From Rhizobium etli CFN 42 (lineage in GTDB: Bacteria > Pseudomonadota > Alphaproteobacteria > Rhizobiales > Rhizobiaceae): a stretch of DNA of 64,000 nucleotides. The notes below the pieces were generated by a model, which was given only the letters and a program-made list of their open reading frames with translations, did no database searches and was not told where the DNA came from. The translations under genes were made by a program, and so were the position numbers. Positions 1-64,000 of this stretch are shown piece by piece; positions within the stretch are counted from its first letter, which is position 1, and each line of letters begins with the position of its first letter. The stretch covers positions 2,483,001 to 2,547,000 of the forward strand of contig NC_007761.1 in NCBI RefSeq assembly GCF_000092045.1, read 5' to 3'.

Positions 1-36
1 TCACTCCGGGTTTTTGTCACCCGTTTCGGCCTGTCC

Positions 37-1410
37 TCAGCCGTTGGCGACCATGCGCTTCTCGTCGCGGCCGCCCTTCATGCGCTCGGCAAGCAGGAAG
101 GCGAGCTCGAGCGCCTGGTCGGAGTTGAGGCGCGGATCGCAGTGCGTGTGGTAGCGGTCCTGCAGGTCGTCGGCGGTGACGGCGCGGGCGCCGCCGGTAC
201 ATTCCGTCACGTCCTTGCCGGTCATTTCGACATGGATGCCGCCGGGATGCGTGCCTTCCGCGCGGTGGATCTGGAAGAAGCTTTCGACTTCCGACAGAAT
301 CCGTTCGAAGGGACGGGTCTTGTAGTTGTTGAGCGTGATCGTGTTGCCGTGCATGGGATCGCAGGACCAGACGACCTTGCGGCCTTCACGCTCGACAGCG
401 CGAATGAGACGCGGCAGATTTTCGGCGACTTTTTCGTGGCCGAAGCGGCAGATCAGAGTCAGGCGCCCGGCTTCATTCCCCGGATTCAGAATGTCGATCA
501 GCTGCAGCAAATCGTCGGCCTGCAGCGATGGGCCGCATTTCAGGCCGATCGGGTTCTTGATGCCGCGGCAATATTCGACATGCGCATGGTCGGCCTGGCG
601 CGTGCGGTCGCCGATCCAGATCATGTGGCCTGACGTGGCATACCAGTCGCCGGAGGTGGAATCGATGCGTGTCAGTGCCTCCTCGTAGCCGAGCAGCAGC
701 GCTTCATGGCTGGTGAAGAAATCGGTCTCGCGCAGGCTCGGATGGTTTTCCGAGGTGATGCCGATCGCCTTCATGAAATCCATGGTTTCGCTGATGCGGT
801 CGGCAAGCTTGCGGTAACGCTCGCCTTGAGGGCTGTCCTTGACGAAACCGAGCATCCACTGATGCACGTTTTCGAGATTAGCGTAGCCGCCCATCGCAAA
901 GGCGCGCAGAAGGTTCAGCGTCGCGGCCGACTGGCGATAGGCCATGGCTTGGCGTTCCGGGTTCGGAATGCGCGACTCCTCAGTGAATTCGATGCCGTTG
1001 ATGATGTCACCGCGATAGGCGGGCAGCGTCACGTCGCCCTGCTTCTCGACGTTGGATGAGCGCGGCTTGGCGAACTGGCCGGCGATGCGGCCGACCTTGA
1101 CGACCGGAAGCTGCGCGCCGAAGGTCAGCACCACAGCCATCTGCAGGAAGGCGCGGAAGAAATCGCGAATATTGTCGGCGCCGTGTTCGGCAAAGCTCTC
1201 GGCGCAGTCGCCGCCCTGCAGTAGGAAGCCGTTACCCTCGGCGACATTGGCGAGATGCTTCTTCAGGCGGCGCGCCTCGCCTGCGAAGACGAGCGGCGGA
1301 TAGCTGGCGAGCGTGGCCTCCGTTGCCGCCAAAGCAGCTGCATCGGGATATTCGGGAACCTGCAGGATCGGTTTCTGCCGCCAGCTGCTCGGGGTCCAGT
1401 TCTCTGCCAT
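37..1410 (-). CDS. aroG: 3-deoxy-7-phosphoheptulonate synthase, class II (DAHP synthase)
   Basis: It catalyses the first step of the shikimate pathway: phosphoenolpyruvate plus erythrose 4-phosphate gives DAHP, in the cytoplasm. The 457-residue protein has the plant-like class II signatures: GGDCAESF at residues 66-73, [13 protein letters not shown] near 105-117, a CDPMHGNT metal/substrate loop near 350 and [12 protein letters not shown] near 390. An upstream in-frame ATG at 1434 has its GAGGA directly abutting it, so the ATG at 1410, with GAGG eight bases upstream, is the better start. It is monocistronic and divergent from the TadG-like gene. The symbol varies in rhizobia (aroF/aroG). The family is certain. 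Confidence 0.95.
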
Positions 1411-1598
1411 TTCACTAACCTCACTCACATCCATTCCTCGGATGCCCTGTCTTAATATCCGGCGGCTTATAGACCTTTAGATCAAGCTTGCAAAGGCCAA
1501 TCACCGGAAGCTTTAAACCAGCATATACCATGTCGATTTCCCCATATTTCAGACTTTGCATGTAGAAACTGACGGAGTTTCAACATCGGGGACATGTC

Positions 1599-2882
1599 AT
1601 GGCGATCCTTCCGCCCGGCTTCATATCGAACCGATCGGGCAATTTCGGCATCATGACGGCATTGCTGATGGTGCCGCTCATGGGTGCGGCCGGCATGGCG
1701 GTGGATGTGGCCCACGCACTGAGCCTGAGAACCCAGCTCTACGCCGCCGCCGATGCTGCGGCCGTCGGTTCGATCGCCGAAAAATCGGGCGCGGTCGCCG
1801 CCGCAATGACAATGAACGGCAACGGCACGGTCTCGCTTGGCAAGACCGACGCCCGCAACATCTTCATGTCTCAGACGTCGGGTGAGCTGACCGACATTCA
1901 TATCGATCTCGGCATCGACGTCACCAAGACCGCCAATAAGCTGAACTCGCAGGTTTCCTTCACCGCGACCGTGCCGACGACCTTCATGCGCATTTTTGGC
2001 CGGGATTCGATCATCATCTCCGGCACGGCGACAGCCGAATACCAGACTGCCGCCTTCATGGATTTCTACATCCTGCTCGACAACACGCCGTCCATGGGCG
2101 TCGGCGCGACCGCAAGCGACGTTTCGAAGCTGCAAGCCAAGACCGGCTGTGCTTTCGCCTGTCACCAGATGGACCAGAGCACCAACAACTACACCATAGC
2201 CAAGAGCCTCGGCGTCACCATGCGCATCGACGTGGTTCGCCAGGCTACCCAGGCGCTGACCGATACGGCCAAGGCCGAGCGCGTCAGCAGCGATCAGTTT
2301 CGGATGGGTGTCTACACTTTCGGCACCAAGGCCGAGGACGCGAAGCTGACGACGATTTCCGGCCTCACCTCCGACCTGACAAAGGTCAAGAATTATACCA
2401 ACGCGGTCGATCTGATGACAATTCCTTACCAGAATTACAACAGTGACCAGCTCACGAGCTTCGACAGCGCGATGACGCAGATCAACACGATCATAGACCC
2501 GGCGGGCGACGGAACCTCGAATATTAGTCCGGAAAAAATCCTGTTTTTCGTCGCCGACGGCGTCGGCGACAGCTACAAGCCCTCGACATGTACCAAGAAG
2601 ACGACCGGCGGTCGCTGCCAGGAGCCGATCGACACGACTTTCTGCAAGCCGCTGAAGGACCGCGGCGTTAAGATCGCCGTGCTCTATACGACTTACCTGC
2701 CGCTGCCCAGCAACAGCTGGTATAACACCTGGATCAAGCCCTTCCAGAACGAGATACCGACGAAAATGCAGGCCTGTGCCTCGCCCGGCCTTTATTTCGA
2801 AGTCACGCCGACCGACGGCATTGCCGATGCGATGAAGGCGCTTTTCCTCAAAGTCATCCGCGCGCCGCGCATCACCAGTTGA
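1599..2882 (+). CDS. TadG-like pilus-assembly protein with a von Willebrand A-like region
   Basis: The 427-residue protein starts with a TadE/TadG-type N-terminus: a membrane segment around residues 18-38 followed by the VDVAHAL...QLYAAADAAAVG pattern typical of Flp pilus-assembly proteins (PF13400 type). From about residue 150 a VWA-like fold begins; FYILLDNTPSMG stands in for the usual DxSxS metal-binding motif as DNTPS. Two CxxxC-like cysteine pairs (CAFAC near 188, CTKKTTGGRC near 330) suggest disulfides in an extracytoplasmic domain. Such proteins sit in the inner membrane and face the periplasm. No other tad gene is nearby, so this is an orphan copy. It ends 6 bp from the convergent gor gene. 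Confidence 0.8.
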   Translation: MAILPPGFISNRSGNFGIMTALLMVPLMGAAGMAVDVAHALSLRTQLYAAADAAAVGSIAEKSGAVAAAMTMNGNGTVSLGKTDARNIFMSQTSGELTDIHIDLGIDVTKTANKLNSQVSFTATVPTTFMRIFGRDSIIISGTATAEYQTAAFMDFYILLDNTPSMGVGATASDVSKLQAKTGCAFACHQMDQSTNNYTIAKSLGVTMRIDVVRQATQALTDTAKAERVSSDQFRMGVYTFGTKAEDAKLTTISGLTSDLTKVKNYTNAVDLMTIPYQNYNSDQLTSFDSAMTQINTIIDPAGDGTSNISPEKILFFVADGVGDSYKPSTCTKKTTGGRCQEPIDTTFCKPLKDRGVKIAVLYTTYLPLPSNSWYNTWIKPFQNEIPTKMQACASPGLYFEVTPTDGIADAMKALFLKVIRAPRITS

Positions 2883-2888
2883 CAGGGC

Positions 2889-4274
2889 TCAGAGGCGCTG
2901 CCCATCACGGATACGGTAGCTCGGCGCATACATGGTGACGAGCTCTTCGGCCGCGGTCGGGTGCAGCGCCATCGTCCGATCGAAATCGTCCTTGGTGCAG
3001 CCGGCCTTCAGCGTGACGCCGAGTAGCTGCGCCATCTCGCCGGCATCGTGCCCGAGGATATGAGCCCCCACCACCTTGCGGCTCGCAGATTCGACAATCA
3101 GTTTCATGATCATTCGCTCGGGCCGGCCGGAAAGCGTCGCTTTCAGCGGTCGGAACTGGGCGCGGTATACTTCGAGCTCACTGTACCGCTTGCCCGCCTC
3201 CTCTTCCGACAGGCCGACCGTGCCGATCTCGGGCTGTGAGAAGACGGCGGTGGGGATCAGTTCATGGTCCGGCCGGGTCGGATTGTTCTTGTACTCGGTC
3301 TCGATGAAGCACATCGCCTCGTGAATTGCCACCGGCGTCAGCTGCACCCGATTGGTGACATCCCCGAGGGCATAGATATTTTCGACATTGGTACGGGAAT
3401 AATCGTCGACGATGACGGCGCCGCGCTCGTCCATGGCGACGCCGGCTGCCTCAAGGCCGAGGCCTTCCGTATTCGGATCGCGCCCGAGCGCCAGCATGAC
3501 GACACCGGCCTGTAGCGTGCCATTGTTCAGCGTCTCCAGCACGAGCCCGTCCTCGGCGTTCGAAACCTGTTGCAGCGCGTCATGGCAGAGAATGCGGATG
3601 CCCTTGGCGACCATTGCCTCGTGCAGGCCCCGCCTCAGATCCTCGTCGAAGCGAGACAGGATTTCGGCGCCGCGATAGATCAGCGTTGTCGCCACGCCGA
3701 GGCCATGGAAGATATTGGCGAATTCGACGGCGATGTAACCGCCGCCTGCGATCACGATCGATTTTGGCAGTTCTTCGAGATGAAAGGCGTCGTTGGAGGA
3801 AATGCAAAGCTCGTGACCGGGAAGCGCGACATGCGGGTTCGGGCGTCCGCCGGTCGCGATCACGATCGTCTTGGCCGTCACCGTCTGCCCTGTTTTCACG
3901 AGCCGCACCGTATGGGCATCGACGAGCTCGGCGCGCGTTTCCAGGATCTCGGCATTGGCGCCGGCGAGCCCCTTCTTGTAGAGGCCTTCCAGTCGCGCGA
4001 TCTCCGCATCCTTGGCGGCCACCAGCTTCTTCCAGTCGAAGCTGCTTCGGCCGACCGTCCAGCCGAAACCCGCTGCATCCTCGAAATGCTCGTGGAACTG
4101 CGAAGCATAGACGAACAGCTTCTTCGGCACGCAACCGCGGATGACGCATGTCCCGCCATAGCGATATTCCTCGGCGATCGCCACCTTCTTGCCGAGCGAG
4201 GCAGCGACGCGCGCAGCGCGCACACCTCCGGAACCACCGCCGATGACGAAAAGGTCGTAGTCATAGGAAGACAT
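2889..4274 (-). CDS. gor: glutathione-disulfide reductase
   Basis: A cytoplasmic FAD flavoprotein that reduces oxidised glutathione with NADPH. In the 461-residue protein the FAD dinucleotide-binding motif GGGSGG is at residues 12-17, the redox-active disulfide GGTCVIRGCVP has Cys43 and Cys48, and an NADPH-binding GGGYIAVEFA lies near 175. The dimer-interface catalytic motif HPTAAEE is near the C-terminus. The frame is open 44 codons further upstream, but MSSYDYDLFVIGGG is the normal family N-terminus, with GGAGC upstream, so 4274 is chosen as the start. The distance from Cys to Cys and the length are normal. Nothing suggests a mercuric or lipoamide enzyme. Confidence 0.96.
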   Translation of the reverse strand: MSSYDYDLFVIGGGSGGVRAARVAASLGKKVAIAEEYRYGGTCVIRGCVPKKLFVYASQFHEHFEDAAGFGWTVGRSSFDWKKLVAAKDAEIARLEGLYKKGLAGANAEILETRAELVDAHTVRLVKTGQTVTAKTIVIATGGRPNPHVALPGHELCISSNDAFHLEELPKSIVIAGGGYIAVEFANIFHGLGVATTLIYRGAEILSRFDEDLRRGLHEAMVAKGIRILCHDALQQVSNAEDGLVLETLNNGTLQAGVVMLALGRDPNTEGLGLEAAGVAMDERGAVIVDDYSRTNVENIYALGDVTNRVQLTPVAIHEAMCFIETEYKNNPTRPDHELIPTAVFSQPEIGTVGLSEEEAGKRYSELEVYRAQFRPLKATLSGRPERMIMKLIVESASRKVVGAHILGHDAGEMAQLLGVTLKAGCTKDDFDRTMALHPTAAEELVTMYAPSYRIRDGQRL

Positions 4275-4444
4275 GAGAAGCTCCGGAAGGGGAATCGCAG
4301 GAAGGACGTTCCTGATATAGGGGCGATCATCATGAAAACAAAAGCCCCGCTCCTGCGTCTTCCCGTGCTCCATAGCCGAATCTTGATCGGAAGTTGCTCC
4401 GGTCACCGTTTATGGTTGACCCCGTCGGCTGAGGCTGGCAGGCA

Positions 4445-4696
4445 ATGCACGAAACTGAAAGGATGCCGGAGCAAAAGATGGATCAAACTCTCTTCGCCAA
4501 CCTGTGCAGGGCCGGCAAGTTCAAGGAAGCTCTCAACCTTGCCATCCAGGGCCATGAGGGCGAGAAATTCACGCCAAGCCGATTTGCGATGGACAAGAAA
4601 ACAGGGCTGCCGATCTTCTACCGCGGCAACAAGCGCGTCGAGCCGGATGAGACTGGCGTATGGCAGCTGGCCAAGAGTTCGAAGGATTGGGGCTGA
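4445..4696 (+). CDS. small conserved-looking hypothetical protein
   Basis: An 83-residue soluble protein with no signal peptide or membrane segment. It is charged and ends SKDWG. I do not recognise a family. A second possible start is the internal ATG at 4478 (MDQTLF...), which has CCGGAG upstream and would give 72 residues. That start is about as likely as the longer one. The gene lies alone between gor and acyP on the opposite strand from both. Codon use and third-position GC resemble its neighbours, which is the main support for a real gene. Confidence 0.6.
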   Translation: MHETERMPEQKMDQTLFANLCRAGKFKEALNLAIQGHEGEKFTPSRFAMDKKTGLPIFYRGNKRVEPDETGVWQLAKSSKDWG

Positions 4697-4735
4697 TCGC
4701 CTGTGGCGTAATTCCTTCTCGAGGAGTTGCCGCTC

Positions 4736-5020
4736 TCAGCCGGTAATGCGGAAATCCCTCGGCATATTCTCGAGCTGAGCCACTTCCGTCTCGACACCTG
4801 AAACCGATGCCCCTGCAGGTCCGCGCCTCAAACGCTCGATCATTGCCGAAATCGCGCTATCCGCTCCAGCGATCAAGGCGGACACGGATCCGTCCGCTTC
4901 GTTGCGCACCCAACCCGTTACGCCGAGCCGCAGCGCCTCATCGCGTGTCCACATGCGAAAACCGACACCTTGGACCCTGCCTGATATCCGCACTCGCACC
5001 GCCTCGTTATGATCGGACAT
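4736..5020 (-). CDS. acyP: acylphosphatase
   Basis: A 94-residue enzyme that hydrolyses acyl phosphates. The family signature GRVQGVGFR spans residues 14-22, with the catalytic Arg22. The second signature, [11 protein letters not shown], carries the catalytic Asn40. Length and order match the single-domain acylphosphatase family. The gene is on the minus strand just downstream of the DUF2059 gene, with an intrinsic terminator (5066-5093) between them, so the two are probably transcribed separately. Confidence 0.93.
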
Positions 5021-5065
5021 ATCGCCTCACCAAAACCTCGCCGCCGTTGCCGGATAGATCATAAC

Positions 5066-5093
5066 AAAAAAGCCCGGACGATGCCGGGCTTTT
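5066..5093 (-). terminator. intrinsic terminator of the DUF2059 gene
   Basis: Read on the minus strand, AAAAGCCCGGC-ATC-GTCCGGGCTTTTTT forms a short GC-rich stem followed by a run of six T. It begins about 20 bp after the DUF2059 stop codon. Confidence 0.85.
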
Positions 5094-5114
5094 GCAAATC
5101 TGCGGAGGCAGCCC

Positions 5115-5690
5115 TTACTTCTGGGCAGCCGGGGCCGGCGCCGGAGCGGGTGCCGGAGCCACTGGGCTGTCGGTTGCCGGCGGTGGCGCCTTGATGACCT
5201 TGGACAGCTCGGCATTGCTCTGCTTTTCCAGGTCTCGCGAAATGCCCTGCGCCCAGATGTCGGCAGCCTTGGCCGTTTCGCGGGAGGCGACCGGACCATC
5301 GCGCAGCAGCTTCTTGCCGACGTCGGAATTATAGAAATCCGCAATCGCCTTCAGCTCGTCGACCGTGAAGGCCTTGGCATAGGTGAGCGCCGCCTCCTTT
5401 TCCAGATCTCCGCGCCGCGGCGCCAGCTTCAGCGCCTGCGCGTCGACCGTCGACGAGATAACGTCCTGGTAGTTCGGGGAATCCTGGATCAGGCCGGCTT
5501 TCAGGCGCTCGGCAAGGCCGGGCAGGATGTTGTCGAACTGGGCCGTAGCACCGATCGCGTCGATCGCCGCGCGCGCAGCTTTCAGCTGCTCTTCGGAAAC
5601 TTCCTGCGCCTTGACGGCGGGGCCGAAGGCAAGCCCGGAAAGAACAATCGTCGCAGCGGCAAAACGGCCAAGACCTGCAATGTTCATCAT
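5115..5690 (-). CDS. exported DUF2059-domain protein
   Basis: A 191-residue protein with a cleavable signal peptide (about residues 1-29, hydrophobic core AAATIVLSGLAFG, likely cleavage after VKA). A helical DUF2059 domain follows (roughly residues 30-165), with the typical FTVDELKAIADFYNSDVGKKLL segment. The C-terminal tail is a proline-alanine repeat (PAPAPAPAPA), which may span the periplasm or cell wall. Function is unknown; the family is common in alphaproteobacteria. It lies 15 bp downstream of rpiA on the same strand, so co-transcription with rpiA is likely, and it ends in a clear terminator. Confidence 0.85.
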   Translation of the reverse strand: MMNIAGLGRFAAATIVLSGLAFGPAVKAQEVSEEQLKAARAAIDAIGATAQFDNILPGLAERLKAGLIQDSPNYQDVISSTVDAQALKLAPRRGDLEKEAALTYAKAFTVDELKAIADFYNSDVGKKLLRDGPVASRETAKAADIWAQGISRDLEKQSNAELSKVIKAPPPATDSPVAPAPAPAPAPAAQK

Positions 5691-5705
5691 GAGTGTATGC
5701 TCCTG

Positions 5706-6404
5706 TTATCTGTTCGCCTGCAGTGTGCGCGCACCCGCAGGACCGGCGATGATCGCAAGTGCCGCCATATTGATAAAGAGCCCGTGTTCAACGACGCCGG
5801 GTATGGAATTCAGCTCGCTCGAAAGCGCCTCTGCATCAGGAATGCGGCCAAAAGATGCATCGATGATGTGATGGCCGCCGTCCGTGGTAAACTCTCCGTC
5901 ACCGGACTGGCGCAGGTTGAGTTCGCCGGAAAGGCCGAGCCGGGCGGCAACCTTTTCGATGGCGATCCGCGTCGAGACGAGACCGAACGGATTGACCTCG
6001 ATCGGCAGCGCGAAGGCGCCGAGTGTTTCGACCAGCTTGCTCTCGTCGGCGATGACGATCATCCTCTGCGAAGCGGCGGCGACGATCTTTTCGCGCAGCA
6101 GCGCACCGCCGCCGCCCTTGATCAGCCTGAGCGCCGGATCGACCTCGTCGGCGCCGTCAACCGTCAGATCGAGTGCCGGCAGCTCGTCAAGCGACTTCAG
6201 CGGAACACCGAGCTCGACACAGAGCCGCGCCGTTCGTTCGGACGTCGGAACACCTTCGACCTGGAAGCCGCCCGCGACCTTCTCCGCCAGCAGGCGGACG
6301 AATTCCTCCGCTGTACTCCCAGTTCCGATGCCGAGACGCATCCCGCTTTCGACGTGGGCGAGCGCGGCCTCGGCGGCCTTGATCTTCATTTCGCGCGCAT
6401 CCAT
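5706..6404 (-). CDS. rpiA: ribose-5-phosphate isomerase A
   Basis: It interconverts ribose 5-phosphate and ribulose 5-phosphate in the non-oxidative pentose phosphate pathway. The 232-residue protein shows the phosphate-binding GTGSTAEEF at residues 27-35, the catalytic DGADEVDP at 83-90 and [12 protein letters not shown] at 96-107. The frame is open 26 codons upstream of MDAREMK, but family length and the N-terminal helix support the start at 6404. It is probably transcribed with the DUF2059 gene downstream. It belongs to the same pathway as the split transketolase at 24.7-26.4 kb but is not linked to it. Confidence 0.95.
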
Positions 6405-6650
6405 GCGCCGCCAGCTCCGAATTATTGCATTGGATGTGCTGTTTACACGGCTCGCCTGGCAAACGAAAGTCAAAATCATCACGGAAAATGAAAAGCCGAA
6501 ACAAACGCCTGCGGCTTCCCGGTAATCGTCAGACCGTTGCTTTCCGCCCCACGATCGCCTACCTCAGGAACGATATCATCATTCCCGGGAACGACGCGTC
6601 ACTCCATCGACGCCGCTCGCAAGACGCCCATCGCACCAAGAGGCAAATCC

Positions 6651-7355
6651 TTGACCCCTGCCCCCGCCCCGCTCGTCGTCTTCGATCTCGACGGCACCCT
6701 TCTCGACACCCATGCCGATCTCGTCGAAAGCCTGAACCATACGATCGCAGCCCTCGGCCTCGAACCGGTCAGTTATGACGACCTCACCCATCTCGTCGGC
6801 CAGGGGGCGCGGGTGATGATCGAGCGCGCCTGCCGGCTGCGCGGCCATTCCCTCGCGGAAGACGGCCTGCCGCTACTGGTGGAACGCTTCGTCGCCCATT
6901 ATGCAGGCAATATGCCCGGCCATACTGAACCCTACCCCGGTCTGGTCGCCGCGATGAACCGCCTGAAATCCACTGGCTACCGCCTCGCCGTCTGCACCAA
7001 CAAGATGGAGAGCCTCGCGGTCGGTCTGCTCGACAAGCTCGACCTTGTCAGCTATTTCGAAGCAATCACCGGCGGCGACACCTTCCAATACCGCAAACCC
7101 GACGCCCGCCACCTCACCGGCACCATCGAGCGCGCCAGCGGCGATATTTCCCGAACCGTGATGATCGGCGACAGCATCAACGATATCGCCGTGGCCAGAA
7201 ACGCCGCCGTACCATCGATCGCCGTTCCCTTCGGCTATTCGGATGTGCCGGTTTCAAGCCTCGATCCGGATGTCATCATCACCCATTATGATGAACTGAC
7301 GCCGGAACTGGTGGAAGGTTTGCTGAAGGGTTCTGCGGCCAAGGTTGCTGTCTGA
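6651..7355 (+). CDS. gph: phosphoglycolate phosphatase (HAD superfamily)
   Basis: It dephosphorylates 2-phosphoglycolate from Rubisco side reactions or DNA repair. In the 234-residue protein the HAD motif I is VVFDLDGTLLDT (Asp12, Asp14), motif II is the CTNK region near 116, KPD is motif III and GDSINDIAVARNA is motif IV. A TTG start at 6651 is preferred: AAGAGG stands seven bases upstream and the family begins just before motif I. The in-frame ATG at 6537 would add 38 residues of low-complexity sequence. The gene is divergent from rpiA. Confidence 0.9.
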   Translation: MTPAPAPLVVFDLDGTLLDTHADLVESLNHTIAALGLEPVSYDDLTHLVGQGARVMIERACRLRGHSLAEDGLPLLVERFVAHYAGNMPGHTEPYPGLVAAMNRLKSTGYRLAVCTNKMESLAVGLLDKLDLVSYFEAITGGDTFQYRKPDARHLTGTIERASGDISRTVMIGDSINDIAVARNAAVPSIAVPFGYSDVPVSSLDPDVIITHYDELTPELVEGLLKGSAAKVAV

Positions 7356-7379
7356 GGCGTGGCGATCAAGCCGATGCCT

Positions 7380-7560
7380 TTACGGTCGCTGCCCCCCATC
7401 CGCCTGCCGACACCTCCCCGCTGGGGTAGAAGGACGTTACCGCGAAGCCTCGCTCCCCAATCTAGGCTTTTTTCATATGGTTATAGCCCTGCCGCTTGCT
7501 CTCTCTTCCCACCGGGGAGAGAAGATGGCCCGTAGGGTCGGATCAGGGGGCCACACGGCC
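7380..7560. repeat. dispersed intergenic repeat (family A), two blocks
   Basis: The segment 7384-7465 (GCTGCCCCC...CGCCTGCCG...CTCCCCGCTGGGG...CTCGCTCC) matches, in inverse orientation, the stretch at about 32175-32245. Its first block recurs at about 14378-14400. A second GC-rich dyad block with CTCTTCCCACCGGGGAGAGAAG follows at 7500-7524. No coding frame is convincing here. It resembles the RIME/PU-type palindromic repeats of rhizobia. Confidence 0.6.
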
Positions 7561-7585
7561 AGTACTCTCTGAGACACCACCACGC

Positions 7586-7621
7586 CAAAAACAAAACGGG
7601 CGGCCCAAGACCGCCCGCCCG
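7586..7621 (-). terminator. intrinsic terminator of the L,D-transpeptidase gene
   Basis: On the minus strand CGGGCGGTCTTGGGCCGCCCG forms a stem of six GC pairs, followed by TTTTGTTTTT. It starts about 20 bp after the stop of the L,D-transpeptidase gene. Confidence 0.8.
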
Positions 7622-7642
7622 TATAACAATCAAATCCTATTA

Positions 7643-9544
7643 TCAGATCTGCGCCCCACGCGCCTTGGTCGTCGCATCGAAAGCCTTGTCGACATAGGCG
7701 TCGCGACCGTAGACATCGTCGAAATACTCCACCACGCCATCCTTGTTCGGCCAGGCGGTGAAATAGGAGACGTAGACCGGAATCTTCTGCGGCACCTTCA
7801 CCGCATGATTCTGGCCGCTCGCGATCTGCCTGGCGACATCGTCAGCCGTCGTGCCGAGCACCGCGGCTGCCATCGCGCGCGGATTGGCAAGGCGCACGCA
7901 GCCGTGGCTCAGTGCCCGCATGTCGCGTTTGAAGAAGCTCTTCGAGGGCGTATCGTGCATGTAGATCGCGTGGCTGTTCGGGAACAGGATCTTCAGTTCT
8001 CCGAGGGCGTTATCGCTGCTTGGCGGCTGGCGCACCGAAACATTCGCGGTCGAGCCGTACCAGTCGACGCTGGATGAGGCGACGGCATGGCCATTCACCT
8101 CAACCTCGTAACCAAGCTGATCGAGGTAATTGGGATCCGAGCGCAGCTTCGGCAGCATTTCGTTGATGATGATCGACTGCGGCACGCCCCAGAACGGGTT
8201 GAACTCCACCGTCTCGATCTCATCGTTGAAGAAATAGGTCTGGTTGTTCTTGCCGCCGACCACCACGCGCATCGACAGCTGTTCCTTACCGTCATTGTGG
8301 TAGTAGGCCATGTAGGCCGGCTGATTGATCATGACATAGCGGGAACCCAGATCTTCCGGCAGCCAGCGCACCTGTTCCATGGCAACGACGAGCTTGTCGA
8401 TCTTCGAGGTATTGGTGTCGCCGCCGGTCATGGCGCGCACCGTCGCCTGGCCGATGACGCCATCCGGCTTCAGGCCGTGCTCTTTCTGGAAGTCCTCGAC
8501 GAGCGAGACGATGTCGGGCGAATAGTCGCTGCTGCCCGCGTAGGCTGCAAACGTCGCCGCATGATCCGTCTTCAGCGTCTCGGACCCGTGCTTCTGCAGC
8601 GCCTTGACGATATTGGCGATCTCGGACGAGCTCTCGCCGGGTTTGAGCAGCCCTTGGAGCGAAATGACGATCTGCTCCTCATTGCTGTCGGCGGCGCGAA
8701 GCTTGGCAAGCTCCGCCTTCAGCGCCTCGAACTGCGGGCTATCGGGCGAACGGCTGGCGATATAGGCGCCGGCATTCGGGCTCATGCGCGCAAGCTTCAG
8801 CACCGGTGCCAGATTGACGACCTTGCGCTGGAAATCGTGATAGCCAGAAATCTTGTTCGGATCGATGCGGCCGCGGACCGTGTCCTGCACGAAGGCAAGC
8901 ACCTTGGCCGAAAGTTCCAGCTCGAACTGCGTCAGCGCTCGGTCGCGCGCGGCAGGATCGGGATTGGCCGGATCGACCGCCGGCGCCTGCACGGCGTAAT
9001 CGGCAGGGTCGAGGCCCACGGAAGCCGCATCGGCCAGCGCCGCCATTGCCGACTGGGCGCGCTCGTTGATCTGGTTGCCGTCGACCCAGACGAGCGGATT
9101 GCGGCTATCGCTGTAATAGGTTTCCAGCGCCTTGGCGACGTCGGCATTGGCGCGAACCTTGGCCTGCGCCAGGAAGCGGCGCTGCACCACCGGTTCGGAA
9201 TCGCTCCCAGGCGAAACCTCAGCAACCGCACCCGTGACGATGGGATCGGCGAACTTGCTGGTATCGACGAACTGCAGGGCTTCGGTCCTGTAGGTGTAAT
9301 AACGCGGACCGCTGACCTTCGGCAGCGGCGCCTCCGGGTCAAGCCCGCCAAGCGGTCCGCCTTCGCCGCCACGCGGCGCCACACGCCCGGGCGGCATCTG
9401 ATCCATGAAAATGGTGCTCTGGGTCCGCTGCCTGTCGCCGCGCAGCATATCCATCAGCGTATAGGCATGCGCGGGAGCGGCCATCATTGCCAGGCCGCAA
9501 GAAACTGCCAATGCGGATACCGCGCTTTTCAAAACGAACGTCAT
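7643..9544 (-). CDS. exported L,D-transpeptidase (YcbB/LdtD-like)
   Basis: A 633-residue periplasmic enzyme predicted to form 3-3 peptidoglycan cross-links or anchor lipoproteins. A signal peptide spans about residues 1-27 (core ALAVSCGLAMMAAPAHA). A scaffold domain follows, then a peptidoglycan-binding-like segment near residues 325-370 (DFQKEHGLKPDGVIGQATV). The YkuD catalytic domain covers roughly 395-580 and contains the SHGCVRL motif with catalytic Cys at about 549. The large size with a scaffold domain before YkuD fits the YcbB class rather than the small ErfK class. It is monocistronic with its own terminator. Confidence 0.9.
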   Translation of the reverse strand: MTFVLKSAVSALAVSCGLAMMAAPAHAYTLMDMLRGDRQRTQSTIFMDQMPPGRVAPRGGEGGPLGGLDPEAPLPKVSGPRYYTYRTEALQFVDTSKFADPIVTGAVAEVSPGSDSEPVVQRRFLAQAKVRANADVAKALETYYSDSRNPLVWVDGNQINERAQSAMAALADAASVGLDPADYAVQAPAVDPANPDPAARDRALTQFELELSAKVLAFVQDTVRGRIDPNKISGYHDFQRKVVNLAPVLKLARMSPNAGAYIASRSPDSPQFEALKAELAKLRAADSNEEQIVISLQGLLKPGESSSEIANIVKALQKHGSETLKTDHAATFAAYAGSSDYSPDIVSLVEDFQKEHGLKPDGVIGQATVRAMTGGDTNTSKIDKLVVAMEQVRWLPEDLGSRYVMINQPAYMAYYHNDGKEQLSMRVVVGGKNNQTYFFNDEIETVEFNPFWGVPQSIIINEMLPKLRSDPNYLDQLGYEVEVNGHAVASSSVDWYGSTANVSVRQPPSSDNALGELKILFPNSHAIYMHDTPSKSFFKRDMRALSHGCVRLANPRAMAAAVLGTTADDVARQIASGQNHAVKVPQKIPVYVSYFTAWPNKDGVVEYFDDVYGRDAYVDKAFDATTKARGAQI

Positions 9545-9945
9545 ATATATTCCAGTCCCGATGTCATGCTGTTCTCAGCTCAAATCCCGCGAAACTCAAG
9601 CAGCGTGGGGCCTAATTGATCAGAAACCGGCCTTCGCCGCCAGCGCCGGCGGACTCATTTCATGTGAGAGGAATCCTGCGCGCCGCCGCACAGCAGTTCA
9701 CACAAAATTATGAAATTATTAGTTAATTTTTTACCGAATTTTCGCCGCCGAACCAGTACGGCAAGAACGTGCCGATGCATAAAATTTCCAACGTGGCCGA
9801 AAAAGCACGCCGCCGGCGGGCGCAAACATGACTGTGATCATCAATATTTCGCACAGCATGCGGTTTTCTTGCCCTGGTTTCCAACCTATAAGACCACATC
9901 TTTCGAAGATGCCAGAAAACAGCATGTGACAGGAAGGCAATGCTC
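9545..9945. other. divergent intergenic region, L,D-transpeptidase / fumC
   Basis: About 400 bp without a supported gene. It contains a conspicuously AT-rich tract around 9700-9735 in otherwise GC-rich DNA and must hold both divergent promoters. The fumC ribosome-binding site AGGAAGG is at 9931-9937. I see no clear dyad or riboswitch. Confidence 0.5.
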
Positions 9946-11337
9946 ATGACCGCGACCCGCACCGAAACCGATACTTTTGGCCCCATCGACGTAGCCGCCG
10001 ACCGATATTGGGGCGCCCAGGCGCAGCGTTCGCTCGGCAATTTCAAGATCGGCTGGGAAAAGCAGCCGCTGTCGATCGTCCGCGCACTCGGCATCGTCAA
10101 ACAGGCGGCCGCCCGCGCCAACATGTCGCTCGGGCAACTCGATCCGGCGTTGGGCAAAGCCATCGTCGACGCCGCCCAGGAAGTGATCGACGGCAAGCTC
10201 GACGAGCACTTTCCGCTGGTCGTCTGGCAGACCGGTTCCGGCACACAGTCCAACATGAATGCCAACGAGGTGATCTCCAATCGTGCCATAGAAATGCTCG
10301 GCGGCGTCATGGGTTCCAAGAAGCCGGTGCATCCGAACGATCACGTCAATATGAGCCAGTCGTCGAACGACACCTATCCGACGGCCATGCACATTGCCTG
10401 CGCCGAACGGATCGCCCATCACTTGCTACCATCGCTGAAGCACCTGCATGCCGCCCTGGATATGAAGGTCACCGAGTTCAGCCACATCATCAAGATCGGC
10501 CGCACCCATACCCAGGACGCCACACCGTTGACGCTCGGCCAGGAATTTTCCGGCTACGCCGCCCAGCTCGGCTCGGCCATCAAGCGCATCGAGATGACAC
10601 TGCCCGGCCTCTGCGAACTCGCCCAGGGCGGCACCGCCGTCGGCACCGGCCTCAATGCGCCAGTAGGTTTTGCCGAAAAGGTGGCGGAAGAGATCGCCGC
10701 CATCACGGACATGCCCTTCGTCACCGCGCCGAACAAGTTCGAGGCGCTCGCCTCGCATGACAGCATGGTCTTTTCGCATGGAGCCATCAATGCGGCGGCT
10801 GCCGCTCTCTTCAAGATCGCCAACGACATCCGCCTGCTCGGCTCCGGCCCCCGCGCCGGGCTCGGCGAACTGGCGCTGCCGGAAAACGAGCCGGGCTCCT
10901 CGATCATGCCCGGTAAGGTCAACCCCACCCAATGCGAAGCCCTGACCCAGGTCTGCATCCACATCTTCGGCAACCACGCCGCCCTGACCTTCGCCGACAG
11001 CCAGGGCCATTTTGAGCTCAACGTCTACAATCCGATGATGGCCTATAATTTCCTGCAGTCTGTGCAGCTGCTTGCCGACGCCGCCGTCTCCTTCACCGAC
11101 AATTGCGTCGTCGGCATCGAGGCGCGCGAGGACAACATCAAGGCCGGCCTCGAACGCTCGCTGATGCTGGTCACCGCCCTCGCACCCAAGATTGGCTACG
11201 ACGCCGCCGCCAAGATCGCCAAAACCGCCCATAAAAACGGCACGACCCTGAAGGAAGAGGCGCTTGCCAGCGGTCTGGTCTCGGCTGAGGATTACGACGC
11301 GATCGTCCGCCCGGAAACGATGCTCGGGCCGAAATAG
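9946..11337 (+). CDS. fumC: class II fumarate hydratase
   Basis: A TCA-cycle enzyme, fumarate to L-malate, iron-independent and oxygen-stable. The 463-residue protein has [11 protein letters not shown] near 146, the substrate-site [16 protein letters not shown] near 185 and the superfamily signature [15 protein letters not shown] near 320. Two ATGs six bases apart are possible: AGGAAGG lies 2 nt from the first (9940) and 8 nt from the second, so 9946 is chosen. A class I fumarase gene lies 1.4 kb downstream. Confidence 0.96.
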
Positions 11338-11402
11338 GAGGGTTGAGGAGGTCTGCCTCACTTCTCCACGGCCGAAGCAAGAGGGAGCGGACAAGCTTGC
11401 CA

Positions 11403-11436
11403 CTTGCTCCCTCATTCCTATGCCTGTCACAGGAAT
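11403..11436. repeat. dispersed palindromic repeat (family B), copy 1
   Basis: CTTGCTCCCTC is followed by ATTCCTATG-CCTGT-CACAGGAAT, an inverted repeat with 9-bp arms and one mismatch. The same unit recurs at 16126-16159 and, in part, at 11520-11542. It lies in the fumC downstream region, which has no convincing gene. Confidence 0.65.
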
Positions 11437-11519
11437 CCAGCCACGGCGCGTCCGCCCCGTGAATGAATCCGTACTTCAAGGAAAAGAGTCTGTCGCGCCC
11501 AAGGACTTGGACGCACCGG

Positions 11520-11542
11520 ATTCCTGTGACGAGCACAAGAAT
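11520..11542. repeat. dispersed palindromic repeat (family B), copy 2
   Basis: ATTCCTGTG-ACGAG-CACAAGAAT: the same 9-bp arms and 5-nt loop as the copies at 11414 and 16137, with one arm mismatch. Copies 1 and 2 bracket about 85 bp of non-coding DNA. Confidence 0.6.
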
Positions 11543-11632
11543 AAGGAAGGGTGAGTGGGCCCCCCTATTTCCTGCCATCGCGGTCAAACCCCCGCCGCCT
11601 CCCGGCACCGGACGGGGTCACATCCGGCAGCC

Positions 11633-12460
11633 TCAAACCCACAACGAAAAATTGTCCAGCACGACAGAATTCCCCATGAAATCGAAACGGATTTCTTCGA
11701 TGTCTTCGATATTGAGCTCGAGACTGGGGCCGGTGACCTCAAGCTCGTGCTGATAGACGATCTGGCCGTCGTTCAGGGCTGTGAGTGTCAGGTGAAAGGG
11801 CGATGCCGACAGTTCGGCGATCGAAACGCTCTGAAAGGTGAATTCCCCGCCATCGAGTAATTTCAAGCTTACAGGCGCAGAACCCGGGGATAGAACGGTA
11901 TCGCTAAAACCGTCCTCGGTAATGGCGTCGACGCCCGGGATGCTATCATAGACGATGCCGTTCAGAAGCGTCACATCGTGGCTGCCGTTCACGGAAAGAG
12001 CAAAGCCCCGGTAATTGGGCAGAGAGAAACTGTCTGCCCTCGATAAAACCCCCATATCATCGAAATCCAGGACCTCGTGGTATTTTTCGTCTTCGTTGAC
12101 GCCGTCGATCGCAAGCGTCAGCACGCCGAGGTCCGTGCCCCCCGAGCCGTCCGACATCTTGTAGCTCAGCTTTTCGATGAGCTGATCAGACTTCCCTAAT
12201 TTCTTCACCACGTCGAGCGTGTAATCCAGCTCATATGTGAAGTGACCGTCAGGTTTCACCTTGAAGGTTCCGTACTTGCCCTCAATGATCGTTTCATGGT
12301 CAGGCCCATGTTTGGCGTCGATACGGATGCCGTTCACGAAGCGAACATACATGTCCGCTCCCTCGGGATCGCTGGCGAGGCGCAGCAGATCGCCCCTGAT
12401 CCAGTCATGTTCGAAAAAAACGAGAAGGTCGTCGACAGCAGTTGGCTTTGCATTTGTCAT
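11633..12460 (-). CDS. VCBS/cadherin-like repeat protein, single domain
   Basis: A 275-residue protein that opens with MTNAKPTAVDDLLVFFEHD, the xPxAVDDxxxxxE motif that starts VCBS and bacterial cadherin-like domains. A beta-rich body follows, with GTFKVKPDGHFTYELD and KMSDGSGGTDLGVLTLAIDGVND-like sequence typical of such repeats. The second half (about 140-275) reads as another beta sandwich of unknown family. There is no signal peptide. Proteins of this type are often type I secretion substrates, but no secretion genes are adjacent. The upstream frame is open for 54 more codons, rejected because the family motif begins at the chosen start. The ribosome site is weak (GGGG). Confidence 0.65.
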   Translation of the reverse strand: MTNAKPTAVDDLLVFFEHDWIRGDLLRLASDPEGADMYVRFVNGIRIDAKHGPDHETIIEGKYGTFKVKPDGHFTYELDYTLDVVKKLGKSDQLIEKLSYKMSDGSGGTDLGVLTLAIDGVNEDEKYHEVLDFDDMGVLSRADSFSLPNYRGFALSVNGSHDVTLLNGIVYDSIPGVDAITEDGFSDTVLSPGSAPVSLKLLDGGEFTFQSVSIAELSASPFHLTLTALNDGQIVYQHELEVTGPSLELNIEDIEEIRFDFMGNSVVLDNFSLWV

Positions 12461-12716
12461 TGGAAGCCCCGGCAGGTTAACGCTGCGGGAATATGAACCG
12501 GGCTTGAACTGAAAGCAACCTGAAGTCGGTCTTTTTGCGCCAAATGTCTGGCACTCCCTTTCTTTTGCTCGCCTATCACGTGTGGCCTGCCGACGGCAAA
12601 ATGCGGCACGACATGACCGCAACGGTCAAACTCCGCCGCATGCAGATTGCTTTTGCCCGACAGGGCATTTAGATCGGTTCCAATTTAGCGACGCGCCCAC
12701 CAGAAAGGTCACATTG

Positions 12717-14324
12717 ATGGCTGACGATCTCTTCCCGCTCGGCAAAGACACCACCCCTTATCGCAAGATCAGCAGCGATTATGTCTCGGTCGATACTTTC
12801 AAGGGCCAGGAGATCCTGACCGTGGAGCCGGAGGGCATCCGGCTGCTTGCCGAAACCGCCTTTGCCGACATCAATCACCTGCTGCGCCCCGGCCATCTGA
12901 AGCAGCTCGCCTCGATCCTTGACGACCCGGAGGCTACGGACAACGACCGCTTCGTCGCTTACGACCTCTTGAAGAATGCTAATATTGCCGCTGGCGGGGT
13001 GCTGCCCATGTGCCAGGATACCGGCACGGCAATCATCATGGGCAAGAAGGGCCGCAGGGTCTGGACCGAGGGCGGGGATACGGCCGCGCTCGCCCGCGGC
13101 GTCATGGACGCCTACGAGAAGAAGAACCTGCGTTATTCGCAGCTCGCGCCGGTCAAGATGTTCGAGGAGAAGAACACCAGGAACAACCTGCCGGCCCAGA
13201 TCGACATTTACGAGGAAGGCACTGACGCCTACGAATTCCTCTTCGTCGCCAAGGGCGGCGGCTCGGCCAACAAGACCTTCCTCTATCAGGGTACGCCTTC
13301 GCTTTTGACCCACGACCGGATGATCGATTTCCTTAAGGAGAAGATCCTGACGTTGGGGACGGCAGCCTGTCCTCCCTACCATCTGGCGATCGTCATCGGC
13401 GGCACCTCGGCGGAGATGAACCTGAAAACGGTCAAGCTTGCCTCGACCCGTTATCTCGACGAGCTGCCGACCGAAGGTTCGGAGAGCGGCCATGCCTTCC
13501 GCGACGTCGATATGGAAAAGGAAATCCACAAGCTGACGCAGCAGATGGGCGTCGGGGCCCAGTTCGGCGGCAAGTATTTCTGTCATGACGTACGCGTCAT
13601 CCGCCTGCCCCGCCATGGCGCATCGCTGCCGATCGGCCTCGGCGTCTCCTGTTCCGCCGATCGCCAGGCCAAGGGCAAAATCACCCGCGACGGGATTTTC
13701 ATCGAGCAGCTCGAAATCGATCCGTCGAAATACATGCCCGAGATCGACGAGGCGAAACTGTCGGAATCGACCGTGCATATCGATCTCAACAAGCCGATGG
13801 CCGAAGTGCTCGCCGAACTCTCACGGCATCCGGTCAAGACGCGCCTCTCGCTGACCGGCACCATTATCGTCGCCCGCGACCTCGCCCATGCCAAGATCCG
13901 CGAACGGCTGGAAAAGGGCGAAGGTATGCCCGACTACCTGAAAAATCACCCGGTCTATTATGCCGGCCCCGCCAAGACGCCGGCGGGTTATGCCTCCGGC
14001 TCCTTCGGCCCGACGACGGCCGGCCGCATGGACAGTTACGTCGACCAGTTCCAGTCCTTCGGCGGCTCGATGGTGATGCTCGCCAAGGGCAACCGCTCGC
14101 GCGCCGTGCGCGAAGCCTGCAAGAAACATGGCGGCTTCTACCTAGGTTCGATCGGCGGCCCCGCCGCCCGTCTCGCCAAGGACTGCATCCGCAAGGTCGA
14201 AGTACTCGAATACCCCGAGCTCGGCATGGAAGCAGTCTGGAAGATCGAGGTCGAAGACTTTCCCGCCTTCATCGTCATCGACGACAAGGGCAATGATTTC
14301 TTCCAAGAGTTGAATTTGGGATGA
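12717..14324 (+). CDS. class I (iron-sulfur) fumarate hydratase
   Basis: The 4Fe-4S, oxygen-labile fumarase, unrelated to FumC. The 535-residue protein contains the N-terminal alpha domain ([17 protein letters not shown] near residue 98, with a cluster cysteine) and the C-terminal beta domain ([19 protein letters not shown] near 425), fused as in FumA/Fum[10 protein letters not shown] segment is near 228. The start at MADDLFPLG (12717) is chosen over an ATG 45 codons upstream on family length. No neighbour is in an obvious operon with it. Having both fumarase classes in 5 kb suggests condition-dependent use (iron, oxygen). Confidence 0.93.
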
Positions 14325-14375
14325 TTATCTGGCTTGGTCTTTGGAGGCAGGTGAAGGGCAACTGACGGCTTGCCG

Positions 14376-14425
14376 TAAAGCCCCCTTATCCGCCTGCCGG
14401 AGAAGGCGCCGCACGGCGCGCCCTT
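14376..14425. repeat. partial copy of dispersed repeat family A
   Basis: AAGCCCCCTTATCCGCCTGCCGGAGAAGG resembles the first block of the repeats at 7384 and 32245 (inverse). It is followed by a short dyad, GGCGCC-GCAC-GGCGCG. It lies just after the class I fumarase stop. Confidence 0.45.
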
Positions 14426-14440
14426 CCGATATTTTCGCCC

Positions 14441-14658
14441 TTACTGAACCTCTGCAGCGCTTGTCACATCTCCGTTATCCACCCGCGCCAGAATCTCCGT
14501 CCGAAATGTGCCGGCAAAGAGACCGGCATGCTCCAGCAGCAAGGCGCCGCCTGCGAAGACGATGAAAACGAGGATGGCGAAAGAAATGGCGCGGACCCTT
14601 TCCAGGGTCTACGTCCTGGCTTTCTGGCAGCGTCGAGTTTGGCGGTGAAAATTGTCAT
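14441..14658 (-). pseudogene. possible frameshifted small membrane protein
   Basis: The minus strand starts MTIFTAKLDAARKPG at 14658. After about 16 codons the plausible frame changes: the other frame then reads LERVRAISFAILVFIVFAGGALLLEHAG (written here in two parts: LERVRAISFAILVF, then IVFAGGALLLEHAG) and runs to a stop at 14441, giving a hydrophobic transmembrane segment and a polar tail. One frame has a TAG at 14609-14611 and the other continues open but with an unlikely Ser/Pro-rich composition. A single indel near 14606-14620 would restore a 70-residue one-helix membrane protein. The family is unknown. Confidence 0.35.
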
Positions 14659-14948
14659 TCCGCATATGCTTCGGGAATAGGAAACAACCAAAACTTGCTG
14701 TCGACAAGATGAATACGATCTCCAACGAGAAAGAACTGTAAGTTTTTCGAATACTCCCTTCCGCGCAACGGGCATGCACTGTCCCGACAAGGAAACGTTT
14801 TTCCTTGAAAAATCATAGATCTACTTGAAGTACTGACCCGCTGCGAAGTTTTCATATGTAATCTTTGGTATATGTCGCTTTAATCTTTTCCCAAGAAATT
14901 TAAGCTAACAAATAAATATTGCCTTCGAAGAAATGAGGAGTTTGCCGG
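14659..14948. other. AT-rich leader of the diguanylate cyclase gene
   Basis: About 290 bp with markedly lower GC than the flanks. It presumably contains the promoter and a long 5' leader of the GGDEF gene; GAGGAG is at the end (14936-14941), next to the start. A 66-codon minus-strand frame at 14655-14855 is present but has no ribosome site or recognisable product. No clear operator is seen. Confidence 0.4.
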
Positions 14949-16016
14949 ATGAATACGGCTGTCGTGCCCAAGGTGCAGGTTCCCGACGTAGCGGGCCAGA
15001 TCACCTACGCCATGCGCTCGATGGGCGTCGCGCCGATACCCCGCAATTACGAACTCTTCTACGAGGCGTATATCGGCTCCAATCCGGCGCTCACCCGCGA
15101 ACTCGCAGCTCTCGGCAGCCAGGCGACCCAGGCCGAACTCGATGCGCTCGGCGCGCAGTATTTCACCAGCAGCCCCGCACGCGTTTTCGACGATGCCCAT
15201 ACGCGCATATCAGGCGAACTCGACGGCCTGCTGCGGATCCTGAGGCAGGAGCAAAGTTCGCTCGAAAGCTATACAAGGCTGCTCGGCGAGACACATAAGC
15301 GCATCACCTCCAAGAGCAATGCCAGCGTCGAATTGATCGAAAGCGCTATCGAACTTTTGAGCCAGGCGACTGGCGATACCATGGCGCATGGCGAACGCAC
15401 CGTCGAGGACGTCGTCCAGCGCTCGCAGGAGATGGACCAGGTCCGCAAGGAACTCGACGAATACAAGCGCATCGCCAACACCGATTCGCTGACGCGCCTT
15501 TCCAACCGCCGCGCCTTCGATGACCGGCTGGCAGCGGTCTTCAACAATCCCGGCATGCGCCCGGTAACGGCCCTGCTCCTCGCCGACATCGACAACTTCA
15601 AGAAGATAAACGACACCTACGGCCATCCAGTCGGCGACAAGATCCTCGCCACCGTCGCCTCCGTCATCCGCAGCAATGTTCGGCGAGACGTCTTCGTCGC
15701 CCGTGCCGGCGGCGAGGAATTTGCCCTGATCATCGAGGGCAACACAGCCGAGGAAGTGACGGCGATCGCCGAACGCATCCGCCGCACGCTGGAAACCACA
15801 CCGTTCAAGAATTCCCGCACGCGGGTGAATTACGGCCCGATCACCGTTTCGATCGGCATCTGCATGGCCTCGAATGCGGAGGATGCCGGCGAACTCTACA
15901 GCAAGACCGACATCGCCCTTTACGGCGCCAAGAACGCCGGCCGCAACTGCATCGTCCTCTATCAGGACGGCATGCAGAAGGACTTCAGCAAGAGCTGGCT
16001 GATTTACAAGGCCTGA
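14949..16016 (+). CDS. diguanylate cyclase (GGDEF domain), soluble
   Basis: It makes cyclic di-GMP from two GTP. The 355-residue protein has an N-terminal helical region (about 1-175) of unknown sensing role, predicted coiled coil near 120-175, and a GGDEF domain from about 176. DNFKKINDTYGHPVGD is at 215-230 and the active GGEEF at 254-258. The usual RxxD inhibitory site before GGEEF is not conserved (VRRD with altered spacing), so product inhibition may be absent. There are no membrane segments. It is monocistronic with GAGGAG upstream. The input domain cannot be assigned from sequence alone. Confidence 0.92.
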   Translation: MNTAVVPKVQVPDVAGQITYAMRSMGVAPIPRNYELFYEAYIGSNPALTRELAALGSQATQAELDALGAQYFTSSPARVFDDAHTRISGELDGLLRILRQEQSSLESYTRLLGETHKRITSKSNASVELIESAIELLSQATGDTMAHGERTVEDVVQRSQEMDQVRKELDEYKRIANTDSLTRLSNRRAFDDRLAAVFNNPGMRPVTALLLADIDNFKKINDTYGHPVGDKILATVASVIRSNVRRDVFVARAGGEEFALIIEGNTAEEVTAIAERIRRTLETTPFKNSRTRVNYGPITVSIGICMASNAEDAGELYSKTDIALYGAKNAGRNCIVLYQDGMQKDFSKSWLIYKA

Positions 16017-16125
16017 CGGTAATCCGCACGACACGCAGGCTGTCACCATAAGGTGACGGCACCAGATGCTGTCCGGTTCGCTCCACGGCTATTACTTTCT
16101 CGACATCAGGAGCGCGAGGTCGCCG

Positions 16126-16159
16126 CTTGCTCCCTCATTCCTGTGTCTGTCACAGGAAT
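16126..16159. repeat. dispersed palindromic repeat (family B), copy 3
   Basis: CTTGCTCCCTC then ATTCCTGTG-TCTGT-CACAGGAAT: perfect 9-bp arms with a 5-nt loop. Nearly identical to 11403-11436. It sits between the convergent diguanylate cyclase and PPOX-family genes and could also end transcription. Confidence 0.65.
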
Positions 16160-16192
16160 GGAGAGGTGAGTGGCCGTCTTCGGTATCACACC

Positions 16193-16804
16193 CTACCACA
16201 TCGTCTTCGCCGCCCGTCCCGGCCATTCCCGGTCGTAGGTTTCCTGGTCGAAATCGCTGACGGCGGCCTTCAGCATCTGGCCCGGCGTCGGCAAATTCGC
16301 CGGATCGGTGAAATGCGCGGCGTTCCAGAGTTCGGCCCGCATCACCGCTCGCGCGCACTGGAAATAGACCTCGTCGATCGAGATGACGACGACGGTGCGC
16401 GGATGTTTGCCGTCCATTTCGAAGCTTGCAAGCAACGCATCATCGTCGGAGACGACGCCGCGTCCGTTGATGCGCATCGTCGTATTCGAACCGGGGATCA
16501 GGAACATCAGCGCAAGCCGAGGGTCGCGCACGATGTTGGAGAGCGAATCCACACGATTGTTGCCGCGCCAATCCGGCAGATGCAGCGTCTCGTCGTCGAC
16601 GACGCGCACCACGCCGCCGAGATCGCCGCGTGGCGAACAATCGAGCCCTTCCGGGCCTACGGTCGCCAGCGCCGCAAACGGCGAGATTTCGATCATTTGA
16701 CGATAGAGCGGCGTCAGCCGCTTGGTCACCTTGTCGACCGAGGCCTGCGATAGCCCGGCACCATAGATGGTATCGAGCTCTTCAATGCTGCTGATAATTT
16801 TCAT
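16193..16804 (-). CDS. pyridoxamine 5'-phosphate oxidase-family flavoprotein
   Basis: A 203-residue protein of the FMN-binding split-barrel class (MSMEG_1061-like PPOX subfamily). The N-terminal helix (SIEELDTIYG) precedes ISPFAALATVGPEGLDCSPRGD at about 40-60 and LPDWRGNNRVDSLSNIVRDPRLALMFLIPG, the FMN-phosphate-binding region, near 77-105. A conserved C-terminal PTPGQMLKA follows. It probably reduces or oxidises small substrates with FMN, and true PdxH activity is unlikely. It is on the same strand as the alpha/beta hydrolase upstream (36 bp gap), so it may share that gene's MarR-controlled promoter. Confidence 0.85.
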   Translation of the reverse strand: MKIISSIEELDTIYGAGLSQASVDKVTKRLTPLYRQMIEISPFAALATVGPEGLDCSPRGDLGGVVRVVDDETLHLPDWRGNNRVDSLSNIVRDPRLALMFLIPGSNTTMRINGRGVVSDDDALLASFEMDGKHPRTVVVISIDEVYFQCARAVMRAELWNAAHFTDPANLPTPGQMLKAAVSDFDQETYDREWPGRAAKTMW

Positions 16805-16840
16805 GAGGCGCCCCGCCGCGGCTGATCTTCGCCACGGACG

Positions 16841-17815
16841 CTACAATGCCGCGCGCCTCGCCGGAAGCTCAAAAAACGGAATGATCTCTGCATCTTTTTT
16901 GATACTTTTGCCGGTCTCCTCGTCCGCGTCGCCTTCAAGAAAGGCCACGATCGCACCGAGCACGGGAGCCGCGCCGACGATGCGCCGGTGCCCGAGGCCG
17001 TTCGCCCAGAGCAGCCGCACAGTCTCGCCGGCCGCGTCATAACGCCTGGCGTGGGCCGGCGACACCTCCTTATCGTCCTCAGCATGGATGACGAGCACAG
17101 GCCGACCAATCATGCCGGCCGTCTCGCTCACGTCGAAATCTTCGAGTCTCCGTCCGGTGACACTATGAACCTCATTCTCCAGCGCAGCCTGCGCAGTCGG
17201 GCGAAGGCCAATCATCCCGCCGAAATCGGAAAAGAGCCAAGCCATCTCGCTTGGCGCGCCGATCAGCACGAGTCGCTCGCCAGTAATGGGCGCCGCATCC
17301 GGGATCAGGCCCGCCGCCGAGACCATCAGCGCCGCGCCCCCGAAGGAATGGCCGATTGCCGCGTCGAATGCACCGAACCGCTCTCCTGCCGCCGCGATCG
17401 CCTGGACAGCAAGCCCCATATGCAGGAAGCGTCCGCCCGCCCGCCCGTGACCAGGAAAATCGAGCGCGACCACCTCGGCACCCGTCGCCGCCAGCACCGA
17501 AACGAGATTTGCCATGTAGACGGCGCTCGAGCCCCAACCATGCGTGATGAGATAGCGTTTGCGTTGGCCGATTGGCCCGCCGTTCAGGCGATAGGCATGC
17601 GCCTTGGCACCGCCGGCAAGCCTGAGCACGAAGCTTTCCGCGCCGGCAAGCCGCGCCGCACCAGCAGCATGCGCTGCCTTTGCCTTTTTGCCCTTCGGCC
17701 CTCGCGATGGCGTGCGGCAGAACAGCAGGAATGCAGCCCTGCCCGCCAGCCGCGGCGAAATCGTCTGCATTAGCCGGAATCCGAGGCGGGTGACCTCAAG
17801 CGCGAAATTTGCCAT
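16841..17815 (-). CDS. alpha/beta hydrolase
   Basis: A 324-residue serine hydrolase. The oxyanion-loop HGWGS is at residues 92-96, the nucleophile elbow GHSFGG at 155-160 (Ser157), an acid in VLVIHAEDDKEVSP near 247-260 and the catalytic His in GLGHRRI near 288. The N-terminus has a weakly hydrophobic segment but no cleavable signal. The substrate is unknown. It is transcribed divergently from a MarR regulator 47 bp away, with tandem dyads between them, so MarR control is likely. Confidence 0.85.
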   Translation of the reverse strand: MANFALEVTRLGFRLMQTISPRLAGRAAFLLFCRTPSRGPKGKKAKAAHAAGAARLAGAESFVLRLAGGAKAHAYRLNGGPIGQRKRYLITHGWGSSAVYMANLVSVLAATGAEVVALDFPGHGRAGGRFLHMGLAVQAIAAAGERFGAFDAAIGHSFGGAALMVSAAGLIPDAAPITGERLVLIGAPSEMAWLFSDFGGMIGLRPTAQAALENEVHSVTGRRLEDFDVSETAGMIGRPVLVIHAEDDKEVSPAHARRYDAAGETVRLLWANGLGHRRIVGAAPVLGAIVAFLEGDADEETGKSIKKDAEIIPFFELPARRAAL

Positions 17816-17833
17816 AGTGGGAATCCAAAAGAC

Positions 17834-17868
17834 TGTTCAACACTGAACAATAAAGTACAACGATGAAC
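17834..17868. promoter_or_regulatory. tandem dyad operator, likely MarR sites
   Basis: TGTTCA-ACAC-TGAACA (17834-17849) is a perfect inverted repeat. Exactly 20 bp on, GTACA-ACGA-TGAAC (17855-17868) repeats the same GTTCA-N4-TGAAC layout with one mismatch. Together they fill the 47-bp gap between the divergent hydrolase and marR genes. The second one overlaps the marR start codon. Confidence 0.7.
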
Positions 17869-18330
17869 AAAAATCAATCCCTACCCTGGGATCATCCGCG
17901 TTTTCGCAGCTGGATCGCGGTGGCTCGCGCCTGCCAGCTCATGCAGCAATCCCTGGCCCGCTCGCTTGTCGATCTCGACATCAAGCCGCCGCACCTCGAT
18001 ATCCTCGTCAATCTCTACCGCTTCGAAGGCATCTCGCAGCAGGAGCTGGCGCGCAAGCTCCTCGTCGGCCGCTCAAATATGAGCATGCTGCTGCCGCAGA
18101 TGGAAACGCGCCGGCTGATCGAGCGGCGCGGCGACGAGCGCGACAAGCGCGTGTTGCGCCTTTATCTCACCGACGAAGGCCGCAAAGTGACCGAGGCGGC
18201 AATGGCGATCCAGACCGATCTCATCGAGCGTACGCTCTCCGAGGAACCGATCGAACAATGCATGGCGACCGCCACTTCAATGGAGCGCATCATCGCCGTG
18301 CTGCTTAAGGAACTGCGCGACGATGACTGA
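17863..18330 (+). CDS. MarR-family transcriptional regulator
   Basis: A 155-residue winged-helix regulator. The N-terminal dimerisation helices surround ACQLMQQSLARSLVDLDIKPPHLDILVNL. The helix-turn-helix is ISQQELARKLLVGRSNMSMLLPQMETRRLIERR at about 55-87, followed by the wing GDERDKRVLRLYLTDEGRK near 89-107. No ligand-sensing cysteine is evident. The start codon overlaps the second of two dyads in the divergent promoter, consistent with autoregulation and control of the hydrolase. No clear ribosome site precedes the ATG, so a leaderless or weakly translated mRNA is possible. Confidence 0.92.
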   Translation: MNKNQSLPWDHPRFRSWIAVARACQLMQQSLARSLVDLDIKPPHLDILVNLYRFEGISQQELARKLLVGRSNMSMLLPQMETRRLIERRGDERDKRVLRLYLTDEGRKVTEAAMAIQTDLIERTLSEEPIEQCMATATSMERIIAVLLKELRDDD

Positions 18331-18378
18331 TGCATGTAGCCCAAAAGTGTGCAGCGGTTTTGGGGGCACGACATGCAT
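18330..18378. repeat. palindromic intergenic repeat (family C)
   Basis: ATGCATGT-AG-CCCAAAA (18330-18346), then 11 nt, then TTTTGGGG, GCACG and ACATGCAT (to 18378). This is a large imperfect inverted repeat of a kind very common in Rhizobium intergenic DNA. It begins on the marR stop codon. Confidence 0.65.
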
Positions 18379-18392
18379 AAAAAGACCCTCAA

Positions 18393-18426
18393 GCGCCTCG
18401 CATGAACCACGTTCGATGCGAGGCGC
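18393..18426. terminator. GC-rich hairpin between convergent marR and ltrA-like genes
   Basis: GCGCCTCGCAT (18393-18403) and ATGCGAGGCGC (18416-18426) are perfect 11-bp arms with a 12-nt loop. There is no strong T run on either side, so Rho-independent termination is only possible. It lies 8 bp from the ltrA-like stop. Confidence 0.5.
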
Positions 18427-18433
18427 GTGAGGT

Positions 18434-19624
18434 TCAATGCAATGACGGCGCCGCCGATGTGCCGCTCAGCGAGCGGTATTCCCAGGCGGCGACGATGATC
18501 AGCACCAGCGTCGCCAGGATGCCGAGCAGATAGACCTCGAGGAAGGGCGCCGCGAAGGCCAGCAGGACCACCAGCAACAGGCCGGCAAGATGCGACAGCG
18601 GCATCTGTCCGCTGGTCGCGCCCTTGAACCAGAGATTGCCGACGAGGAACAGGCCGGAGCCGCCGAGCACCGCCGCGGCGATGCCGAAGTCGCCCGTCTC
18701 GTGCGGATGCGAGAACATGAATTCAACCGCCACCGCATGCACGATGATCCCGGCAAGGATCGGAATATGCCCATAGGTGAAAGCTTGCCGCGCCAAGGCA
18801 CCCGGCGTTTCCTCATGTTCGATGCGATGGGCGGCGCGCCCGTGGCCGAAGCGGAAATAAAGCCACCACATGGCGACGGTGCCAACGAAGCCGGTGACGA
18901 AGACGATGCTTGTCAGTCCCGAGATCGGCATCTCGGAAAAGGTACGGCCGGAAACGAGAATCGCTTCGCCGAGGCAGATGATAACGAAGAGCGCGCAGCG
19001 CTCGGCCATATGCGCACCTGACACGTCCCAGTCGCTTGGAACCGAACGGCCGAGCCCCGGCACTGCAAAGCCTGCGGCTGGCCCGGCATATTCAATCGCA
19101 AGCGCAACCATCCAGGCAATCAGCCTGGCTTCGTGTTCGACCAGGCCACCGCCGATCCAGAAGGCGCCGGCCACCGCAAGCCATGCGGTGATGCGGACGA
19201 AATTCAGCGTATTGGCCCGGTCGACGCGCGTCATCGCATAGGTCGTAAACAATGAGCGTCCGACCTGCATCGCCACATGGGCGCCGGCAAAGAGCAGTCC
19301 CTTGTCGCCGAAGGCCTCAGGGATGGACGCGGAAAGCACCAGCCCGAGCATCATCAGCACCACCAGCATGCCGCGCACCGGCATCTTCTCTGGATCCAGC
19401 CAATTCGTCACCCAGGCGGTAAAAATCCAAACCCACCAGACGGCGAAGGTCAGCAGCGCCGCTTCGGCGGCGCCGAGCGGCGTATAATGGGCGGCGAGCG
19501 CATGCGAAAGCTGCGAGATCGAAAAGACGAAGACCAGGTCGAAGAACAGCTCGAGGAAGGTCACCTTGCTGCCGGCCGCGCTTCCCTTGTTGCGCAGCCA
19601 GTTCTTCCTATTCGCTTTCGCCAT
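18434..19624 (-). CDS. low temperature requirement A (LtrA) family membrane protein
   Basis: A 396-residue polytopic protein with about 10-11 predicted transmembrane helices. The LtrA hallmark KVTFLELFFDLVFVFSISQL is near residues 20-40 and SPHxxE-type histidines occur later (HMAERCALFVIICLGEAIL near 215). The family was named for growth of Listeria at low temperature; its biochemical role is unknown. The start at MAKANRKN (19624) is preferred to an ATG 6 codons upstream. It lies 28 bp downstream of the DUF971 gene on the same strand, so the two may be co-transcribed. Confidence 0.88.
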   Translation of the reverse strand: MAKANRKNWLRNKGSAAGSKVTFLELFFDLVFVFSISQLSHALAAHYTPLGAAEAALLTFAVWWVWIFTAWVTNWLDPEKMPVRGMLVVLMMLGLVLSASIPEAFGDKGLLFAGAHVAMQVGRSLFTTYAMTRVDRANTLNFVRITAWLAVAGAFWIGGGLVEHEARLIAWMVALAIEYAGPAAGFAVPGLGRSVPSDWDVSGAHMAERCALFVIICLGEAILVSGRTFSEMPISGLTSIVFVTGFVGTVAMWWLYFRFGHGRAAHRIEHEETPGALARQAFTYGHIPILAGIIVHAVAVEFMFSHPHETGDFGIAAAVLGGSGLFLVGNLWFKGATSGQMPLSHLAGLLLVVLLAFAAPFLEVYLLGILATLVLIIVAAWEYRSLSGTSAAPSLH

Positions 19625-19652
19625 GAGTCCCCCGATGGCCATGGATTGAAAT

Positions 19653-20036
19653 TCAGCGCGGCTTTTCCGCCGTGTCGCGGTTCATGCCCTTTTCCCGGAG
19701 CTCGTCCTCATAGGCTGAAAACAGCTCCGCCCCCCGTTCGCCCAGTTCACGCAGGTAGGTCCAGGTGTAGATGCCGGTATCGTGCATGTCGTCGAAACCG
19801 ATTCGGACCGCATAATTGCCGGTCGGCGTCATCGAGACGATCGCGACGTTGCGCTTGCCCGGCACCGTCACCTTCTGCCCCGGCCCGTGGCCCTGGACCT
19901 CGGCAGACGGTGAAAGAACGCGCAGGAGTTCGGCCGAAAGGTCGAAGCTCTGGCCGTCGTTGAAGGTCACCACCAGCCGCTGCCGGTCCTTTGAAACGCG
20001 AAGTTCGCTCGGCCAGATATCGCTCATCTCTATCAT
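19653..20036 (-). CDS. DUF971 (gamma-butyrobetaine hydroxylase-like N-terminal) protein
   Basis: A 127-residue protein made of one DUF971 domain: WPSELRVSKDRQRLVVTFNDG at about 8-28 (a single run broken here: WPSELRVSKD, RQRLVVTFNDG), LRVLSPSAEVQGHGPGQ near 39-55 and AVRIGFDDMHDTGIYTWTYL near 76-95. In many bacteria this domain is stand-alone and is thought to be linked to Fe-S cluster handling, an idea not tested here. It is upstream of ltrA on the minus strand and divergent from moaA. Confidence 0.88.
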   Translation of the reverse strand: MIEMSDIWPSELRVSKDRQRLVVTFNDGQSFDLSAELLRVLSPSAEVQGHGPGQKVTVPGKRNVAIVSMTPTGNYAVRIGFDDMHDTGIYTWTYLRELGERGAELFSAYEDELREKGMNRDTAEKPR

Positions 20037-20209
20037 CCTCTTTCCCCTGGAGAAGTAGGCGTTCGGCTTTTTCGAGGCAAGCGCAAATTAGCGTGTGCGA
20101 GATCCGTTTCCCTTGACGGGGCAATCACATATGCACAAATAGAAACCTGTCGCTTGAAAAACGGGGCCATCCCGCTTGGCGCGCTTCAAATCCCCCCGCG
20201 GAGGAATTG

Positions 20210-21256
20210 GTGAATAACAGAGTGGGAACGATAGGCAACGCATCGCCGCTCACGGCTGATGCACATCCGATGATCGACCCTTTCGGCCGGGCGGTCACCT
20301 ATCTCCGCGTTTCCGTCACCGACCGCTGCGACTTCCGCTGCACCTATTGCATGGCGGAGAACATGACCTTTCTGCCGAAGAAGGATCTCTTGACGCTCGA
20401 AGAGCTCGACCGCCTCTGTTCCGCCTTTATCGCCAAGGGCGTCAGCAAGATCAGGCTGACCGGCGGCGAGCCGCTGGTGCGCAAGAACATCATGTATCTG
20501 GTGCGCAAGCTCGGCGCAAAGATCGGCTCCGGCCTGGATGAGCTGACGCTTACGACCAACGGCTCACAGCTTTCCCGCCATGCCGCCGAGCTTCATGATT
20601 GCGGCGTGCGCCGCATCAACGTCTCGCTCGACACGCTTGATCCCGACAAGTTCCGCAAGATCACCCGCTGGGGCGATTTCGACAAGGTCATGGAAGGTAT
20701 TGACGCCGCCCAGAAGGCCGGCATCAAAATCAAGCTCAACGCCGTGGCGCTGAAGAATTTCAACGATGCCGAGATACCCGATCTCCTGCGCTTCGCCCAT
20801 GGCCGCGGCATGGACCTCACCGTCATCGAAACCATGCCGATGGGTGAGATCGAAGAGGACCGCACGGACCAATACCTGCCACTCTCAGAACTGCGCGCCG
20901 ATCTCGAACGTCAGTTCACGCTAACCGACATAGACTACCAGACCGGCGGCCCGGCGCGTTACGTCAGGGTTTCCGAGACGGGCGGCCGCCTCGGCTTCAT
21001 CACGCCGATGACCCATAATTTCTGCGAGAGCTGCAACCGCGTCCGGCTCACCTGCACCGGCACGCTTTATATGTGCCTCGGCCAGAACGACGCCGCGGAT
21101 CTGCGCGCCGCACTGCGCGCCACCGAAGACGACGCCCTCCTCCACGCCGCCATCGACGAGGCCATCACCCGCAAGCCGAAAGGCCACGACTTCATCATCG
21201 ACCGGACGCATAATAGGCCAGCTGTGGCCCGGCACATGAGTGTCACTGGTGGGTGA
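20210..21256 (+). CDS. moaA: GTP 3',8-cyclase, molybdenum cofactor biosynthesis
   Basis: A radical-SAM enzyme that, with MoaC, makes cyclic pyranopterin monophosphate from GTP. The 348-residue protein carries the SAM cluster Cys40-x3-Cys44-x2-Cys47 ([11 protein letters not shown]), [10 protein letters not shown] near 80 and the C-terminal second cluster [14 protein letters not shown] near 265-280. It ends with GG, as active MoaA must. A GTG at 20210 is chosen because GGAGG (20200-20204) lies 5 nt upstream; a TTG at 20207 is too close. mobA and mobB lie 13 kb away; moaC is not in the window. Confidence 0.96.
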
Positions 21257-21278
21257 GAGGCGGTCCCGCGACGCGGGA

Positions 21279-21303
21279 GCGATCGATCCAGTGAATCGAT
21301 CGC
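21279..21303. repeat. inverted repeat after moaA
   Basis: GCGATCGAT-CCAGTGA-ATCGATCGC: perfect 9-bp arms with a 7-nt loop, 23 bp after the moaA stop. There is no T run. It may be a dispersed palindromic unit or a processing or termination hairpin. Confidence 0.6.
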
Positions 21304-21366
21304 AGCGTCGAACGCCCTGAGCCTACGCGAAGGGCCAGGCAACGGTGCGGCGGCTAACCTATCCCA

Positions 21367-21697
21367 TTACCCAGGCTTACGCGCACAAATCGCAAACCGC
21401 TCCTGCACCATGCGCTCCAACCCGCGCAGGAACAGTATCGCGCCTGTGCCCAGTGAGTATCCCCGAGCTTGCGGTCGACCACGATATCCGTAAAGCCCCC
21501 TGACGGAGAAGATCGACCACCGCTTCGACCGGCATCTCCTTGGCAAAGTGTACGCGGGAGCGGATGTTCTGATGGCGCGCCATCATTTCCGGCGACATGT
21601 GGCTCGCCGCAGGCTTGCCAGTGATCTTCGTCCAGAGCTTTTGTAGGCCCTTGACCCAGGTCTCCCTGCCCATATTGCCGTCGACGATCAGCACCTT
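21367..21697 (-). pseudogene. remnant of a SAM-dependent methyltransferase (C-terminal part)
   Basis: Minus-strand homology starts abruptly at VLIVDGNMGRETWVKGL (21694 side) and follows three frames in turn. Frame 1 runs to VVDLLRQG, frame 2 gives GFTDIVVDRKLGDTHWAQA, and frame 3 gives LFLRGLERMVQERFAICA then RKPG and a stop at 21367. This is the C-terminal half of a class I methyltransferase with at least two frameshifts and no SAM-binding half. It abuts a transporter remnant on the other strand. The family call is moderate; the decay is clear. Confidence 0.65.
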
Positions 21698-22144
21698 CCT
21701 GCCGGGCTCTATCCTGGCAGGCGCGCTGCTGTTGTCGCTGACCTCGATCGTCTCGAAGTCGATTTCGGGGGCGCGCGCCCGTCGTCTTCCCGATCGGCAT
21801 CATCACCGCGCTGGTCGGCCGACGGCCAGCGCCAGCTCGTCTCCGTCGCCCGGGCGCTCGTGCGCGAGCCCGAGATCATGCTGATGGACGAACCGACAAG
21901 CGCATTAGACCTCCACCGTCAGATCCACGTGCTCGATTTCATGCGCCGCCGGGCGCGCGCCAAAGCCATGCTCGTCCTGATCGCCAAGGTGCTGGTCATC
22001 CCCAACGGCCGCATGCACGCCTGCGGCGCCCCCAGGGACGTCGTCACCGCCGAGATGCTGCGGGAGATCTATCGGGTCGAGGCCCGGGTGGAGAAATGCT
22101 CTATGGACCACGATCATGTCATCGTGGATGGGACGGCGCATTGA
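21696..22144 (+). pseudogene. fused remnants of FecD-type permease and FecE-type ABC ATPase
   Basis: FLPGSILAGALLLSLTSIVS then, in another frame, VVFPIGIITALVG is the C-terminal end of an iron-siderophore permease. It runs straight into ADGQRQLVSVARALVREPEI with MLMDEPTSALDLHRQ, the signature and Walker B region of a FecE-type ATPase, without the Walker A half. The H-loop segment (normally HDLN...DRV) is deleted between MLVLIAK and VLVIPNGRMHACG. The tail GAPRDVVTAEMLREIYRVEAR is typical of the family. At least one frameshift and two deletions are needed to explain it, so it is non-functional. Confidence 0.8.
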
Positions 22145-22165
22145 GGCCGGCAAAATCAGTCTGCC

Positions 22166-23116
22166 TCAGTCGATCAATCGCTGCGCGGTGAACTTGTCCG
22201 TAACAAGCATGTCGATGACCCCAACGCGGAGTGCACCTGCAATAGCGTTGGTCTTTTTGGCACCGCCGGCAAGCGCGATGACCCGGTCCACCCGTTCGAG
22301 ATCCTCGAGTGGAAGCCCTATGACCCGGTCGTCCAGCGGCGTCTTGACCGGCTTGCCGTTCTTATCGAAGAAGCGCAGTGAGATATCGCCGACGGCTCCC
22401 GCTTCCGCGAGATCGGAGAGTTCGCGTGACGAAAAGATATTCCCGGATCGAGCGAGAAGTTCGGAGGGCTCGACGGCTCCGATGCCCACAATCGCCAGCG
22501 TGATGCTGCCGAATAGGTCCATTGTCTCGCGGACGAAGGGGTCGGCCTGCATCAGCAGTTTTGCCTCTCTTGATGTCGTCACGCCCTGCACGGGGAGCAG
22601 TTTCGGCTCGGCGCCGGTCAGCCGCGCAAGCCGCGTGGTCAGCTGCGTCGCATGCGTCTGCACGGAAGGATCGCCCATGCCTCCCAGGGTCTGGACGACA
22701 TATTTCGCCTGAGCGCTCTTCTGCGGGTGAATGTTCTCGACCATCTTGAAGATGGTCTGGCTCCAGCTCGAAACGCCGATGATCTCCCCTGGCGCAAGCG
22801 TCACCTCCAGGAGATGCGCCGCCGCCTCGCCGATGCGGGCCATGATGGCGCCGTCCCGGTCTTCGGTGCATTCGACGACGATCGCCTCCGGCAGATCGTA
22901 TTTCTCGCGAAGCGCGCCCTCGAGCTCGCTATAGGTGCCGACGGGAGGGATGACGCTGGTTCGCACGATATCTTCGGCCTCGGCACGTTTGAGCATGCGC
23001 GATACCGTCGCCTGCGACAGGCGAAGGTGTTGTGCGATCTCCGCCTGCCGCCGCCCCTCGATGTGGTACATCTGGGCGACCCTTGAAATGAGGCGGAGTT
23101 CGTTGAGGCGAGTCAT
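22166..23116 (-). CDS. SorC/DeoR-type sugar-binding transcriptional regulator
   Basis: A 316-residue regulator. The N-terminal HTH (about 1-55) contains AQMYHIEGRRQAEIAQHLRLS then QATVSRMLKRAEAE. The sugar-binding SorC domain (about 60-316) is related to glucosamine-phosphate deaminases, with GVSSWSQTIFKMVENI and LGGMGDPSVQTHATQLTTRLA near 135-160. Members bind a phosphorylated sugar effector. It is the last gene of the minus-strand arm (transketolase, kinase, regulator), so it is presumably autoregulated and controls the divergent operons. A GTGAAT-N4-ATTCAC dyad lies just upstream (23130-23145). Confidence 0.92.
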   Translation of the reverse strand: MTRLNELRLISRVAQMYHIEGRRQAEIAQHLRLSQATVSRMLKRAEAEDIVRTSVIPPVGTYSELEGALREKYDLPEAIVVECTEDRDGAIMARIGEAAAHLLEVTLAPGEIIGVSSWSQTIFKMVENIHPQKSAQAKYVVQTLGGMGDPSVQTHATQLTTRLARLTGAEPKLLPVQGVTTSREAKLLMQADPFVRETMDLFGSITLAIVGIGAVEPSELLARSGNIFSSRELSDLAEAGAVGDISLRFFDKNGKPVKTPLDDRVIGLPLEDLERVDRVIALAGGAKKTNAIAGALRVGVIDMLVTDKFTAQRLID

Positions 23117-23129
23117 CGCTGATCCCGGA

Positions 23130-23145
23130 GTGAATTTTTATTCAC
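23130..23145. promoter_or_regulatory. dyad GTGAAT-N4-ATTCAC, candidate operator
   Basis: A perfect 6-bp-arm inverted repeat, 14 bp before the regulator start. It overlaps the end of the kinase coding sequence (TGA stop at 23138-23140). The same pattern with one mismatch is at 26593-26608 in the divergent promoter region. Confidence 0.5.
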
Positions 23146-24604
23146 CTTTAGCCTGTGTTTCGCGGGACGTCGAGCGGGCAAGCGCATCATTCCAGGTCGC
23201 CAGAAGGGCCTCTCGGTCCATGACCTGCGGCTCGATGGTCTGGCTGTTTCGCGGCAGCTCCGAGACGACTTGGAGATCGCTCCACAAGCCGAGGGAGAGG
23301 CCCGCCAGATAAGCGGCGCCGAGAGCCGACGCCTCGGGTGCTTCGCATTGGATCACGGGATGCTCTATAAGATCCGAGACGCACTGCATCAGAAAGCGGT
23401 TCTGGCTCGGTCCCCCATCCACATAGAGCGCCCCGAGTTCGCCGCCGCTCTGCGCCCGCATGGCCGCGATCACATCATGCACCTGGAAGGCGATGGAATC
23501 GGTTACCGACCGCGCCATCTGCGCGCGTGTCGTATTGAAGTTGATCTGGGAGAACAAAGCACGGGCGCCGGAATTCCAGTAAGGCGCACCCAGCCCCACG
23601 AACGCCGGCACGAAGCCAGGCGCGCCCGGCCCGGCGCTCGCCGCAAGTTCGACGAGGGCAGCCACGTCAGCCAGGCCAAGAATATCCGCCATCCAGGGAA
23701 GGCTGGCGGCGCAAACGAGGATATTGCCCTCGAAAGCGAAGGTCGGCTTTCCCGCGATGCGCCATGCGACGGTGGTTGTGATGCCATTGCGCGGGGCGAT
23801 GAATTGCGGCAGCGTCGTCATGACCGAAGAGCCGGTGCCGAAGGTCACCTTGCCGTCGCCCGGCTTGAATGCGCCATGGCCGAACAGGGCTGCGTGGCTG
23901 TCTCCGATCGCGGCCATGATAGGCGTGCCGTCGGGCACCCCGGGCAATCCTTGCGTTCTGCCGAAATCGCCAGAGCTGTCGAGCACCTCCGGCAGGAGCG
24001 CGATATCGACGCCGAAGATCTCGCCAAGTTCCTCGCTCCATCTCTGTTCCCTGAGATCGAACAACTGGCTCCTGGCGGCATTCGAAGCGTCGCAGACATG
24101 CCGGCGCCCGCCCGTCAGGCAGTGAATGAGCCAACTGTCGACCGTTCCCAGCCGCACCGATCGCCCGGCCGGGATCCGGTCGAGCAGCCATCGGAATTTC
24201 GAACCCGGAAACATCGGATCCAATGGCAGGCCGGTCAGCGCCTGCACACGGTCGAGGCGGCCTTCGACAATGAGACGTTCGCAATCCGGCGCCGTTCGAC
24301 GGCACTGCCAGCTGACCACTGGTCCGAGCGCATCTCCCGTTTCGGCATCCCAGGCGGTAACGGACTCGCGCTGGTTGGAAATGGCTACGGCCTCGATCGT
24401 CGCATCGGGGCCGGCCTTCAGGCAGGCGTCGATCGCTTCGCAGACCGATGCGTAGAGCCGGCGCGGATCTTGTTCGACCCAGCCTTCCTTCGGATAGGAG
24501 ATGCCGACTGGAGCGGAACCCCTGCCGATGATTTCTCCCTTTTCGGAAACGAGAACTGCCTTTGAATTGGTCGTACCCTGGTCGATTGCCAGAATTGCCC
24601 GCAT
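23138..24604 (-). CDS. FGGY-family carbohydrate kinase
   Basis: A 488-residue ATP-dependent sugar kinase. The N-terminal ATP/sugar fold starts AIDQGTTNSKAVL (6-18). EGWVEQDP is near 45-52, SNQRESVTAWDAETGDALGP near 80-100 and the C-terminal signature VDGGPSQNRFLMQ near 400. The overall pattern is closest to the glycerol kinase branch of FGGY, but the position between a split transketolase and a SorC regulator argues for a ketose rather than glycerol. Apulose kinases of the apiose pathway are FGGY kinases in the same context. MRAILAIDQ (24604) is chosen over an ATG 4 codons upstream. Substrate inferred, family certain. Confidence 0.9.
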   Translation of the reverse strand: MRAILAIDQGTTNSKAVLVSEKGEIIGRGSAPVGISYPKEGWVEQDPRRLYASVCEAIDACLKAGPDATIEAVAISNQRESVTAWDAETGDALGPVVSWQCRRTAPDCERLIVEGRLDRVQALTGLPLDPMFPGSKFRWLLDRIPAGRSVRLGTVDSWLIHCLTGGRRHVCDASNAARSQLFDLREQRWSEELGEIFGVDIALLPEVLDSSGDFGRTQGLPGVPDGTPIMAAIGDSHAALFGHGAFKPGDGKVTFGTGSSVMTTLPQFIAPRNGITTTVAWRIAGKPTFAFEGNILVCAASLPWMADILGLADVAALVELAASAGPGAPGFVPAFVGLGAPYWNSGARALFSQINFNTTRAQMARSVTDSIAFQVHDVIAAMRAQSGGELGALYVDGGPSQNRFLMQCVSDLIEHPVIQCEAPEASALGAAYLAGLSLGLWSDLQVVSELPRNSQTIEPQVMDREALLATWNDALARSTSRETQAKGE

Positions 24605-24672
24605 TTTATCCTCCACAGATCAGGCGGCGGCCGCGGCGGCAAATGCGCCCCGGCCGCTTCACGCGATCCCAA

Positions 24673-25629
24673 TTACTTGCGCTTGATCAGCGCCTGTGCA
24701 GCGTCGGCGATGGCGGATGGCGACATCCCGTATTCGTCGAGCAGGAACTCTGCCGAACCGGTCGGGGCGTAGACGCCGGGAACGCCGAGACGTTTCATCG
24801 GCACCGGGGCATTATCGACCACCACTTCGGCGACCGCGGAGCCGAGCCCGCCAAAGATCGAATGCTCTTCGGCCGTGACAATCGCTCCGGTTTCCCTAGC
24901 CGCGGCGATGATGGCCTCCTCGTCGATCGGACGAACCGTTGCGAGATTGAGCACCCTGGCATCGATGCCGCGTTCGGCGAGAATCTCGGCAGCCTTCACG
25001 ATGCGATGGGTCAAGGTGCCATTGGCGATCAGCGTGACGTCGGAACCTTGGCGGAGGAGATTCGCCTTGCCGAGTTCGAACCTGTGGCCCTCCGGCAGAA
25101 GGTCGGGCACACCGACCCGTGACAGACGCAGGAAACAGGGACCGCTGTAGGTCGCTGCCCAGGCAACGGCAGCGGCGGTCTCGATCCGGTCGCAGGGCGC
25201 GATAACAGGAAGATTGGGCAGGACCCGCGTCCAGGCGAAGTCTTCGATCGAGTGATGAGTCGGCCCCAGTTCGCCATAGGCCATTCCGGAAGAGATGCCC
25301 ACCAGCTTTACGTTGGCATTCGAGTACGAAATATCGGCCTTGATCTGCTCCAGCGACCGGCCAGTGAGAAACGGCGCGGCGCCGCACACGAAGGGCAGCC
25401 GTCCGCCATTGGCGAGGCCTGCTCCGACGCCGACCATGTTCTGCTCGGCGATGCCGACATTGACGAGGCGCTCTCCAAACTTCGCCTTGAAGCCGCCGAG
25501 CTTGGAGGAACCGACGGAGTCGTTGCAGACGGCAACGATCATTTCGTTTTCAGCTGCCAGCTGCTCGAGCGTGGAGGCGAATGCGTCGCGGCAATCGTGA
25601 AGCTTGGGTGGGTTTACTGGCGCGTTCAT
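24673..25629 (-). CDS. transketolase, C-terminal subunit
   Basis: A 318-residue protein equal to the pyrimidine-binding and C-terminal domains of transketolase. It has NVGIAEQNMVGVGAGLANGG at about 56-75 (the Glu that activates thiamine diphosphate) and GLGSAVAEVVVDNAPVPMKRLG in the C-domain. Its partner, the diphosphate-binding subunit, ends at the same spot: TAATG overlap, so the two are translationally coupled. Split transketolases of this kind act in specialised sugar pathways, including apulose-4-phosphate cleavage. The housekeeping enzyme is normally a single 650-residue chain. Confidence 0.92.
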   Translation of the reverse strand: MNAPVNPPKLHDCRDAFASTLEQLAAENEMIVAVCNDSVGSSKLGGFKAKFGERLVNVGIAEQNMVGVGAGLANGGRLPFVCGAAPFLTGRSLEQIKADISYSNANVKLVGISSGMAYGELGPTHHSIEDFAWTRVLPNLPVIAPCDRIETAAAVAWAATYSGPCFLRLSRVGVPDLLPEGHRFELGKANLLRQGSDVTLIANGTLTHRIVKAAEILAERGIDARVLNLATVRPIDEEAIIAAARETGAIVTAEEHSIFGGLGSAVAEVVVDNAPVPMKRLGVPGVYAPTGSAEFLLDEYGMSPSAIADAAQALIKRK

Positions 25630-26438
25630 TACAGTGCCTCCGACAATTCTGCCAATGCGATTTCGTATTGTTCCTTGCTCGGCACCTTATGATGCCACTC
25701 GACCCGGTCCTGCATGAAGGAGATTCCGTGGCCCTTGTTGGTATGGGCGACGATGCAGTGCGGCCCTGAACCCCGGCGTTCGAGAGCCGGAACGATCTCG
25801 CCCATATTGTTGCCGTCGATCTCGGTGACTTCCCAGCCGAAGGCTTCGAGCTTCGGACGAAGCGGAGCGAGATCGTTGGTTTCGGCAAGTGCTGCGCCCT
25901 GCTGGAACCTGTTGTGATCGATGATCAAGGTCAAGTTGTCGAGCTTGAACTGGGCTGCCGCCATGATCGCTTCCCAGTTGGAGCCCTCCTGCATCTCACC
26001 GTCGCCGGTAACGACATAGGTATGATATCCAGCGCCCGAGAGCTTGGCGGCTTTCGCCATTCCCACCGCGACCGGAAGGCCGTGGCCGAGCGGACCGGTA
26101 TTGGTTTCGACGCCAGGAACCTTGTTGCAGTTCGGATGCCCGTTCAGCCTCGAATGCGGCTGCAGGAAGGTGGAAATCTCCTCCTCCGGGATGAAGCCGC
26201 GCTTTGCGAGTGTCACATAGAGGGCGCAAGCCGTATGTCCCTTTGAAAGAACGAACCTGTCGCGGTCGGGATGCTTCGGCTGGTCCGGCCAGACATTCAG
26301 CACACGAAAATAGAGCGCGGTCAAAATGTCGATGACCGACATCTCCCCGCCGATGTGGCCGGCGCCCGCTTCAAAGACCGCCTGGAGATCGCGCAATCGG
26401 ATCTGGCGGGCAATGCGCTCAAGTTCTGTCGTATCCAT
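25629..26438 (-). CDS. transketolase, N-terminal (thiamine diphosphate-binding) subunit
   Basis: A 269-residue protein equal to the first third of transketolase. It contains AGAGHIGGEMSVIDILTALYF near 23-43, the diphosphate-binding motif VTGDGEMQEGSNWEAIMAAA then QFKLDNLTLIIDHN near 138-172, and GHGISFMQDR near 240. The start MDTTELERIA (26438) is preferred to an ATG 18 codons upstream: AAGAGGAACC precedes it, and the upstream stretch overlaps the dyad. First gene of the minus-strand operon. Confidence 0.93.
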   Translation of the reverse strand: MDTTELERIARQIRLRDLQAVFEAGAGHIGGEMSVIDILTALYFRVLNVWPDQPKHPDRDRFVLSKGHTACALYVTLAKRGFIPEEEISTFLQPHSRLNGHPNCNKVPGVETNTGPLGHGLPVAVGMAKAAKLSGAGYHTYVVTGDGEMQEGSNWEAIMAAAQFKLDNLTLIIDHNRFQQGAALAETNDLAPLRPKLEAFGWEVTEIDGNNMGEIVPALERRGSGPHCIVAHTNKGHGISFMQDRVEWHHKVPSKEQYEIALAELSEAL

Positions 26439-26452
26439 AAGGTTCCTCTTGA

Positions 26453-26484
26453 TGCATAAATATTCAGTTATCAATATTTTTGCA
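26453..26484. promoter_or_regulatory. 32-bp dyad, candidate SorC-regulator operator
   Basis: TGCATAAATATT (26453-26464) and AATATTTTTGCA (26473-26484) are 12-bp arms with one mismatch and an 8-nt spacer. The dyad lies 15 bp upstream of the transketolase start. A third half-site, TGCACAAATATC, occurs at 26612-26623 beside the opposite operon. Confidence 0.65.
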
Positions 26485-26549
26485 CAACACACCGATTAGT
26501 CAAGCCTCCAAACGAGGTGTCTAACGAGGATATGCTGGTACAAATAGAG

Positions 26550-26578
26550 TTGACAGCCGGAAAGCAAGTTGTTAATGA
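26550..26578 (+). promoter_or_regulatory. sigma70-type promoter of the ABC transporter operon
   Basis: TTGACA (26550-26555), a 17-bp spacer and TAATGA (26573-26578). This is near-consensus, with the predicted start near 26585. The dyad at 26593-26608 and the half-site at 26612 fall just downstream, where a repressor would block initiation. Confidence 0.7.
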
Positions 26579-26592
26579 ATTTTCCAGCACGA

Positions 26593-26608
26593 GTGAATAA
26601 TTATTCTC
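26593..26608. promoter_or_regulatory. dyad GTGAAT-AATT-ATTCTC, candidate operator
   Basis: Same layout as the perfect dyad at 23130-23145, with one mismatch, and containing a perfect 12-bp core palindrome GAATAATTATTC. It sits at about +8 to +23 from the predicted start of the transporter operon. Confidence 0.5.
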
Positions 26609-26652
26609 GCTTGCACAAATATCGGATACAAGCCTAGGCATAGGGAGGAGAA

Positions 26653-27633
26653 ATGGTGGCGCTCGATATCAATGAACACAGGCTTTCGTCCGGCGCTTGG
26701 CTCGGAAAGCTCAAGGGAGCTACCGGTCCGCTGGTGGGATTGCTCGCGCTGTGTATCTTTCTGAGCTTCAGCACAGACACGTTTCTTTCGGTTAGAAACG
26801 GCCTCAATATCCTCGACCAGATCACCGTCCTCGGCATCATGGCAGTTGGAATGACCTTCGTCATCCTGATCGGCGGCATCGATCTGTCCGTCGGCTCTGC
26901 ACTTGCCCTGGCGATGATGGTCATGGGCTGGACCGCCAACGTCGCTGGTCTGCCGCTGCCTGTCGGGATCGCCTTCGCGCTGATCGCATCGGCCGTTTCC
27001 GGCCTCATCGTCGGGCTGCTGGTGACGCAGTTCAGGGTTCCAGCCTTCATCGCCACGCTTGCGATGATGTCGGCGGCGCGCGGCGTAGCAAACATGATCA
27101 CCGACGGTCAGCAGATCGTCGGCTTCCCCGACTGGTTCATGATGCTGGCGATCGATCGCCATTTCGGCGTCATGACGGCCACGGTCTTCCTCATGCTCGC
27201 GGTCGTTCTTGCGGCGTGGCTTTTCCTGCACTTCCGCTCCGAAGGCCGCATGCTCTACGCGGTGGGCGGCAACCCCGAAGTCGCACGCCTCGCAGGCATC
27301 AACGTTCCGCTGGTGACGATATCAGTCTATGTCGTGAGCGCCGTCCTTGCGGGGCTCGCAGGCATCGTGCTCGCCGCCCGCCTGGATTCCGTCCAGCCGT
27401 CGAGCGGCCTGGGTTATGAGCTGGACACCATCGCCGCGGTCGTCATCGGCGGGACATCGCTCTCCGGCGGCGCGGGCGGCATCGGGGGAACGCTGATCGG
27501 CGTCCTGATCATCGGCGTGCTTCGCAACGGCCTCAATCTTCTCAACGTTTCGCCCTTCCTGCAGCAGGTGATCATCGGGATCGTCATCGTGCTTGCGGTC
27601 GGCGCAGAGACCATTCGTCGGCGCCGCGCCTGA
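26653..27633 (+). CDS. ribose-class ABC transporter permease
   Basis: A 326-residue inner-membrane permease (RbsC/BPD_transp_2 type) with about 8-10 helices. It has FVILIGGIDLSVGSALALAM near 74-93 and the cytoplasmic coupling segment GRMLYAVGGNPEVARLAGINV near 197-217, both hallmarks of the sugar CUT2 group. GGAGGAG lies 4 nt before the ATG. First gene of the plus-strand operon permease-SBP-ATPase-SDR; one permease gene presumably forms a homodimer, as in RbsC. Confidence 0.92.
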   Translation: MVALDINEHRLSSGAWLGKLKGATGPLVGLLALCIFLSFSTDTFLSVRNGLNILDQITVLGIMAVGMTFVILIGGIDLSVGSALALAMMVMGWTANVAGLPLPVGIAFALIASAVSGLIVGLLVTQFRVPAFIATLAMMSAARGVANMITDGQQIVGFPDWFMMLAIDRHFGVMTATVFLMLAVVLAAWLFLHFRSEGRMLYAVGGNPEVARLAGINVPLVTISVYVVSAVLAGLAGIVLAARLDSVQPSSGLGYELDTIAAVVIGGTSLSGGAGGIGGTLIGVLIIGVLRNGLNLLNVSPFLQQVIIGIVIVLAVGAETIRRRRA

Positions 27634-27749
27634 CGCGCATGGTCCGCCGCGTTGGCGGACACGGAATTCCGTCCCTAAAATTCGGGGCGGATCAATAACC
27701 CCAGGGGGAGGACATACCCTAGGGTCCATCAAACAACGGAGGAACTACA

Positions 27750-28679
27750 ATGAAAATTGCGCGCACCATGCTCGCGTCCGCTGCACTGCTCGGTCTCATG
27801 CTCGGTCCCGTTCACGCGGCGGAACTGAAAAAGCTTGGTCTGGCCGTTGCCAACCTTCAGGCAAACTTCTTCAACCAGATCAAGCAATCGGTCGAAGCCG
27901 AAGCCAAGAAGCGCGGCATCGAGGTTATCACGGTCGACGCGAAGGGCGACGGGCCGACGCAGGTCAACCAGATCCAGGATCTTCTGACCCAGAAAATCGA
28001 TGCACTGATCTACATTCCGGCAGGTGCCGCCGCGGCAACCGTTCCGGTCAAACTCGCGAAGAACGCCGGCATTCCCGTCGTCAACGTCGATCGCAACGCC
28101 GAAGGCGCGCCGGGCGATACATTCCTCGCAACCGATTCCGTCGCGTCTGCCAAGGCGGTGTGCGACTACATTCTGAAGGAAGCCGGCGGCAAGGGGAAGA
28201 TGGTCATCATCCATGGCCAGAAAGGCACGACGCCGGAAGTCGATCGCTCGAAGGGCTGCGGCGAATCCCTCAAGGCCTATCCTGATGTGAAGGTCGTTGC
28301 CGAGCAATATTCGAACATCTGGAGCCAGGACGAAGGCTTCCAGATCATGCAGAATATGCTGCAGGCAAATCCTGATGTCTCGATCGTCTTCGCACAGGCC
28401 GATGGCCTTGCACTTGGCGCAGCTCAGGCGATCAAGGTCGCCAATCCCTCGCAGAAGATCGTAGTCGGCGGCTTCGATGGCGACACTGCGGCTCTCGAAG
28501 CGCTCAGCAAGGGCGTCTTCAACGTGACGGCGACCCAGCAGACGCAGAAAATGGGACGCGATGCGGTTGAAAACGCCGCCAAGCTCGTCGCCGGTGGAAA
28601 GGTACCCCCAGTACAGCTCTTGGATGCCACGCTGACAACCAAGGAAAACGTCGCGGGCTTCATCGCCAACCACCCGTAA
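27750..28679 (+). CDS. ribose-class periplasmic sugar-binding protein
   Basis: A 309-residue exported protein: signal peptide 1-23 (core LASAALLGLMLG, cleavage after HAA) and a periplasmic binding protein type 1 fold of the RbsB class. It has the typical AVANLQANFFNQIKQSVEAEA opening, IDALIYIPAG near 87 and PVVNVDRNAEG near 110. A GGAGGA ribosome site stands 5-10 nt upstream. The 116-bp gap from the permease gene contains short dyads (GGACACGGAATTCCGTCC) that could modulate expression of this component. Confidence 0.93.
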   Translation: MKIARTMLASAALLGLMLGPVHAAELKKLGLAVANLQANFFNQIKQSVEAEAKKRGIEVITVDAKGDGPTQVNQIQDLLTQKIDALIYIPAGAAAATVPVKLAKNAGIPVVNVDRNAEGAPGDTFLATDSVASAKAVCDYILKEAGGKGKMVIIHGQKGTTPEVDRSKGCGESLKAYPDVKVVAEQYSNIWSQDEGFQIMQNMLQANPDVSIVFAQADGLALGAAQAIKVANPSQKIVVGGFDGDTAALEALSKGVFNVTATQQTQKMGRDAVENAAKLVAGGKVPPVQLLDATLTTKENVAGFIANHP

Positions 28680-28707
28680 TGAAGCCGAGGCCTTGAGGAG
28701 GTGTGCT

Positions 28708-30186
28708 GTGACTGATCCAGTTCTTTCCCTGAGGGGCATATCCAAGTGGTATGGGCCGCTCCAGGTTCTGAAGAATGTCAGCCTGGACGTCTATCCCGGT
28801 GAAGTGGTGGCACTTCTCGGTGAAAACGGAGCGGGCAAGTCGACGCTGTCGGGCATCATTGCCGGCTCACGCACACCTTCCGAGGGATCGATGACATGGT
28901 TGGGGCAGCCCTATGCCCCGGCCACTCCGCGCGAAGCCATCGACAACGGCGTCGTCCTGATCCATCAGGAACTGCAGCTTCTGCCGCAATTGTCGATCGC
29001 GGAAAACGTCTTCATTGGTCGCTGGCCGATGAAGAACGGCGTCGTCGACCGGGCTCAGATGGTTCGCCGCGCCCAGGACCAGCTCGCGCGCCTGAACCTT
29101 CATATACCGGCAACACGGATGGTCGCCGGCCTTTCCACCGCAAATCAACAGCTCATCGAAATCGCCAAGGCGCTGGCTCTCAACGCCAAGCTCCTGATCC
29201 TCGATGAACCGACAGCGGCCCTTGGCAGTGCTGAGACGGAAGCTCTGTTCAAACAAGTTCGCAAGCTTCGTTCGGAGGGTGTGGGCATCGTCTACATTTC
29301 CCACCGCATGGAAGAAATCAAGCAGATAACCGACCGGATCGTCGTCCTTCGCGACGGCGAGCGGGTGCAGGAATTCTCAGACAGCGCCACGCCGGTGCGA
29401 ACGATTGTCGAGAGCATGGTCGGACGCCCGCTTGATCGCCTGTTCCCTGCCCTGCCGCTACCAACCGGCCGCCCGGTGCTTGAGGTGTCCGGGCTGAGCT
29501 CACCTGAGAACTCGTTCCGGGACGTTACCTTCGAGGTGCGGGCCGGAGAAATTCTCGGCATCGCCGGACTGGTCGGCGCCGGCCGCACCGAACTGGTGCG
29601 GGCGATTTCCGGAGCAGACCCAATCAGTGCGGGCTCGATCACGCTCGAAGGCGAGGAACTCAGGCTGCGGGACCCAGCCGACGCTATCGCCAAGGGCATC
29701 GTGATGGTTCCGGAAGACCGCAAGGAGCAGGGCCTGATCGTCGGGCACCGGATCAGCGAGAACATTATCTATGCCAACCTGGATAAACTCGGCGGCGGCT
29801 GGATTACCCCGCGCCTCAAGCGCTCCTTCGCGGAAAAGGCGGTTGCCAAGTTCGGCGTCAAGGGCCGCGCCGAGCAATATGCCTCCGATCTTTCTGGCGG
29901 CAATCAGCAGAAGGTCGTGATCGCCAAGTGGCTCTTGCGCGAGCCCAAGGTCGTCGTGCTCGACGAACCGACAAGAGGCATCGACGTCGGCGCCCGCGCG
30001 GGCATCTACGACATCATCGTCGACCTTGCCAAACAGGGTGTGGCGCTCATTGTCGTAAGCTCCGACCTCGAGGAGGTTCTCGGCATTTCCAATCGCATTC
30101 TCGTGCTTGCCCAGGGCAAGCAGGCAGGCATCCTCGATCGTGACCAGGCAAATGACGTCTCGGTCATGGAGTTAGCGACCATCTAA
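28708..30186 (+). CDS. ribose-class sugar ABC transporter ATPase (two cassettes)
   Basis: A 492-residue RbsA/MglA-type protein with two nucleotide-binding halves. Half 1 has Walker A GENGAGKST near 40, an atypical signature LSTANQQLIEIAKAL and LLILDEPTAALG; half 2 has GLVGAGRTE near 287, LSGGNQQKVVIAKWLL and VVVLDEPTRGIDVG. Degeneration of one cassette is normal in this family. A GTG start at 28708 is chosen because GAGGAGG ends 6 nt upstream; the frame-opening TTG at 28693 has no such site. Between the binding-protein gene and the SDR gene. Confidence 0.93.
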   Translation: MTDPVLSLRGISKWYGPLQVLKNVSLDVYPGEVVALLGENGAGKSTLSGIIAGSRTPSEGSMTWLGQPYAPATPREAIDNGVVLIHQELQLLPQLSIAENVFIGRWPMKNGVVDRAQMVRRAQDQLARLNLHIPATRMVAGLSTANQQLIEIAKALALNAKLLILDEPTAALGSAETEALFKQVRKLRSEGVGIVYISHRMEEIKQITDRIVVLRDGERVQEFSDSATPVRTIVESMVGRPLDRLFPALPLPTGRPVLEVSGLSSPENSFRDVTFEVRAGEILGIAGLVGAGRTELVRAISGADPISAGSITLEGEELRLRDPADAIAKGIVMVPEDRKEQGLIVGHRISENIIYANLDKLGGGWITPRLKRSFAEKAVAKFGVKGRAEQYASDLSGGNQQKVVIAKWLLREPKVVVLDEPTRGIDVGARAGIYDIIVDLAKQGVALIVVSSDLEEVLGISNRILVLAQGKQAGILDRDQANDVSVMELATI

Positions 30187-30208
30187 ACAGACAGAGAAAG
30201 GAAGAGCG

Positions 30209-30997
30209 GTGTCTGACATCACTCTGAACGCCCCGAAGCTTTTCGACCTCAGCGGCCAGGTTGCCATCGTCACCGGTGCCGGCAGCGGCATCGGGCAGCG
30301 CATTGCTATCGGCCTTGCGCAATGCGGCGCTGATGTGGCGCTGCTCGACCGCCGGACTGACGACGGGCTGGCCAAGACGGCCAAACATATTCGCGCCGCC
30401 GGCCGTCGCTCGATCGAGATCGCGGCCGATGTGACGAGCAAATCCTCGCTTGCCGATGCCGTCGCACGAACCGAAGCGGATCTCGGCGCCCTGACGCTGG
30501 CCGTCAACGCTGCAGGCATCGCCAACGCCAACCCAGCAGAAGATATGGAAGAGGATCAATACCAGACGTTGATGGATATCAACCTGAAAGGCATCTTTCT
30601 TTCCTGCCAGGCTGAGGCCCGCGCCATGCTGAAGAATGGACGCGGCGCCATCGTCAACATCGCCTCCATGTCGGGGGTCATCGTCAACCGGGGCCTCAGC
30701 CAAGCGCATTACAACGCCTCCAAGGCGGGCGTCATCCATATGTCGAAGTCCATGGCGATGGAATGGGTCGGCCGCGGCATTCGCGTCAACACCATTTCCC
30801 CCGGCTATACGGCGACGCCGATGAATACCCGTCCGGAGATGGTTCATCAAACCAAGCTTTTCGAAGAGCAGACACCGATGCAGCGCATGGCTGATGTCGA
30901 CGAGATGGTCGGTCCGGCCGTGTTCCTGCTGTCGAACGCAGCAAGTTTCGTGACCGGTGTCGATCTTCTGGTAGACGGCGGTTTCTGCTGCTGGTGA
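30209..30997 (+). CDS. SDR-family dehydrogenase, probable polyol/sugar oxidoreductase
   Basis: A 262-residue classical short-chain dehydrogenase. The NAD(P)-binding TGAGSGIGQ is near 24-32, NAAGIA near 98, and the catalytic Ser (ASMSG) and Tyr-x3-Lys (HYNASK near 169-174) are all present. It has a GTG start with AAGGAAGAG upstream, 22 bp after the ATPase gene, so it is in the same operon. It resembles the D-threitol dehydrogenase (DthD-like) group. In context it likely oxidises an imported alditol to the ketose that the kinase uses. The substrate is inference. Confidence 0.88.
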   Translation: MSDITLNAPKLFDLSGQVAIVTGAGSGIGQRIAIGLAQCGADVALLDRRTDDGLAKTAKHIRAAGRRSIEIAADVTSKSSLADAVARTEADLGALTLAVNAAGIANANPAEDMEEDQYQTLMDINLKGIFLSCQAEARAMLKNGRGAIVNIASMSGVIVNRGLSQAHYNASKAGVIHMSKSMAMEWVGRGIRVNTISPGYTATPMNTRPEMVHQTKLFEEQTPMQRMADVDEMVGPAVFLLSNAASFVTGVDLLVDGGFCCW

Positions 30998-31226
30998 TGC
31001 GACGAAGCGCATCCGCAACTGGAACATGAACCGGTCTCGCTTCCTCCCTGGCTGAGACCGAGGCGCTGAAGGGACCAACGGGCAAGACGGCGCGTGACAT
31101 CGCCGCCGCCCGCCCTTCGCGCTGATCGAATGAGCTGAGGCACGGGCGCCGTCACTGGCGCTCGAGACGGCGCGAATTCACCGAGCGGATTTGCCGCCTC
31201 TCGAGGGATACCTGAAAGGAAACAGC
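30998..31226. other. spacer between two SDR genes, possible remnant
   Basis: 229 bp with no convincing gene. One plus frame reads ETEALKGPTGKTARDIAAA then RPSR and a stop near 31125, which looks like the C-terminal end of a degraded protein with no start. The ribosome site AAAGGAA of the next gene is at its 3' end. Confidence 0.3.
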
Positions 31227-32009
31227 ATGAAACGCTTCGAAAATAAAACGGTCGTCATCACCGGCGCCAGCCGCGGCATCGGCGCGGCCATCGCCAAGCG
31301 CTTTGCGCGCGAAGGCGCCAATCTCGTCGTCTCGGCCAACGAGGATCTGGTCCACGGCGTCGCGGAAGCGATCCGGGCCAAAGGCGGCAGGGCCATCTCG
31401 TTCATCGGCGATGTCACCGACAAGGCGAGCGTCAAGGCGCTCTACGATGCCGCCGAAAAGGAATTCGGCGCGGTCGATGTCTCGATCCAGAATGCCGGCG
31501 TCATCACCATCGCCCGCATCGAAGATATGACCGAAAACGAATGGGACAAGGTCATGGCCGTCAACACCAAGGGCGTCTTCCTCTGCGCCCAGGAGGCCAT
31601 TGCCAGAATGCGCAAGCACAAGCGCGGCGGCCGCATCATCAACACCGCCTCCGGCCAGGCCCGCGACGGCTTCATCTACACCCCGCACTACGCCGCCTCG
31701 AAAATGGGCGTCGTCGGCATCACCCAGAGCCTCGCCAAGGAAATCGCGATCGAAAACATCACCGTCAACGCCTTCTGCCCCGGCATCATCGAAACCGACA
31801 TGTGGGCCTATAACGACCAGGCCTGGGGCAAGCTCCTCGGCAATTACGGTCCTGGCGAACTGATGAAAGAATGGGTCGAGGGCATTCCGATGAAACGCGC
31901 CGGCACCGGCGAAGATGTGGCCGGCCTGGTCACTTTCCTCGCCAGCGACGACGCCGCCTACATCACCGGCCAGACGATCAATGTCGATGGCGGATTGATT
32001 ATGTCATAG
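31227..32009 (+). CDS. SDR-family dehydrogenase (sorbitol/galactitol dehydrogenase-like)
   Basis: A 260-residue classical SDR: TGASRGIGA near 11-19, NAG at 90-92, NTASGQ with the catalytic Ser near 140 and YAASK near 155-159. The C-terminal FLASDDAAYITGQTINVDGG is typical of polyol dehydrogenases and acetoin reductases. The start at 31227 follows AAAGGAA by 6 nt. It follows the ABC-SDR operon on the same strand after 229 bp, so it may be expressed with it or separately. Codon use shows a strong C-ending bias, higher than the preceding operon, hinting at a different origin. Confidence 0.85.
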   Translation: MKRFENKTVVITGASRGIGAAIAKRFAREGANLVVSANEDLVHGVAEAIRAKGGRAISFIGDVTDKASVKALYDAAEKEFGAVDVSIQNAGVITIARIEDMTENEWDKVMAVNTKGVFLCAQEAIARMRKHKRGGRIINTASGQARDGFIYTPHYAASKMGVVGITQSLAKEIAIENITVNAFCPGIIETDMWAYNDQAWGKLLGNYGPGELMKEWVEGIPMKRAGTGEDVAGLVTFLASDDAAYITGQTINVDGGLIMS

Positions 32010-32169
32010 GCAGGGACTTCGAAGGCGTTGAAGCTGAATGGAAGATCTGACCTGGAGCAGCCAAATGCCTTTCGCTTGCCGCTCAAGGCGTTTGTCGCTG
32101 ACGCTCCTGACCTGCCTCATCTGCCCTGCGGGCATCAGCTCCACGATGGCCATATCCACCGCAAACGTC

Positions 32170-32250
32170 TCAAATGGAGCGAGGCACTACCGCGAGTCTC
32201 CCCAGCGGGGAGAAGATGCCGGCAGGCAGATGAGGGGGCAGCACGGCACG
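32170..32250. repeat. dispersed intergenic repeat (family A), inverse copy
   Basis: GGAGCGAGGCACTACCGCGAG, CTCCCCAGCGGGGAGAAG and GCCGGCAGGCAGATGAGGGG follow in order. The reverse complement closely matches 7384-7465. The surrounding 32010-32312 interval has no supported gene. Confidence 0.65.
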
Positions 32251-32312
32251 CCTTCATTGCCTGGCTTCGGTGAGCGCAAGCGAAAGCAAAATGAACGCCC
32301 CCATCATCAACC

Positions 32313-33080
32313 CTACGTCCGGCTGATCGAAACCCCACCATCCGCCAGCATCGCCGTCCCCGTCACGAAGCTCGACAGGTCGGACGCCAGGAAAAGCGCG
32401 ACGTTGGCGATCTCTTCCGGCTGCGCCATGCGTTTCAGAGCATGCAGCCCGTTGACGAAGGCAAGCACTTCCGCCGTCGCGTCGGGCGCGTTGGTAATGC
32501 TGGCCGGCGTATCGGTGCCGCCGGGCAGAAGGGCATTAACGCGGATGTTGCGCGAGGCGAGTTCGGCGGCGAGGACCTGCACGAGACCGATCAAGCCGGC
32601 CTTGCTGGCGGCATAGGCGCCCATGCCGGGCATGCCGGCGGTGTAGCCGACGAAGGTGGAGGTGAAGATCAGCGAACCGCCGCCCTCTCCCATCGCCGCC
32701 GACTGGTGTTTGGCGCCAAGAAAGGCGGCGGTCAGATTGGTCTCGATCGTTTCGCGCCAGCCCTCCAGCGACAATCCGCCAACCGGCCCCATCTCGCCGA
32801 GGCCGCCGGCATTGTTGAAGGCAATGTCGAGCCTGCCGAAACGGGAGACCGCCGTTTCGACCAGCCTTGCCTGCAGCGCCTCGTCCCTGACATCGCCGGC
32901 AACGGCGACAGCCTCTCCGCCCTCCGCTTCGATTTCGGCGACGACGGCATCGAGTGCATCCTGCCGCCGTCCGTTGATCACCAGCTTCGCGCCTTCCCGA
33001 GCAAAGACCTTCGCCGCCGCGCGGCCGATGCCCGAGCTGGCACCGGTGACGATTGCGGTTCTGTCCTTCAGAAGTGTCAT
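32313..33080 (-). CDS. SDR-family oxidoreductase
   Basis: A 255-residue classical SDR. The cofactor motif TGASSGIGR is at 13-21, followed by NGRR at 37-40 (an arginine pair that favours NADP). NNAGG is near 90, the catalytic Ser region is FTSTFVG near 140, and the Tyr-x3-Lys is YAASK near 154-158. The C-terminus is FLASDLSSFVTGTAMLADGG. The substrate is not predictable. It is convergent with the preceding SDR, divergent from the EamA gene and probably monocistronic. Confidence 0.85.
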   Translation of the reverse strand: MTLLKDRTAIVTGASSGIGRAAAKVFAREGAKLVINGRRQDALDAVVAEIEAEGGEAVAVAGDVRDEALQARLVETAVSRFGRLDIAFNNAGGLGEMGPVGGLSLEGWRETIETNLTAAFLGAKHQSAAMGEGGGSLIFTSTFVGYTAGMPGMGAYAASKAGLIGLVQVLAAELASRNIRVNALLPGGTDTPASITNAPDATAEVLAFVNGLHALKRMAQPEEIANVALFLASDLSSFVTGTAMLADGGVSISRT

Positions 33081-33397
33081 ATCCGTTTCTCCTCAGTTGT
33101 TGAGGCATCCCAGATCTCAAACATCTGACGGTGCAGCCACCCGTTTCCCGCGCGCAAAAACAAAATCCGCCGATGAAAGTTGGTCTTGGCCGGATCAGTG
33201 CCCTCGGTATGGCATATCCGAAATACCGGATTCGTCAGATAAAACGGTAAGTTGCTGCGGTTTCCGCAGAGGCGCCTGCCGTGACGTCAGCACCATCGTG
33301 CGCCGCATCATCGATTTATGCAGGGTGTGACATTCATTCGATTCCCTTCACGCATCTTCCCGACTAAGAAGGGCGCACAGGTAACGGGAATCTCTTC
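33081..33397. other. divergent intergenic region, SDR / EamA exporter
   Basis: About 317 bp. I see a short dyad ATCCG-AAATA-CCGGAT near 33204-33219 and TGACGTCA near 33281. No gene is supported. Promoters of both flanking genes must lie here. Confidence 0.4.
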
Positions 33398-34306
33398 ATG
33401 CCGCGGTCACGCAATACTGAGGGCGCCATCTATATGAGCATGGCGATGGCCGGATTTTCCGCGAGCGATGCTCTCTCCAAATCGGTGATCGCCTCTATGA
33501 ACGCCGGCGAGATCATGTTTCTGCGCGGCCTCTTCACCAGCCTGCTCGTCTATCTCATAGCCAGGAGAATGGGCGCTCTGCGCTCCTGGCGCGTCGTGCG
33601 GCAGCCGATCATCATCCTCCGCATCGTCTGCGAGATGTTCTCCGCCGTCACCTATATCACCGCACTCGGCATGATGCCGATCGCCAATGCCTCGGCGATC
33701 CTGCAGTCGCTGCCGCTGGTTGTCACCTTTGGCGCCGCGCTGTTCTTCAACGAGCCGGTCGGCTGGCGGCGCTGGTCGGCGATCCTCGTCGGCCTCGTCG
33801 GGGTGATGATCATCATCCGCCCCGGCCCCGAAGGCTTCACCCCCGCCGCCCTCCTCTGCGTCGCCGCGGTGCTGACGACGGCCGGCCGCGATCTCGCCAC
33901 CCGCTCGATCGATCCGGAGATTCCCTCGCTGATGATCACCGTCATCACCGCCATCTCCGCCTCCTTCTTCGGCGCTTTGCTCATCCCGGTGCTCGGCGGT
34001 TGGCAGCCGGTCAGCGCGACTTCGCTCGGGCATCTCCTGCTCGCCTCGGTGCTGGTGCTCGTCGGCTACCAGTCGGTCATCCTCGCCATGCGCACTGGAG
34101 AAATTTCCTTCGTCGCTCCATTCCGCTATACCAGCCTGATCTTTTCCTCGCTGCTCGGCTTTTTCTTCTTCGCCGAAGTGCCCGACAGCTGGACGCTCCT
34201 CGGCGCCGCAATCGTCATCGCTTCCGGCCTCTATACGTTCTATCGTGAAGCCAAGCGCCGCGTGCCGCCGATCGCGCAGGAGTCTGCGCCGCGCTCACCG
34301 GTTTGA
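33398..34306 (+). CDS. EamA/DMT-family membrane transporter
   Basis: A 302-residue inner-membrane protein with ten predicted helices in two EamA repeats (about 10-145 and 155-290). The N-terminal half has FSASDALSKSVIASMNAGEIMFLRG (broken here as FSASDALSKSVIAS and MNAGEIMFLRG), typical of the metabolite exporters related to RhaT/YdcZ. The substrate is unknown. It is followed after 6 bp by mobA, so all three genes may form one transcript, although no functional link to molybdopterin is evident. Confidence 0.87.
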   Translation: MPRSRNTEGAIYMSMAMAGFSASDALSKSVIASMNAGEIMFLRGLFTSLLVYLIARRMGALRSWRVVRQPIIILRIVCEMFSAVTYITALGMMPIANASAILQSLPLVVTFGAALFFNEPVGWRRWSAILVGLVGVMIIIRPGPEGFTPAALLCVAAVLTTAGRDLATRSIDPEIPSLMITVITAISASFFGALLIPVLGGWQPVSATSLGHLLLASVLVLVGYQSVILAMRTGEISFVAPFRYTSLIFSSLLGFFFFAEVPDSWTLLGAAIVIASGLYTFYREAKRRVPPIAQESAPRSPV

Positions 34307-34312
34307 GGCAGG

Positions 34313-34945
34313 ATGATGACGGAGTTCTCGCTCGACAGATCCGATATTGCAGGCGTCGTGCTGGCCGGCGGCCGCTCGCAACGCATGGGTCGCGACAAGG
34401 CGGTGGTGATGCTCGGAACCGACAGCCTGCTCCGCCATGTACTGCTCCGTCTCTCGCAGCAGGTCATCTCAGTTGCCGTTAACGCCGACGCGGTCGCCGA
34501 GGACGTGCCCGTGGTTCCCGACCGCGTTCCTGGCAAGGCCGGGCCGATGGCCGGCATCCACGCGGCCATGGTCCACGGCGCCGGCCTTCCCGCGATTACC
34601 CATGTCGTCACCGTCTCGGTGGATTGTCCGTTCTTTCCGACCGATCTCGTCGCCCGGCTGGCCGCAGCCCTGGAGCGCCCGTCGCAGATCGCCATTGCCG
34701 CCTCCGAGGGCCGCAGTCATCCCGTCTTCGGTCTCTGGCCGGTGACTCTGGCCGCCGATCTGGAAGTCTGGATCGCTACCGACGAAAAGCGCCGCGTGCG
34801 TGACTTCCTGTTGCGGCATGACGTTACGGAAGTGGACTTTCCGCTGCATCCGACCCGCGCCAGCCTGCTCGACCCTTTCTTCAACATCAACACGCCGGAC
34901 GATCTCATCGAGGCGCAACGCTGGCTGGAGGCCCTGCGCACATGA
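34313..34945 (+). CDS. mobA: molybdenum cofactor guanylyltransferase
   Basis: It attaches GMP to molybdopterin to make the MGD cofactor. The 210-residue protein has the nucleotidyltransferase motif VLAGGRSQRMGRDKA at about 17-31, PVVPDRVPGKAGPMAGI near 64-80 and the metal-site VSVDCPFFP near 102-110. Adjacent ATGs at 34313 and 34316 are both possible; GAGGCAGG is just upstream. It overlaps mobB by ATGA, indicating translational coupling. Confidence 0.94.
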   Translation: MMTEFSLDRSDIAGVVLAGGRSQRMGRDKAVVMLGTDSLLRHVLLRLSQQVISVAVNADAVAEDVPVVPDRVPGKAGPMAGIHAAMVHGAGLPAITHVVTVSVDCPFFPTDLVARLAAALERPSQIAIAASEGRSHPVFGLWPVTLAADLEVWIATDEKRRVRDFLLRHDVTEVDFPLHPTRASLLDPFFNINTPDDLIEAQRWLEALRT

Positions 34946-35460
34946 CCGCAGCGAAAATCTTCGGCATTGCCGGCTGGAAGAACTCGGGCAAAACAGGGCT
35001 TGCCGTCCGGCTGGTGACGGAGTTCACTCGCCGCGGCTACCGGATCTCGACGATCAAGCACGCGCATCATGATTTCGATATCGACAAGGTCGGGGCCGAT
35101 AGCTATCGCCACCGCCAGGCCGGCGCCCACGAGGTCACCATCGTCTCCGGCACGCGTTACGCCATCATGCATGAGCTCCGCGGCGCCCCCGAACCCGCGT
35201 TCGAGGAGATCCTCGACCGGCTTGCACCTTGCGATCTCGTTTTGATCGAGGGCTACAAGCGCGAGCCTATCCCGAAGATCGAGGCTCGCCGCGTCGAGGC
35301 CGCAAACCGCACGCCGCTCGCGCCCGATGATCCCCACATCGCAGCCATCGCCGCCGATCATCCCGTCACGGACACCACCCTGCCCGTCTTCAATCTCGAC
35401 GACACCGCCGCCATCGCCGATTTCATCGCCGCGATTGTCGGTCTTGAGGCTCGATCCTAG
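34942..35460 (+). CDS. mobB: molybdopterin-guanine dinucleotide biosynthesis adaptor
   Basis: A 172-residue GTP-binding P-loop protein that assists MobA. Walker A is GWKNSGKTGL at about 9-18, then TIKHAHHDFDIDKVGADSYRH at 34-54 (KHAHHD is a family hallmark) and CDLVLIEGYKREPIPKIE near 94-111. The ATG start overlaps the mobA stop. It ends 4 bp into the convergent kinase pseudogene. Confidence 0.95.
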   Translation: MTAAKIFGIAGWKNSGKTGLAVRLVTEFTRRGYRISTIKHAHHDFDIDKVGADSYRHRQAGAHEVTIVSGTRYAIMHELRGAPEPAFEEILDRLAPCDLVLIEGYKREPIPKIEARRVEAANRTPLAPDDPHIAAIAADHPVTDTTLPVFNLDDTAAIADFIAAIVGLEARS

Positions 35461-37212
35461 CTCGCCGATTTGAGAGGCATGTCCGTCTCGCTTGCCAACG
35501 CCTTGTGGATTTCCTTTGCAAGCTGGGCCTGGTTGTAAGGCTTTGCCAATCTTGGAAGATCGACCTCGACGCCGGCAGGAAGATCGGCGTAACCCGTTGC
35601 CAGCACGATCGGCAGCGCCGGTCGAACGGTCCGTACCGCCTGGCCAAGCTGGGCGCCGGTCATGCCGGGCATCGAATAGTCGGTAATCATCACGTCGAAA
35701 TGCCCGCCGCTTCTGATCAGATCCAGCGCCTGCGAGCCGGAATTTGCTTCGACGACATCATGGCCGAGATCTTCAAGCATCTCGACCGAACTCATGGCGA
35801 TCAAGGTATCGTCATCGACCAGAAGGATTTTTAGCTTGGATGCGGCGTGCGCAAGAGGCAAATCGGTTTCAGCCGGCTGCTCAGGGCGCCGTTCGGTCGC
35901 GGGAAGCCATAATTCGGCAGTCGTTCCCACGCCGAGCTTGCTTGTCAGGCGCAGCGCGCCATTAAGCTGGACGGCAAGGCCATGGATCATCGACAACCCA
36001 AGACCGGTGCCCTTTCCGAGCTCCTTGGTGGAGAAGAAGGGGTCGACGGCCTTCTTCAGCGTCTCTGCGTCCATCCCGCTGCCGTTGTCTGTCACACTAA
36101 GGACGAGATAGGTCCCCTCGTCGAAATCGCCGCCGTCACCGGCTACCTGTTCTTCGCGCAGCGAAATCGACAGAGCTCCCCCATCCGGCATCGCATCGCG
36201 CGCGTTGACGGCAAGGTTGAGCAGCGCCAGTTCGACTTGGTTCGATCGCTTCCATTTTCTGTGAATGGCGAAGCTGCTCCTCAGCCTTTTCTCTTTGAGC
36301 CACCTCTTCGACCAAGCTCCGATGGGCAGCATGCACCTCGCCGGTCCTTTCCTTCACCCGCTCCTCAAGGCTCTCATTGAGCCGCCTGAGGTTTTCCTCG
36401 CTTGTCTTGCGCGCCGTGGCATCGAAGGAAACGCCGACGAGCTTTTTCGCCGAACCATATCGGTCGGTATAGAGCTGCGCGTGCACTTCCGCCCAGTGAA
36501 CCGACCCGTCCGGCCAGATGGTCCTGTGCTCGACCGAATAGTCGCGTCCGGTTTCAATCGTCCGGTCGAGGCTTGCCTGCACGAGGTGTCGGTCATCGGG
36601 ATAGATGCACTTTACCAGGTTGTCATAGGTGAATTCCTCGTCCGGGCCTCGGCCGAAAATCGCCTTGCAGGTGTCGGACGCCGATAATCTCATTGAGGAC
36701 AGCTCGAGCTCCCATGCACCGAGCCGTCCGGCAGCAAGCGCGGTCTGCAACCGCCGTTCTCCTTCGCTGAGCGCCTCAAGATGGGCGCGCGCCTGGTACT
36801 GTCGTAGCCGGCCTCTCAACGCGGTCTTGGCGATACTGATGAACGAAGTGGCGTGAAAAGGTCTTTCCAGGAAGGTGACATTGGCGAGAACCTCGGAAAG
36901 CCTGGCTGCGGCCGGATTCCGCTCCGGCCCGCCGCCCCGCGTGGTGAGCACGATAAAAGGCAGATCAGACCAGCTCGGCTGTGCCGAAATCCAGGCCGCG
37001 ACCGGCTTCAGATCACTTGAGCGAACGGCCTCCTCTGTCAGGACGCCGAACGCGACATCGTCATCAAGCAATGTCGCGAACATCGGGAGGTCCTGAGCAG
37101 TAACCGCTGTTACGTCCGCTTCGTTCACGAGGGATACAGCAACCAGAGCATCGCGACCCGTCGGTGTATAGATCAGCGCCTTTGGTTTGCCGGTATTAGG
37201 AATTGCCGCCAT
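35457..37212 (-). pseudogene. hybrid histidine kinase with the phospho-acceptor domain deleted and frameshifted
   Basis: The N-terminal part (37212 to about 36245) has a divergent receiver-like region (residues 1-130), a PAS/PAC domain with WPDGSVHWAEVHAQLY, and a coiled coil ending LRHSQKMEAI. In intact relatives this continues into the HisKA helix with its histidine. Here the frame jumps at about 36240-36250 straight to VELALLNLAVNARDAMPDGG, the N-box of the ATPase domain, in another frame. Roughly 100 residues are missing, including the His. The rest, GKGTGLGLSMIHG and a receiver with DYSMPGMTG, is well preserved. It lies directly after the kaiC-like pseudogene. Confidence 0.85.
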
Positions 37213-38706
37213 CCCCGCCATTGCGCGACATGAGGGACGTCGTGTCTGAAACGAATTCCGGAACGCCGCGCAGCACTCCCTGGAATCCCACAAGCGGCCC
37301 TCCGAATGTCAAGCCTGCCGCGTCGATGCGATATTCCCTGATTGTATCCTCGTGGAATCCGGTCCTCTTCTTGATCACCGATACTGCGCGCCGCACCCTT
37401 CCAGCCGCCTCGAAATAGCGCAGTAGGATGACAGTATCGGCCAGATAGGTGACGTCGACCGGCGCCTTCATGTCACCGACCAGTCCGTGTTGGGCAACGG
37501 TCAAGAAGGTGTTTGCACCTTGCCTGTTCAGATATTGCAGCAATTCATGCATGTGGAGGATCAACGAATTCTCATCCGGCATCGAAGCCTGATATCCGTT
37601 GATGCTGTCGATAATGACAGTTTTGGCCCCGGACTTGTCGACGCAGTCCCGCACACGGTAGGCGAATTCGCCGGGCGACAGTCGGCGGCGTCCAGCTGCT
37701 CGATGTGAACAAGGCCAGCGTCCCTCATCGCCTCCAGATCGATTCCAAGCGCCTTGAGCCGCCCTAAAAGCAAGCCAAGCTCTTCATCGAAAATGAAGGC
37801 CGCAGCTTTCTCTCCCCGCGCGATCGCTGCGGCCATGAATTGAAACGAAAAAGTGCTTTTACCGGTGCCGGCAGGCCCGAGAATGAGCGTACTGGAGCCC
37901 CTCTCAAGTCCGCCGCCTAAGAGAAGGTCCAGTTCCGCAATATCGCTGGAAACATCGTCACGGGCGTAACTCGTCCTGTGCTCTGACGCGACGAGGCGCG
38001 GGAACACGACGACCCCGCCCGTCTGAATAGTGAAATCGTGGTAACCACCACGAAAGGCTTGCCCACGATATTTCATGACTCTCAAACGTCGCCGTTCGGA
38101 ACCGTAGCCGGGCGCCAGTTCATCGAGATGGATCACTCCGTGCACGACGCTGTGCACCGTCTTGTCGAGGACGTCGGACGTCAGATCATCGAGCAGGAGC
38201 ACCGTTGCCCCCTGCCGGGCGAAGTAATGTTTGATCGCAAGGATCTGCCGACGGTAGCGCAGCGAGCTTTGCGCCAACAACCTGATCTCCGACAGGCTGT
38301 CAAGAACGACACGGCTTGGCCGTACCCTCTCGAACGCGGCGAAAATTTCCTTGGTCGTCTCACCGAGCTCAAGGTCTGACGAATAAAGCAAGCTCTGCTG
38401 CTGATCGGAATCCAGCAGGCTTTCCGGGGGCACGACCTCAAAGACCTCGATGTTGCCCATTGATGATCATGCCGTGCGACGCGGCTCCGGCCCGCAGTTC
38501 GCTTTCGGTTTCCGAGAGCGTGATGTAGAGCCCGCGCTCACCAAGTCGCGCGCCTTAATCAGAAACTGCAGTGCAATCGTGGTCTTTCCTGCCCCTGGAT
38601 TTCCCTCGAGTAGAAACACGTGGCCGGCGGAAAGCCCCCCTGCCAGAATTGTGTCCAAACCGGACACTCCGGTCCGAGCTTTCGCGGCAGGAATAGCAGT
38701 ATTCAT
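37196..38706 (-). pseudogene. KaiC-like (RecA-fold) ATPase, three frameshifts
   Basis: The start [20 protein letters not shown] at 38706 leads to Walker [11 protein letters not shown]. Near 38540 a base is lost (stop follows), the [18 protein letters not shown] frame continues, and near 38455 an extra G in AATGGGC shifts it again. The middle carries a second KaiC domain with LGPAGTGKST. A third shift at about 37680 (missing C) leads into VIIDSINGYQASMP and the stop at 37196. With the three shifts undone the protein would be about 500 residues with two KaiC domains. Rhizobial KaiC-like genes commonly precede a hybrid kinase, as here. Confidence 0.85.
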
Positions 38707-38956
38707 TCATTGTTTCCTTCATTTTCACTTTGAATTAGTGGCGAAGGAGGGAATGTCAAACGACAGGCGCGGTATGACTTGGCACCGCCTCAACGCGCCG
38801 CCCATAGGCTCAATATAAGTCTCTATCCTCGTACCGAAGCGTATCGACGACGACCGCAAAGGCCGCCGAAGCATGCCGGCGGCTGGTGCAGGCTAGGGTC
38901 AACCGCTGAGACGCAAATGGTCGCAATCCGCTGCGGCCGCGCCCTCACCGATAACG

Positions 38957-39592
38957 TCATTTCCTCGGCGCCGGCGCATTCTCCTGAAAAGCCGGTATCG
39001 CTTCGAGCCTGCCGACAATCTCCGCGATATTCGGCCACCGCGCGAGATCGAAGCCCATGCGCCTGGCGCTGATCGCCTGCGGGAAGAGGAATATGTCGGC
39101 AATGCCAGGCTGATCGGAGACCGCGAACGCCCCACGCCTCCGGCCGGCAATCATCGTCTCCACAGCGGCCATTCCCTCGCCGACCCAGTGACGGCTCCAG
39201 GCAGCAACGGCATCGGCATCGGCTTTGAAGGCGGTTTTGAGATGCAGGCCGATCCGCGGCGGCAGCAGCGCATGGATCTCGGCCGCGATCGCAAGCGCGA
39301 TGGACCGCGCCCGCGCCCTGTCTTCGGCCGTGTCAGGCAGCAGCGGCGGTTCAGGCCGGATCTCATCGAGATATTCGACGATCGCCAGCGACTGGGTGAC
39401 GAGGACGCCGCTGTCGGTGAGCAGGGCCGGTACAAGCCCCTGCGGATTGACACTGCGGTATCCGGCCTGTCGGCTCTCTGCCTCCTCGCCGAGAATGGTG
39501 ACCGGCAGCGCCTCCGCCGTCAGCCCCTTCAACGTCAGTGCAATCCGCACCCTCGATGTCGCCGAGGAAATTTCGTTCTGGTAGAGCTTCAT
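38957..39592 (-). CDS. glutathione S-transferase family protein (zeta/MAAI-like)
   Basis: A 211-residue cytosolic GST. The N-terminal thioredoxin fold has NEISSATSRVRIAL, where SSATSRVRI matches the SSxSxRVRI active-site motif of zeta-class enzymes and maleylacetoacetate isomerases. NPQGLVPALL and the glutathione-binding QSLAIVEYLDE (about 66-76) follow. The helical C-domain ends near PAFQEN. Either isomerisation of a dicarboxylic intermediate or dehalogenation is possible. The start overlaps the stop of the micro-protein gene (TAATG), so the two are coupled. Confidence 0.88.
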   Translation of the reverse strand: MKLYQNEISSATSRVRIALTLKGLTAEALPVTILGEEAESRQAGYRSVNPQGLVPALLTDSGVLVTQSLAIVEYLDEIRPEPPLLPDTAEDRARARSIALAIAAEIHALLPPRIGLHLKTAFKADADAVAAWSRHWVGEGMAAVETMIAGRRRGAFAVSDQPGIADIFLFPQAISARRMGFDLARWPNIAEIVGRLEAIPAFQENAPAPRK

Positions 39593-39762
39593 TATCTTTC
39601 TCCCTTATCGTCGCGCAGGAGCGGCAACCCATCCGCAGAAGACGCTGCCAATGCCGCCGTCACAAGGCCGGCGAGCGGCGAAGGCTCCTGCGAGCTTATG
39701 TCGTAGATGCAAGGTGCGGCAAATACCGCCGCTCCCAGGACCCAGATGATCATCAATCTCAT
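39592..39762 (-). CDS. small hydrophobic protein coupled to the GST gene
   Basis: A 56-residue product beginning MRLMIIWVLGAAVFAAPCIYD, here taken from the internal ATG because GGAGGA stands 5 nt upstream of it (minus strand). The ATG at 39774 has no such site. The N-terminal stretch is a signal-like or single membrane helix; the rest is polar. The stop overlaps the GST start by one base. No family is recognised. The strong ribosome site and coupling support translation. Confidence 0.55.
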   Translation of the reverse strand: MRLMIIWVLGAAVFAAPCIYDISSQEPSPLAGLVTAALAASSADGLPLLRDDKGER

Positions 39763-39813
39763 GAAATCCTCCATCGGCGAGGCCCGACAGACCTCGCCCT
39801 CGGCGCCTGCCGG

Positions 39814-40230
39814 TCAGGCAATGCTCAGCTCCACATGGATGTTGCCGCGCGTCGCCTTCGAATAGGGGCAGGTTCGGTGCGCCTCGTCGACAAGCGCCTT
39901 TGCGACATCTGCTTCGATGCCGGGCAGGCTGACCTGGAGGCGGACCTGTAGGAAATAGTCGCCCTCGGTCGTTCCGAGATCGACCTCGGCGTTCACCGCG
40001 GTCTCCGTGGGAAGCCTCACCTTCAGCTTGCCGGCGGCAATGCCGATCGCGCCGATGAAACAGGCCGACCAGCCGGCGGCGAAGAGCTGTTCGGGATTGG
40101 TGCCGGGCCGGGCGCTGCCGGGAGGCGAGAGCCTGATGTCCAGTTCTCCGTCATCGCTCTGCGAGGCACCGTCGCGCCCGCCGGTGGTGCGGGTCCTGCC
40201 AGTATAAAGAACCTTGTCGATCTTGATCAT
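39814..40230 (-). CDS. ohr: organic hydroperoxide resistance protein (Ohr/OsmC)
   Basis: A thiol peroxidase that reduces organic hydroperoxides. The 138-residue protein begins KVLYTGRTRTTGGRDG, and the peroxidatic Cys is in AAGWSACFIGAI near residues 51-62. The resolving Cys is in AHRTCPYSKATRGN near 116-129. GTNPEQLFA precedes the first Cys, as in Ohr. No OhrR regulator is adjacent. Upstream (40322-40334) is a perfect 12-bp palindrome GTTTCCGGAAAC. It is followed by the micro-protein and GST on the same strand, forming a plausible detoxification operon. Confidence 0.92.
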   Translation of the reverse strand: MIKIDKVLYTGRTRTTGGRDGASQSDDGELDIRLSPPGSARPGTNPEQLFAAGWSACFIGAIGIAAGKLKVRLPTETAVNAEVDLGTTEGDYFLQVRLQVSLPGIEADVAKALVDEAHRTCPYSKATRGNIHVELSIA

Positions 40231-40408
40231 GGAAACACTCCTTGTTGCGTCGCTTCATGCGACTGGCCGCTGACGCGACCGGATTGACGGAGTGTGGTTT
40301 GACGGATCGATATATCCGGCATGTTTCCGGAAACCGCCGAAATGTCACAAAAGGTAGCATCCGGTGTCCATGACATTTTCGCGTACAAAACATTCCGACA
40401 TTTTGACG

Positions 40409-41731
40409 TCACCGAATGGTGACTTCAGCCACCAGTCCGCCACCCGAGCGATTGTAGAGCCTCAGAGATCCGCCGATCTTCGCCGTCAGCTGCTGAGCGA
40501 TTGCCAGCCCGAGACCTGTGCCCCCCGTCTCACGGTTACGGGATTGCTCGAGCCGGAAGAAGGGCTGCATTGCGGCTTCGAGCATATCATCCGGAATGCC
40601 GGGTCCGCGATCCATGACGCTCATGACGACGGAATTGTCAGCGCCGCGCTCGACGCTGATCTCGGCGGCGCCGGCAAACTTCAATGCGTTGTCGATGAAA
40701 TTCGACAGGATGCGGCGAAGGGCGTGCGGCCTGGTGAAGGCGGCGCCTTCAACCAGCCCGACGACCGTCACGGCCTTTCCAGTGTCCTGATAATCGTAGG
40801 CTATGCTGTCGATGAACGATGCGAGGTCGATGCGAGCGTTCTTTTCCCCGCTGCCGTGGGCGCTGCGCGCATAGGCTATGCCGTCCTGGACGAGGCGCTG
40901 GATCTCGGCGAGATCGTGCACCAGCTTGTCCCTCTCGGGTGAATCCTCCGCCATGTCGGCGCGCAGCCGCATGCGGGTGATCGGCGTCTGAAGATCGTGC
41001 GAGATCGCCGCCAGTATCTGCACCCGTTCCTCGAGATAGTGGGCGATCCTCTCCCGCATCGCATTGAATGCTCTCGCCGCATGCGCCACCTCACTCGGCC
41101 CGACCTCGCTCAAAGCCTGACCGTCCTTATCCGGGTCGAGCGCATCGGCGGCAGCGGCAAGTTCGCCGAGCGGCCGGATCGCCTGGCGGACCGCAAACCA
41201 GGTGCAGAGAACGAGCAGCGCCATCTGGATCGCGAAGACATAGGGCAGCCATGCGGCGATCGGCATGACCCCTCTCGGCGTGACATCGATCGTCAGAGGA
41301 GTGCCGTCACTCAACGTCAGATGCGCCTGCAGCCGGCTCACCTCACCCGGAATTCGTTCGACGCGGATCGGAAAGCGATGCCCGGCGGCCGCCTCTATCT
41401 TTCCTGCGATCTCCCTCGCCTTGCTGGAGCTGTCGGGTACACCGAGCAGGCCAGGGCCAAGTTCGAAACGGTAGTTGCCGCGGCTCAGCCAGTCCAGGAG
41501 GTCGCCGCGCTCGCTTGCCGGAAGGCGGTCGAGGACCGCAATCGATGTTGCGACGTCATTCTCCAGCGTGCCGAGCATCACCGCCTTGGCCGACATGTAG
41601 CGCTCCATGTAGAGAACGCTGAAGGAAAGCCCATAGGCGAAAGCCAGGCCGATCAGCAGGATGAGAAAGATCTGCGATCGCAGCGTTCTCGGCCACATCA
41701 GGCCCGGCAGGATAGACATGCTCGCGCTCAT
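40409..41731 (-). CDS. sensor histidine kinase (EnvZ-like)
   Basis: A 440-residue inner-membrane kinase. A first membrane helix (about 15-37), a periplasmic domain of about 130 residues, a second helix near 165-185 and a HAMP linker are followed by HisKA with ISHDLQTPITRMRLRAD (His near 242). The ATPase core has RRILSNFIDNALKFAG, VMDRGPGIPDDM and GTGLGLAIAQQL. The ATGA overlap with the response-regulator gene sets the start at 41731. A longer open frame upstream is a shadow of the regulator gene. The signal is unknown; the neighbours suggest redox or envelope stress. Confidence 0.92.
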   Translation of the reverse strand: MSASMSILPGLMWPRTLRSQIFLILLIGLAFAYGLSFSVLYMERYMSAKAVMLGTLENDVATSIAVLDRLPASERGDLLDWLSRGNYRFELGPGLLGVPDSSSKAREIAGKIEAAAGHRFPIRVERIPGEVSRLQAHLTLSDGTPLTIDVTPRGVMPIAAWLPYVFAIQMALLVLCTWFAVRQAIRPLGELAAAADALDPDKDGQALSEVGPSEVAHAARAFNAMRERIAHYLEERVQILAAISHDLQTPITRMRLRADMAEDSPERDKLVHDLAEIQRLVQDGIAYARSAHGSGEKNARIDLASFIDSIAYDYQDTGKAVTVVGLVEGAAFTRPHALRRILSNFIDNALKFAGAAEISVERGADNSVVMSVMDRGPGIPDDMLEAAMQPFFRLEQSRNRETGGTGLGLAIAQQLTAKIGGSLRLYNRSGGGLVAEVTIR

Positions 41732-42468
41732 CGGCGCGGCTCCGAAATTTCGACCGGAACCGAAAAGACATAACCTTCGCTGCGCACCGTCTTGATATAG
41801 GTCGCCTCGCGCGCATCGTCCCCCAGACGCTGCCGCAGGCGGCTGACAAGAAGATCGATCGAGCGATCGAAAAGTTCGGCGTCGCGGCCCTGCGTCAGGC
41901 TCAGAAGCTGGTCGCGGTTGAGCACGCGCTGCGGATGGTCGATGAAGACGCGGAGCAGGCGGTATTCGGCGCCGCTCAGTGCAATCGCGGTTCCGTCCTT
42001 GTCGAGAAGGTGACGGGCGACGGTATCGAGCCGCCAGTCGCCGAAGGTCAACAATTGTCCCGCCTCGCTGATCTGCAGGTTGGGCGGCAGCATGCGCGCG
42101 CGCCGCAGCACCGCCTTGATGCGGGCAAGAAGCTCGCGCACGGCAAAGGGCTTGGCAAGATAGTCGTCGGCGCCCATCTCCAAACCGAGAATCCGGTCCA
42201 TCTCGTCGGTGCGGGCCGTCAGCATCAGGATCGGGATTGCCTTGTGCCGGCCGGCGCGCAATTCCCGGCATAGCACCAGCCCATCGTCGCCAGGCATCAT
42301 GATATCGAGCACGATGAGGTCGACGGCATTGGCTTCCAGAAAGCTGCGCATCTGGCGCCCGTCGGCTGCAACGCTCGTCCTGAGGCCGTTCTTCTGCAGA
42401 TAGCCCGAGACCAATTCGCGGATTTCACGATCGTCGTCGACGATCAGGATGTGATCGACATGATCCAT
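41728..42468 (-). CDS. OmpR-family response regulator
   Basis: A 246-residue DNA-binding regulator. The receiver (6-118) has acidic pair DD (about 11-12), phospho-acceptor Asp in VDLIVLDIMMPGDDG (near 56) and the conserved KPF near 105. The winged-helix output (about 140-235) ends with the motif YIKTVRSEGYVFSVPV. The kinase gene follows with an ATGA overlap. Members bind direct repeats spaced about 10 bp; two such boxes lie in the divergent promoter at 43744-43847. Confidence 0.94.
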   Translation of the reverse strand: MDHVDHILIVDDDREIRELVSGYLQKNGLRTSVAADGRQMRSFLEANAVDLIVLDIMMPGDDGLVLCRELRAGRHKAIPILMLTARTDEMDRILGLEMGADDYLAKPFAVRELLARIKAVLRRARMLPPNLQISEAGQLLTFGDWRLDTVARHLLDKDGTAIALSGAEYRLLRVFIDHPQRVLNRDQLLSLTQGRDAELFDRSIDLLVSRLRQRLGDDAREATYIKTVRSEGYVFSVPVEISEPRR

Positions 42469-42582
42469 AATTGCCTTTCCTCAACGCTTGTGGCCGCGCC
42501 CACCGCCTCGTCCACGGATGTCGAAGCGCCAGACGCGACCTACGCTATTCCGCCGGTCCGGGCAACGAGCCTCTGTTGCCGA

Positions 42583-43635
42583 TCAGAAGCGATCGACGTC
42601 GATGACCGCCTGGGCGAAGGCCTGTGGCGCCTCCTGCGGTAGATTATGGCCGATACCGCCGCCGATCGTGCGATGCTCGTATCTGCCGGAAAATTTTCCG
42701 GCATAGGCGGAAGGTTCCGGATGCGGCGCACCGTTTGCATCGCCTTCCATCGTGATCGTCGGCACCGAGATCATCGGCAGGGCGGCAAGCTTCTTCTCAT
42801 AGGCATCATACTTCGCCTCGCCTTCTACAAGCCCCAGGCGCCAGCGATAATTGTGCACGACGATATCCACATGGTCGGGATTGTCGAAGGCGGCCGCCGA
42901 TCTGTCGAAAGTCGCATCATCGAAATTCCACTTCGGCGATGCCGTCTGCCAGATGAGCTTTGCGAAGTCCCGTGTATTGCTCGCATAGCCCAGGCGTCCG
43001 CGTTCGGTAGCGAAGTAGAACTGGTACCACCAGGCAAGTTCCGCCTTCGGTGGAAGCGGCTTCTTGTTGGCCTCCTGGCTGCCGATCAGGTAGCCGCTCA
43101 CCGATACCATCGCCTTGCAGCGTTCGGGCCACAGCGCTGCCATGATATTGGCGGTTCGTCCGCCCCAGTCGTAACCGGCAACGACAGCCTTTTCGATCTT
43201 GAGCGCATCGAGCAGGGCGATCATGTCGGCGGCAAGCGCCGAAGGCTGGCCGTTGCGCGGTGTCTCGTCATCGAGGAAGCGGGTCGTGCCGTAGCCACGC
43301 AGATAAGGCACGATCACTCTGTAACCGGCGGAGGCAAGCAGCGGCGCGACGTCGACAAAGCTATAGATGTCATATGGCCAGCCGTGTAGCAGCAGCACGA
43401 CCGGAGCATCGGCCTTTCCGGCCTCGGCAAAACCGATATCGAGCACATCGGTTTTGACCTGCTTCAGCGCTTCGAACGACCTATTGGTCCCCGCCTTTAC
43501 GTCAGGCAGCGCTCCGATGGAAGGCTGCGGCTGTTGCGCCGCGGCGGCGCCGGCCACGCCGAATTCCACGGCTGCGAGCGCGATTGCCGTCATGCCGAAG
43601 AAACGACGGCGGTGATGATTGATTTGCTCTGACAT
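42583..43635 (-). CDS. exported epoxide-hydrolase-like alpha/beta hydrolase
   Basis: A 350-residue protein with a Tat-type N-terminus: HHRRRFFGMTAIALAAVEFGVAG, where RRxFFG precedes a hydrophobic run and an Ala-rich cleavage region (about residue 33). The hydrolase fold has HGWPYDIYSF near 83-92 and a nucleophile elbow GYDWGG near 150-155, with Asp instead of Ser, as in epoxide hydrolases and haloalkane dehalogenases. The catalytic His is in GGIGHNLPQE near 327. Divergent from the DipZ-like gene across a 355-bp promoter region with two 10-bp-period boxes. Confidence 0.88.
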   Translation of the reverse strand: MSEQINHHRRRFFGMTAIALAAVEFGVAGAAAAQQPQPSIGALPDVKAGTNRSFEALKQVKTDVLDIGFAEAGKADAPVVLLLHGWPYDIYSFVDVAPLLASAGYRVIVPYLRGYGTTRFLDDETPRNGQPSALAADMIALLDALKIEKAVVAGYDWGGRTANIMAALWPERCKAMVSVSGYLIGSQEANKKPLPPKAELAWWYQFYFATERGRLGYASNTRDFAKLIWQTASPKWNFDDATFDRSAAAFDNPDHVDIVVHNYRWRLGLVEGEAKYDAYEKKLAALPMISVPTITMEGDANGAPHPEPSAYAGKFSGRYEHRTIGGGIGHNLPQEAPQAFAQAVIDVDRF

Positions 43636-43743
43636 CGGTCTCTCCTGTCGAATGGATCATGGCGCTCAGATGACGTTCGGCTTGTATCGCCCATATGTCA
43701 CAGGCTGCGGTTTTTGAATGCGAGTGTAACCTCCGCCTGCCGA

Positions 43744-43759
43744 GATACATTCTGATACA
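43744..43759. promoter_or_regulatory. direct-repeat box, 10-bp period (box 1)
   Basis: GATACA-TTCT-GATACA: two identical hexamers exactly 10 bp apart. The reverse complement of the region, TTTGTATCAGAATGTATC, matches box 2 at 43831-43848. Candidate site for an OmpR-type regulator. Confidence 0.6.
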
Positions 43760-43830
43760 AACGCGCCACCTCCGGCAGGGCATCCGGCGGGCTATCGCAG
43801 TTTTCGCCGCAGCCTCTGTGGAGAAGGCAG

Positions 43831-43848
43831 TTTGTATTCTTTTGTATC
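43831..43848. promoter_or_regulatory. direct-repeat box, 10-bp period (box 2)
   Basis: TTTGTAT-TCT-TTTGTATC: two identical heptamers 10 bp apart, the inverse of box 1. The boxes face opposite directions about 90 bp apart between divergent genes. Confidence 0.6.
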
Positions 43849-43990
43849 GGCCGCGCTCAGCGCAATAGTTCGGTACATTTTCCTATCAAACCAGACACAT
43901 CGGAGATACCTCCGCCCGACTATCTCCCAGCCATTGCTGGTTCAGGCCCATCGCCGTCCAGAGCCCGATCAACCGGTTTCAAAGGAAACG

Positions 43991-45769
43991 ATGATGACAC
44001 TTCTGATCATTGCCTATCTCGGAGGCGTGCTGACCATTCTCAGCCCTTGCATCCTCCCTATCCTCCCCTTGGTGTTCGCCCGAGCCGGCCAGCCTTTCGT
44101 CAAGAGCACGCTGCCCATGCTGGCCGGGATGGCTGCTACTTTCGCGTTGGTCGCCACGCTTGCAGCGGTCGGCGGCAGCTGGGCGATCCGTGCCAATGAA
44201 TATGGCCGCCTCGCAGCGATCGTCCTGCTCGCGCTCTTCGGAGCGAGCCTGCTATCTCAGCGCTTTGCAAGCACGCTTGCCCGCCCGATCGTCGATCTCG
44301 GCAACAATCTTCTGAATGCCAGCGGTAGCGGACGCACTGCGCCGACGGTCAGGAGCGCGCTCATCCTCGGCGTCGCCACCGGCCTGCTATGGGCGCCCTG
44401 CGCCGGACCAATTCTCGGCCTCGTGCTGACCGGCGCTGCATTGCAAGGCGCCAACCTGCAGACGACCGCGCTCTTGATCGCCTATGCCGCCGGTGCTGCG
44501 ACTTCGCTTGCCGTCGCCTTGCTTGTCGGCGGTAAGATCTTCGCCGCAATGAAGCGCTCGCTCGGTCTTGGTGATCGAATCCGCCAGGCTGTCGGCGCTG
44601 CCGTGTTGGCGGGCGTGGCGGTTATCGCGCTCGGTCTCGACACCAGCCTGCTGGCGCGCCTTTCCTATGCCAGCACTGCCTCGCTGGAACAGGCCGTTCT
44701 GGACAGGCTGCATGCCAGGCCGGCCGGCGGCACGCCCTCTGCGGTGGCGAGCAACGACACCATCGTTCCCGCGGCCGATGGAAGCAAGCCTTTCCACAGT
44801 GATCTGCCCGTCGAAGCTTATGCGCCTTCCTTCGACGGCGCGGTTGAATGGCTGAACTCGAAGCCTCTGACCAAGGAGCAACTGCGGGGCAAGGTGGTGC
44901 TCGTAGACTTCTGGACCTATTCCTGCATCAACTGCATTCGCACCATTCCCTATGTCAGGGCCTGGGCGGAAAAATATGCGGACCAGGGCCTGGTAGTCGT
45001 CGGCGTGCACGCCCCGGAATTTGCCTTTGAGAAGAAAATCGACAACGTCAAGAAGGCCATCGGCGACTTTCAGATCGGCTATCCGGTTGCGATCGACAAT
45101 GATTACAAAATCTGGCGCGCCTTTGAAAACAGCTACTGGCCTGCCGCCTATCTGATCGATGCCAAAGGTCAGATCCGCTATCATCATTTCGGTGAAGGCA
45201 ACTACGGCAGGACCGAAAAAGCCATCCAGGATCTGCTGCGCGAAGCCGGCAGCCAGATGGCGGATACGGCCCCGGTCGCGCCCGATGCCAGAGGCGTGGA
45301 AGCAGGTCCCGACCTCGCGAATATCCGTTCCGGCGAGACCTACCTCGGCTACGCACAGACCGAAAATTTCGTCTCCCCCGAAGGGCTGCAAGCCGATACG
45401 CCGCAGAACTATTCGATCACCGAGCCCGGCATCAACGCATGGGGCCTGTCCGGCAGCTGGACCATCGGTAAGGATCAGGCAACTCTCGACCAGGCGGGCG
45501 GCGGCATCGCCTATCGCTTCAGCGCCCGCGATCTGCATCTCGTTCTCGGACCCGGCGCCGACGCCAAACCGATCCGCTTCCAGGTGAGGCTCGATGGCAA
45601 GGCGCCAGGACCCGATCACGGCTCCGACATCGATGCCGACGGCAACGGCACGGTGACTGCGACCAGGCTTTACCAGCTGGTGCGCCAGTCAGGCACCGTC
45701 ACCGCCCGCAACTTCGAAGTCCGCTTCCTCGATCCAGGCGTCCAGGCCTACGCCTTCACCTTCGGCTGA
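43991..45769 (+). CDS. DipZ-like fusion: CcdA-type membrane domain plus thioredoxin domain
   Basis: A 592-residue thiol-disulfide exchange protein. The membrane domain (about 1-245, six or more helices) has LSPCILPILPLVFARAG near 14-30 and a second Cys in LLWAPCAGPI near 137, the CcdA electron-relay pair. A periplasmic thioredoxin/TlpA-like domain (about 275-430) has FWTYSCINCIRTIPYVRAW with CxxC. The C-terminal 150 residues form a beta-rich domain found in DipZ homologues. The upstream in-frame ATG 53 codons earlier is rejected. It carries electrons from cytoplasmic thioredoxin to the envelope. Confidence 0.9.
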   Translation: MMTLLIIAYLGGVLTILSPCILPILPLVFARAGQPFVKSTLPMLAGMAATFALVATLAAVGGSWAIRANEYGRLAAIVLLALFGASLLSQRFASTLARPIVDLGNNLLNASGSGRTAPTVRSALILGVATGLLWAPCAGPILGLVLTGAALQGANLQTTALLIAYAAGAATSLAVALLVGGKIFAAMKRSLGLGDRIRQAVGAAVLAGVAVIALGLDTSLLARLSYASTASLEQAVLDRLHARPAGGTPSAVASNDTIVPAADGSKPFHSDLPVEAYAPSFDGAVEWLNSKPLTKEQLRGKVVLVDFWTYSCINCIRTIPYVRAWAEKYADQGLVVVGVHAPEFAFEKKIDNVKKAIGDFQIGYPVAIDNDYKIWRAFENSYWPAAYLIDAKGQIRYHHFGEGNYGRTEKAIQDLLREAGSQMADTAPVAPDARGVEAGPDLANIRSGETYLGYAQTENFVSPEGLQADTPQNYSITEPGINAWGLSGSWTIGKDQATLDQAGGGIAYRFSARDLHLVLGPGADAKPIRFQVRLDGKAPGPDHGSDIDADGNGTVTATRLYQLVRQSGTVTARNFEVRFLDPGVQAYAFTFG

Positions 45770-45823
45770 ACCCGAGGCGGTTCCACATCCCGCTCTTCAA
45801 CATCGACCACAAGGAGTAACCTC

Positions 45824-46582
45824 ATGCACAAGCATCTGACTTTCATCGCAGCCCTTGCCTTCGCCACCGCTGGAATCGCGTTCGCAGCCGAGGCTGCCGC
45901 GGTCAAGAACATCGTGATCGTTCACGGCGCGCTGGCCGACGGCTCGAGCTGGCGCAAGGCGACCGAGACTCTCGAAAAGCGCGGTTTCAACGTCACCATC
46001 GTCCAGGAGCCCCTCACCTCACTCGATGACGATGTGGCGGCGACGAAGCGGGTCCTCGACCTCCAGGAAGGACCGACGCTCCTCGTCGGCCACAGCTACG
46101 GAGGCATGGTCATCACCGAAGCCGGCAACAATCCAGGCGTTGTGGGCCTCGTCTACGTCGCCGCCTTCCAGCCCGACAAGGGGGAAAGCCTGCTAAGCCT
46201 CGCCAGTTCGAAGCCGGCCGGCAGCATGGACATCAAGGAAACGAAAGACGGAAAATATCTCTATCTCGACCCGGGCGCCTTCGCGGCTGATTTTGCCGCC
46301 GACCTGCCCAAAGCAGAGTCCGACTTTCTGGCAAAATCCCAGGTCTTCGCCGCGAAACAGGCTTTTGCGGCCAAGATCGGCGAGCCGGCATGGCGGACGA
46401 AGCCGAGCTGGTCGATCATCGCCACGGAGGATCACGCCATCAACCCTGACCTCGAACGCGACATGGCGAAACGAGCCGGCAGCGAAGTGACTGAGATCAA
46501 AGCCAGCCACGCCGTCTTCGCATCCCAACCGGAAAAGGTCGCCGAGGTCATCGAGAAGGCGGCAAGCAAGACCGGCAGGTAG
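45824..46582 (+). CDS. exported alpha/beta hydrolase
   Basis: A 252-residue protein: Sec signal peptide 1-21 (FIAALAFATAGIAFA, cleavage before EAA), oxyanion VHGALADGSSW near 34-44 and nucleophile GHSYGGM near 89-95 (Ser). ATEDHAIN near 205 contributes the acid and SHAVFASQP near 228 the His. This is the salicylate-esterase/HNL-like branch that often accompanies stress genes in proteobacteria. It lies 54 bp after the DipZ-like gene, with AAGGAG 7 nt before the ATG; probably one operon. Confidence 0.87.
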   Translation: MHKHLTFIAALAFATAGIAFAAEAAAVKNIVIVHGALADGSSWRKATETLEKRGFNVTIVQEPLTSLDDDVAATKRVLDLQEGPTLLVGHSYGGMVITEAGNNPGVVGLVYVAAFQPDKGESLLSLASSKPAGSMDIKETKDGKYLYLDPGAFAADFAADLPKAESDFLAKSQVFAAKQAFAAKIGEPAWRTKPSWSIIATEDHAINPDLERDMAKRAGSEVTEIKASHAVFASQPEKVAEVIEKAASKTGR

Positions 46583-46707
46583 GCAGGACGGGCGGCTGGT
46601 GCGAGAACTGCACGTGCCGCACGCATCCAACCTTTTAGCTAGGACCGAGGAGTTCGAGCAGGATCATTCCACTCTTCCCGTGCCCCAGCCGCAAAGCAAA
46701 AGCCAGA

Positions 46708-46735
46708 TGCCCCTCTCCACGAATGGAGAGGGGCA
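46708..46735. terminator. perfect hairpin between convergent genes
   Basis: TGCCCCTCTCC-ACGAAT-GGAGAGGGGCA: 11-bp perfect stem with a 6-nt loop, seven bases from the stop of the OmpA-family gene. On the minus strand a broken T run (CTTTTGCTTTGC) follows a few bases on. Likely a bidirectional terminator or a dispersed repeat. Confidence 0.6.
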
Positions 46736-46741
46736 CAGCAT

Positions 46742-48958
46742 TTACCGGTTGGCTGCGACTGGGCGAACCAGTGGGGTGACGCGGCGGATGGTGACGCGCC
46801 GGTTTTCTTGTTCGGGGCCTGGTGTGTTGACCTTCAGGTAACGCTCGCCATAGCCCTGCGTCGCCATGTTTTCCGGCGGGATGCCGTAAACGTCTGAGAG
46901 CACGTTGGCGACCGATTCCGCTCGCTGGTCGGAAAGGACCAGGTTGCTCTGGTCTGAACCGACAGCGTCCGTATGACCTTCGATCAGGAAGGTTTCGCTC
47001 GGATCCTTCTTCAGCACCTGGTTGATCGCGTCGGCAACCTTGCGCAATGTGCGCGCTTGGGTCATCGGGATCTCGGCGCTTCCGGTCGCGAAGGTGATCG
47101 TGTCAAGGTCGATCCGGCGCACCTTATCGCGAATACGGGCGGAATATCTCACCTCGTCAAGCGAATAGACACGCTCCACCTGCTCGACTGGGGGCTCGCT
47201 GAGGAATTCGTAGTAGTCCCGGTCAGGATCGCTGCTGGTGTCGATGATATAGTCGTTGAGCGGGACACGCAGCCGCATTGGCGGCAAATCAGCACCCGGG
47301 TCATCGAAATAGCCGCGATCAGGATCCTCGTAGAGTTCAGGTGAGTAGTAGAGCACATATTCGCGCCCGCGGGCATCGACGCGCGACCGCTGGATGATGT
47401 CGCCGTAGCGGTTTCGGATAGTAACGATGCGATAGCCCTCAGGCCGCGTGATGGTCTCGCGGTAGCGGTTGTCCGGCAGCTCTTCATAGATCGGCCGTTC
47501 GCCGTCACGCACGAACCGTCTGTCGTCGTCACTGCGCACGATCACCTGGTTATTGTACTGGATGATCAGCCGGTTATCGTCGGTCTGGTCGTCGATGCGC
47601 GCTCCCTCGGGACGGGCAAATTGCGGCCGCGTGTCGAGCCTCGTGCCCTTCTCGCTGGTCACTGCCTCGAGCTTAATCGCCGGCGCAGCCGCCGCCGCAG
47701 CGGCCTGCGCATCGGCATCCGAGGTCGGCACCTTCACCTCCTGGCTCTCGGCCCGCAGCTTGTCGCGGTCACGGCGGCTTTCGCGGCCCTTGCTGCGATC
47801 GGCATCCTTGTCGCTGTCGAGCACGGCCGCACCATTCTCGACCGGCAGCACGACGGTTTCGTTGCTCTTGGCCGGGTCGGCGGCAATCGCCTTGCGGCGC
47901 TGCAACTCCTCGGGTGAAACCTTTTCCGGCGCAGGAAGAGCCTGCTCCACCTGCTGGCCGCCGCTGGTATCCGGCGCCGGCTGGGCCGTGTCGGTGGCGG
48001 GCGCAGCGGGCTGTTTGGCGGCAGGCTGTTCGCCACCGGGCTGTTCGCCGGCGGGCTGTTTGGCGACGGGTTGCTCACCGGCGGGCTGTTTGGCGGCAGG
48101 CTTTGCAGCTGTGCCCTCCGTCGGCGCTTCGGCGGGCGTAGCTTCAGGAGCGGCCGCCTTGTCTTCGGCTGGCTTCACCGCCGGTGCTGCAGCCTCGCCC
48201 TTCTTCGGCTTCTTGGCAGGAGCTTCGGCAGCGGGTTTTGCCTCCGGCTCGACTGCGGGTTTGGCCTGCTCCTCAGTCGGCGTCACCGCCTCGGGTGCGG
48301 CAGTCTCGGTCTTAGCCTTGCCCTTATCTCGGCTCTGGGCCTTGTCTTGACCCTTTTCCCGTTTGCTACCTTCCGGCTTGACTTCGGGCTGGGCCTGTTC
48401 CGCCTCCGGCTGGGCTTGCTTTGCGGCCGGCTGCTGTTCAGGCTCCGGCTGAGCCTCCGGCTCGGCTTGCTCAGCCTGCTGCTTCTTCGGCTTTTTCGGC
48501 TTTTCCTGCGTTACCGGCTGCTGTTCTTCCTGCTGCGGCTCGGCCTCCGGCTGGGCTGCCTGCTTGGCTTTCCGCTCCGGCTTGCTTTCGGCCTTCGGCG
48601 CGGGCTCCTCCTTCGGCGCTTCGGCCTTCGGCGGTTCCGGCTCTGCCTTGGGTTCGGGCGCAGGCGCCTCCTTGCGCTCGGCCTTCGGTTTCCCGGCAGG
48701 AGCCTCCTTCGGCTGCTCGGCCGCCGGCGCCTGTTCGGCCGGGGCTTCCTCCTTCTGCCTGCGCTTCTTCTTCAAGAGCTCCTCTTCGGAGGGCGCGTCC
48801 TGTGCCACTTCGAAACTGCCCTGTTCGATCTGCCGCGCGGCCGCAGCCTCGGGCGCGGAGCCGCGCGCGGCAACCATTGCAGATGCCGGCTGCAGCGCCA
48901 GCGACAGGGAAAGCAGCGGGAAAGCTGCGCTTGCAAACAATCTTGATTTCTTGCCCAT
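46742..48958 (-). CDS. OmpA-family outer-membrane protein with a long low-complexity linker
   Basis: A 738-residue exported protein: signal peptide 1-28 (FPLLSLSLALQPASA), then about 350 residues of Pro/Glu/Ala/Lys/Gln-rich sequence with near repeats such as AKQPAGEQP. A beta-rich segment (about 460-610) has YRETITRPEGYRIVTIRNRYG with DDRRFV repeats, and the C-terminal OmpA peptidoglycan-binding domain (about 620-738) has FATGSAEI and IEGHTDAVGSDQ, then LSDQRAESV. The start at MGKKSRLF follows GAGGAAA by 4 nt. It probably tethers the envelope; the linker may cross the wall. Confidence 0.88.
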   Translation of the reverse strand: MGKKSRLFASAAFPLLSLSLALQPASAMVAARGSAPEAAAARQIEQGSFEVAQDAPSEEELLKKKRRQKEEAPAEQAPAAEQPKEAPAGKPKAERKEAPAPEPKAEPEPPKAEAPKEEPAPKAESKPERKAKQAAQPEAEPQQEEQQPVTQEKPKKPKKQQAEQAEPEAQPEPEQQPAAKQAQPEAEQAQPEVKPEGSKREKGQDKAQSRDKGKAKTETAAPEAVTPTEEQAKPAVEPEAKPAAEAPAKKPKKGEAAAPAVKPAEDKAAAPEATPAEAPTEGTAAKPAAKQPAGEQPVAKQPAGEQPGGEQPAAKQPAAPATDTAQPAPDTSGGQQVEQALPAPEKVSPEELQRRKAIAADPAKSNETVVLPVENGAAVLDSDKDADRSKGRESRRDRDKLRAESQEVKVPTSDADAQAAAAAAAPAIKLEAVTSEKGTRLDTRPQFARPEGARIDDQTDDNRLIIQYNNQVIVRSDDDRRFVRDGERPIYEELPDNRYRETITRPEGYRIVTIRNRYGDIIQRSRVDARGREYVLYYSPELYEDPDRGYFDDPGADLPPMRLRVPLNDYIIDTSSDPDRDYYEFLSEPPVEQVERVYSLDEVRYSARIRDKVRRIDLDTITFATGSAEIPMTQARTLRKVADAINQVLKKDPSETFLIEGHTDAVGSDQSNLVLSDQRAESVANVLSDVYGIPPENMATQGYGERYLKVNTPGPEQENRRVTIRRVTPLVRPVAANR

Positions 48959-49288
48959 CGGGTTTCCTCGATCCTGTTTGAGCTTCATGAAGGCCGACAG
49001 GCCTCGGTTCGCCCTAGTTTCGCAATGAGGCGAAACGGCGAATTGGCAAAGCGCCAAACCGCCGATTTGTTCCGTTTCTAGGAATTCGCGGATTAACCTC
49101 CCGTGAATGTTGCAGTCTGCTTTCGTTCATCTCGCCTGTTATTTGCACCGTACAATTCCGTGGGATTTCTGTTGCATTTCCGTGAAAAAAAGTCTGATTA
49201 TCGCCGCAAGGCGGTGCCCGTCACCGTTGAACAGCAGCCGTCAGCCCAAGACAAAAAAGCGCGATGGCTACCAACTGAGAGGATCCTC

Positions 49289-50062
49289 ATGCATATCTCT
49301 ACCCGTATCTTCGCGGCAGCCTCGATCGCGGCAATGTCGCTCTTCGCCGGGTCGGCCATGGCCGATGGCGAGAAATACGTGATCGGCACCGATTCGACCT
49401 ATCCGCCTTTCGAATTCGTCGATGCCAGCGGCACCATCCAGGGCTTCGACATCGATATCGCCAAGGCGCTCTGTGCCGAAATGAAGGCCGAATGCTCCTT
49501 CGTCAGCACCGACTGGGATGGCATCATCCCGGCTCTGAACGCCAAGAAGTTCGACATGATCGTCTCCTCCATGTCGATCACGCCGGAGCGCCTGAAGCTC
49601 GTCGACTTCTCCAACAAGTACTACAACACCCCTCCGGCCATCGCCGTGCCGAAGGATTCGAAGATCACTGACGTTGCCGGCCTGAAGGGCAAGGTGATCG
49701 GCGCACAGACTTCCACGACGCATGCCAACTACGCCGAGAAGCACCTCGCCGACACCGAGCTGAAGCTCTATCCGACGGCCGACGAATACAAGCTCGACGT
49801 TTCCAGCGGCCGTGTCGATGCGGTCATCGACGACGTTGTCGTTCTCTCCGAATGGGTCAAGTCCGACGCCGGCGCCTGCTGCAAGATCCTGACGACCCTG
49901 CCGGTCGACAAGGAAATCAACGGCAACGGCGCCGGTATCGCCATCCGCAAGGGCGATCCGCTGAAGGAAAAGCTCAACACTGCGATCGCTGCGATCCGCG
50001 CCAGCGGTGAGTACAAGAAGATCCAGGACAAGTACTTCGATTTCGACGTTTACGGCGAATAA
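49289..50062 (+). CDS. polar amino acid ABC transporter, periplasmic binding protein
   Basis: A 257-residue exported protein of SBP family 3 (HisJ/ArgT/OccT group). Signal peptide 1-25 (IFAAASIAAMSLFAGSAMA); the mature protein begins with YVIGTDSTYPPFEFVDASG. ALCAEMKAECSFV then DWDGIIPALNAKKFD follow; the Cys pair forms a disulfide in HisJ-type proteins. A longer frame opens at 49103, but only 49289 has AGAGGA upstream. A stem-loop separates this gene from the permease genes. Confidence 0.93.
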   Translation: MHISTRIFAAASIAAMSLFAGSAMADGEKYVIGTDSTYPPFEFVDASGTIQGFDIDIAKALCAEMKAECSFVSTDWDGIIPALNAKKFDMIVSSMSITPERLKLVDFSNKYYNTPPAIAVPKDSKITDVAGLKGKVIGAQTSTTHANYAEKHLADTELKLYPTADEYKLDVSSGRVDAVIDDVVVLSEWVKSDAGACCKILTTLPVDKEINGNGAGIAIRKGDPLKEKLNTAIAAIRASGEYKKIQDKYFDFDVYGE

Positions 50063-50089
50063 GAAATTCGGTATCTGGCCGATCAAGCG

Positions 50090-50121
50090 AATGGCGGAAG
50101 GCTTGCTCTTCCGCCATTTTT
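50090..50121 (+). terminator. stem-loop with T tract between SBP and permease genes
   Basis: ATGGCGGAAG-GCTTGCT-CTTCCGCCAT followed by TTTTGTTT: a 10-bp perfect stem and T run, 30 bp after the binding-protein stop. It probably terminates most transcripts or protects the 3' end, raising the binding protein over the permeases. Confidence 0.8.
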
Positions 50122-50175
50122 GTTTGACAAAGGTGGCAAGATCAAAACGGCAAAAGCCGTGAGGGGAATTCTCGC

Positions 50176-50982
50176 ATGGGCGGATTGTTTTCCGCGCTCG
50201 GCTCCTTCTGGAGCTGGATTGTGCACATTTTCGATCCGCTTTGCGGACCCGTCGGCATCTTCACCTGGTTAGGTCAGTCGACGATTCTTGCTTGTGGCGA
50301 TACCGGCTGGGGCGACGAAATCGCCCTTGGTCTGCAGGTCACAGTATCGGTGGCGATCGTTACCCTGCCGATCGGCCTTGTCATCGGCTTCCTCGTGGCT
50401 CTCGGGCAGCAGTCGGAAGAAAAATCGCTGCGGCTGGCGGCCGGCATCTACACGACGATCTTCCGCGGCCTGCCGGAGCTTCTGACGCTATTCATCATCT
50501 ATTACGGCATGCAGATGCTCATCCAGTCTCTCCTGGAGCTTGCCGGCTATGTCGGGCCGCCGGTCGAGATCAACGCCTTCCTGGCCGGCGTGATCGCTTT
50601 GTCGGTCGTCTTCTCCGCCTATTGCTCGGAGGTGCTGCTTTCGGCCTTCCGCGCTATTCCTAAAGGCCAATATGAGGCGGGAGATTCGCTCGGCCTGCAT
50701 CGCGGCCGCACGCTGCGGCTCGTCATCCTGCCGCAGCTTGTTCGCATCGCCCTCCCCGGTCTGACGAACCTCTGGATGGTGCTGCTGAAGGACACGTCCT
50801 ACGTCTCGATCATCAGCCTTGCCGACATCCTGCGCCAGACGAGCGTCGCTGTGCGGGTGACCAAGGAACCGTTCTTCTTCTATGGTATCGCCTGCTGTCT
50901 CTATCTGGTGCTCGCTATCCTCTCCTCCTTCCTGCTTGCCTATGTCGACCGCTGGGCCAAACGTTCGGAGGTCCGCCGATGA
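50176..50982 (+). CDS. polar amino acid ABC transporter permease (HisQ-like)
   Basis: A 268-residue inner-membrane protein with about five helices. The coupling EAA-type loop, QYEAGDSLGLHRGRTLRLVILPQLVRIALPG, lies near 168-200 (shown as QYEAGDSLGLHRG and LRLVILPQLVRIALPG). FRGLPELLTLFIIYYG near 97-112 is typical of the HisQ/ArtQ group. GAGGGG is upstream. It ends in an ATGA overlap with the second permease gene. Confidence 0.92.
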   Translation: MGGLFSALGSFWSWIVHIFDPLCGPVGIFTWLGQSTILACGDTGWGDEIALGLQVTVSVAIVTLPIGLVIGFLVALGQQSEEKSLRLAAGIYTTIFRGLPELLTLFIIYYGMQMLIQSLLELAGYVGPPVEINAFLAGVIALSVVFSAYCSEVLLSAFRAIPKGQYEAGDSLGLHRGRTLRLVILPQLVRIALPGLTNLWMVLLKDTSYVSIISLADILRQTSVAVRVTKEPFFFYGIACCLYLVLAILSSFLLAYVDRWAKRSEVRR

Positions 50983-51809
50983 GCTACGCTGAGACATTGA
51001 TCCCGCCGCAGCCTGCACCTCGCAAGGTGGCAAAGCCGGTCACGGCGGCACGCCTGTGCGGCTACGTCTTCGTTGTGGTCTGGGCTCTGTTCGCCGCGCT
51101 GCTGATCTTCACCGTCATCAACGGCTGGGATCCGGAGAAATTCACCCGCTACGGACCGCGTTATCTGCACGGGCTCTGGGTGACGCTCAGCCTGGTTGCC
51201 ATCTCCGTCGTTTGCGGCGCCATCCTTTCCCTGCCGCTCGCTATGGCGCGGCTGTCGAAGAACCGGGCTCTTAACTGGTTCGCCTATGGCTATATATATT
51301 TCTTCCGCGGCACGCCGCTGCTGGCACAGCTCTTCCTGGTCTATTACGGCCTCGGCGTCTTCCGCCCGCAGCTGGAAGCCGTCGGCATCTGGTGGTTTTT
51401 CCGCGAGGCCTGGTATTGCGGCCTTCTTGCCATGACGATCAATACGGCGGCCTATCAGGCGGAAATTCTGCGCGGTGCAATCGAGAGCGTACCGCACGGC
51501 CAGCGCGAAGCAGCGGCTGCCCTCGGCATCCATAGGATCATCGCCTTCCGCAAGATCATCCTGCCGCAGGCCTTCATCGTGGCGCTTCGCCCCTACGGCA
51601 ACGAGATCATCCTTTTGATCAAAGGCTCGGCGGTCGTCGCCATCATCACCGTGCTCGATCTGATGGGCGAAACCCGCTACGCCTTCTCCCGCACCTTCGA
51701 CTACCAGACCTATCTCTGGGCAGCGATCTTCTACCTCACCATCGTCGAGGCGCTACGCCATCTCTGGGCATGGATCGAGCGTCGACTGACGCGGCATCTC
51801 AAGCGCTGA
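50979..51809 (+). CDS. polar amino acid ABC transporter permease (HisM-like)
   Basis: A 276-residue permease, partner of the preceding one. It contains YFFRGTPLLAQLFLVYYGLG near 106-125 and the coupling loop GQREAAAALGIHRIIAFRKI near 169-188, then ILPQAFIVALRPYGNE. Five or so helices; both permease genes are needed for one heterodimeric channel. No ATP-binding gene follows; the next gene on this strand is usg. The ATPase must be encoded elsewhere. Confidence 0.92.
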   Translation: MSYAETLIPPQPAPRKVAKPVTAARLCGYVFVVVWALFAALLIFTVINGWDPEKFTRYGPRYLHGLWVTLSLVAISVVCGAILSLPLAMARLSKNRALNWFAYGYIYFFRGTPLLAQLFLVYYGLGVFRPQLEAVGIWWFFREAWYCGLLAMTINTAAYQAEILRGAIESVPHGQREAAAALGIHRIIAFRKIILPQAFIVALRPYGNEIILLIKGSAVVAIITVLDLMGETRYAFSRTFDYQTYLWAAIFYLTIVEALRHLWAWIERRLTRHLKR

Positions 51810-52019
51810 GAATGACGCCAAAAGCGTATCGCAGTTTTGGAACGGCGGATTGCTAAAGCAGCTTGGCAGCACTCGCATCAATATGCTGCCAAACCATTGA
51901 AAACAAAAAAGAATACTTCCTTTGCAGAGCATCTGTTAAGCTTGCATTAACCACTCGCGTGCTTCCATTTCACGTGGCGCTAATAAAGCGCGAGCGGGAA
52001 CGAGAAGAAGCTGAATACG

Positions 52020-52286
52020 ATGCACAAGGACATGGAAAAGCAACTGCAGGGTTACGGTTTGACGACCGCCCAGATCCTCTACCACCTGCCGGATCACCCG
52101 ACGATCCTGCAGACTTACGTCTGGCAGGATTATGACCTCGCACCCGATTTTCCTGAGATGCGCGGTTTCCTGAAATTTTGGCAGGAGAAGCTCGACGGGC
52201 CGTTACACTCGGTGCGCTACGTCCACCGCAAGCTGATTTCGGCAACCGAGTGGCGGGCGCTGAAGGGTGAGTTCATCTTGCACTGA
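52020..52286 (+). CDS. usg: Usg-family protein
   Basis: An 88-residue soluble protein matching the alphaproteobacterial Usg family: LQGYGLTTAQILYHLPDHP, then LQTYVWQDYDLAPDFPE and LKFWQEKLDGPLHSVRYVH. Function is unknown; the name comes from association with trp genes in other bacteria, but none are near. ATG at 52032 (MEKQ) is an alternative start. Its stop directly abuts the stop of the convergent DUF2270 gene (TGATCA), leaving no intergenic base. Confidence 0.88.
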   Translation: MHKDMEKQLQGYGLTTAQILYHLPDHPTILQTYVWQDYDLAPDFPEMRGFLKFWQEKLDGPLHSVRYVHRKLISATEWRALKGEFILH

Positions 52287-53012
52287 TCAGACATGCGCCT
52301 CGCCATGACCGAATTCGCCCTCGTTGCGATCCGGACGCAGCGCGAAATAGAGCATGCCGAGATAGAAGACGGCGACTGCTGCGATGACCGCAAGGCCGGG
52401 AACCGGCCCGAGCACGGCGTTGTCGATGACATAGGTCCACGATTGCGCCTGTAGCGTCGGTACACCCTCCGTTTGCAGTTTCGGCGTCGAAATCTTCAGG
52501 CACCAGGCAAGCAGCAGGATAAAATACATCCAGCCGTAGTTGCGTTTCAGCCGCCGATGCATTGCTTCCCCATAACTGAGCAGGAAGCGTGGATGACGCA
52601 GGCTGTTGGCGATCACCGCAGCCCATTCGCTGCCGGCCGAAGCGTTCGGCGCCATGATTTGCGCGAAATAACAGCGCTCGATCTGCCGGATTCGGGCGCG
52701 GTAGATATCAAAGAAGCGGTAGCGCCGCGCCTCGATTATCAGAAGCAGCGTCACCAGCATCATACCGAACAGCAGCACGCCATGATGCGAGGTCGGCGTC
52801 GAGAGCGACACCGAAAGCAGCGCCGCCACCACGGTAATCGCCCAGTTGGACGTCCGGTCGATGCGGTCGCGCCAGCTCGTCATCCGCCCGAGTTCGCCGC
52901 GGTAATAATGGCTGAGCGTATTGGTGATCTCGCCCGGCGTTGTGGGCAGCAGCAAGGGGCGCTCACCCTCTTCTTCCCTTGCCGGTGGCATCCTGTCTTG
53001 CTCCGCTTTCAT
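52287..53012 (-). CDS. DUF2270 membrane protein
   Basis: A 241-residue inner-membrane protein. The N-terminal 40 residues are charged, then ITNTLSHYYRGELGRMTSWRDRI with RTSNWAITV begins the DUF2270 domain; two helix pairs follow (about 60-105 and 150-230) around the loop RYRFFDIYRARIRQIERCYF. Function is unknown. An upstream ATG at 53045 is possible, but GGGAGGAAA stands 5 nt before the ATG at 53012, which is chosen. It is divergent from the methyltransferase gene. Confidence 0.82.
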   Translation of the reverse strand: MKAEQDRMPPAREEEGERPLLLPTTPGEITNTLSHYYRGELGRMTSWRDRIDRTSNWAITVVAALLSVSLSTPTSHHGVLLFGMMLVTLLLIIEARRYRFFDIYRARIRQIERCYFAQIMAPNASAGSEWAAVIANSLRHPRFLLSYGEAMHRRLKRNYGWMYFILLLAWCLKISTPKLQTEGVPTLQAQSWTYVIDNAVLGPVPGLAVIAAVAVFYLGMLYFALRPDRNEGEFGHGEAHV

Positions 53013-53126
53013 GGCATTTCCTCCCGTCGTCTTCTTTTTGGCCATTCTGCGCCTGTAGCCGCGCCATTGCAAAACATCGAAAGCCACCGTAGAGCCATGC
53101 CTGAAAACAAAAGGACATGAACCGCG

Positions 53127-53945
53127 ATGGCAAAGAAGATCGACGAAGAAGCCCTTGCCGAGGCCTATAACCGCGCACTGGCGCTGGAGAAATCAGGTGA
53201 TGTCGATGGGGCCGTGGCGGCCTATGAGGACGTATTGGCGATCGACCCCGAGGACCACGGCGGAGCTGCCGTGCGCATCGCCGCGATGGGCCGCGGCGAA
53301 ATTCCGGTCAAGGCGCCCGACGCTTACGTCGAGACCCTGTTTGATCAGCATGCCGAGGTCTTCGAGGACGTGCTCGTCGAGCAACTCGGCTATCACGTGC
53401 CGATGCTGGTGCGCCAGCGCCTGCAGGCATTGAAGCTCGGGCCATTCAAGCGGCTGCTCGATCTCGGCTGCGGCACCGGTCTCACCGGCGGCGCGCTGCG
53501 CGACCTGTGCGAGGACATGACCGGCATCGACATATCGGAGAAGATGGTCGAGATCGCCCACGAAAAAGATCTTTACGAGACGCTCTTCGTCGCCGAGGTC
53601 GAGGATTTCCTCGACGACAATGACGAGGATGCCTTCGACCTCATCACCGCCACAGACGTGCTGCCCTATCTCGGCGCGCTCGAACCGCTCTTCTTCGGCG
53701 CCGCCGAAAACCTGACGCCGGGCGGTCTGTTCATCTTCTCCTCCGAAACCCTGCCCGAGGAGACGCTTGCCGGCCGCGCCTATATGGTCGGGCCGCATCA
53801 GCGCTTTGCCCATGCCTATGCCTATGTCAGGGAACGTCTGACAGCGACTGGTTTCGAACTCGTCGAGGTATCGGAGATCAACGTCCGCATGGAAGACGGT
53901 CAGCCGACACCGGGTCACCTGGTGATCGCGCGGCATATCGGTTGA
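53127..53945 (+). CDS. SAM-dependent methyltransferase with N-terminal TPR
   Basis: A 272-residue protein. One or two TPR-like helices lead (AEAYNRALALEKSGDVDGAVAAY, then EDVLAIDPEDHGG; about 10-50). A linker with FDQHAEVFEDVLVEQLGYHVP precedes a class I methyltransferase fold (about 105-270) with motif I LLDLGCGTGLTG, DMTGIDISEKM and DLITATDVLPYLG. This TPR-methyltransferase arrangement is common in rhizobia; the substrate is unknown. AAGGA upstream. Followed after 100 bp by the GST gene. Confidence 0.87.
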   Translation: MAKKIDEEALAEAYNRALALEKSGDVDGAVAAYEDVLAIDPEDHGGAAVRIAAMGRGEIPVKAPDAYVETLFDQHAEVFEDVLVEQLGYHVPMLVRQRLQALKLGPFKRLLDLGCGTGLTGGALRDLCEDMTGIDISEKMVEIAHEKDLYETLFVAEVEDFLDDNDEDAFDLITATDVLPYLGALEPLFFGAAENLTPGGLFIFSSETLPEETLAGRAYMVGPHQRFAHAYAYVRERLTATGFELVEVSEINVRMEDGQPTPGHLVIARHIG

Positions 53946-54047
53946 GAGAATAGTTTCACAATTGGCGAACTATTTGTTGCGCATTCTGTTTCGGCCTGAT
54001 ACTTAGTCGTTCGGTAAAGTTTTCTACCGGATAAGAAAGGTCGCCGC

Positions 54048-54734
54048 ATGTCGCTCGTGTTCTATGGGCATCCGCTCGCCTCCTTCTGCCACAAGGTGCT
54101 GATCGCGCTTTATGAAAACGCGACGCCCTTCGAAAATCGCCTCGTCGATCTGTCCGACGAGGCTTCGCGTGCCGATCTCTTCCGCTTCTGGCCGATGGGC
54201 AAGATGCCGCTGCTGAGGGACGAGGCGCGCGACAGCACCATTCCCGAAACGACGATCATCATCGAATATCTCGACCATTACTACCCCGGCCCCGTGCGCC
54301 TGCTGCCGCTGGAGATCGATCGGGCGCTGCAGGTCCGCCTCTGGGACCGCTTCTTCGACCATTATGTCCAGGTGCCGATGCAGACGCTCGTCAGCCATCG
54401 CCGGCGTCCCGAGGGCACGGCAGACGAAATAGAGATGGCCGCCTGCAAAGCGACGCTCACCACAGCCTATGCGATGATCGAAAAGCAGCTGGGTGAAAGC
54501 CCTTGGATAACGGGCGACGCCTTTACTATGGCCGATTGCGCCGCAGCCCCCGCCCTCTTCTATGCCGAGACGCTGGTCCCGTTCTCACAGGAGCAGCCGA
54601 AACTTGGCGCCTATTACGATCGTCTGCTGGCGCGCCCGTCCTTCGCCAGGGCGCTGGAAGAGGCCCGCCCTTATTTCAAGTTCTATCCCTATCAGGACAG
54701 GCTGCCCGCCCGTTATCGGGATGCGGCGGAATGA
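54048..54734 (+). CDS. glutathione S-transferase family protein
   Basis: A 228-residue GST-like protein. The N-terminal fold begins LVFYGHPLASFCHKVLIALYENATPF (shown as LVFYGHPLASFCHK and VLIALYENATPF), with FCHK at the active-site position. WPMGKMPLLRDE and the glutathione-binding IPETTIIIEYLDHYYPG follow. A helical C-domain has WITGDAFTMADCAAAPALF. It is coupled by ATGA to the ArsR gene, so GST-ArsR-SRPBCC forms one operon. A direct detoxification role is inferred. Confidence 0.88.
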   Translation: MSLVFYGHPLASFCHKVLIALYENATPFENRLVDLSDEASRADLFRFWPMGKMPLLRDEARDSTIPETTIIIEYLDHYYPGPVRLLPLEIDRALQVRLWDRFFDHYVQVPMQTLVSHRRRPEGTADEIEMAACKATLTTAYAMIEKQLGESPWITGDAFTMADCAAAPALFYAETLVPFSQEQPKLGAYYDRLLARPSFARALEEARPYFKFYPYQDRLPARYRDAAE

Positions 54735-55072
54735 TCGAAAGCCAGGCGGATCTCGACCGCATGTTTCACGCCCTTTCCGATCGCAGTCGCCGCGGCATGA
54801 TCGACCGCCTCGGCCGCGGCCCCGCTTCGGTCACCGAACTGGCCGCACCGCTCGCCGTCGCCCTGCCGACGGTGATGAAACATCTGCAGGTGCTGGAGGA
54901 GAGCGGCCTCGTGCTATCCGAAAAATCCGGCCGGGTGCGAACCTACCGCCTGCAGCAGGATGCGCTTGCCGCTGTCGAGCGCTGGGTGGAACAGCGAAAG
55001 ACCCGCTGGACCGCTGCCTTCGACAGACTGAATCAATTTCTCGCCGATGAGCCGGAGACCCTCCCCGAATGA
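54731..55072 (+). CDS. ArsR-family transcriptional regulator (pair 1)
   Basis: A 113-residue winged-helix repressor. MFHALSDRSRRGMIDRLGRG is followed by the HTH SVTELAAPLAVALPTVMKHL (about 33-52) and QVLEESGLVLSEKSGRVRTYRL. No metal-binding cysteines, so it is of the non-metal ArsR group that pairs with SRPBCC proteins. The longer frame from 54503 is a shadow of the GST gene; the ATGA overlap fixes this start. The stop overlaps the next gene by 4 bp. Confidence 0.9.
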   Translation: MIESQADLDRMFHALSDRSRRGMIDRLGRGPASVTELAAPLAVALPTVMKHLQVLEESGLVLSEKSGRVRTYRLQQDALAAVERWVEQRKTRWTAAFDRLNQFLADEPETLPE

Positions 55073-55545
55073 CGACACGCTCTGCCGAACATACCACCTT
55101 CGTCATCGAGCGCCGCCTGACGGCGCCCGTCGCCCGGGTCTTCCGGGCCTGGTCGACCCCGGAGTCCAAGCGGCAATGGTTTGCCTGCCACGGCGAATGG
55201 GTGCCGCTGGAATATGCGCTCGATTTCAGGCCGGGCGGTACAGAGAGGAACTATACCGCCGACACCGATGGGCTTCTGCACGCCTATGACGCCCGCTACA
55301 TCGATATCGTGCCGGATACCCGCATCATCTATGCCTATGAGATGAAGCTCGGGCAAACCCGCATCTCAGCCTCGCTCGTCACCGTCGCCTTCGACGTCGA
55401 ACCCAGCGGCACCAGAATGGTCTTCACCGAGCAAGTGGTTTTCCTCGACGGCTACGGCGACAACGGCGCCCGCCTTCAGGGCACCGAGATCGGCCTCGAC
55501 AATCTCGAACTCTTTCTCGAACGCGAGACGAGCCCGATTCACTAA
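55069..55545 (+). CDS. SRPBCC (AHSA1-type) protein (pair 1)
   Basis: A 158-residue START-like lipocalin-fold protein: FVIERRLTAPVARVFRAWSTPESKRQWF (shown as FVIERRLTAPVARVF and RAWSTPESKRQWF), DFRPGGTERNY near 53-63, and MVFTEQVVFLDGYGDNG near 117-133. It binds hydrophobic ligands in related proteins; the true role is unknown. The ATGA overlap with the ArsR gene makes a coupled pair; the same pair recurs inverted at 56805-57535. Confidence 0.88.
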   Translation: MTTRSAEHTTFVIERRLTAPVARVFRAWSTPESKRQWFACHGEWVPLEYALDFRPGGTERNYTADTDGLLHAYDARYIDIVPDTRIIYAYEMKLGQTRISASLVTVAFDVEPSGTRMVFTEQVVFLDGYGDNGARLQGTEIGLDNLELFLERETSPIH

Positions 55546-55562
55546 CGCGGCCCGACGACGTG

Positions 55563-56018
55563 TCACACGCTGCTTGATTTCTTCCGCGAACCGGCCGCCC
55601 GCACCGACGCGTTCAGCGCAGCCGCGGCTCGAATGAGCGCCTTCAACGCCTCCCCATCGATCTCGTCGCCTTCATGAAAGTCGATGGCACGCCGGGTGTT
55701 GCCGTCGAGGCTGGAGTTGAAAAGGCTGTTCGGATCCTCAAGCGACGCTCCTTTGGCGAAGGTAAGCTTGACCACATTCTTATAGGTCTCACCGGTGCAG
55801 ATGATGCCGGCGCGCTCCCACACCGGAACCCCTCGCCACTTCCATTCCTCGACCACTTCGGGTTCGGCCTGCTTGATGAGCGCGCGGACCCGCGCGAGCA
55901 TGTCGCCGCGCCAATCCTTGAGCTCCTCGATCCTCGCATCAATCAGTTGAGAGGGAGAGGCTTGCCCGTTCCCTTCCTCGGAATCAATCTTCTTCACGGT
56001 TGCCGTCGCCTTCTTCAT
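55563..56018 (-). CDS. DUF1801 (YdhG-like) protein, copy 1
   Basis: A 151-residue soluble protein. After a Lys-rich N-terminus, LIDARIEELKDWRGDMLARVR then IKQAEPEVVEEWKWRGVPVW match the DUF1801 pattern with a conserved central Trp-rich segment. It ends GSRKKSSSV. The start follows GGGAGA in the minus strand; an ATG 13 codons earlier is less likely. It is the sister of the next gene, with which it is probably co-transcribed. Biochemical function unknown. Confidence 0.83.
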   Translation of the reverse strand: MKKATATVKKIDSEEGNGQASPSQLIDARIEELKDWRGDMLARVRALIKQAEPEVVEEWKWRGVPVWERAGIICTGETYKNVVKLTFAKGASLEDPNSLFNSSLDGNTRRAIDFHEGDEIDGEALKALIRAAAALNASVRAAGSRKKSSSV

Positions 56019-56053
56019 ATTTATCGTTCTCCCGTCGCCGCGCATCAAAAATC

Positions 56054-56524
56054 TCACATCCGTTCGCCGGGCAACCGGCTCGCCTGCTCCACCCAGGAGG
56101 CGATCTGCGCATCATCGAAGGGATCGTCTTCGCGGATGTCGAGGTAGCGCACCTCTTTCTGCTTAGACTCGCCTGGCGGCAGGGGATGCAGCGACACCCC
56201 CTTGAAGAAAGCCACCTTGACATAGCTGGCGTAGCAATGGATTCCGAGGAACCAACCCTGCCCTTCCACGCCGTAAAAGGGCGAGTTCCATTTGACCGCC
56301 TTGCAGACGCCCGGCACGGTTCTGGAGATCAGCGCATCGAGGCGACGCCCGATCTCACTTTTCCAATCCGGCATGGCGGCGATGTAGGCTTGCACGGACG
56401 CATCGCCATAACCCTTGGGAATTTGCGGGTTGCCGCCCGACAGAAGCTTCGGTGCCGCCCCCGCCGGTTTGGCGGCGGTGTTTTTCGTGACCTTCTCCGC
56501 GCCTTTCGACGTTCTGCCCGCCAT
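56054..56524 (-). CDS. DUF1801 (YdhG-like) protein, copy 2
   Basis: A 156-residue protein: a basic Ala/Lys-rich leader (1-35), then VQAYIAAMPDWKSEIGRRLDALI and VPGVCKAVKWNSPFYGVEGQGW near 70-90, typical of DUF1801. A conserved end DPFDDAQIASWVEQASRLPGE follows. The frame is open far upstream (to 56710), rejected because that stretch is a shadow of the small membrane-protein gene; AGGAGGAAA precedes the chosen ATG by 4-5 nt. Confidence 0.83.
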   Translation of the reverse strand: MAGRTSKGAEKVTKNTAAKPAGAAPKLLSGGNPQIPKGYGDASVQAYIAAMPDWKSEIGRRLDALISRTVPGVCKAVKWNSPFYGVEGQGWFLGIHCYASYVKVAFFKGVSLHPLPPGESKQKEVRYLDIREDDPFDDAQIASWVEQASRLPGERM

Positions 56525-56534
56525 AGATTTCCTC

Positions 56535-56756
56535 CTATCCGCCGATGCCTCCGACGCCGCGCCGTTTCGTGGCATAGGGCAGCACAAACAAGATGAGACC
56601 AGTAACGAGAAGCAGGCCGAGCGGCAGCAACCCCAAGAGCCCAATCCAGACCGCCGACTTCTCCTGCACCATGACGATGATATTGACGATGACGGCCAGC
56701 GTAAAGGCAATGGAGAGCCAACGGTGGACCTGCCGAAACCAGTTGTTCCAGTTCAA
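56535..56756 (-). CDS. small two-helix membrane protein
   Basis: A 73-residue protein, MNWNNWFRQVHRWLSIAF first, then helix 1 (about 15-30, FTLAVIVNIIVMVQ) and helix 2 (about 37-60, WIGLLGLLPLGLLLVTGLIL). The tail is basic and Gly-rich (KRRGVGGIGG). No enzyme motif is present. It is 10 bp upstream of DUF1801 copy 2 on the same strand, so probably in one operon with ArsR-SRPBCC pair 2. The Trp/Arg N-terminus resembles the PepSY-type small membrane proteins. Confidence 0.78.
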   Translation of the reverse strand: MNWNNWFRQVHRWLSIAFTLAVIVNIIVMVQEKSAVWIGLLGLLPLGLLLVTGLILFVLPYATKRRGVGGIGG

Positions 56757-56804
56757 TGAAGCCTCCTCGAAATGAGCTCGACCGGCCGCCCGCTCGGCGA
56801 CGGA

Positions 56805-57215
56805 TCAGTCAACCCGCGGCAACATCTGTTCCAGCTTGTCGAAGAATTGGGGCCACCCGCTCCTGGCGCCGCCATAGGCCTGCCGCTGATCCGCCCGGAA
56901 ACCTGACTGCTCCATGCGCAGATGCGTACCCGCGCCCGTCGGCGTGAGCGTCCAGGTCACGACGGTTTCGAGGCCATAGGCTCCCCAGCTGTAGGCGAGG
57001 ATCTTGTGGGGCTCGACCTCCAGAACGCGGCAGTCGACCACGCCCCAATCGGCGTTGAAGTTGAAGCTATGGTCGACGACCGGCTTGAAGTCGCTTTTCA
57101 TCAACCACTCCTGGATCAGGTGCGGCTGGGTCAGCGCCCGCCAGATCTTTTCCGCCGGAAAAGGCATCTCCCGCTCGATGACGACGGAACGTGTTTTGGT
57201 CGATATGTCTGTCAT
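56805..57215 (-). CDS. SRPBCC (AHSA1-type) protein (pair 2)
   Basis: A 136-residue START-like protein: SVVIEREMPFPAEKIWRALT then QPHLIQEWLMKSDFKP, with TWTLTPTGAGTHLRMEQSGF near 90-110. The usual AHSA1-type pocket fold. The start overlaps the ArsR stop by 4 bp (ATGA) as in pair 1. Sequence identity to pair 1 is low to the eye, so it is not a recent duplicate. Downstream come the small membrane protein and both DUF1801 genes. Confidence 0.87.
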   Translation of the reverse strand: MTDISTKTRSVVIEREMPFPAEKIWRALTQPHLIQEWLMKSDFKPVVDHSFNFNADWGVVDCRVLEVEPHKILAYSWGAYGLETVVTWTLTPTGAGTHLRMEQSGFRADQRQAYGGARSGWPQFFDKLEQMLPRVD

Positions 57216-57535
57216 TGATCCATCCTCTTCAACAAATCTTCGAGCGCATTGAAGCGGCTTTGCCAGAAGCCGGCCATCTCGCTCGTCCAGTCGACCAGGG
57301 GCGCAAGCGCGCCGAGCTGCGCGCTATAATGCGTCTGTCGCCCCTCATGACGGTCGCGCACCAGCCCGGCTTGCTTCAGCAGCCCGAGATGTTTCGAAAC
57401 GACTGGCTGCGAGACCCCGGCCTGCGCCGTCAACGCCCCGACCGTCTTTTCCCCTTCCCGGCACAGCCGCTCGAAAAGCGCGCGCCGGGTGGGATCCGCA
57501 AGCGTCCTGAAGAGCACGTCCTGAACGTTCGACAT
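57212..57535 (-). CDS. ArsR-family transcriptional regulator (pair 2)
   Basis: A 107-residue winged-helix regulator: DVLFRTLADPTRRALFERLC at about 5-24, HTH KTVGALTAQAGVSQPVVSKH near 30-49, then LGLLKQAGLVRDRHEGRQTHY. It lacks metal-binding cysteines in the usual place. The first gene of a minus-strand operon (ArsR, SRPBCC, membrane protein, DUF1801 x2). An AT-rich promoter region follows at 57536-57620. Confidence 0.9.
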   Translation of the reverse strand: MSNVQDVLFRTLADPTRRALFERLCREGEKTVGALTAQAGVSQPVVSKHLGLLKQAGLVRDRHEGRQTHYSAQLGALAPLVDWTSEMAGFWQSRFNALEDLLKRMDQ

Positions 57536-57746
57536 TGAATACCCATACCTAAAAAGCTATGAATAAACCTATAGCCATCGAGATATACGTATGTCAAGCG
57601 ACAACACAAAGCGACAAATCTATTGGAAAAACTTACGGTCAATTCGCCAGCGGATACAACAATCGAAAAGACCAAGAACACATCCAGCATAGCCGATAGG
57701 CTATGCATAATTGCGACCGCCAACCTCAAGGGCAACCAGCAGGCAG

Positions 57747-57779
57747 AAAAACGCCGGAAGCCGCAGACGGCTTCCGGCG
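57747..57779 (-). terminator. intrinsic terminator of ssuD
   Basis: On the minus strand CGCCGGAAGCC-GTCTGC-GGCTTCCGGCG followed by TTTTT: a stem of about 11 bp and a T run, 26 bp after the ssuD stop. Confidence 0.85.
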
Positions 57780-57805
57780 ATACATGTACTGCACCTTGTT
57801 TGAGT

Positions 57806-58981
57806 TCAGGAGCCCGAGACCATTTTCAGGTTGCCGCCATGGCTGCCGCCGGCAAAGATCTGCTTGCGGCCGAACTCATTGTTGAAGGCCAGGCGCTGCT
57901 GCTCGCGGGTAATGCCGAGTTCCGGGAAGAGCAGTTCGGCCACACGATAGGCCTCTTCGAGATGCGGGTAGCCGGAGCCGATCACTGTATCGATGCCAAG
58001 CTCCTGATATTCGCGAAGGCGGGCGGCCACCGTCTTCGGAGAGCCGACAAGCGCGGTGCCTGCGCCGGCGCGCACCAGGCCGACGCCGGCCCATAGATTC
58101 GGCGAGACCTCGAGCTTGTCGCGGCGGCCGCCGTGAAGAGCGGCCATGCGCTTCTGTCCGACCGAATCGGATTCGTGGACGAAGCGTTCCTGCGCCTCGC
58201 GGATCGTATCGTCGTCGAGATGACGGATCAGCCGCTCGGCCGCCTCCCAGGCTTCTTCGTCGGTTTCCCGCACGATGAAATGCAGGCGGATGCCGAAGGT
58301 CACCTCGCGGCCCCGCTCGGCCGCAGCCTTGCGCACCTTTGCGACCTTCTCGGCCACCTGCGCCGGCGGCTCGCCCCAGGTCAGGTACTTGTCGACGCGG
58401 CCGACCGAGAAGTCGATGCCCGCATCCGACGAGCCGCCGAAATAAAGCGGTGGGCGAGGGTTCTGCACAGAGGGAAAGCCGAGGCGCGCATTGGTCGCCT
58501 TGATGTATTTGCCGTCGTAGCTCGCCGTCCCCTTGTCCAGCAGCTCTTCAAACACGGTGAAGAACTCCTCGGCATGGGCGTAGCGTTCGTCATGCTCGAG
58601 ATGGATACCGTCGCCGGCGAGCTCTGCCGGGCTGCCGCCCACGACGATGTTGAGCAGCAGGCGGCCGTTGGAAATGCGGTCGAGCGTCGTCGCAAGACGC
58701 GCATAATAGGCAGGCGATGCCGTGCCCGGGCGGATCGCCACCAGGAACTGCAGCTTCTCGGTCTTTGCCGCCAGTGCGGCTGCCGTCACAAAGGATTCCT
58801 CGCACGCCACTCCGGTCGGCAATAGCACGCCGGAATAGCCGAGCCGATCTACGGCCTGCGCGATCTGGGTGAGATAGCCGATTTCCGGCGCCCGGTTGAG
58901 GTCGGAGGAACCGAGATAAGTGCCGTCGCCCGATGTGGGGATGAACCAGAGAAAATTGATGGGATTGAAGGTGTCGGTCAT
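57806..58981 (-). CDS. ssuD: FMNH2-dependent alkanesulfonate monooxygenase
   Basis: It desulfonates C2-C10 alkanesulfonates to sulfite plus aldehyde when sulfate is scarce. The 391-residue luciferase-like TIM barrel has [16 protein letters not shown] near 8-23, [16 protein letters not shown] near 49-64 (the conserved Cys), [35 protein letters not shown] (broken as [15 protein letters not shown] and [17 protein letters not shown]), and the Arg-bearing mobile loop near 290. The start at [10 protein letters not shown]; the upstream frame is rejected. It stands alone without ssuEACB, next to a possible leader ORF. Confidence 0.94.
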
Positions 58982-59226
58982 GGAAACGGTCCTTTGCTGC
59001 GAAATTCTAAGATCGGCTCGCGCGGCAAGCCGGCTCTTGGCGAGCGGACATATTCCCGGCATGGATGCACACTGTCGCCGCGCGAATGCCCGGAAGGGCC
59101 GCGGTGGCAGCAGGAACAAGGCTGGGCGTCTGTCTGGGCGTGAGCATTTGAATGTCCTGTCGGTCGGCGGCGGTTGCCACGCTCCGTTCCAGAGCTGGCT
59201 TCCGATCGCAGAAATACTGACATAGA
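58982..59226. other. 5' region of ssuD
   Basis: About 245 bp between the ssuD start and the short reading frame at 59227-59259. It is GC-rich with no supported gene; long frames on both strands look like shadows (Arg/Pro/Cys-rich). Confidence 0.35.
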
Positions 59227-59259
59227 CTACAAATTATATCGACAATATCGCTTTGCCAT
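59227..59259 (-). other. possible leader peptide upstream of ssuD
   Basis: A 10-codon minus-strand reading frame, [10 protein letters not shown], with a GAGAG ribosome site about 5 nt upstream. It lies in a lower-GC patch 245 bp before ssuD and contains one Cys. Whether it is translated or regulatory is unknown. Confidence 0.3.
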
Positions 59260-59371
59260 TATCACTCTCTTCGCGGAATAATTTTTCGTATCCCCATGCC
59301 GCCTTCCGCAAATCCTCCCGGCGTCGCGATCAGACGGAGCTCCCTCGCCCGCCTCGCTACCGCTCTCGGTA

Positions 59372-59726
59372 TTAAGCGGCCAACAGCTCGCGAATGAGGG
59401 CGGCACCGCCGGCAGGACGTTTCGCAAACAGGCTCGCCGGATCGACCATGCGACAATATGGCGTCATCGTCGAAACCGGTTCGCCCTTCTTCAGCGCGCC
59501 GAAGGATAGTTCGGCGATCTCACGCAATGCCGCTGCACCGTCACGGGCGGCAGGCATCCGCTCCGTATTGGGCGGCGAGACGGCGACGCAGGACGCCGGC
59601 CTCGGTGAGAACACCTTCACGCGTCAATCGAATCTGCTCTTCGATCATCTGCCGCGACGGAATAGGCATCGCCTGCGTGCCGCTGCGCCCCTTGCGACGT
59701 GGCTCGATCGTCGGAATTTCGTTCAT
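59372..59726 (-). pseudogene. frameshifted small gene of unknown function
   Basis: MNEIPTIEPRRKGRSGTQAM at 59726, then IPSRQMIEEQIRLTREGVLT, then EAGVLRRRLAAQYGADAC, is one frame. Near 59546-59555 the frame ends at a TGA and a second frame continues ARDGAAALREIAELSFGALK, then KGEPVSTMTPYCRMVDPASL to a stop at 59372. One extra C in GCCTGCCGCCC would explain it. Joined, the protein would be about 117 residues. I do not recognise the family. It could be a sequencing error rather than a true pseudogene. Confidence 0.55.
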
Positions 59727-59891
59727 GTCATCCCCGGGGGAAACATTATCCTTTGTTCCCATCTAAGGCTCGGCCGAATAGTGACCGGCATCATATGCGC
59801 CAACCGGAAGGAAGTCCGTCTTCACGACTTTTCTGCTTGCGCCGTTTCGGTTAATCCTCAAGGCCTCTCACTCAAGATAAGGATAGGACAT

Positions 59892-60761
59892 ATGGCTAAA
59901 GTCGCGTTCATTGGTCTCGGCGTCATGGGCTTCCCCATGGCCGGTCATCTGAAGACGAAGGGCGGCCACGATGTCACCGTCTACAATCGTACGGCCGAGA
60001 AAGCCGCTGCCTGGGCCGAGAAATTCTCCGGCAAATCCGCCCCCACCCCTGCCGAGGCTGCCGCCGACGCCGATTTCGTCTTCGTTTGTGTCGGCAATGA
60101 CGACGATCTCCGCTCGGTCACCTCAGGCAAGAACGGCGCTCTGCACGGCATGAAACCGGGGTCGGTGCTGATCGATAACACCACCGCCAGCGCCGAGGTC
60201 GCCCGCGAGCTTTATGCCGCGGCAAAGGAAAAAGGTGTGGATTTTATCGACGCTCCGGTCTCCGGCGGCCAGGCGGGTGCCGAAAACGGAGTGCTGACCG
60301 TCATGTGCGGCGGCGATCAAGCCGTCTTCGAAAGAGCCCGCCCGGTGATCGACGCCTATGCGCGCATGGTCGGCCTGATGGGGCCAGCCGGTTCCGGACA
60401 GCTTACCAAGATGGTCAACCAGATCTGCATCGCTGGCCTTGTCCAGGGGCTTTCCGAAGCGCTGCATTTTGGCAAGCGCGCCGGATTGGATATCGAAAAG
60501 ATCGTCGAGGTGATTTCCAAGGGTGCAGCGGGCTCCTGGCAGATGGAAAACCGCCACAAGACCATGAATGCAGGCAAATACGATTTCGGCTTCGCAGTCG
60601 ACTGGATGCGCAAAGATCTTGGCATCGTGCTCGCCGAAGCCCGCAGCAACGGCGCCAAGCTGCCGGTCACCGCCCTTGTGGACCAATTCTATGGCGATGT
60701 GCAGGCGATGGGCGGCAATCGTTGGGACACATCTTCGCTGCTCGCCCGGCTTGAGAAATGA
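59892..60761 (+). CDS. beta-hydroxyacid dehydrogenase (3-hydroxyisobutyrate / tartronate semialdehyde reductase family)
   Basis: A 289-residue NAD(P) oxidoreductase. The N-terminal Rossmann motif is FIGLGVMGFPMAGHL near 5-19, the substrate-binding DAPVSGGQAGAENGVLTVM near 120-140, the catalytic Lys in GQLTKMVNQI near 171, and GAAGSWQMENR near 215. AAGGATAGGA precedes the ATG. The open frame from 59394 is a shadow. The stop overlaps the next gene by ATGA, giving a dehydrogenase-AlkD pair. The exact substrate cannot be set. Confidence 0.92.
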   Translation: MAKVAFIGLGVMGFPMAGHLKTKGGHDVTVYNRTAEKAAAWAEKFSGKSAPTPAEAAADADFVFVCVGNDDDLRSVTSGKNGALHGMKPGSVLIDNTTASAEVARELYAAAKEKGVDFIDAPVSGGQAGAENGVLTVMCGGDQAVFERARPVIDAYARMVGLMGPAGSGQLTKMVNQICIAGLVQGLSEALHFGKRAGLDIEKIVEVISKGAAGSWQMENRHKTMNAGKYDFGFAVDWMRKDLGIVLAEARSNGAKLPVTALVDQFYGDVQAMGGNRWDTSSLLARLEK

Positions 60762-61441
60762 TAGGTCCCTCCTCTGATCCGGCTGAACTGATCGCGCATC
60801 TCGAAACGCTGCGCTCGGAGGAGAATGCCGCCGGAATGGCGCGATTCGGCATCGTCACCGACCGCGCCCTCGGCATTTCCAATCCCGATATCAGGGCGGT
60901 CGCCAGATTGGCGAAGAGGGATCACATCAGGGCAAAGCAGCTCTGGCAAAGCGATATCCGCGAAGCCCGCCTGCTTGCCCTCTGCACAGCTGAGCCGAAG
61001 CGGCTGACGGCGGAAGAGGCCAGAAGCTGGGCCAATGATTTCAATTCCTGGGAGATCGTCGACTGCGCCGCCGATCTCTTCGTCGAGGCCCGGCTGGACG
61101 AGCTCATACCAGAATTCGCCGCCGATAGGCGCGAGTTCGTTCGCCGCGCCGCCTTCGCCATGATATCAGGCGCCGCCGTCCACCGGAAGAACGAGAGCGA
61201 TATGACCATCCTCGCCTGGCTGCCGCTGATCGAGACCCATTCTCGCGATTCCCGCAACTTCGTTCGCAAGGCGATCAATTGGGCACTGCGCAGCATCGGC
61301 AAACGTAATCGCGGCTGCCATGGCCCGGCGCTGACGCTGGCGAAGCTTCTGGCCGAAAGTCCGGATAAAACCGCGCGCTGGATCGGCAGGGACGCGGTCA
61401 AGGAACTGAGCGGCGAAAAGCTTATGGCGCGGCTAAAATAG
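60758..61441 (+). CDS. DNA alkylation repair protein (AlkD-like, HEAT repeats)
   Basis: A 227-residue protein of the AlkD/AlkC superfamily: GIVTDRALGISNPDIRAVAR near 30-49, EARLLALCTAEPKRLTAEEA then WANDFNSWEIVDCAAD near 88-104, and NFVRKAINWALRSIGKRN near 167-184. AlkD excises N3- and N7-alkylated bases without base flipping. It is coupled by ATGA to the dehydrogenase gene, an odd pairing; no other repair genes adjoin. Confidence 0.88.
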   Translation: MIGPSSDPAELIAHLETLRSEENAAGMARFGIVTDRALGISNPDIRAVARLAKRDHIRAKQLWQSDIREARLLALCTAEPKRLTAEEARSWANDFNSWEIVDCAADLFVEARLDELIPEFAADRREFVRRAAFAMISGAAVHRKNESDMTILAWLPLIETHSRDSRNFVRKAINWALRSIGKRNRGCHGPALTLAKLLAESPDKTARWIGRDAVKELSGEKLMARLK

Positions 61442-61880
61442 CGCGATGCAGCCCTTCGTCTTGAGGCCGTCGCGCATGTTGAGGGCCAGCTTGGTGATGT
61501 TCGTAGTACACGCGATGAGCTCGAGCGTGTGCACTGCATAGAAGACGGTCTCGAACTTCGCGCTTGCGCCTTGACGAATGTTGGCAAGTTACTGCAGAGC
61601 ATCTTCCCGGCGGATTTATTGTTGTGCGCATTGCGCCGAGCAGGAGGGAGCCGATGCTCTTACCGATCGCACGCCTTAAGACCGTCTTCGGTCTCTGACT
61701 TATTCCGGCGGCCTTCGGGAGCCCTTTGTCGATTGGGTTCGGCGCCGGCGTCTCTCTTGTATCTCGTGGCGGATGTTGGCGATCGTCGGGGTCTGCGGGC
61801 GCCGCCTGGTCGTCGGAACAGTGGACAGGCTTCTCTTTCGGGTCGATCCGTTTGGCGGGGGCAGCAACTTTTCTAGGCAT
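61422..61880 (-). pseudogene. degraded gene of unknown function
   Basis: A minus-strand frame from MPRKVAAPAKRIDPKEKPVH (61880; GAGG 8 nt upstream) is open to 61422, but its second half reads as out-of-frame sequence. A different frame in the same place gives AKFETVFYAVHTLELIACTT, then NITKLALNMRDGLKTKGCIALF with a stop at 61438, which looks like the true C-terminus of a protein. Another frame gives CSNLPTFVKAQA just before it. At least two frameshifts are needed to join them. Unidentified. Overlaps the alkD end. Confidence 0.35.
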
Positions 61881-62185
61881 AGCCAATTCCTCGGGCTTCA
61901 CCGACAAGAACCCACTCCCACACTGAAGGTTCCGAATCCAGAAGCGCTGCTTGGTTCGGAATCGATGTCACCAAACTGCGTAGCGCGCGAGAACATGCTC
62001 AAAGAGTTCATCGAGCAGATGGCAGTCGCAAGGCTGCGCTTAGTGCGATATCAACACCGGCATCGAAATGTTATTCAGCAGATCACGCGTCGCACCGCCG
62101 GGTCTTGGCAGGAACGTTTCCGAATGGTGCGCGTTCACTCTTTTTAGCCCGTGCGAGAGGCGCGGGCAGCACCAGGGAGGTTATC

Positions 62186-62623
62186 ATGAAAGTCAGCAAT
62201 TGCATGACCACAGACGTGCAGATCACCGATCCGGAGCACACATTGCGAGATGTCGCCTCAATGATGGGACGTCTCGACGCCGGCGTTCTCCCGGTGGGCG
62301 AGAATGACCGGCTGGTCGGCATGATCACCGATCGCGACATCGCCATTCGTGGCGTGGCAGAGGGCAAAGGCCCCGACGCAAAAGTCCGCGACGTGATGAG
62401 TACCGATGTCAAATACTGCTTCGATGACGAAGATGTCGAAGACGTCCTTCACAACATGGGGGATCTCCAAGTGCGGCGCTTGCCGGTGCTGAACCGAAGC
62501 AAGCGGCTGGTCGGCATCATCTCGCTTGGCGATCTCGCCATGAAGGGCGAGACCATGGAAACAGGCAAAGCACTGAGCGGCATTTCGCAACGCGGCGGTG
62601 CACATTCACAGACGGCCCACTGA
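62186..62623 (+). CDS. CBS-domain protein
   Basis: A 145-residue stand-alone CBS pair. CBS1 (about 1-65): CMTTDVQITDPEHTLRDVAS then LVGMITDRDIAIRGV. CBS2 (about 70-125): VRDVMSTDVKYCFDDEDVED then LVGIISLGDLAMKG. The ribosome site AGGGAGG stands 5 nt before ATG 62186; an ATG 27 codons upstream is rejected. Such proteins bind adenine nucleotides and regulate partners; none can be named here. Surrounded by gene-poor DNA. Confidence 0.9.
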   Translation: MKVSNCMTTDVQITDPEHTLRDVASMMGRLDAGVLPVGENDRLVGMITDRDIAIRGVAEGKGPDAKVRDVMSTDVKYCFDDEDVEDVLHNMGDLQVRRLPVLNRSKRLVGIISLGDLAMKGETMETGKALSGISQRGGAHSQTAH

Positions 62624-62802
62624 CGGTCCGCGTCGTGCCACAACAAGCTGTCCATGGGTTCGGCGGTATCTGCTCATTCAACTCTCAACTCTCGCTCCAT
62701 TGCCTTTGGCGCGAGAGTGCTGCAGTTGCGCACATCAGGACGCTTTACGCAGCTCCGTAGTTATGGCTCGAGCGCCAGTTGGAACGAGCTTGGTCTTCTG
62801 TT

Positions 62803-62970
62803 TTACCGCGACCTTGGCACCTCAGCCGAGATTGAACTACTATTCGGCTCCGGTTGTTGAATCACCAGTGGCGGCGCGTCGCTGCCGCGATCAAATGGCT
62901 TGATCGCCAGGATGCCAAGTATTGAAGCAATCATTGCTCCGATAATGACGATCATCAGCATTCGCATCAT
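62803..62970 (-). CDS. small single-helix membrane protein
   Basis: A 55-residue product, MMRMLMIVIIGAMIASILGI then LAIKPFDRGSDAPPL and a Ser/Pro-rich tail. GGAG stands 6 nt upstream of the chosen ATG (minus strand). It has one N-terminal transmembrane helix. No family is recognised. In the gene-poor tail of the window; could be a relic. Confidence 0.45.
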   Translation of the reverse strand: MMRMLMIVIIGAMIASILGILAIKPFDRGSDAPPLVIQQPEPNSSSISAEVPRSR

Positions 62971-63240
62971 CAGGAACTCCACCCACCCAAGATTCAACAT
63001 TGGTCGAGGCAGATCATTCCATTGATTGTCCGTACCGCATGCTTGTCCGTGCCGCGATAACCGCCTGCTTCGGTGCGGGCTGTCCGACTTGAACGATGAC
63101 AGGCCGCCGCTCGAGTTTTACCCGCCCAGCCAGGACATGGTCGTCTGAGGGCGCTACCCCACGCCCGGCTGAAGCCCCAGGATTAGATCGACGGCCAGAT
63201 CTTCGGTAAAGCATCCATATAGGGCCGAGGCTTTCGGCTG
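62971..63240. other. gene-poor interval
   Basis: 270 bp between the micro-protein and the LysR pseudogene. A minus-strand frame at 63014-63352 is present but its composition and lack of a ribosome site do not support a gene. Confidence 0.35.
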
Positions 63241-64000
63241 TCAATGATGCCTGGATTTTTCGACGAGGAAGTCGATCAGCACTCTTACCGCCGGCAGCAT
63301 GCCCTTCGCGGTCGTGAAGACGATATAGAACTGGCTTTCCTCCGACTGCCATTGCGGCAGAACCCGCACCAGCCTACCCAGCCTGGAGATCGGCCTCGCA
63401 GGCGCTTTCGAGCAGAAGCCCGAAGCCGAGGCCGGCGCGGGCTGCATCGAGAATGGCAGTCATGCTGCGGCAGGTCAGCCTCGGCTGATGCCGGATGACC
63501 CGTTTGTCGTCATTCGGACCGATGAGTTCCCAAGTATGGAACGACACCCACGGCGTCATCGCCAGCGTCGGAAGATCGGCGAGTTCGTCGACGCAATTTA
63601 AACCACCTATACGTTCGATGAGCGACGGGCTTGCGACCAGGATGCGCCGCGCCCGGTCGAGCTTGCGCATCGCCAGACTCGTCTGTGTCTCCGGCTCGTT
63701 GGTCGCTCTCACCTCAAGATCGATCCGTTCGTTGATGAGGTCGGCGCGACGCTCGGAGCCGACAATCTGCAGCTTGATTTTCGGATAGCGTTCGAGGAAT
63801 TCAGGCAGTATCCCCTCCGACGGAAACGTCGACCAGACCAAGCGGGCAGCCCATCCGCACCACACCCTGCGGGTCTGCTTGGGCTTCGGTGACGATCGAT
63901 TTGGCGCGGTCGGCCTCCTGCAGAATGGTCTGGCATCTTTCGTAAAAAGCTTGTCCGATCTCTGTCACCCGGAAGTGACGGGTCGAACGCTCTATCAGCC
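63241..64000 (-). pseudogene. LysR-family regulator, frameshifted, cut by window end
   Basis: Only the part after the start of the HTH region is in the window: STRHFRVTEIGQAFYERCQTI, then GVVRMGCPLGLVD from the linker in one frame. Near 63825-63834 the frame shifts to FPSEGILPEFLERYPKIKLQ then IVGSERRADLINERIDLEVR, the effector domain. Near 63375-63382 an extra G in GCTGGGTAGG gives a stop in DLQAG; the remaining LVRVLPQWQSEESQFYIVFT with KGMLPAVRVLIDFLVEK lies in another frame. Two frameshifts make it a likely pseudogene. Confidence 0.75.

Follow-up and report, generated by a model that had tools for sequence, protein, structure and literature searches.

A Rhizobium etli locus that is probably a variant of the known apiose pathway, breaking down apiose or apiitol by two dehydrogenases

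How can a sugar enter a transketolase-type apiose pathway at a locus with no apparent isomerase? Apiose, a branched sugar, occurs in pectic rhamnogalacturonan II and in many plant glycosides, and a transketolase-type D-apiose pathway with an isomerase (ApsI, AplK, AptA/AptB) was reportedly described by Carter et al. in 2018. The present locus lies in a 64-kb window (the whole stretch of Rhizobium etli CFN 42 DNA that was analysed, 64,000 nucleotides) and has a kinase and a split transketolase of the same families, convergence on apulose being probable; where that pathway has ApsI, however, it has two SDRs, and a scan of ten of its proteins showed no isomerase. A TIM-barrel isomerase query, covering one of the two isomerase families and without a positive control in this genome, had no match in the genome at 1e-15. 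The initial annotation had remarked on the missing isomerase, in agreement with the scan, and had set an SDR in its place, overlooking the second one (SDR2). It is proposed that the locus represents the transketolase-type apiose pathway without its isomerase, SDR2 and SDR1 taking over that step, and we regard this as quite likely.

All eight genes listed by the initial annotation (22166-30997) are present in the sequence, comprising a split transketolase, an FGGY kinase, a SorC regulator and a permease-SBP-ATPase-SDR set, and the eight-gene locus is real; it extends past the end given there to SDR2 (31227-32009, plus strand). Here SDR1 shares an operon with the importer genes, opposite the transketolase operon. 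The pattern TGAATAWWTATTCA, allowing up to 2 mismatches, has 3 sites in the 64 kb against 0.17 expected, and all three fall inside the locus. These operator-like palindromes lie at the kinase/regulator junction (23131-23144; TGAATTTTTATTCA, 1 mismatch), in front of the transketolase operon (26453-26466) and in front of the importer operon (26594-26607), and a site within 2 mismatches occurs in 49 of 50 divergent intergenic regions examined, that of the window included. Since the same gene set also recurs in Rhizobium, Sinorhizobium, Agrobacterium, Shinella, Pseudomonas and Deinococcus (related-locus survey), the grouping of the genes is not a matter of chance. The SorC/DeoR-type sugar-binding transcriptional regulator (22166-23116, minus strand; PF04198, 218 bits), 44% identical to the SorC regulator of the E. 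coli SE15 D-apiose cluster, may bind the palindromes and would thus control both divergent operons. A further gene, SDR3 (32313-33080), was left out of the locus; a close homologue (87-95%) adjoins SDR2 only in loci L041 and L121.

The FGGY kinase (23138-24604, minus strand) is a glycerol-kinase superfamily member resembling the apulose kinase AplK. It scores 421 bits against the GlpK equivalog model TIGR01311, below the cut-off of 590, and is 39% identical to E. coli AplK over 485 aligned positions, with which it has the motif GTGSS[VIL]M in common; this motif occurs in at least 64 of 70 SDR-type, 17 of 23 TIM-isomerase-type and 18 of 22 fucose-isomerase-like-type loci. The transketolase is encoded as an AptA-like N part (25629-26438, minus strand; PF00456, 49% identity to E. 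coli AptA) and an AptB-like C part (24673-25629, minus strand; PF02779 and PF02780, 41% to E. coli AptB), joined by the TAATG overlap that the initial annotation had also read in the sequence; the likely start of the N part is ATG 26438, annotated in the same way in 3 of 4 relatives. Kinase and split transketolase are both related to those of the AplK/AptA/AptB pathway, the transketolase stands in a common tree with apiosidase-carrying loci, and the apiose-type family to which the initial annotation had assigned them is borne out. A housekeeping transketolase was considered and ruled out; the genome has a separate 690-aa transketolase.

Isomerase-free Escherichia clusters with two oxidoreductases, together with growth on D-apiose, were reported in 2026 (PMC13001218): four cluster-carrying strains without apsI grew on D-apiose and K-12 did not, and the available part of that paper reports no SDR knock-out. 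The cluster of Escherichia SE15 (ECSF_RS02670-02715) has, like the R. etli locus, two SDRs beside a split AptA/AptB, an FGGY kinase, a SorC regulator and a CUT2 importer, with no apsI; in the R. etli locus, however, the importer is of another lineage (26-37% identity), a DUF2291 lipoprotein match is lacking (window positions 20000-36000, 1e-12) and the gene order is different. SDR1 (30209-30997, plus strand) and SDR2 are 64% identical to ECSF_RS02670 and ECSF_RS02675, respectively, and are the best conserved genes in this comparison; together with the other core parts in common they argue for an apiose pathway. SDR1 scores 510 bits against NF004774 (cut-off 360), a model that names no function, and Asp47, Tyr168 and Lys172 are present in 66 of 66 SDR1 proteins; SDR1 has the NAD-type Asp in 66 of 66, whereas SDR2 has an acid at that position in 2 of 66. 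A protein search with SDR1 gave at least 4304 relatives at 1e-70 among 7999 scored, and among the 120 matches listed the names displayed point to no specific function. An SDR behind tpiA in the corresponding operon of Rhizobium sp. CCGE532 has 90% identity to SDR2.

We propose that the CUT2 importer takes up D-apiose and/or its alditol D-apiitol, that SDR2 would act as an apiose reductase interconverting apiose and apiitol, and that SDR1 would be an NAD-dependent apiitol dehydrogenase oxidizing apiitol at C2 to the ketose apulose. The FGGY kinase would then convert apulose to apulose 4-phosphate, the split transketolase would transfer the two-carbon end of the latter to glyceraldehyde 3-phosphate, giving xylulose 5-phosphate and dihydroxyacetone phosphate, and a triose-phosphate isomerase, encoded in several related operons, would regenerate the acceptor. 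The conversion that apiose isomerase achieves in a single step would thus take the SDR pair two redox-neutral steps, much as xylose isomerase can be bypassed by xylose reductase together with xylitol dehydrogenase; there, too, two dehydrogenases with an alditol intermediate stand in place of one isomerase, although the sugar is another and here a kinase and a dedicated transketolase come after. From gene content, homology, co-occurrence, module swapping, pocket changes and operator-like sites, all of them observed, we infer every substrate and reaction, the allotment of the steps to the two SDRs, the binding of the regulator and any preference of the importer for apiitol or apiose. Apiose reductase is EC 1.1.1.114, and a D-apiose reductase was described from 'Aerobacter aerogenes'; the activity has been known since about 1970, and to our knowledge no gene is known for it. 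The NADH-linked interconversion of apiose and apiitol (KEGG R03577, in the available part of PMC1686944) is the step proposed for SDR2, the link being purely one of genome context: both SDRs are part of the cluster in Klebsiella records, including that of Klebsiella aerogenes NCTC 10006, where SDR2 and the kinase lie in two pieces. This reaction and the Escherichia clusters, as far as the available parts of PMC1686944 and PMC13001218 describe them, qualify the statement of the initial annotation that no alditol version of the pathway is described. The literature searches found, among the best matches, no other paper on transketolase-type apiose genes, and no rhizobia or apiitol route in the apiose literature by the titles and abstract openings of the best matches; an oxidative apionate route is treated in the available part of PMC11747546.

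The genome-neighbourhood comparison of the transketolase pair suggested by the initial annotation was run on 120 loci with a kinase and a split transketolase, the window included, each extending about 9-10 kb from the transketolase or to the contig end; one relative search behind it took in the best 80 of at least 568 confirmed relatives. An isomerase of PF01261 or PF02952 type, two unrelated families, occurs in 40 of the 52 loci without SDR1 versus 4 of the 68 with it, counts that are taken over related genomes and hence not independent, and that depend on identity and score thresholds of our choice (150 bits for the fucose-isomerase-like family, with L084, L090, L092, L098 and L115 at or just below this line, and assignments weak in L086 and L117 at 29-30%). 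SDR-kind and isomerase-kind loci are intermixed on the transketolase tree, for example as L031/L068 (0.958) and L056/L071 (0.996), with 6 switches between entry kinds by parsimony; the outer sequence L037 is placed inside this tree, on a long branch with support of 0.449. The mixing suggests that isomerase loci and SDR loci probably feed one lower pathway. Four loci hold the SDRs together with an isomerase, which argues against the pair being a simple substitute for it. In L049 and L145 the two importers and the two entry routes occur together, and one AptA-like gene was found; L045 and L154 combine the importer type of the window with both SDRs and an isomerase, and in such hybrid loci a single kinase and transketolase are common to the SDR and isomerase modules. 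The modules also come apart in other ways. In L173 an E. coli-type importer accompanies SDR2 (70%), the place of SDR1 being taken by an SDR of only 36%, and in L147 the transketolase, kinase and regulator genes are close relatives while both SDRs and the window-type importer are absent.

In some relatives the surroundings suit the release of apiose. The kinase of L059 has a Pfam apiosidase as its neighbor, homologues at 67% and 66% occur in L060 and L062, and pectin-type enzymes (GH127/GH28/GH95) surround the Streptomyces locus L031; no apiosidase was found in the R. etli genome itself. The presence of tpiA beside SDR1 in 7 of the 120 loci, between SDR1 and SDR2 in 6 of these, and of tpiA, a full transketolase and an aldolase at the locus of S. 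meliloti Rm41, suits the expected pathway products; tblastn at 1e-5 found no remnant of a lost tpiA in the window. An unlikely alternative is that the locus serves another polyol or ketose, such as a linear pentitol or tetritol, with the kinase and transketolase recruited for a different ketose phosphate. Many rhizobial polyol loci pair an SDR with an importer, SDR1-like genes at 52-56% are found in other sugar loci (L187, L188), and importer and kinase are distant from those of E. coli (26-39%); however, both SDRs resemble their counterparts in the E. coli apiose cluster more closely than any other gene does, and the hybrid loci use one kinase and transketolase along with the isomerase module. 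The erythritol (ery) locus encodes EryB, a GlpD-type protein, and EryC, a TIM-barrel protein, neither type being present among the ten proteins scanned, and nothing was found in support of a tetritol, which the initial annotation had named as a possible input.

Within the isomerase-free apiose pathway that we favor, the remaining question is what the importer carries. The CUT2 sugar ABC importer comprises a permease (26653-27633, plus strand; PF02653), with 262 bits against the ribose-permease model (cut-off 398), a double ATPase (28708-30186, plus strand; two stretches of PF00005), whose likely start is GTG 28708 behind GAGGAGG (492 aa, as in 4 of 4 relatives compared), and a periplasmic binding protein (27750-28679, plus strand) with an altered pocket (A38, I89, W191, A217). 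A structure search confirmed the ribose-binding fold of the latter and did not distinguish the ligand; ribose-binding proteins are its nearest solved relatives (2ioy, 38% identity), as would befit a locus for ribose or another common sugar with a relaxed transketolase. Such a locus is nevertheless very improbable: a ribokinase is missing from the ten proteins scanned, the kinase scores far short of the GlpK cut-off, and of the nine ligand residues given for E. coli RbsB in the available part of PMC3676853, Asn13 is replaced by Ala in 62 of 62 readable window-type proteins (Ala38 in the window) and Asn190 in 63 of 63 (Ala217), so that the pocket residues speak against ribose use. The two Asn are retained by 28 of 28 binding proteins of the E. 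coli type; the R. etli protein is only 26% identical to that of the E. coli cluster. The structures 4ry0/5ibq are presumably an apiose complex. In the available part of PMC8112048, 5ibq is named without a ligand.

The low identity to the E. coli importer suggests that the imported compound may differ, and that the window-type importer carries apiitol is plausible but unproven, given the loci with both importers and both entries (L049, L145) and a pocket differing from those of the ribose and apiose types. We tentatively suggest, at somewhat less than an even chance, that it is a dedicated D-apiitol importer, SDR1 an apiitol 2-dehydrogenase making apulose and SDR2 the missing apiose reductase gene. 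A sub-case of the favored explanation, possible if rather doubtful, is that the importer carries D-apiose only and the SDR pair is a mere isomerase substitute, no alditol being imported. The window-type binding protein occurs in 63 of the 120 loci, always with SDR1 (63 of 63) and in 60 of 63 with SDR2, which alditol import alone does not explain, and in the E. coli and Klebsiella clusters, whose Escherichia carriers grow on D-apiose, the SDRs are paired with an apiose-type importer. Apiose-only import sits poorly, though, with the replacement of both Asn, with L049, L145, L045 and L154, and with L053 and L065, which have SDR1 and the window-type importer while the best SDR2-like gene in the genome reaches at most 39% and 45%, two loci that the two-step route from apiose leaves unexplained. 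The initial annotation, which took the input to be an alditol, is thus partly supported: the family was right and an alditol importer has some support from the hybrid loci and the pocket, but SDR2, which would allow redox-neutral use of apiose without alditol input, and the Escherichia precedent were missed.

The locus is probably a variant of the known apiose pathway, for the breakdown of apiose or apiitol by two dehydrogenases, and is relevant to the use of plant material by root bacteria. With it come two candidate gene families for an enzyme activity that is not known to have a gene, and a possible mode of action for clusters without an isomerase, among them the one in E. coli SE15. One probable lower pathway is served by three entries that can replace one another, namely two isomerase families of separate origin and the SDR pair. 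If the importer takes apiitol, a natural apiitol pool should exist; were the proposed roles of SDR1 and SDR2 to hold as well, the apulose pathway would have an alditol entry of its own in Alphaproteobacteria, Pseudomonas, Streptomyces, Arthrobacter and Deinococcus, present in certain loci next to the isomerase route from apiose.

Neighbourhood comparison of the transketolase pair, as suggested in the initial annotation, ties its family to apiose, because L059, one of the related loci (L-numbers), encodes a Pfam apiosidase (PF13204, E 3.8e-68) directly behind the kinase, with homologues in L060 (67%) and L062 (66%), because GH127, GH28 and GH95 genes for pectin-type enzymes surround Streptomyces L031, and because Escherichia carriers grow on the sugar; five further loci contain weak apiosidase matches (22-32%). 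The common ketose should be apulose. Carter et al. (2018) reportedly found that apulose 4-phosphate and glyceraldehyde 3-phosphate give xylulose 5-phosphate and dihydroxyacetone phosphate; these transketolase products fit the presence of tpiA in 7 of 120 loci, each of which has SDR1, and of tpiA together with genes for a full transketolase and a fructose-6-phosphate aldolase in S. meliloti Rm41.

The eight genes that the initial annotation had assigned to the locus are all where it placed them, and the TAATG overlap coupling the transketolase pair is confirmed in the sequence; its extent fell short by a ninth gene, SDR2 (31227-32009). Likely starts are ATG 24604 (FGGY kinase), ATG 26438 (transketolase N part) and GTG 28708 (importer ATPase). 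Among the matches listed for the N part, the top ones are from Rhizobium (92-95%), with 81-86% matches also in Amaricoccus and another Rhodobacteraceae. SDR2 is 90% identical to the SDR behind tpiA in the Rhizobium sp. CCGE532 operon, and tpiA stands between SDR1 and SDR2 in six surveyed loci; in the window 229 bases separate SDR1 (30209-30997) from SDR2, and no tpiA remnant was found between them. A third SDR (32313-33080, opposite strand) adjoins SDR2, with a close homologue at that place only in L041 and L121.

The available text of PMC13001218 describes a D-apiose cluster in E. coli ST131 and ST14-complex strains that is without apsI, the apiose isomerase gene, and includes two putative oxidoreductases, suggested by its authors to replace apsI; D-apiose supported the growth of four carriers, three of them E. 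coli and one E. fergusonii, but not of K-12. Judged by identity to the E. coli SE15 cluster, the window locus is most conserved in its two SDRs (64% and 64%) and least in its importer, whose ATPase, permease and binding protein reach 37%, 35% and 26%; AptA (49%), SorC (44%), AptB (41%) and AplK (39%) lie in between.

Our survey covered 152 loci including the window, from annotated records (L024-L027, L030-L040), a named genome scan (L041-L120, the best 80 of 568 confirmed relatives) and genome stretches (L121-L176). N part, C part and FGGY kinase occur together in 123 of them at our own thresholds; three of these were removed for having an identical N part, which leaves 120 for the counts. Of the 120, 63 have the window-type binding protein, all 63 with SDR1 and 60 with SDR2 (exceptions L053, L065 and L140, the last truncated where its contig ends). 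An E. coli-type binding protein is present in 28 (isomerase in 19, SDR2 in 8; overlap in L049 and L145). The isomerases belong to two unrelated families, TIM barrel (PF01261) and L-fucose-isomerase-like (PF02952), and one or the other accompanies 40 of the 52 loci that lack SDR1 versus 4 of the 68 that have it. Twelve loci show neither SDR1 nor an isomerase at our threshold; of these, L173 and the truncated L162 have SDR2, while L084, L090, L092, L098 and L115 have weak fucose-isomerase-like matches. The PF02952 gene occupies the isomerase position in many apulose-type loci (L072 13164-14579, L164 5118-6578, L156 7528-8994), and blastp finds no similarity between this family and the PF01261 isomerase of other loci.

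A tree of joined N and C parts (119 loci and seven outer sequences, leaving out three identical sequences and L032, for which the record has a broken N part) intermixes SDR-type and isomerase-type loci. The isomerase-type Streptomyces L031 pairs with the SDR-type L068 (support 0.958), and the isomerase-type L056 with the SDR-type L071 (0.996); a gammaproteobacterial clade unites Pseudomonas and E. coli-like SDR loci with isomerase loci; parsimony counts six switches of entry type, or 8-9 after collapsing weak branches. The motif GTGSS[VIL]M recurs in the kinases of every entry type, with counts of at least 64 among the 70 SDR-type loci, 17 among the 23 TIM-type loci and 18 among the 22 fucose-isomerase-like-type loci. 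A common kinase and transketolase behind swapped entries is the pattern expected if SDR and isomerase entries make the same ketose. A related split pair (L036 7989-9817) is embedded in a non-ribosomal peptide cluster on a Streptomyces plasmid, alongside aminotransferase and LysW-type genes.

A ribB gene (3,4-dihydroxy-2-butanone 4-phosphate (DHBP) synthase) occurs in 28 of 120 apulose-type loci from several phyla (among them L024 1854-2480, L026 3355-3996, L055, L060 and L070) versus 0 of 29 kinase-less split-transketolase loci; an FMN riboswitch is present in five of six ribB loci scanned, L071 being the exception, and window positions 20000-36000 give no Rfam match. One may speculate that apulose phosphate, a branched pentulose phosphate, perhaps disturbs the housekeeping DHBP synthase. 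The host genome (6.53 Mb assembly) has two DHBP synthase genes, both outside the locus. A TPP riboswitch lies at L070 13319-13430, shortly past the kinase of this isomerase-type locus.

Both SDRs keep the active-site Tyr and Lys (66 of 66 each). In all 66 SDR1 the second strand ends with Asp47, the usual NAD mark in SDRs; only 2 of 66 SDR2 have an acid there, and SDR2 may use either NAD or NADP. SDR1 exceeds the threshold of NF004774, a model that names no function. A D-apiose reductase (EC 1.1.1.114) of Aerobacter aerogenes was reportedly described by Neal and Kindel in 1970; we know of no gene assigned to it. Klebsiella aerogenes NCTC 10006 has both SDRs within this cluster, and so does a K. 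pneumoniae record, although SDR2 and the kinase in the former and the N part in the latter are read in pieces. D-Apiose is reduced to D-apiitol in an established NADH-linked reaction (KEGG R03577, in the available part of PMC1686944). We propose that SDR2 would reduce apiose to apiitol and SDR1 would oxidise apiitol, mainly because every window-type-importer locus has SDR1 and not every one has SDR2.

The exceptional loci bear on the imported compound. Two entry modules, an isomerase with the E. coli-type importer and SDR1/SDR2 with the window-type importer, stand side by side in L049 (Amaricoccus) and in L145 (from a Rhizobiaceae genome), and one AptA-like gene was found in each of these genomes (L049 at 1e-25, besides an 848-aa full-length one; L145 at 1e-40). 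L045 and L154 have a fucose-isomerase-like gene alongside the window-type importer and both SDRs, and L169 has the SDR pair with both importer types. The window-type importer and SDR1 also occur in L053 (Jannaschia) and L065 (Paracidovorax), whose genomes show no SDR2-like gene above 39% and 45%, respectively. Together these gene contents suggest that the cargo of the window-type importer depends on SDR1 even in the presence of an apiose isomerase, although L173 (SDR2 with an E. coli-type importer, and in the SDR1 position nothing closer than a 36% SDR) and L147 (neither SDR) speak against a strict need. Apiitol is the simplest candidate for this cargo, although SDR2 is nearly always kept and would be superfluous for apiitol alone. 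We put the alditol input first proposed at somewhat short of even. L176 has an MFS transporter (4314-5597) between SDR1 and SDR2, and its 18.8 kb give no match to the ABC importer of either type.

The palindrome TGAATAWWTATTCA has three sites in the 64 kb with at most two mismatches versus 0.17 expected, a count reached by 0 of 100 shuffles, and all three fall within the locus, one where kinase and regulator genes meet and one ahead of each divergent operon. Thirteen of the 63 window-type-importer loci (window included) were excluded, twelve with both genes on the same strand and one without an intergenic stretch; 49 of the remaining 50 carry the palindrome with at most two mismatches, which makes it a candidate operator of the SorC regulator.

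Entry through an SDR pair is foreshadowed by the Escherichia report, as far as its available text goes (PMC13001218). Within the literature searched, as far as shown, the following are new: the spread of the SDR pair, its tie to a distinct type of importer, its occurrence side by side with isomerases, and a gene that is a candidate for apiose reductase.
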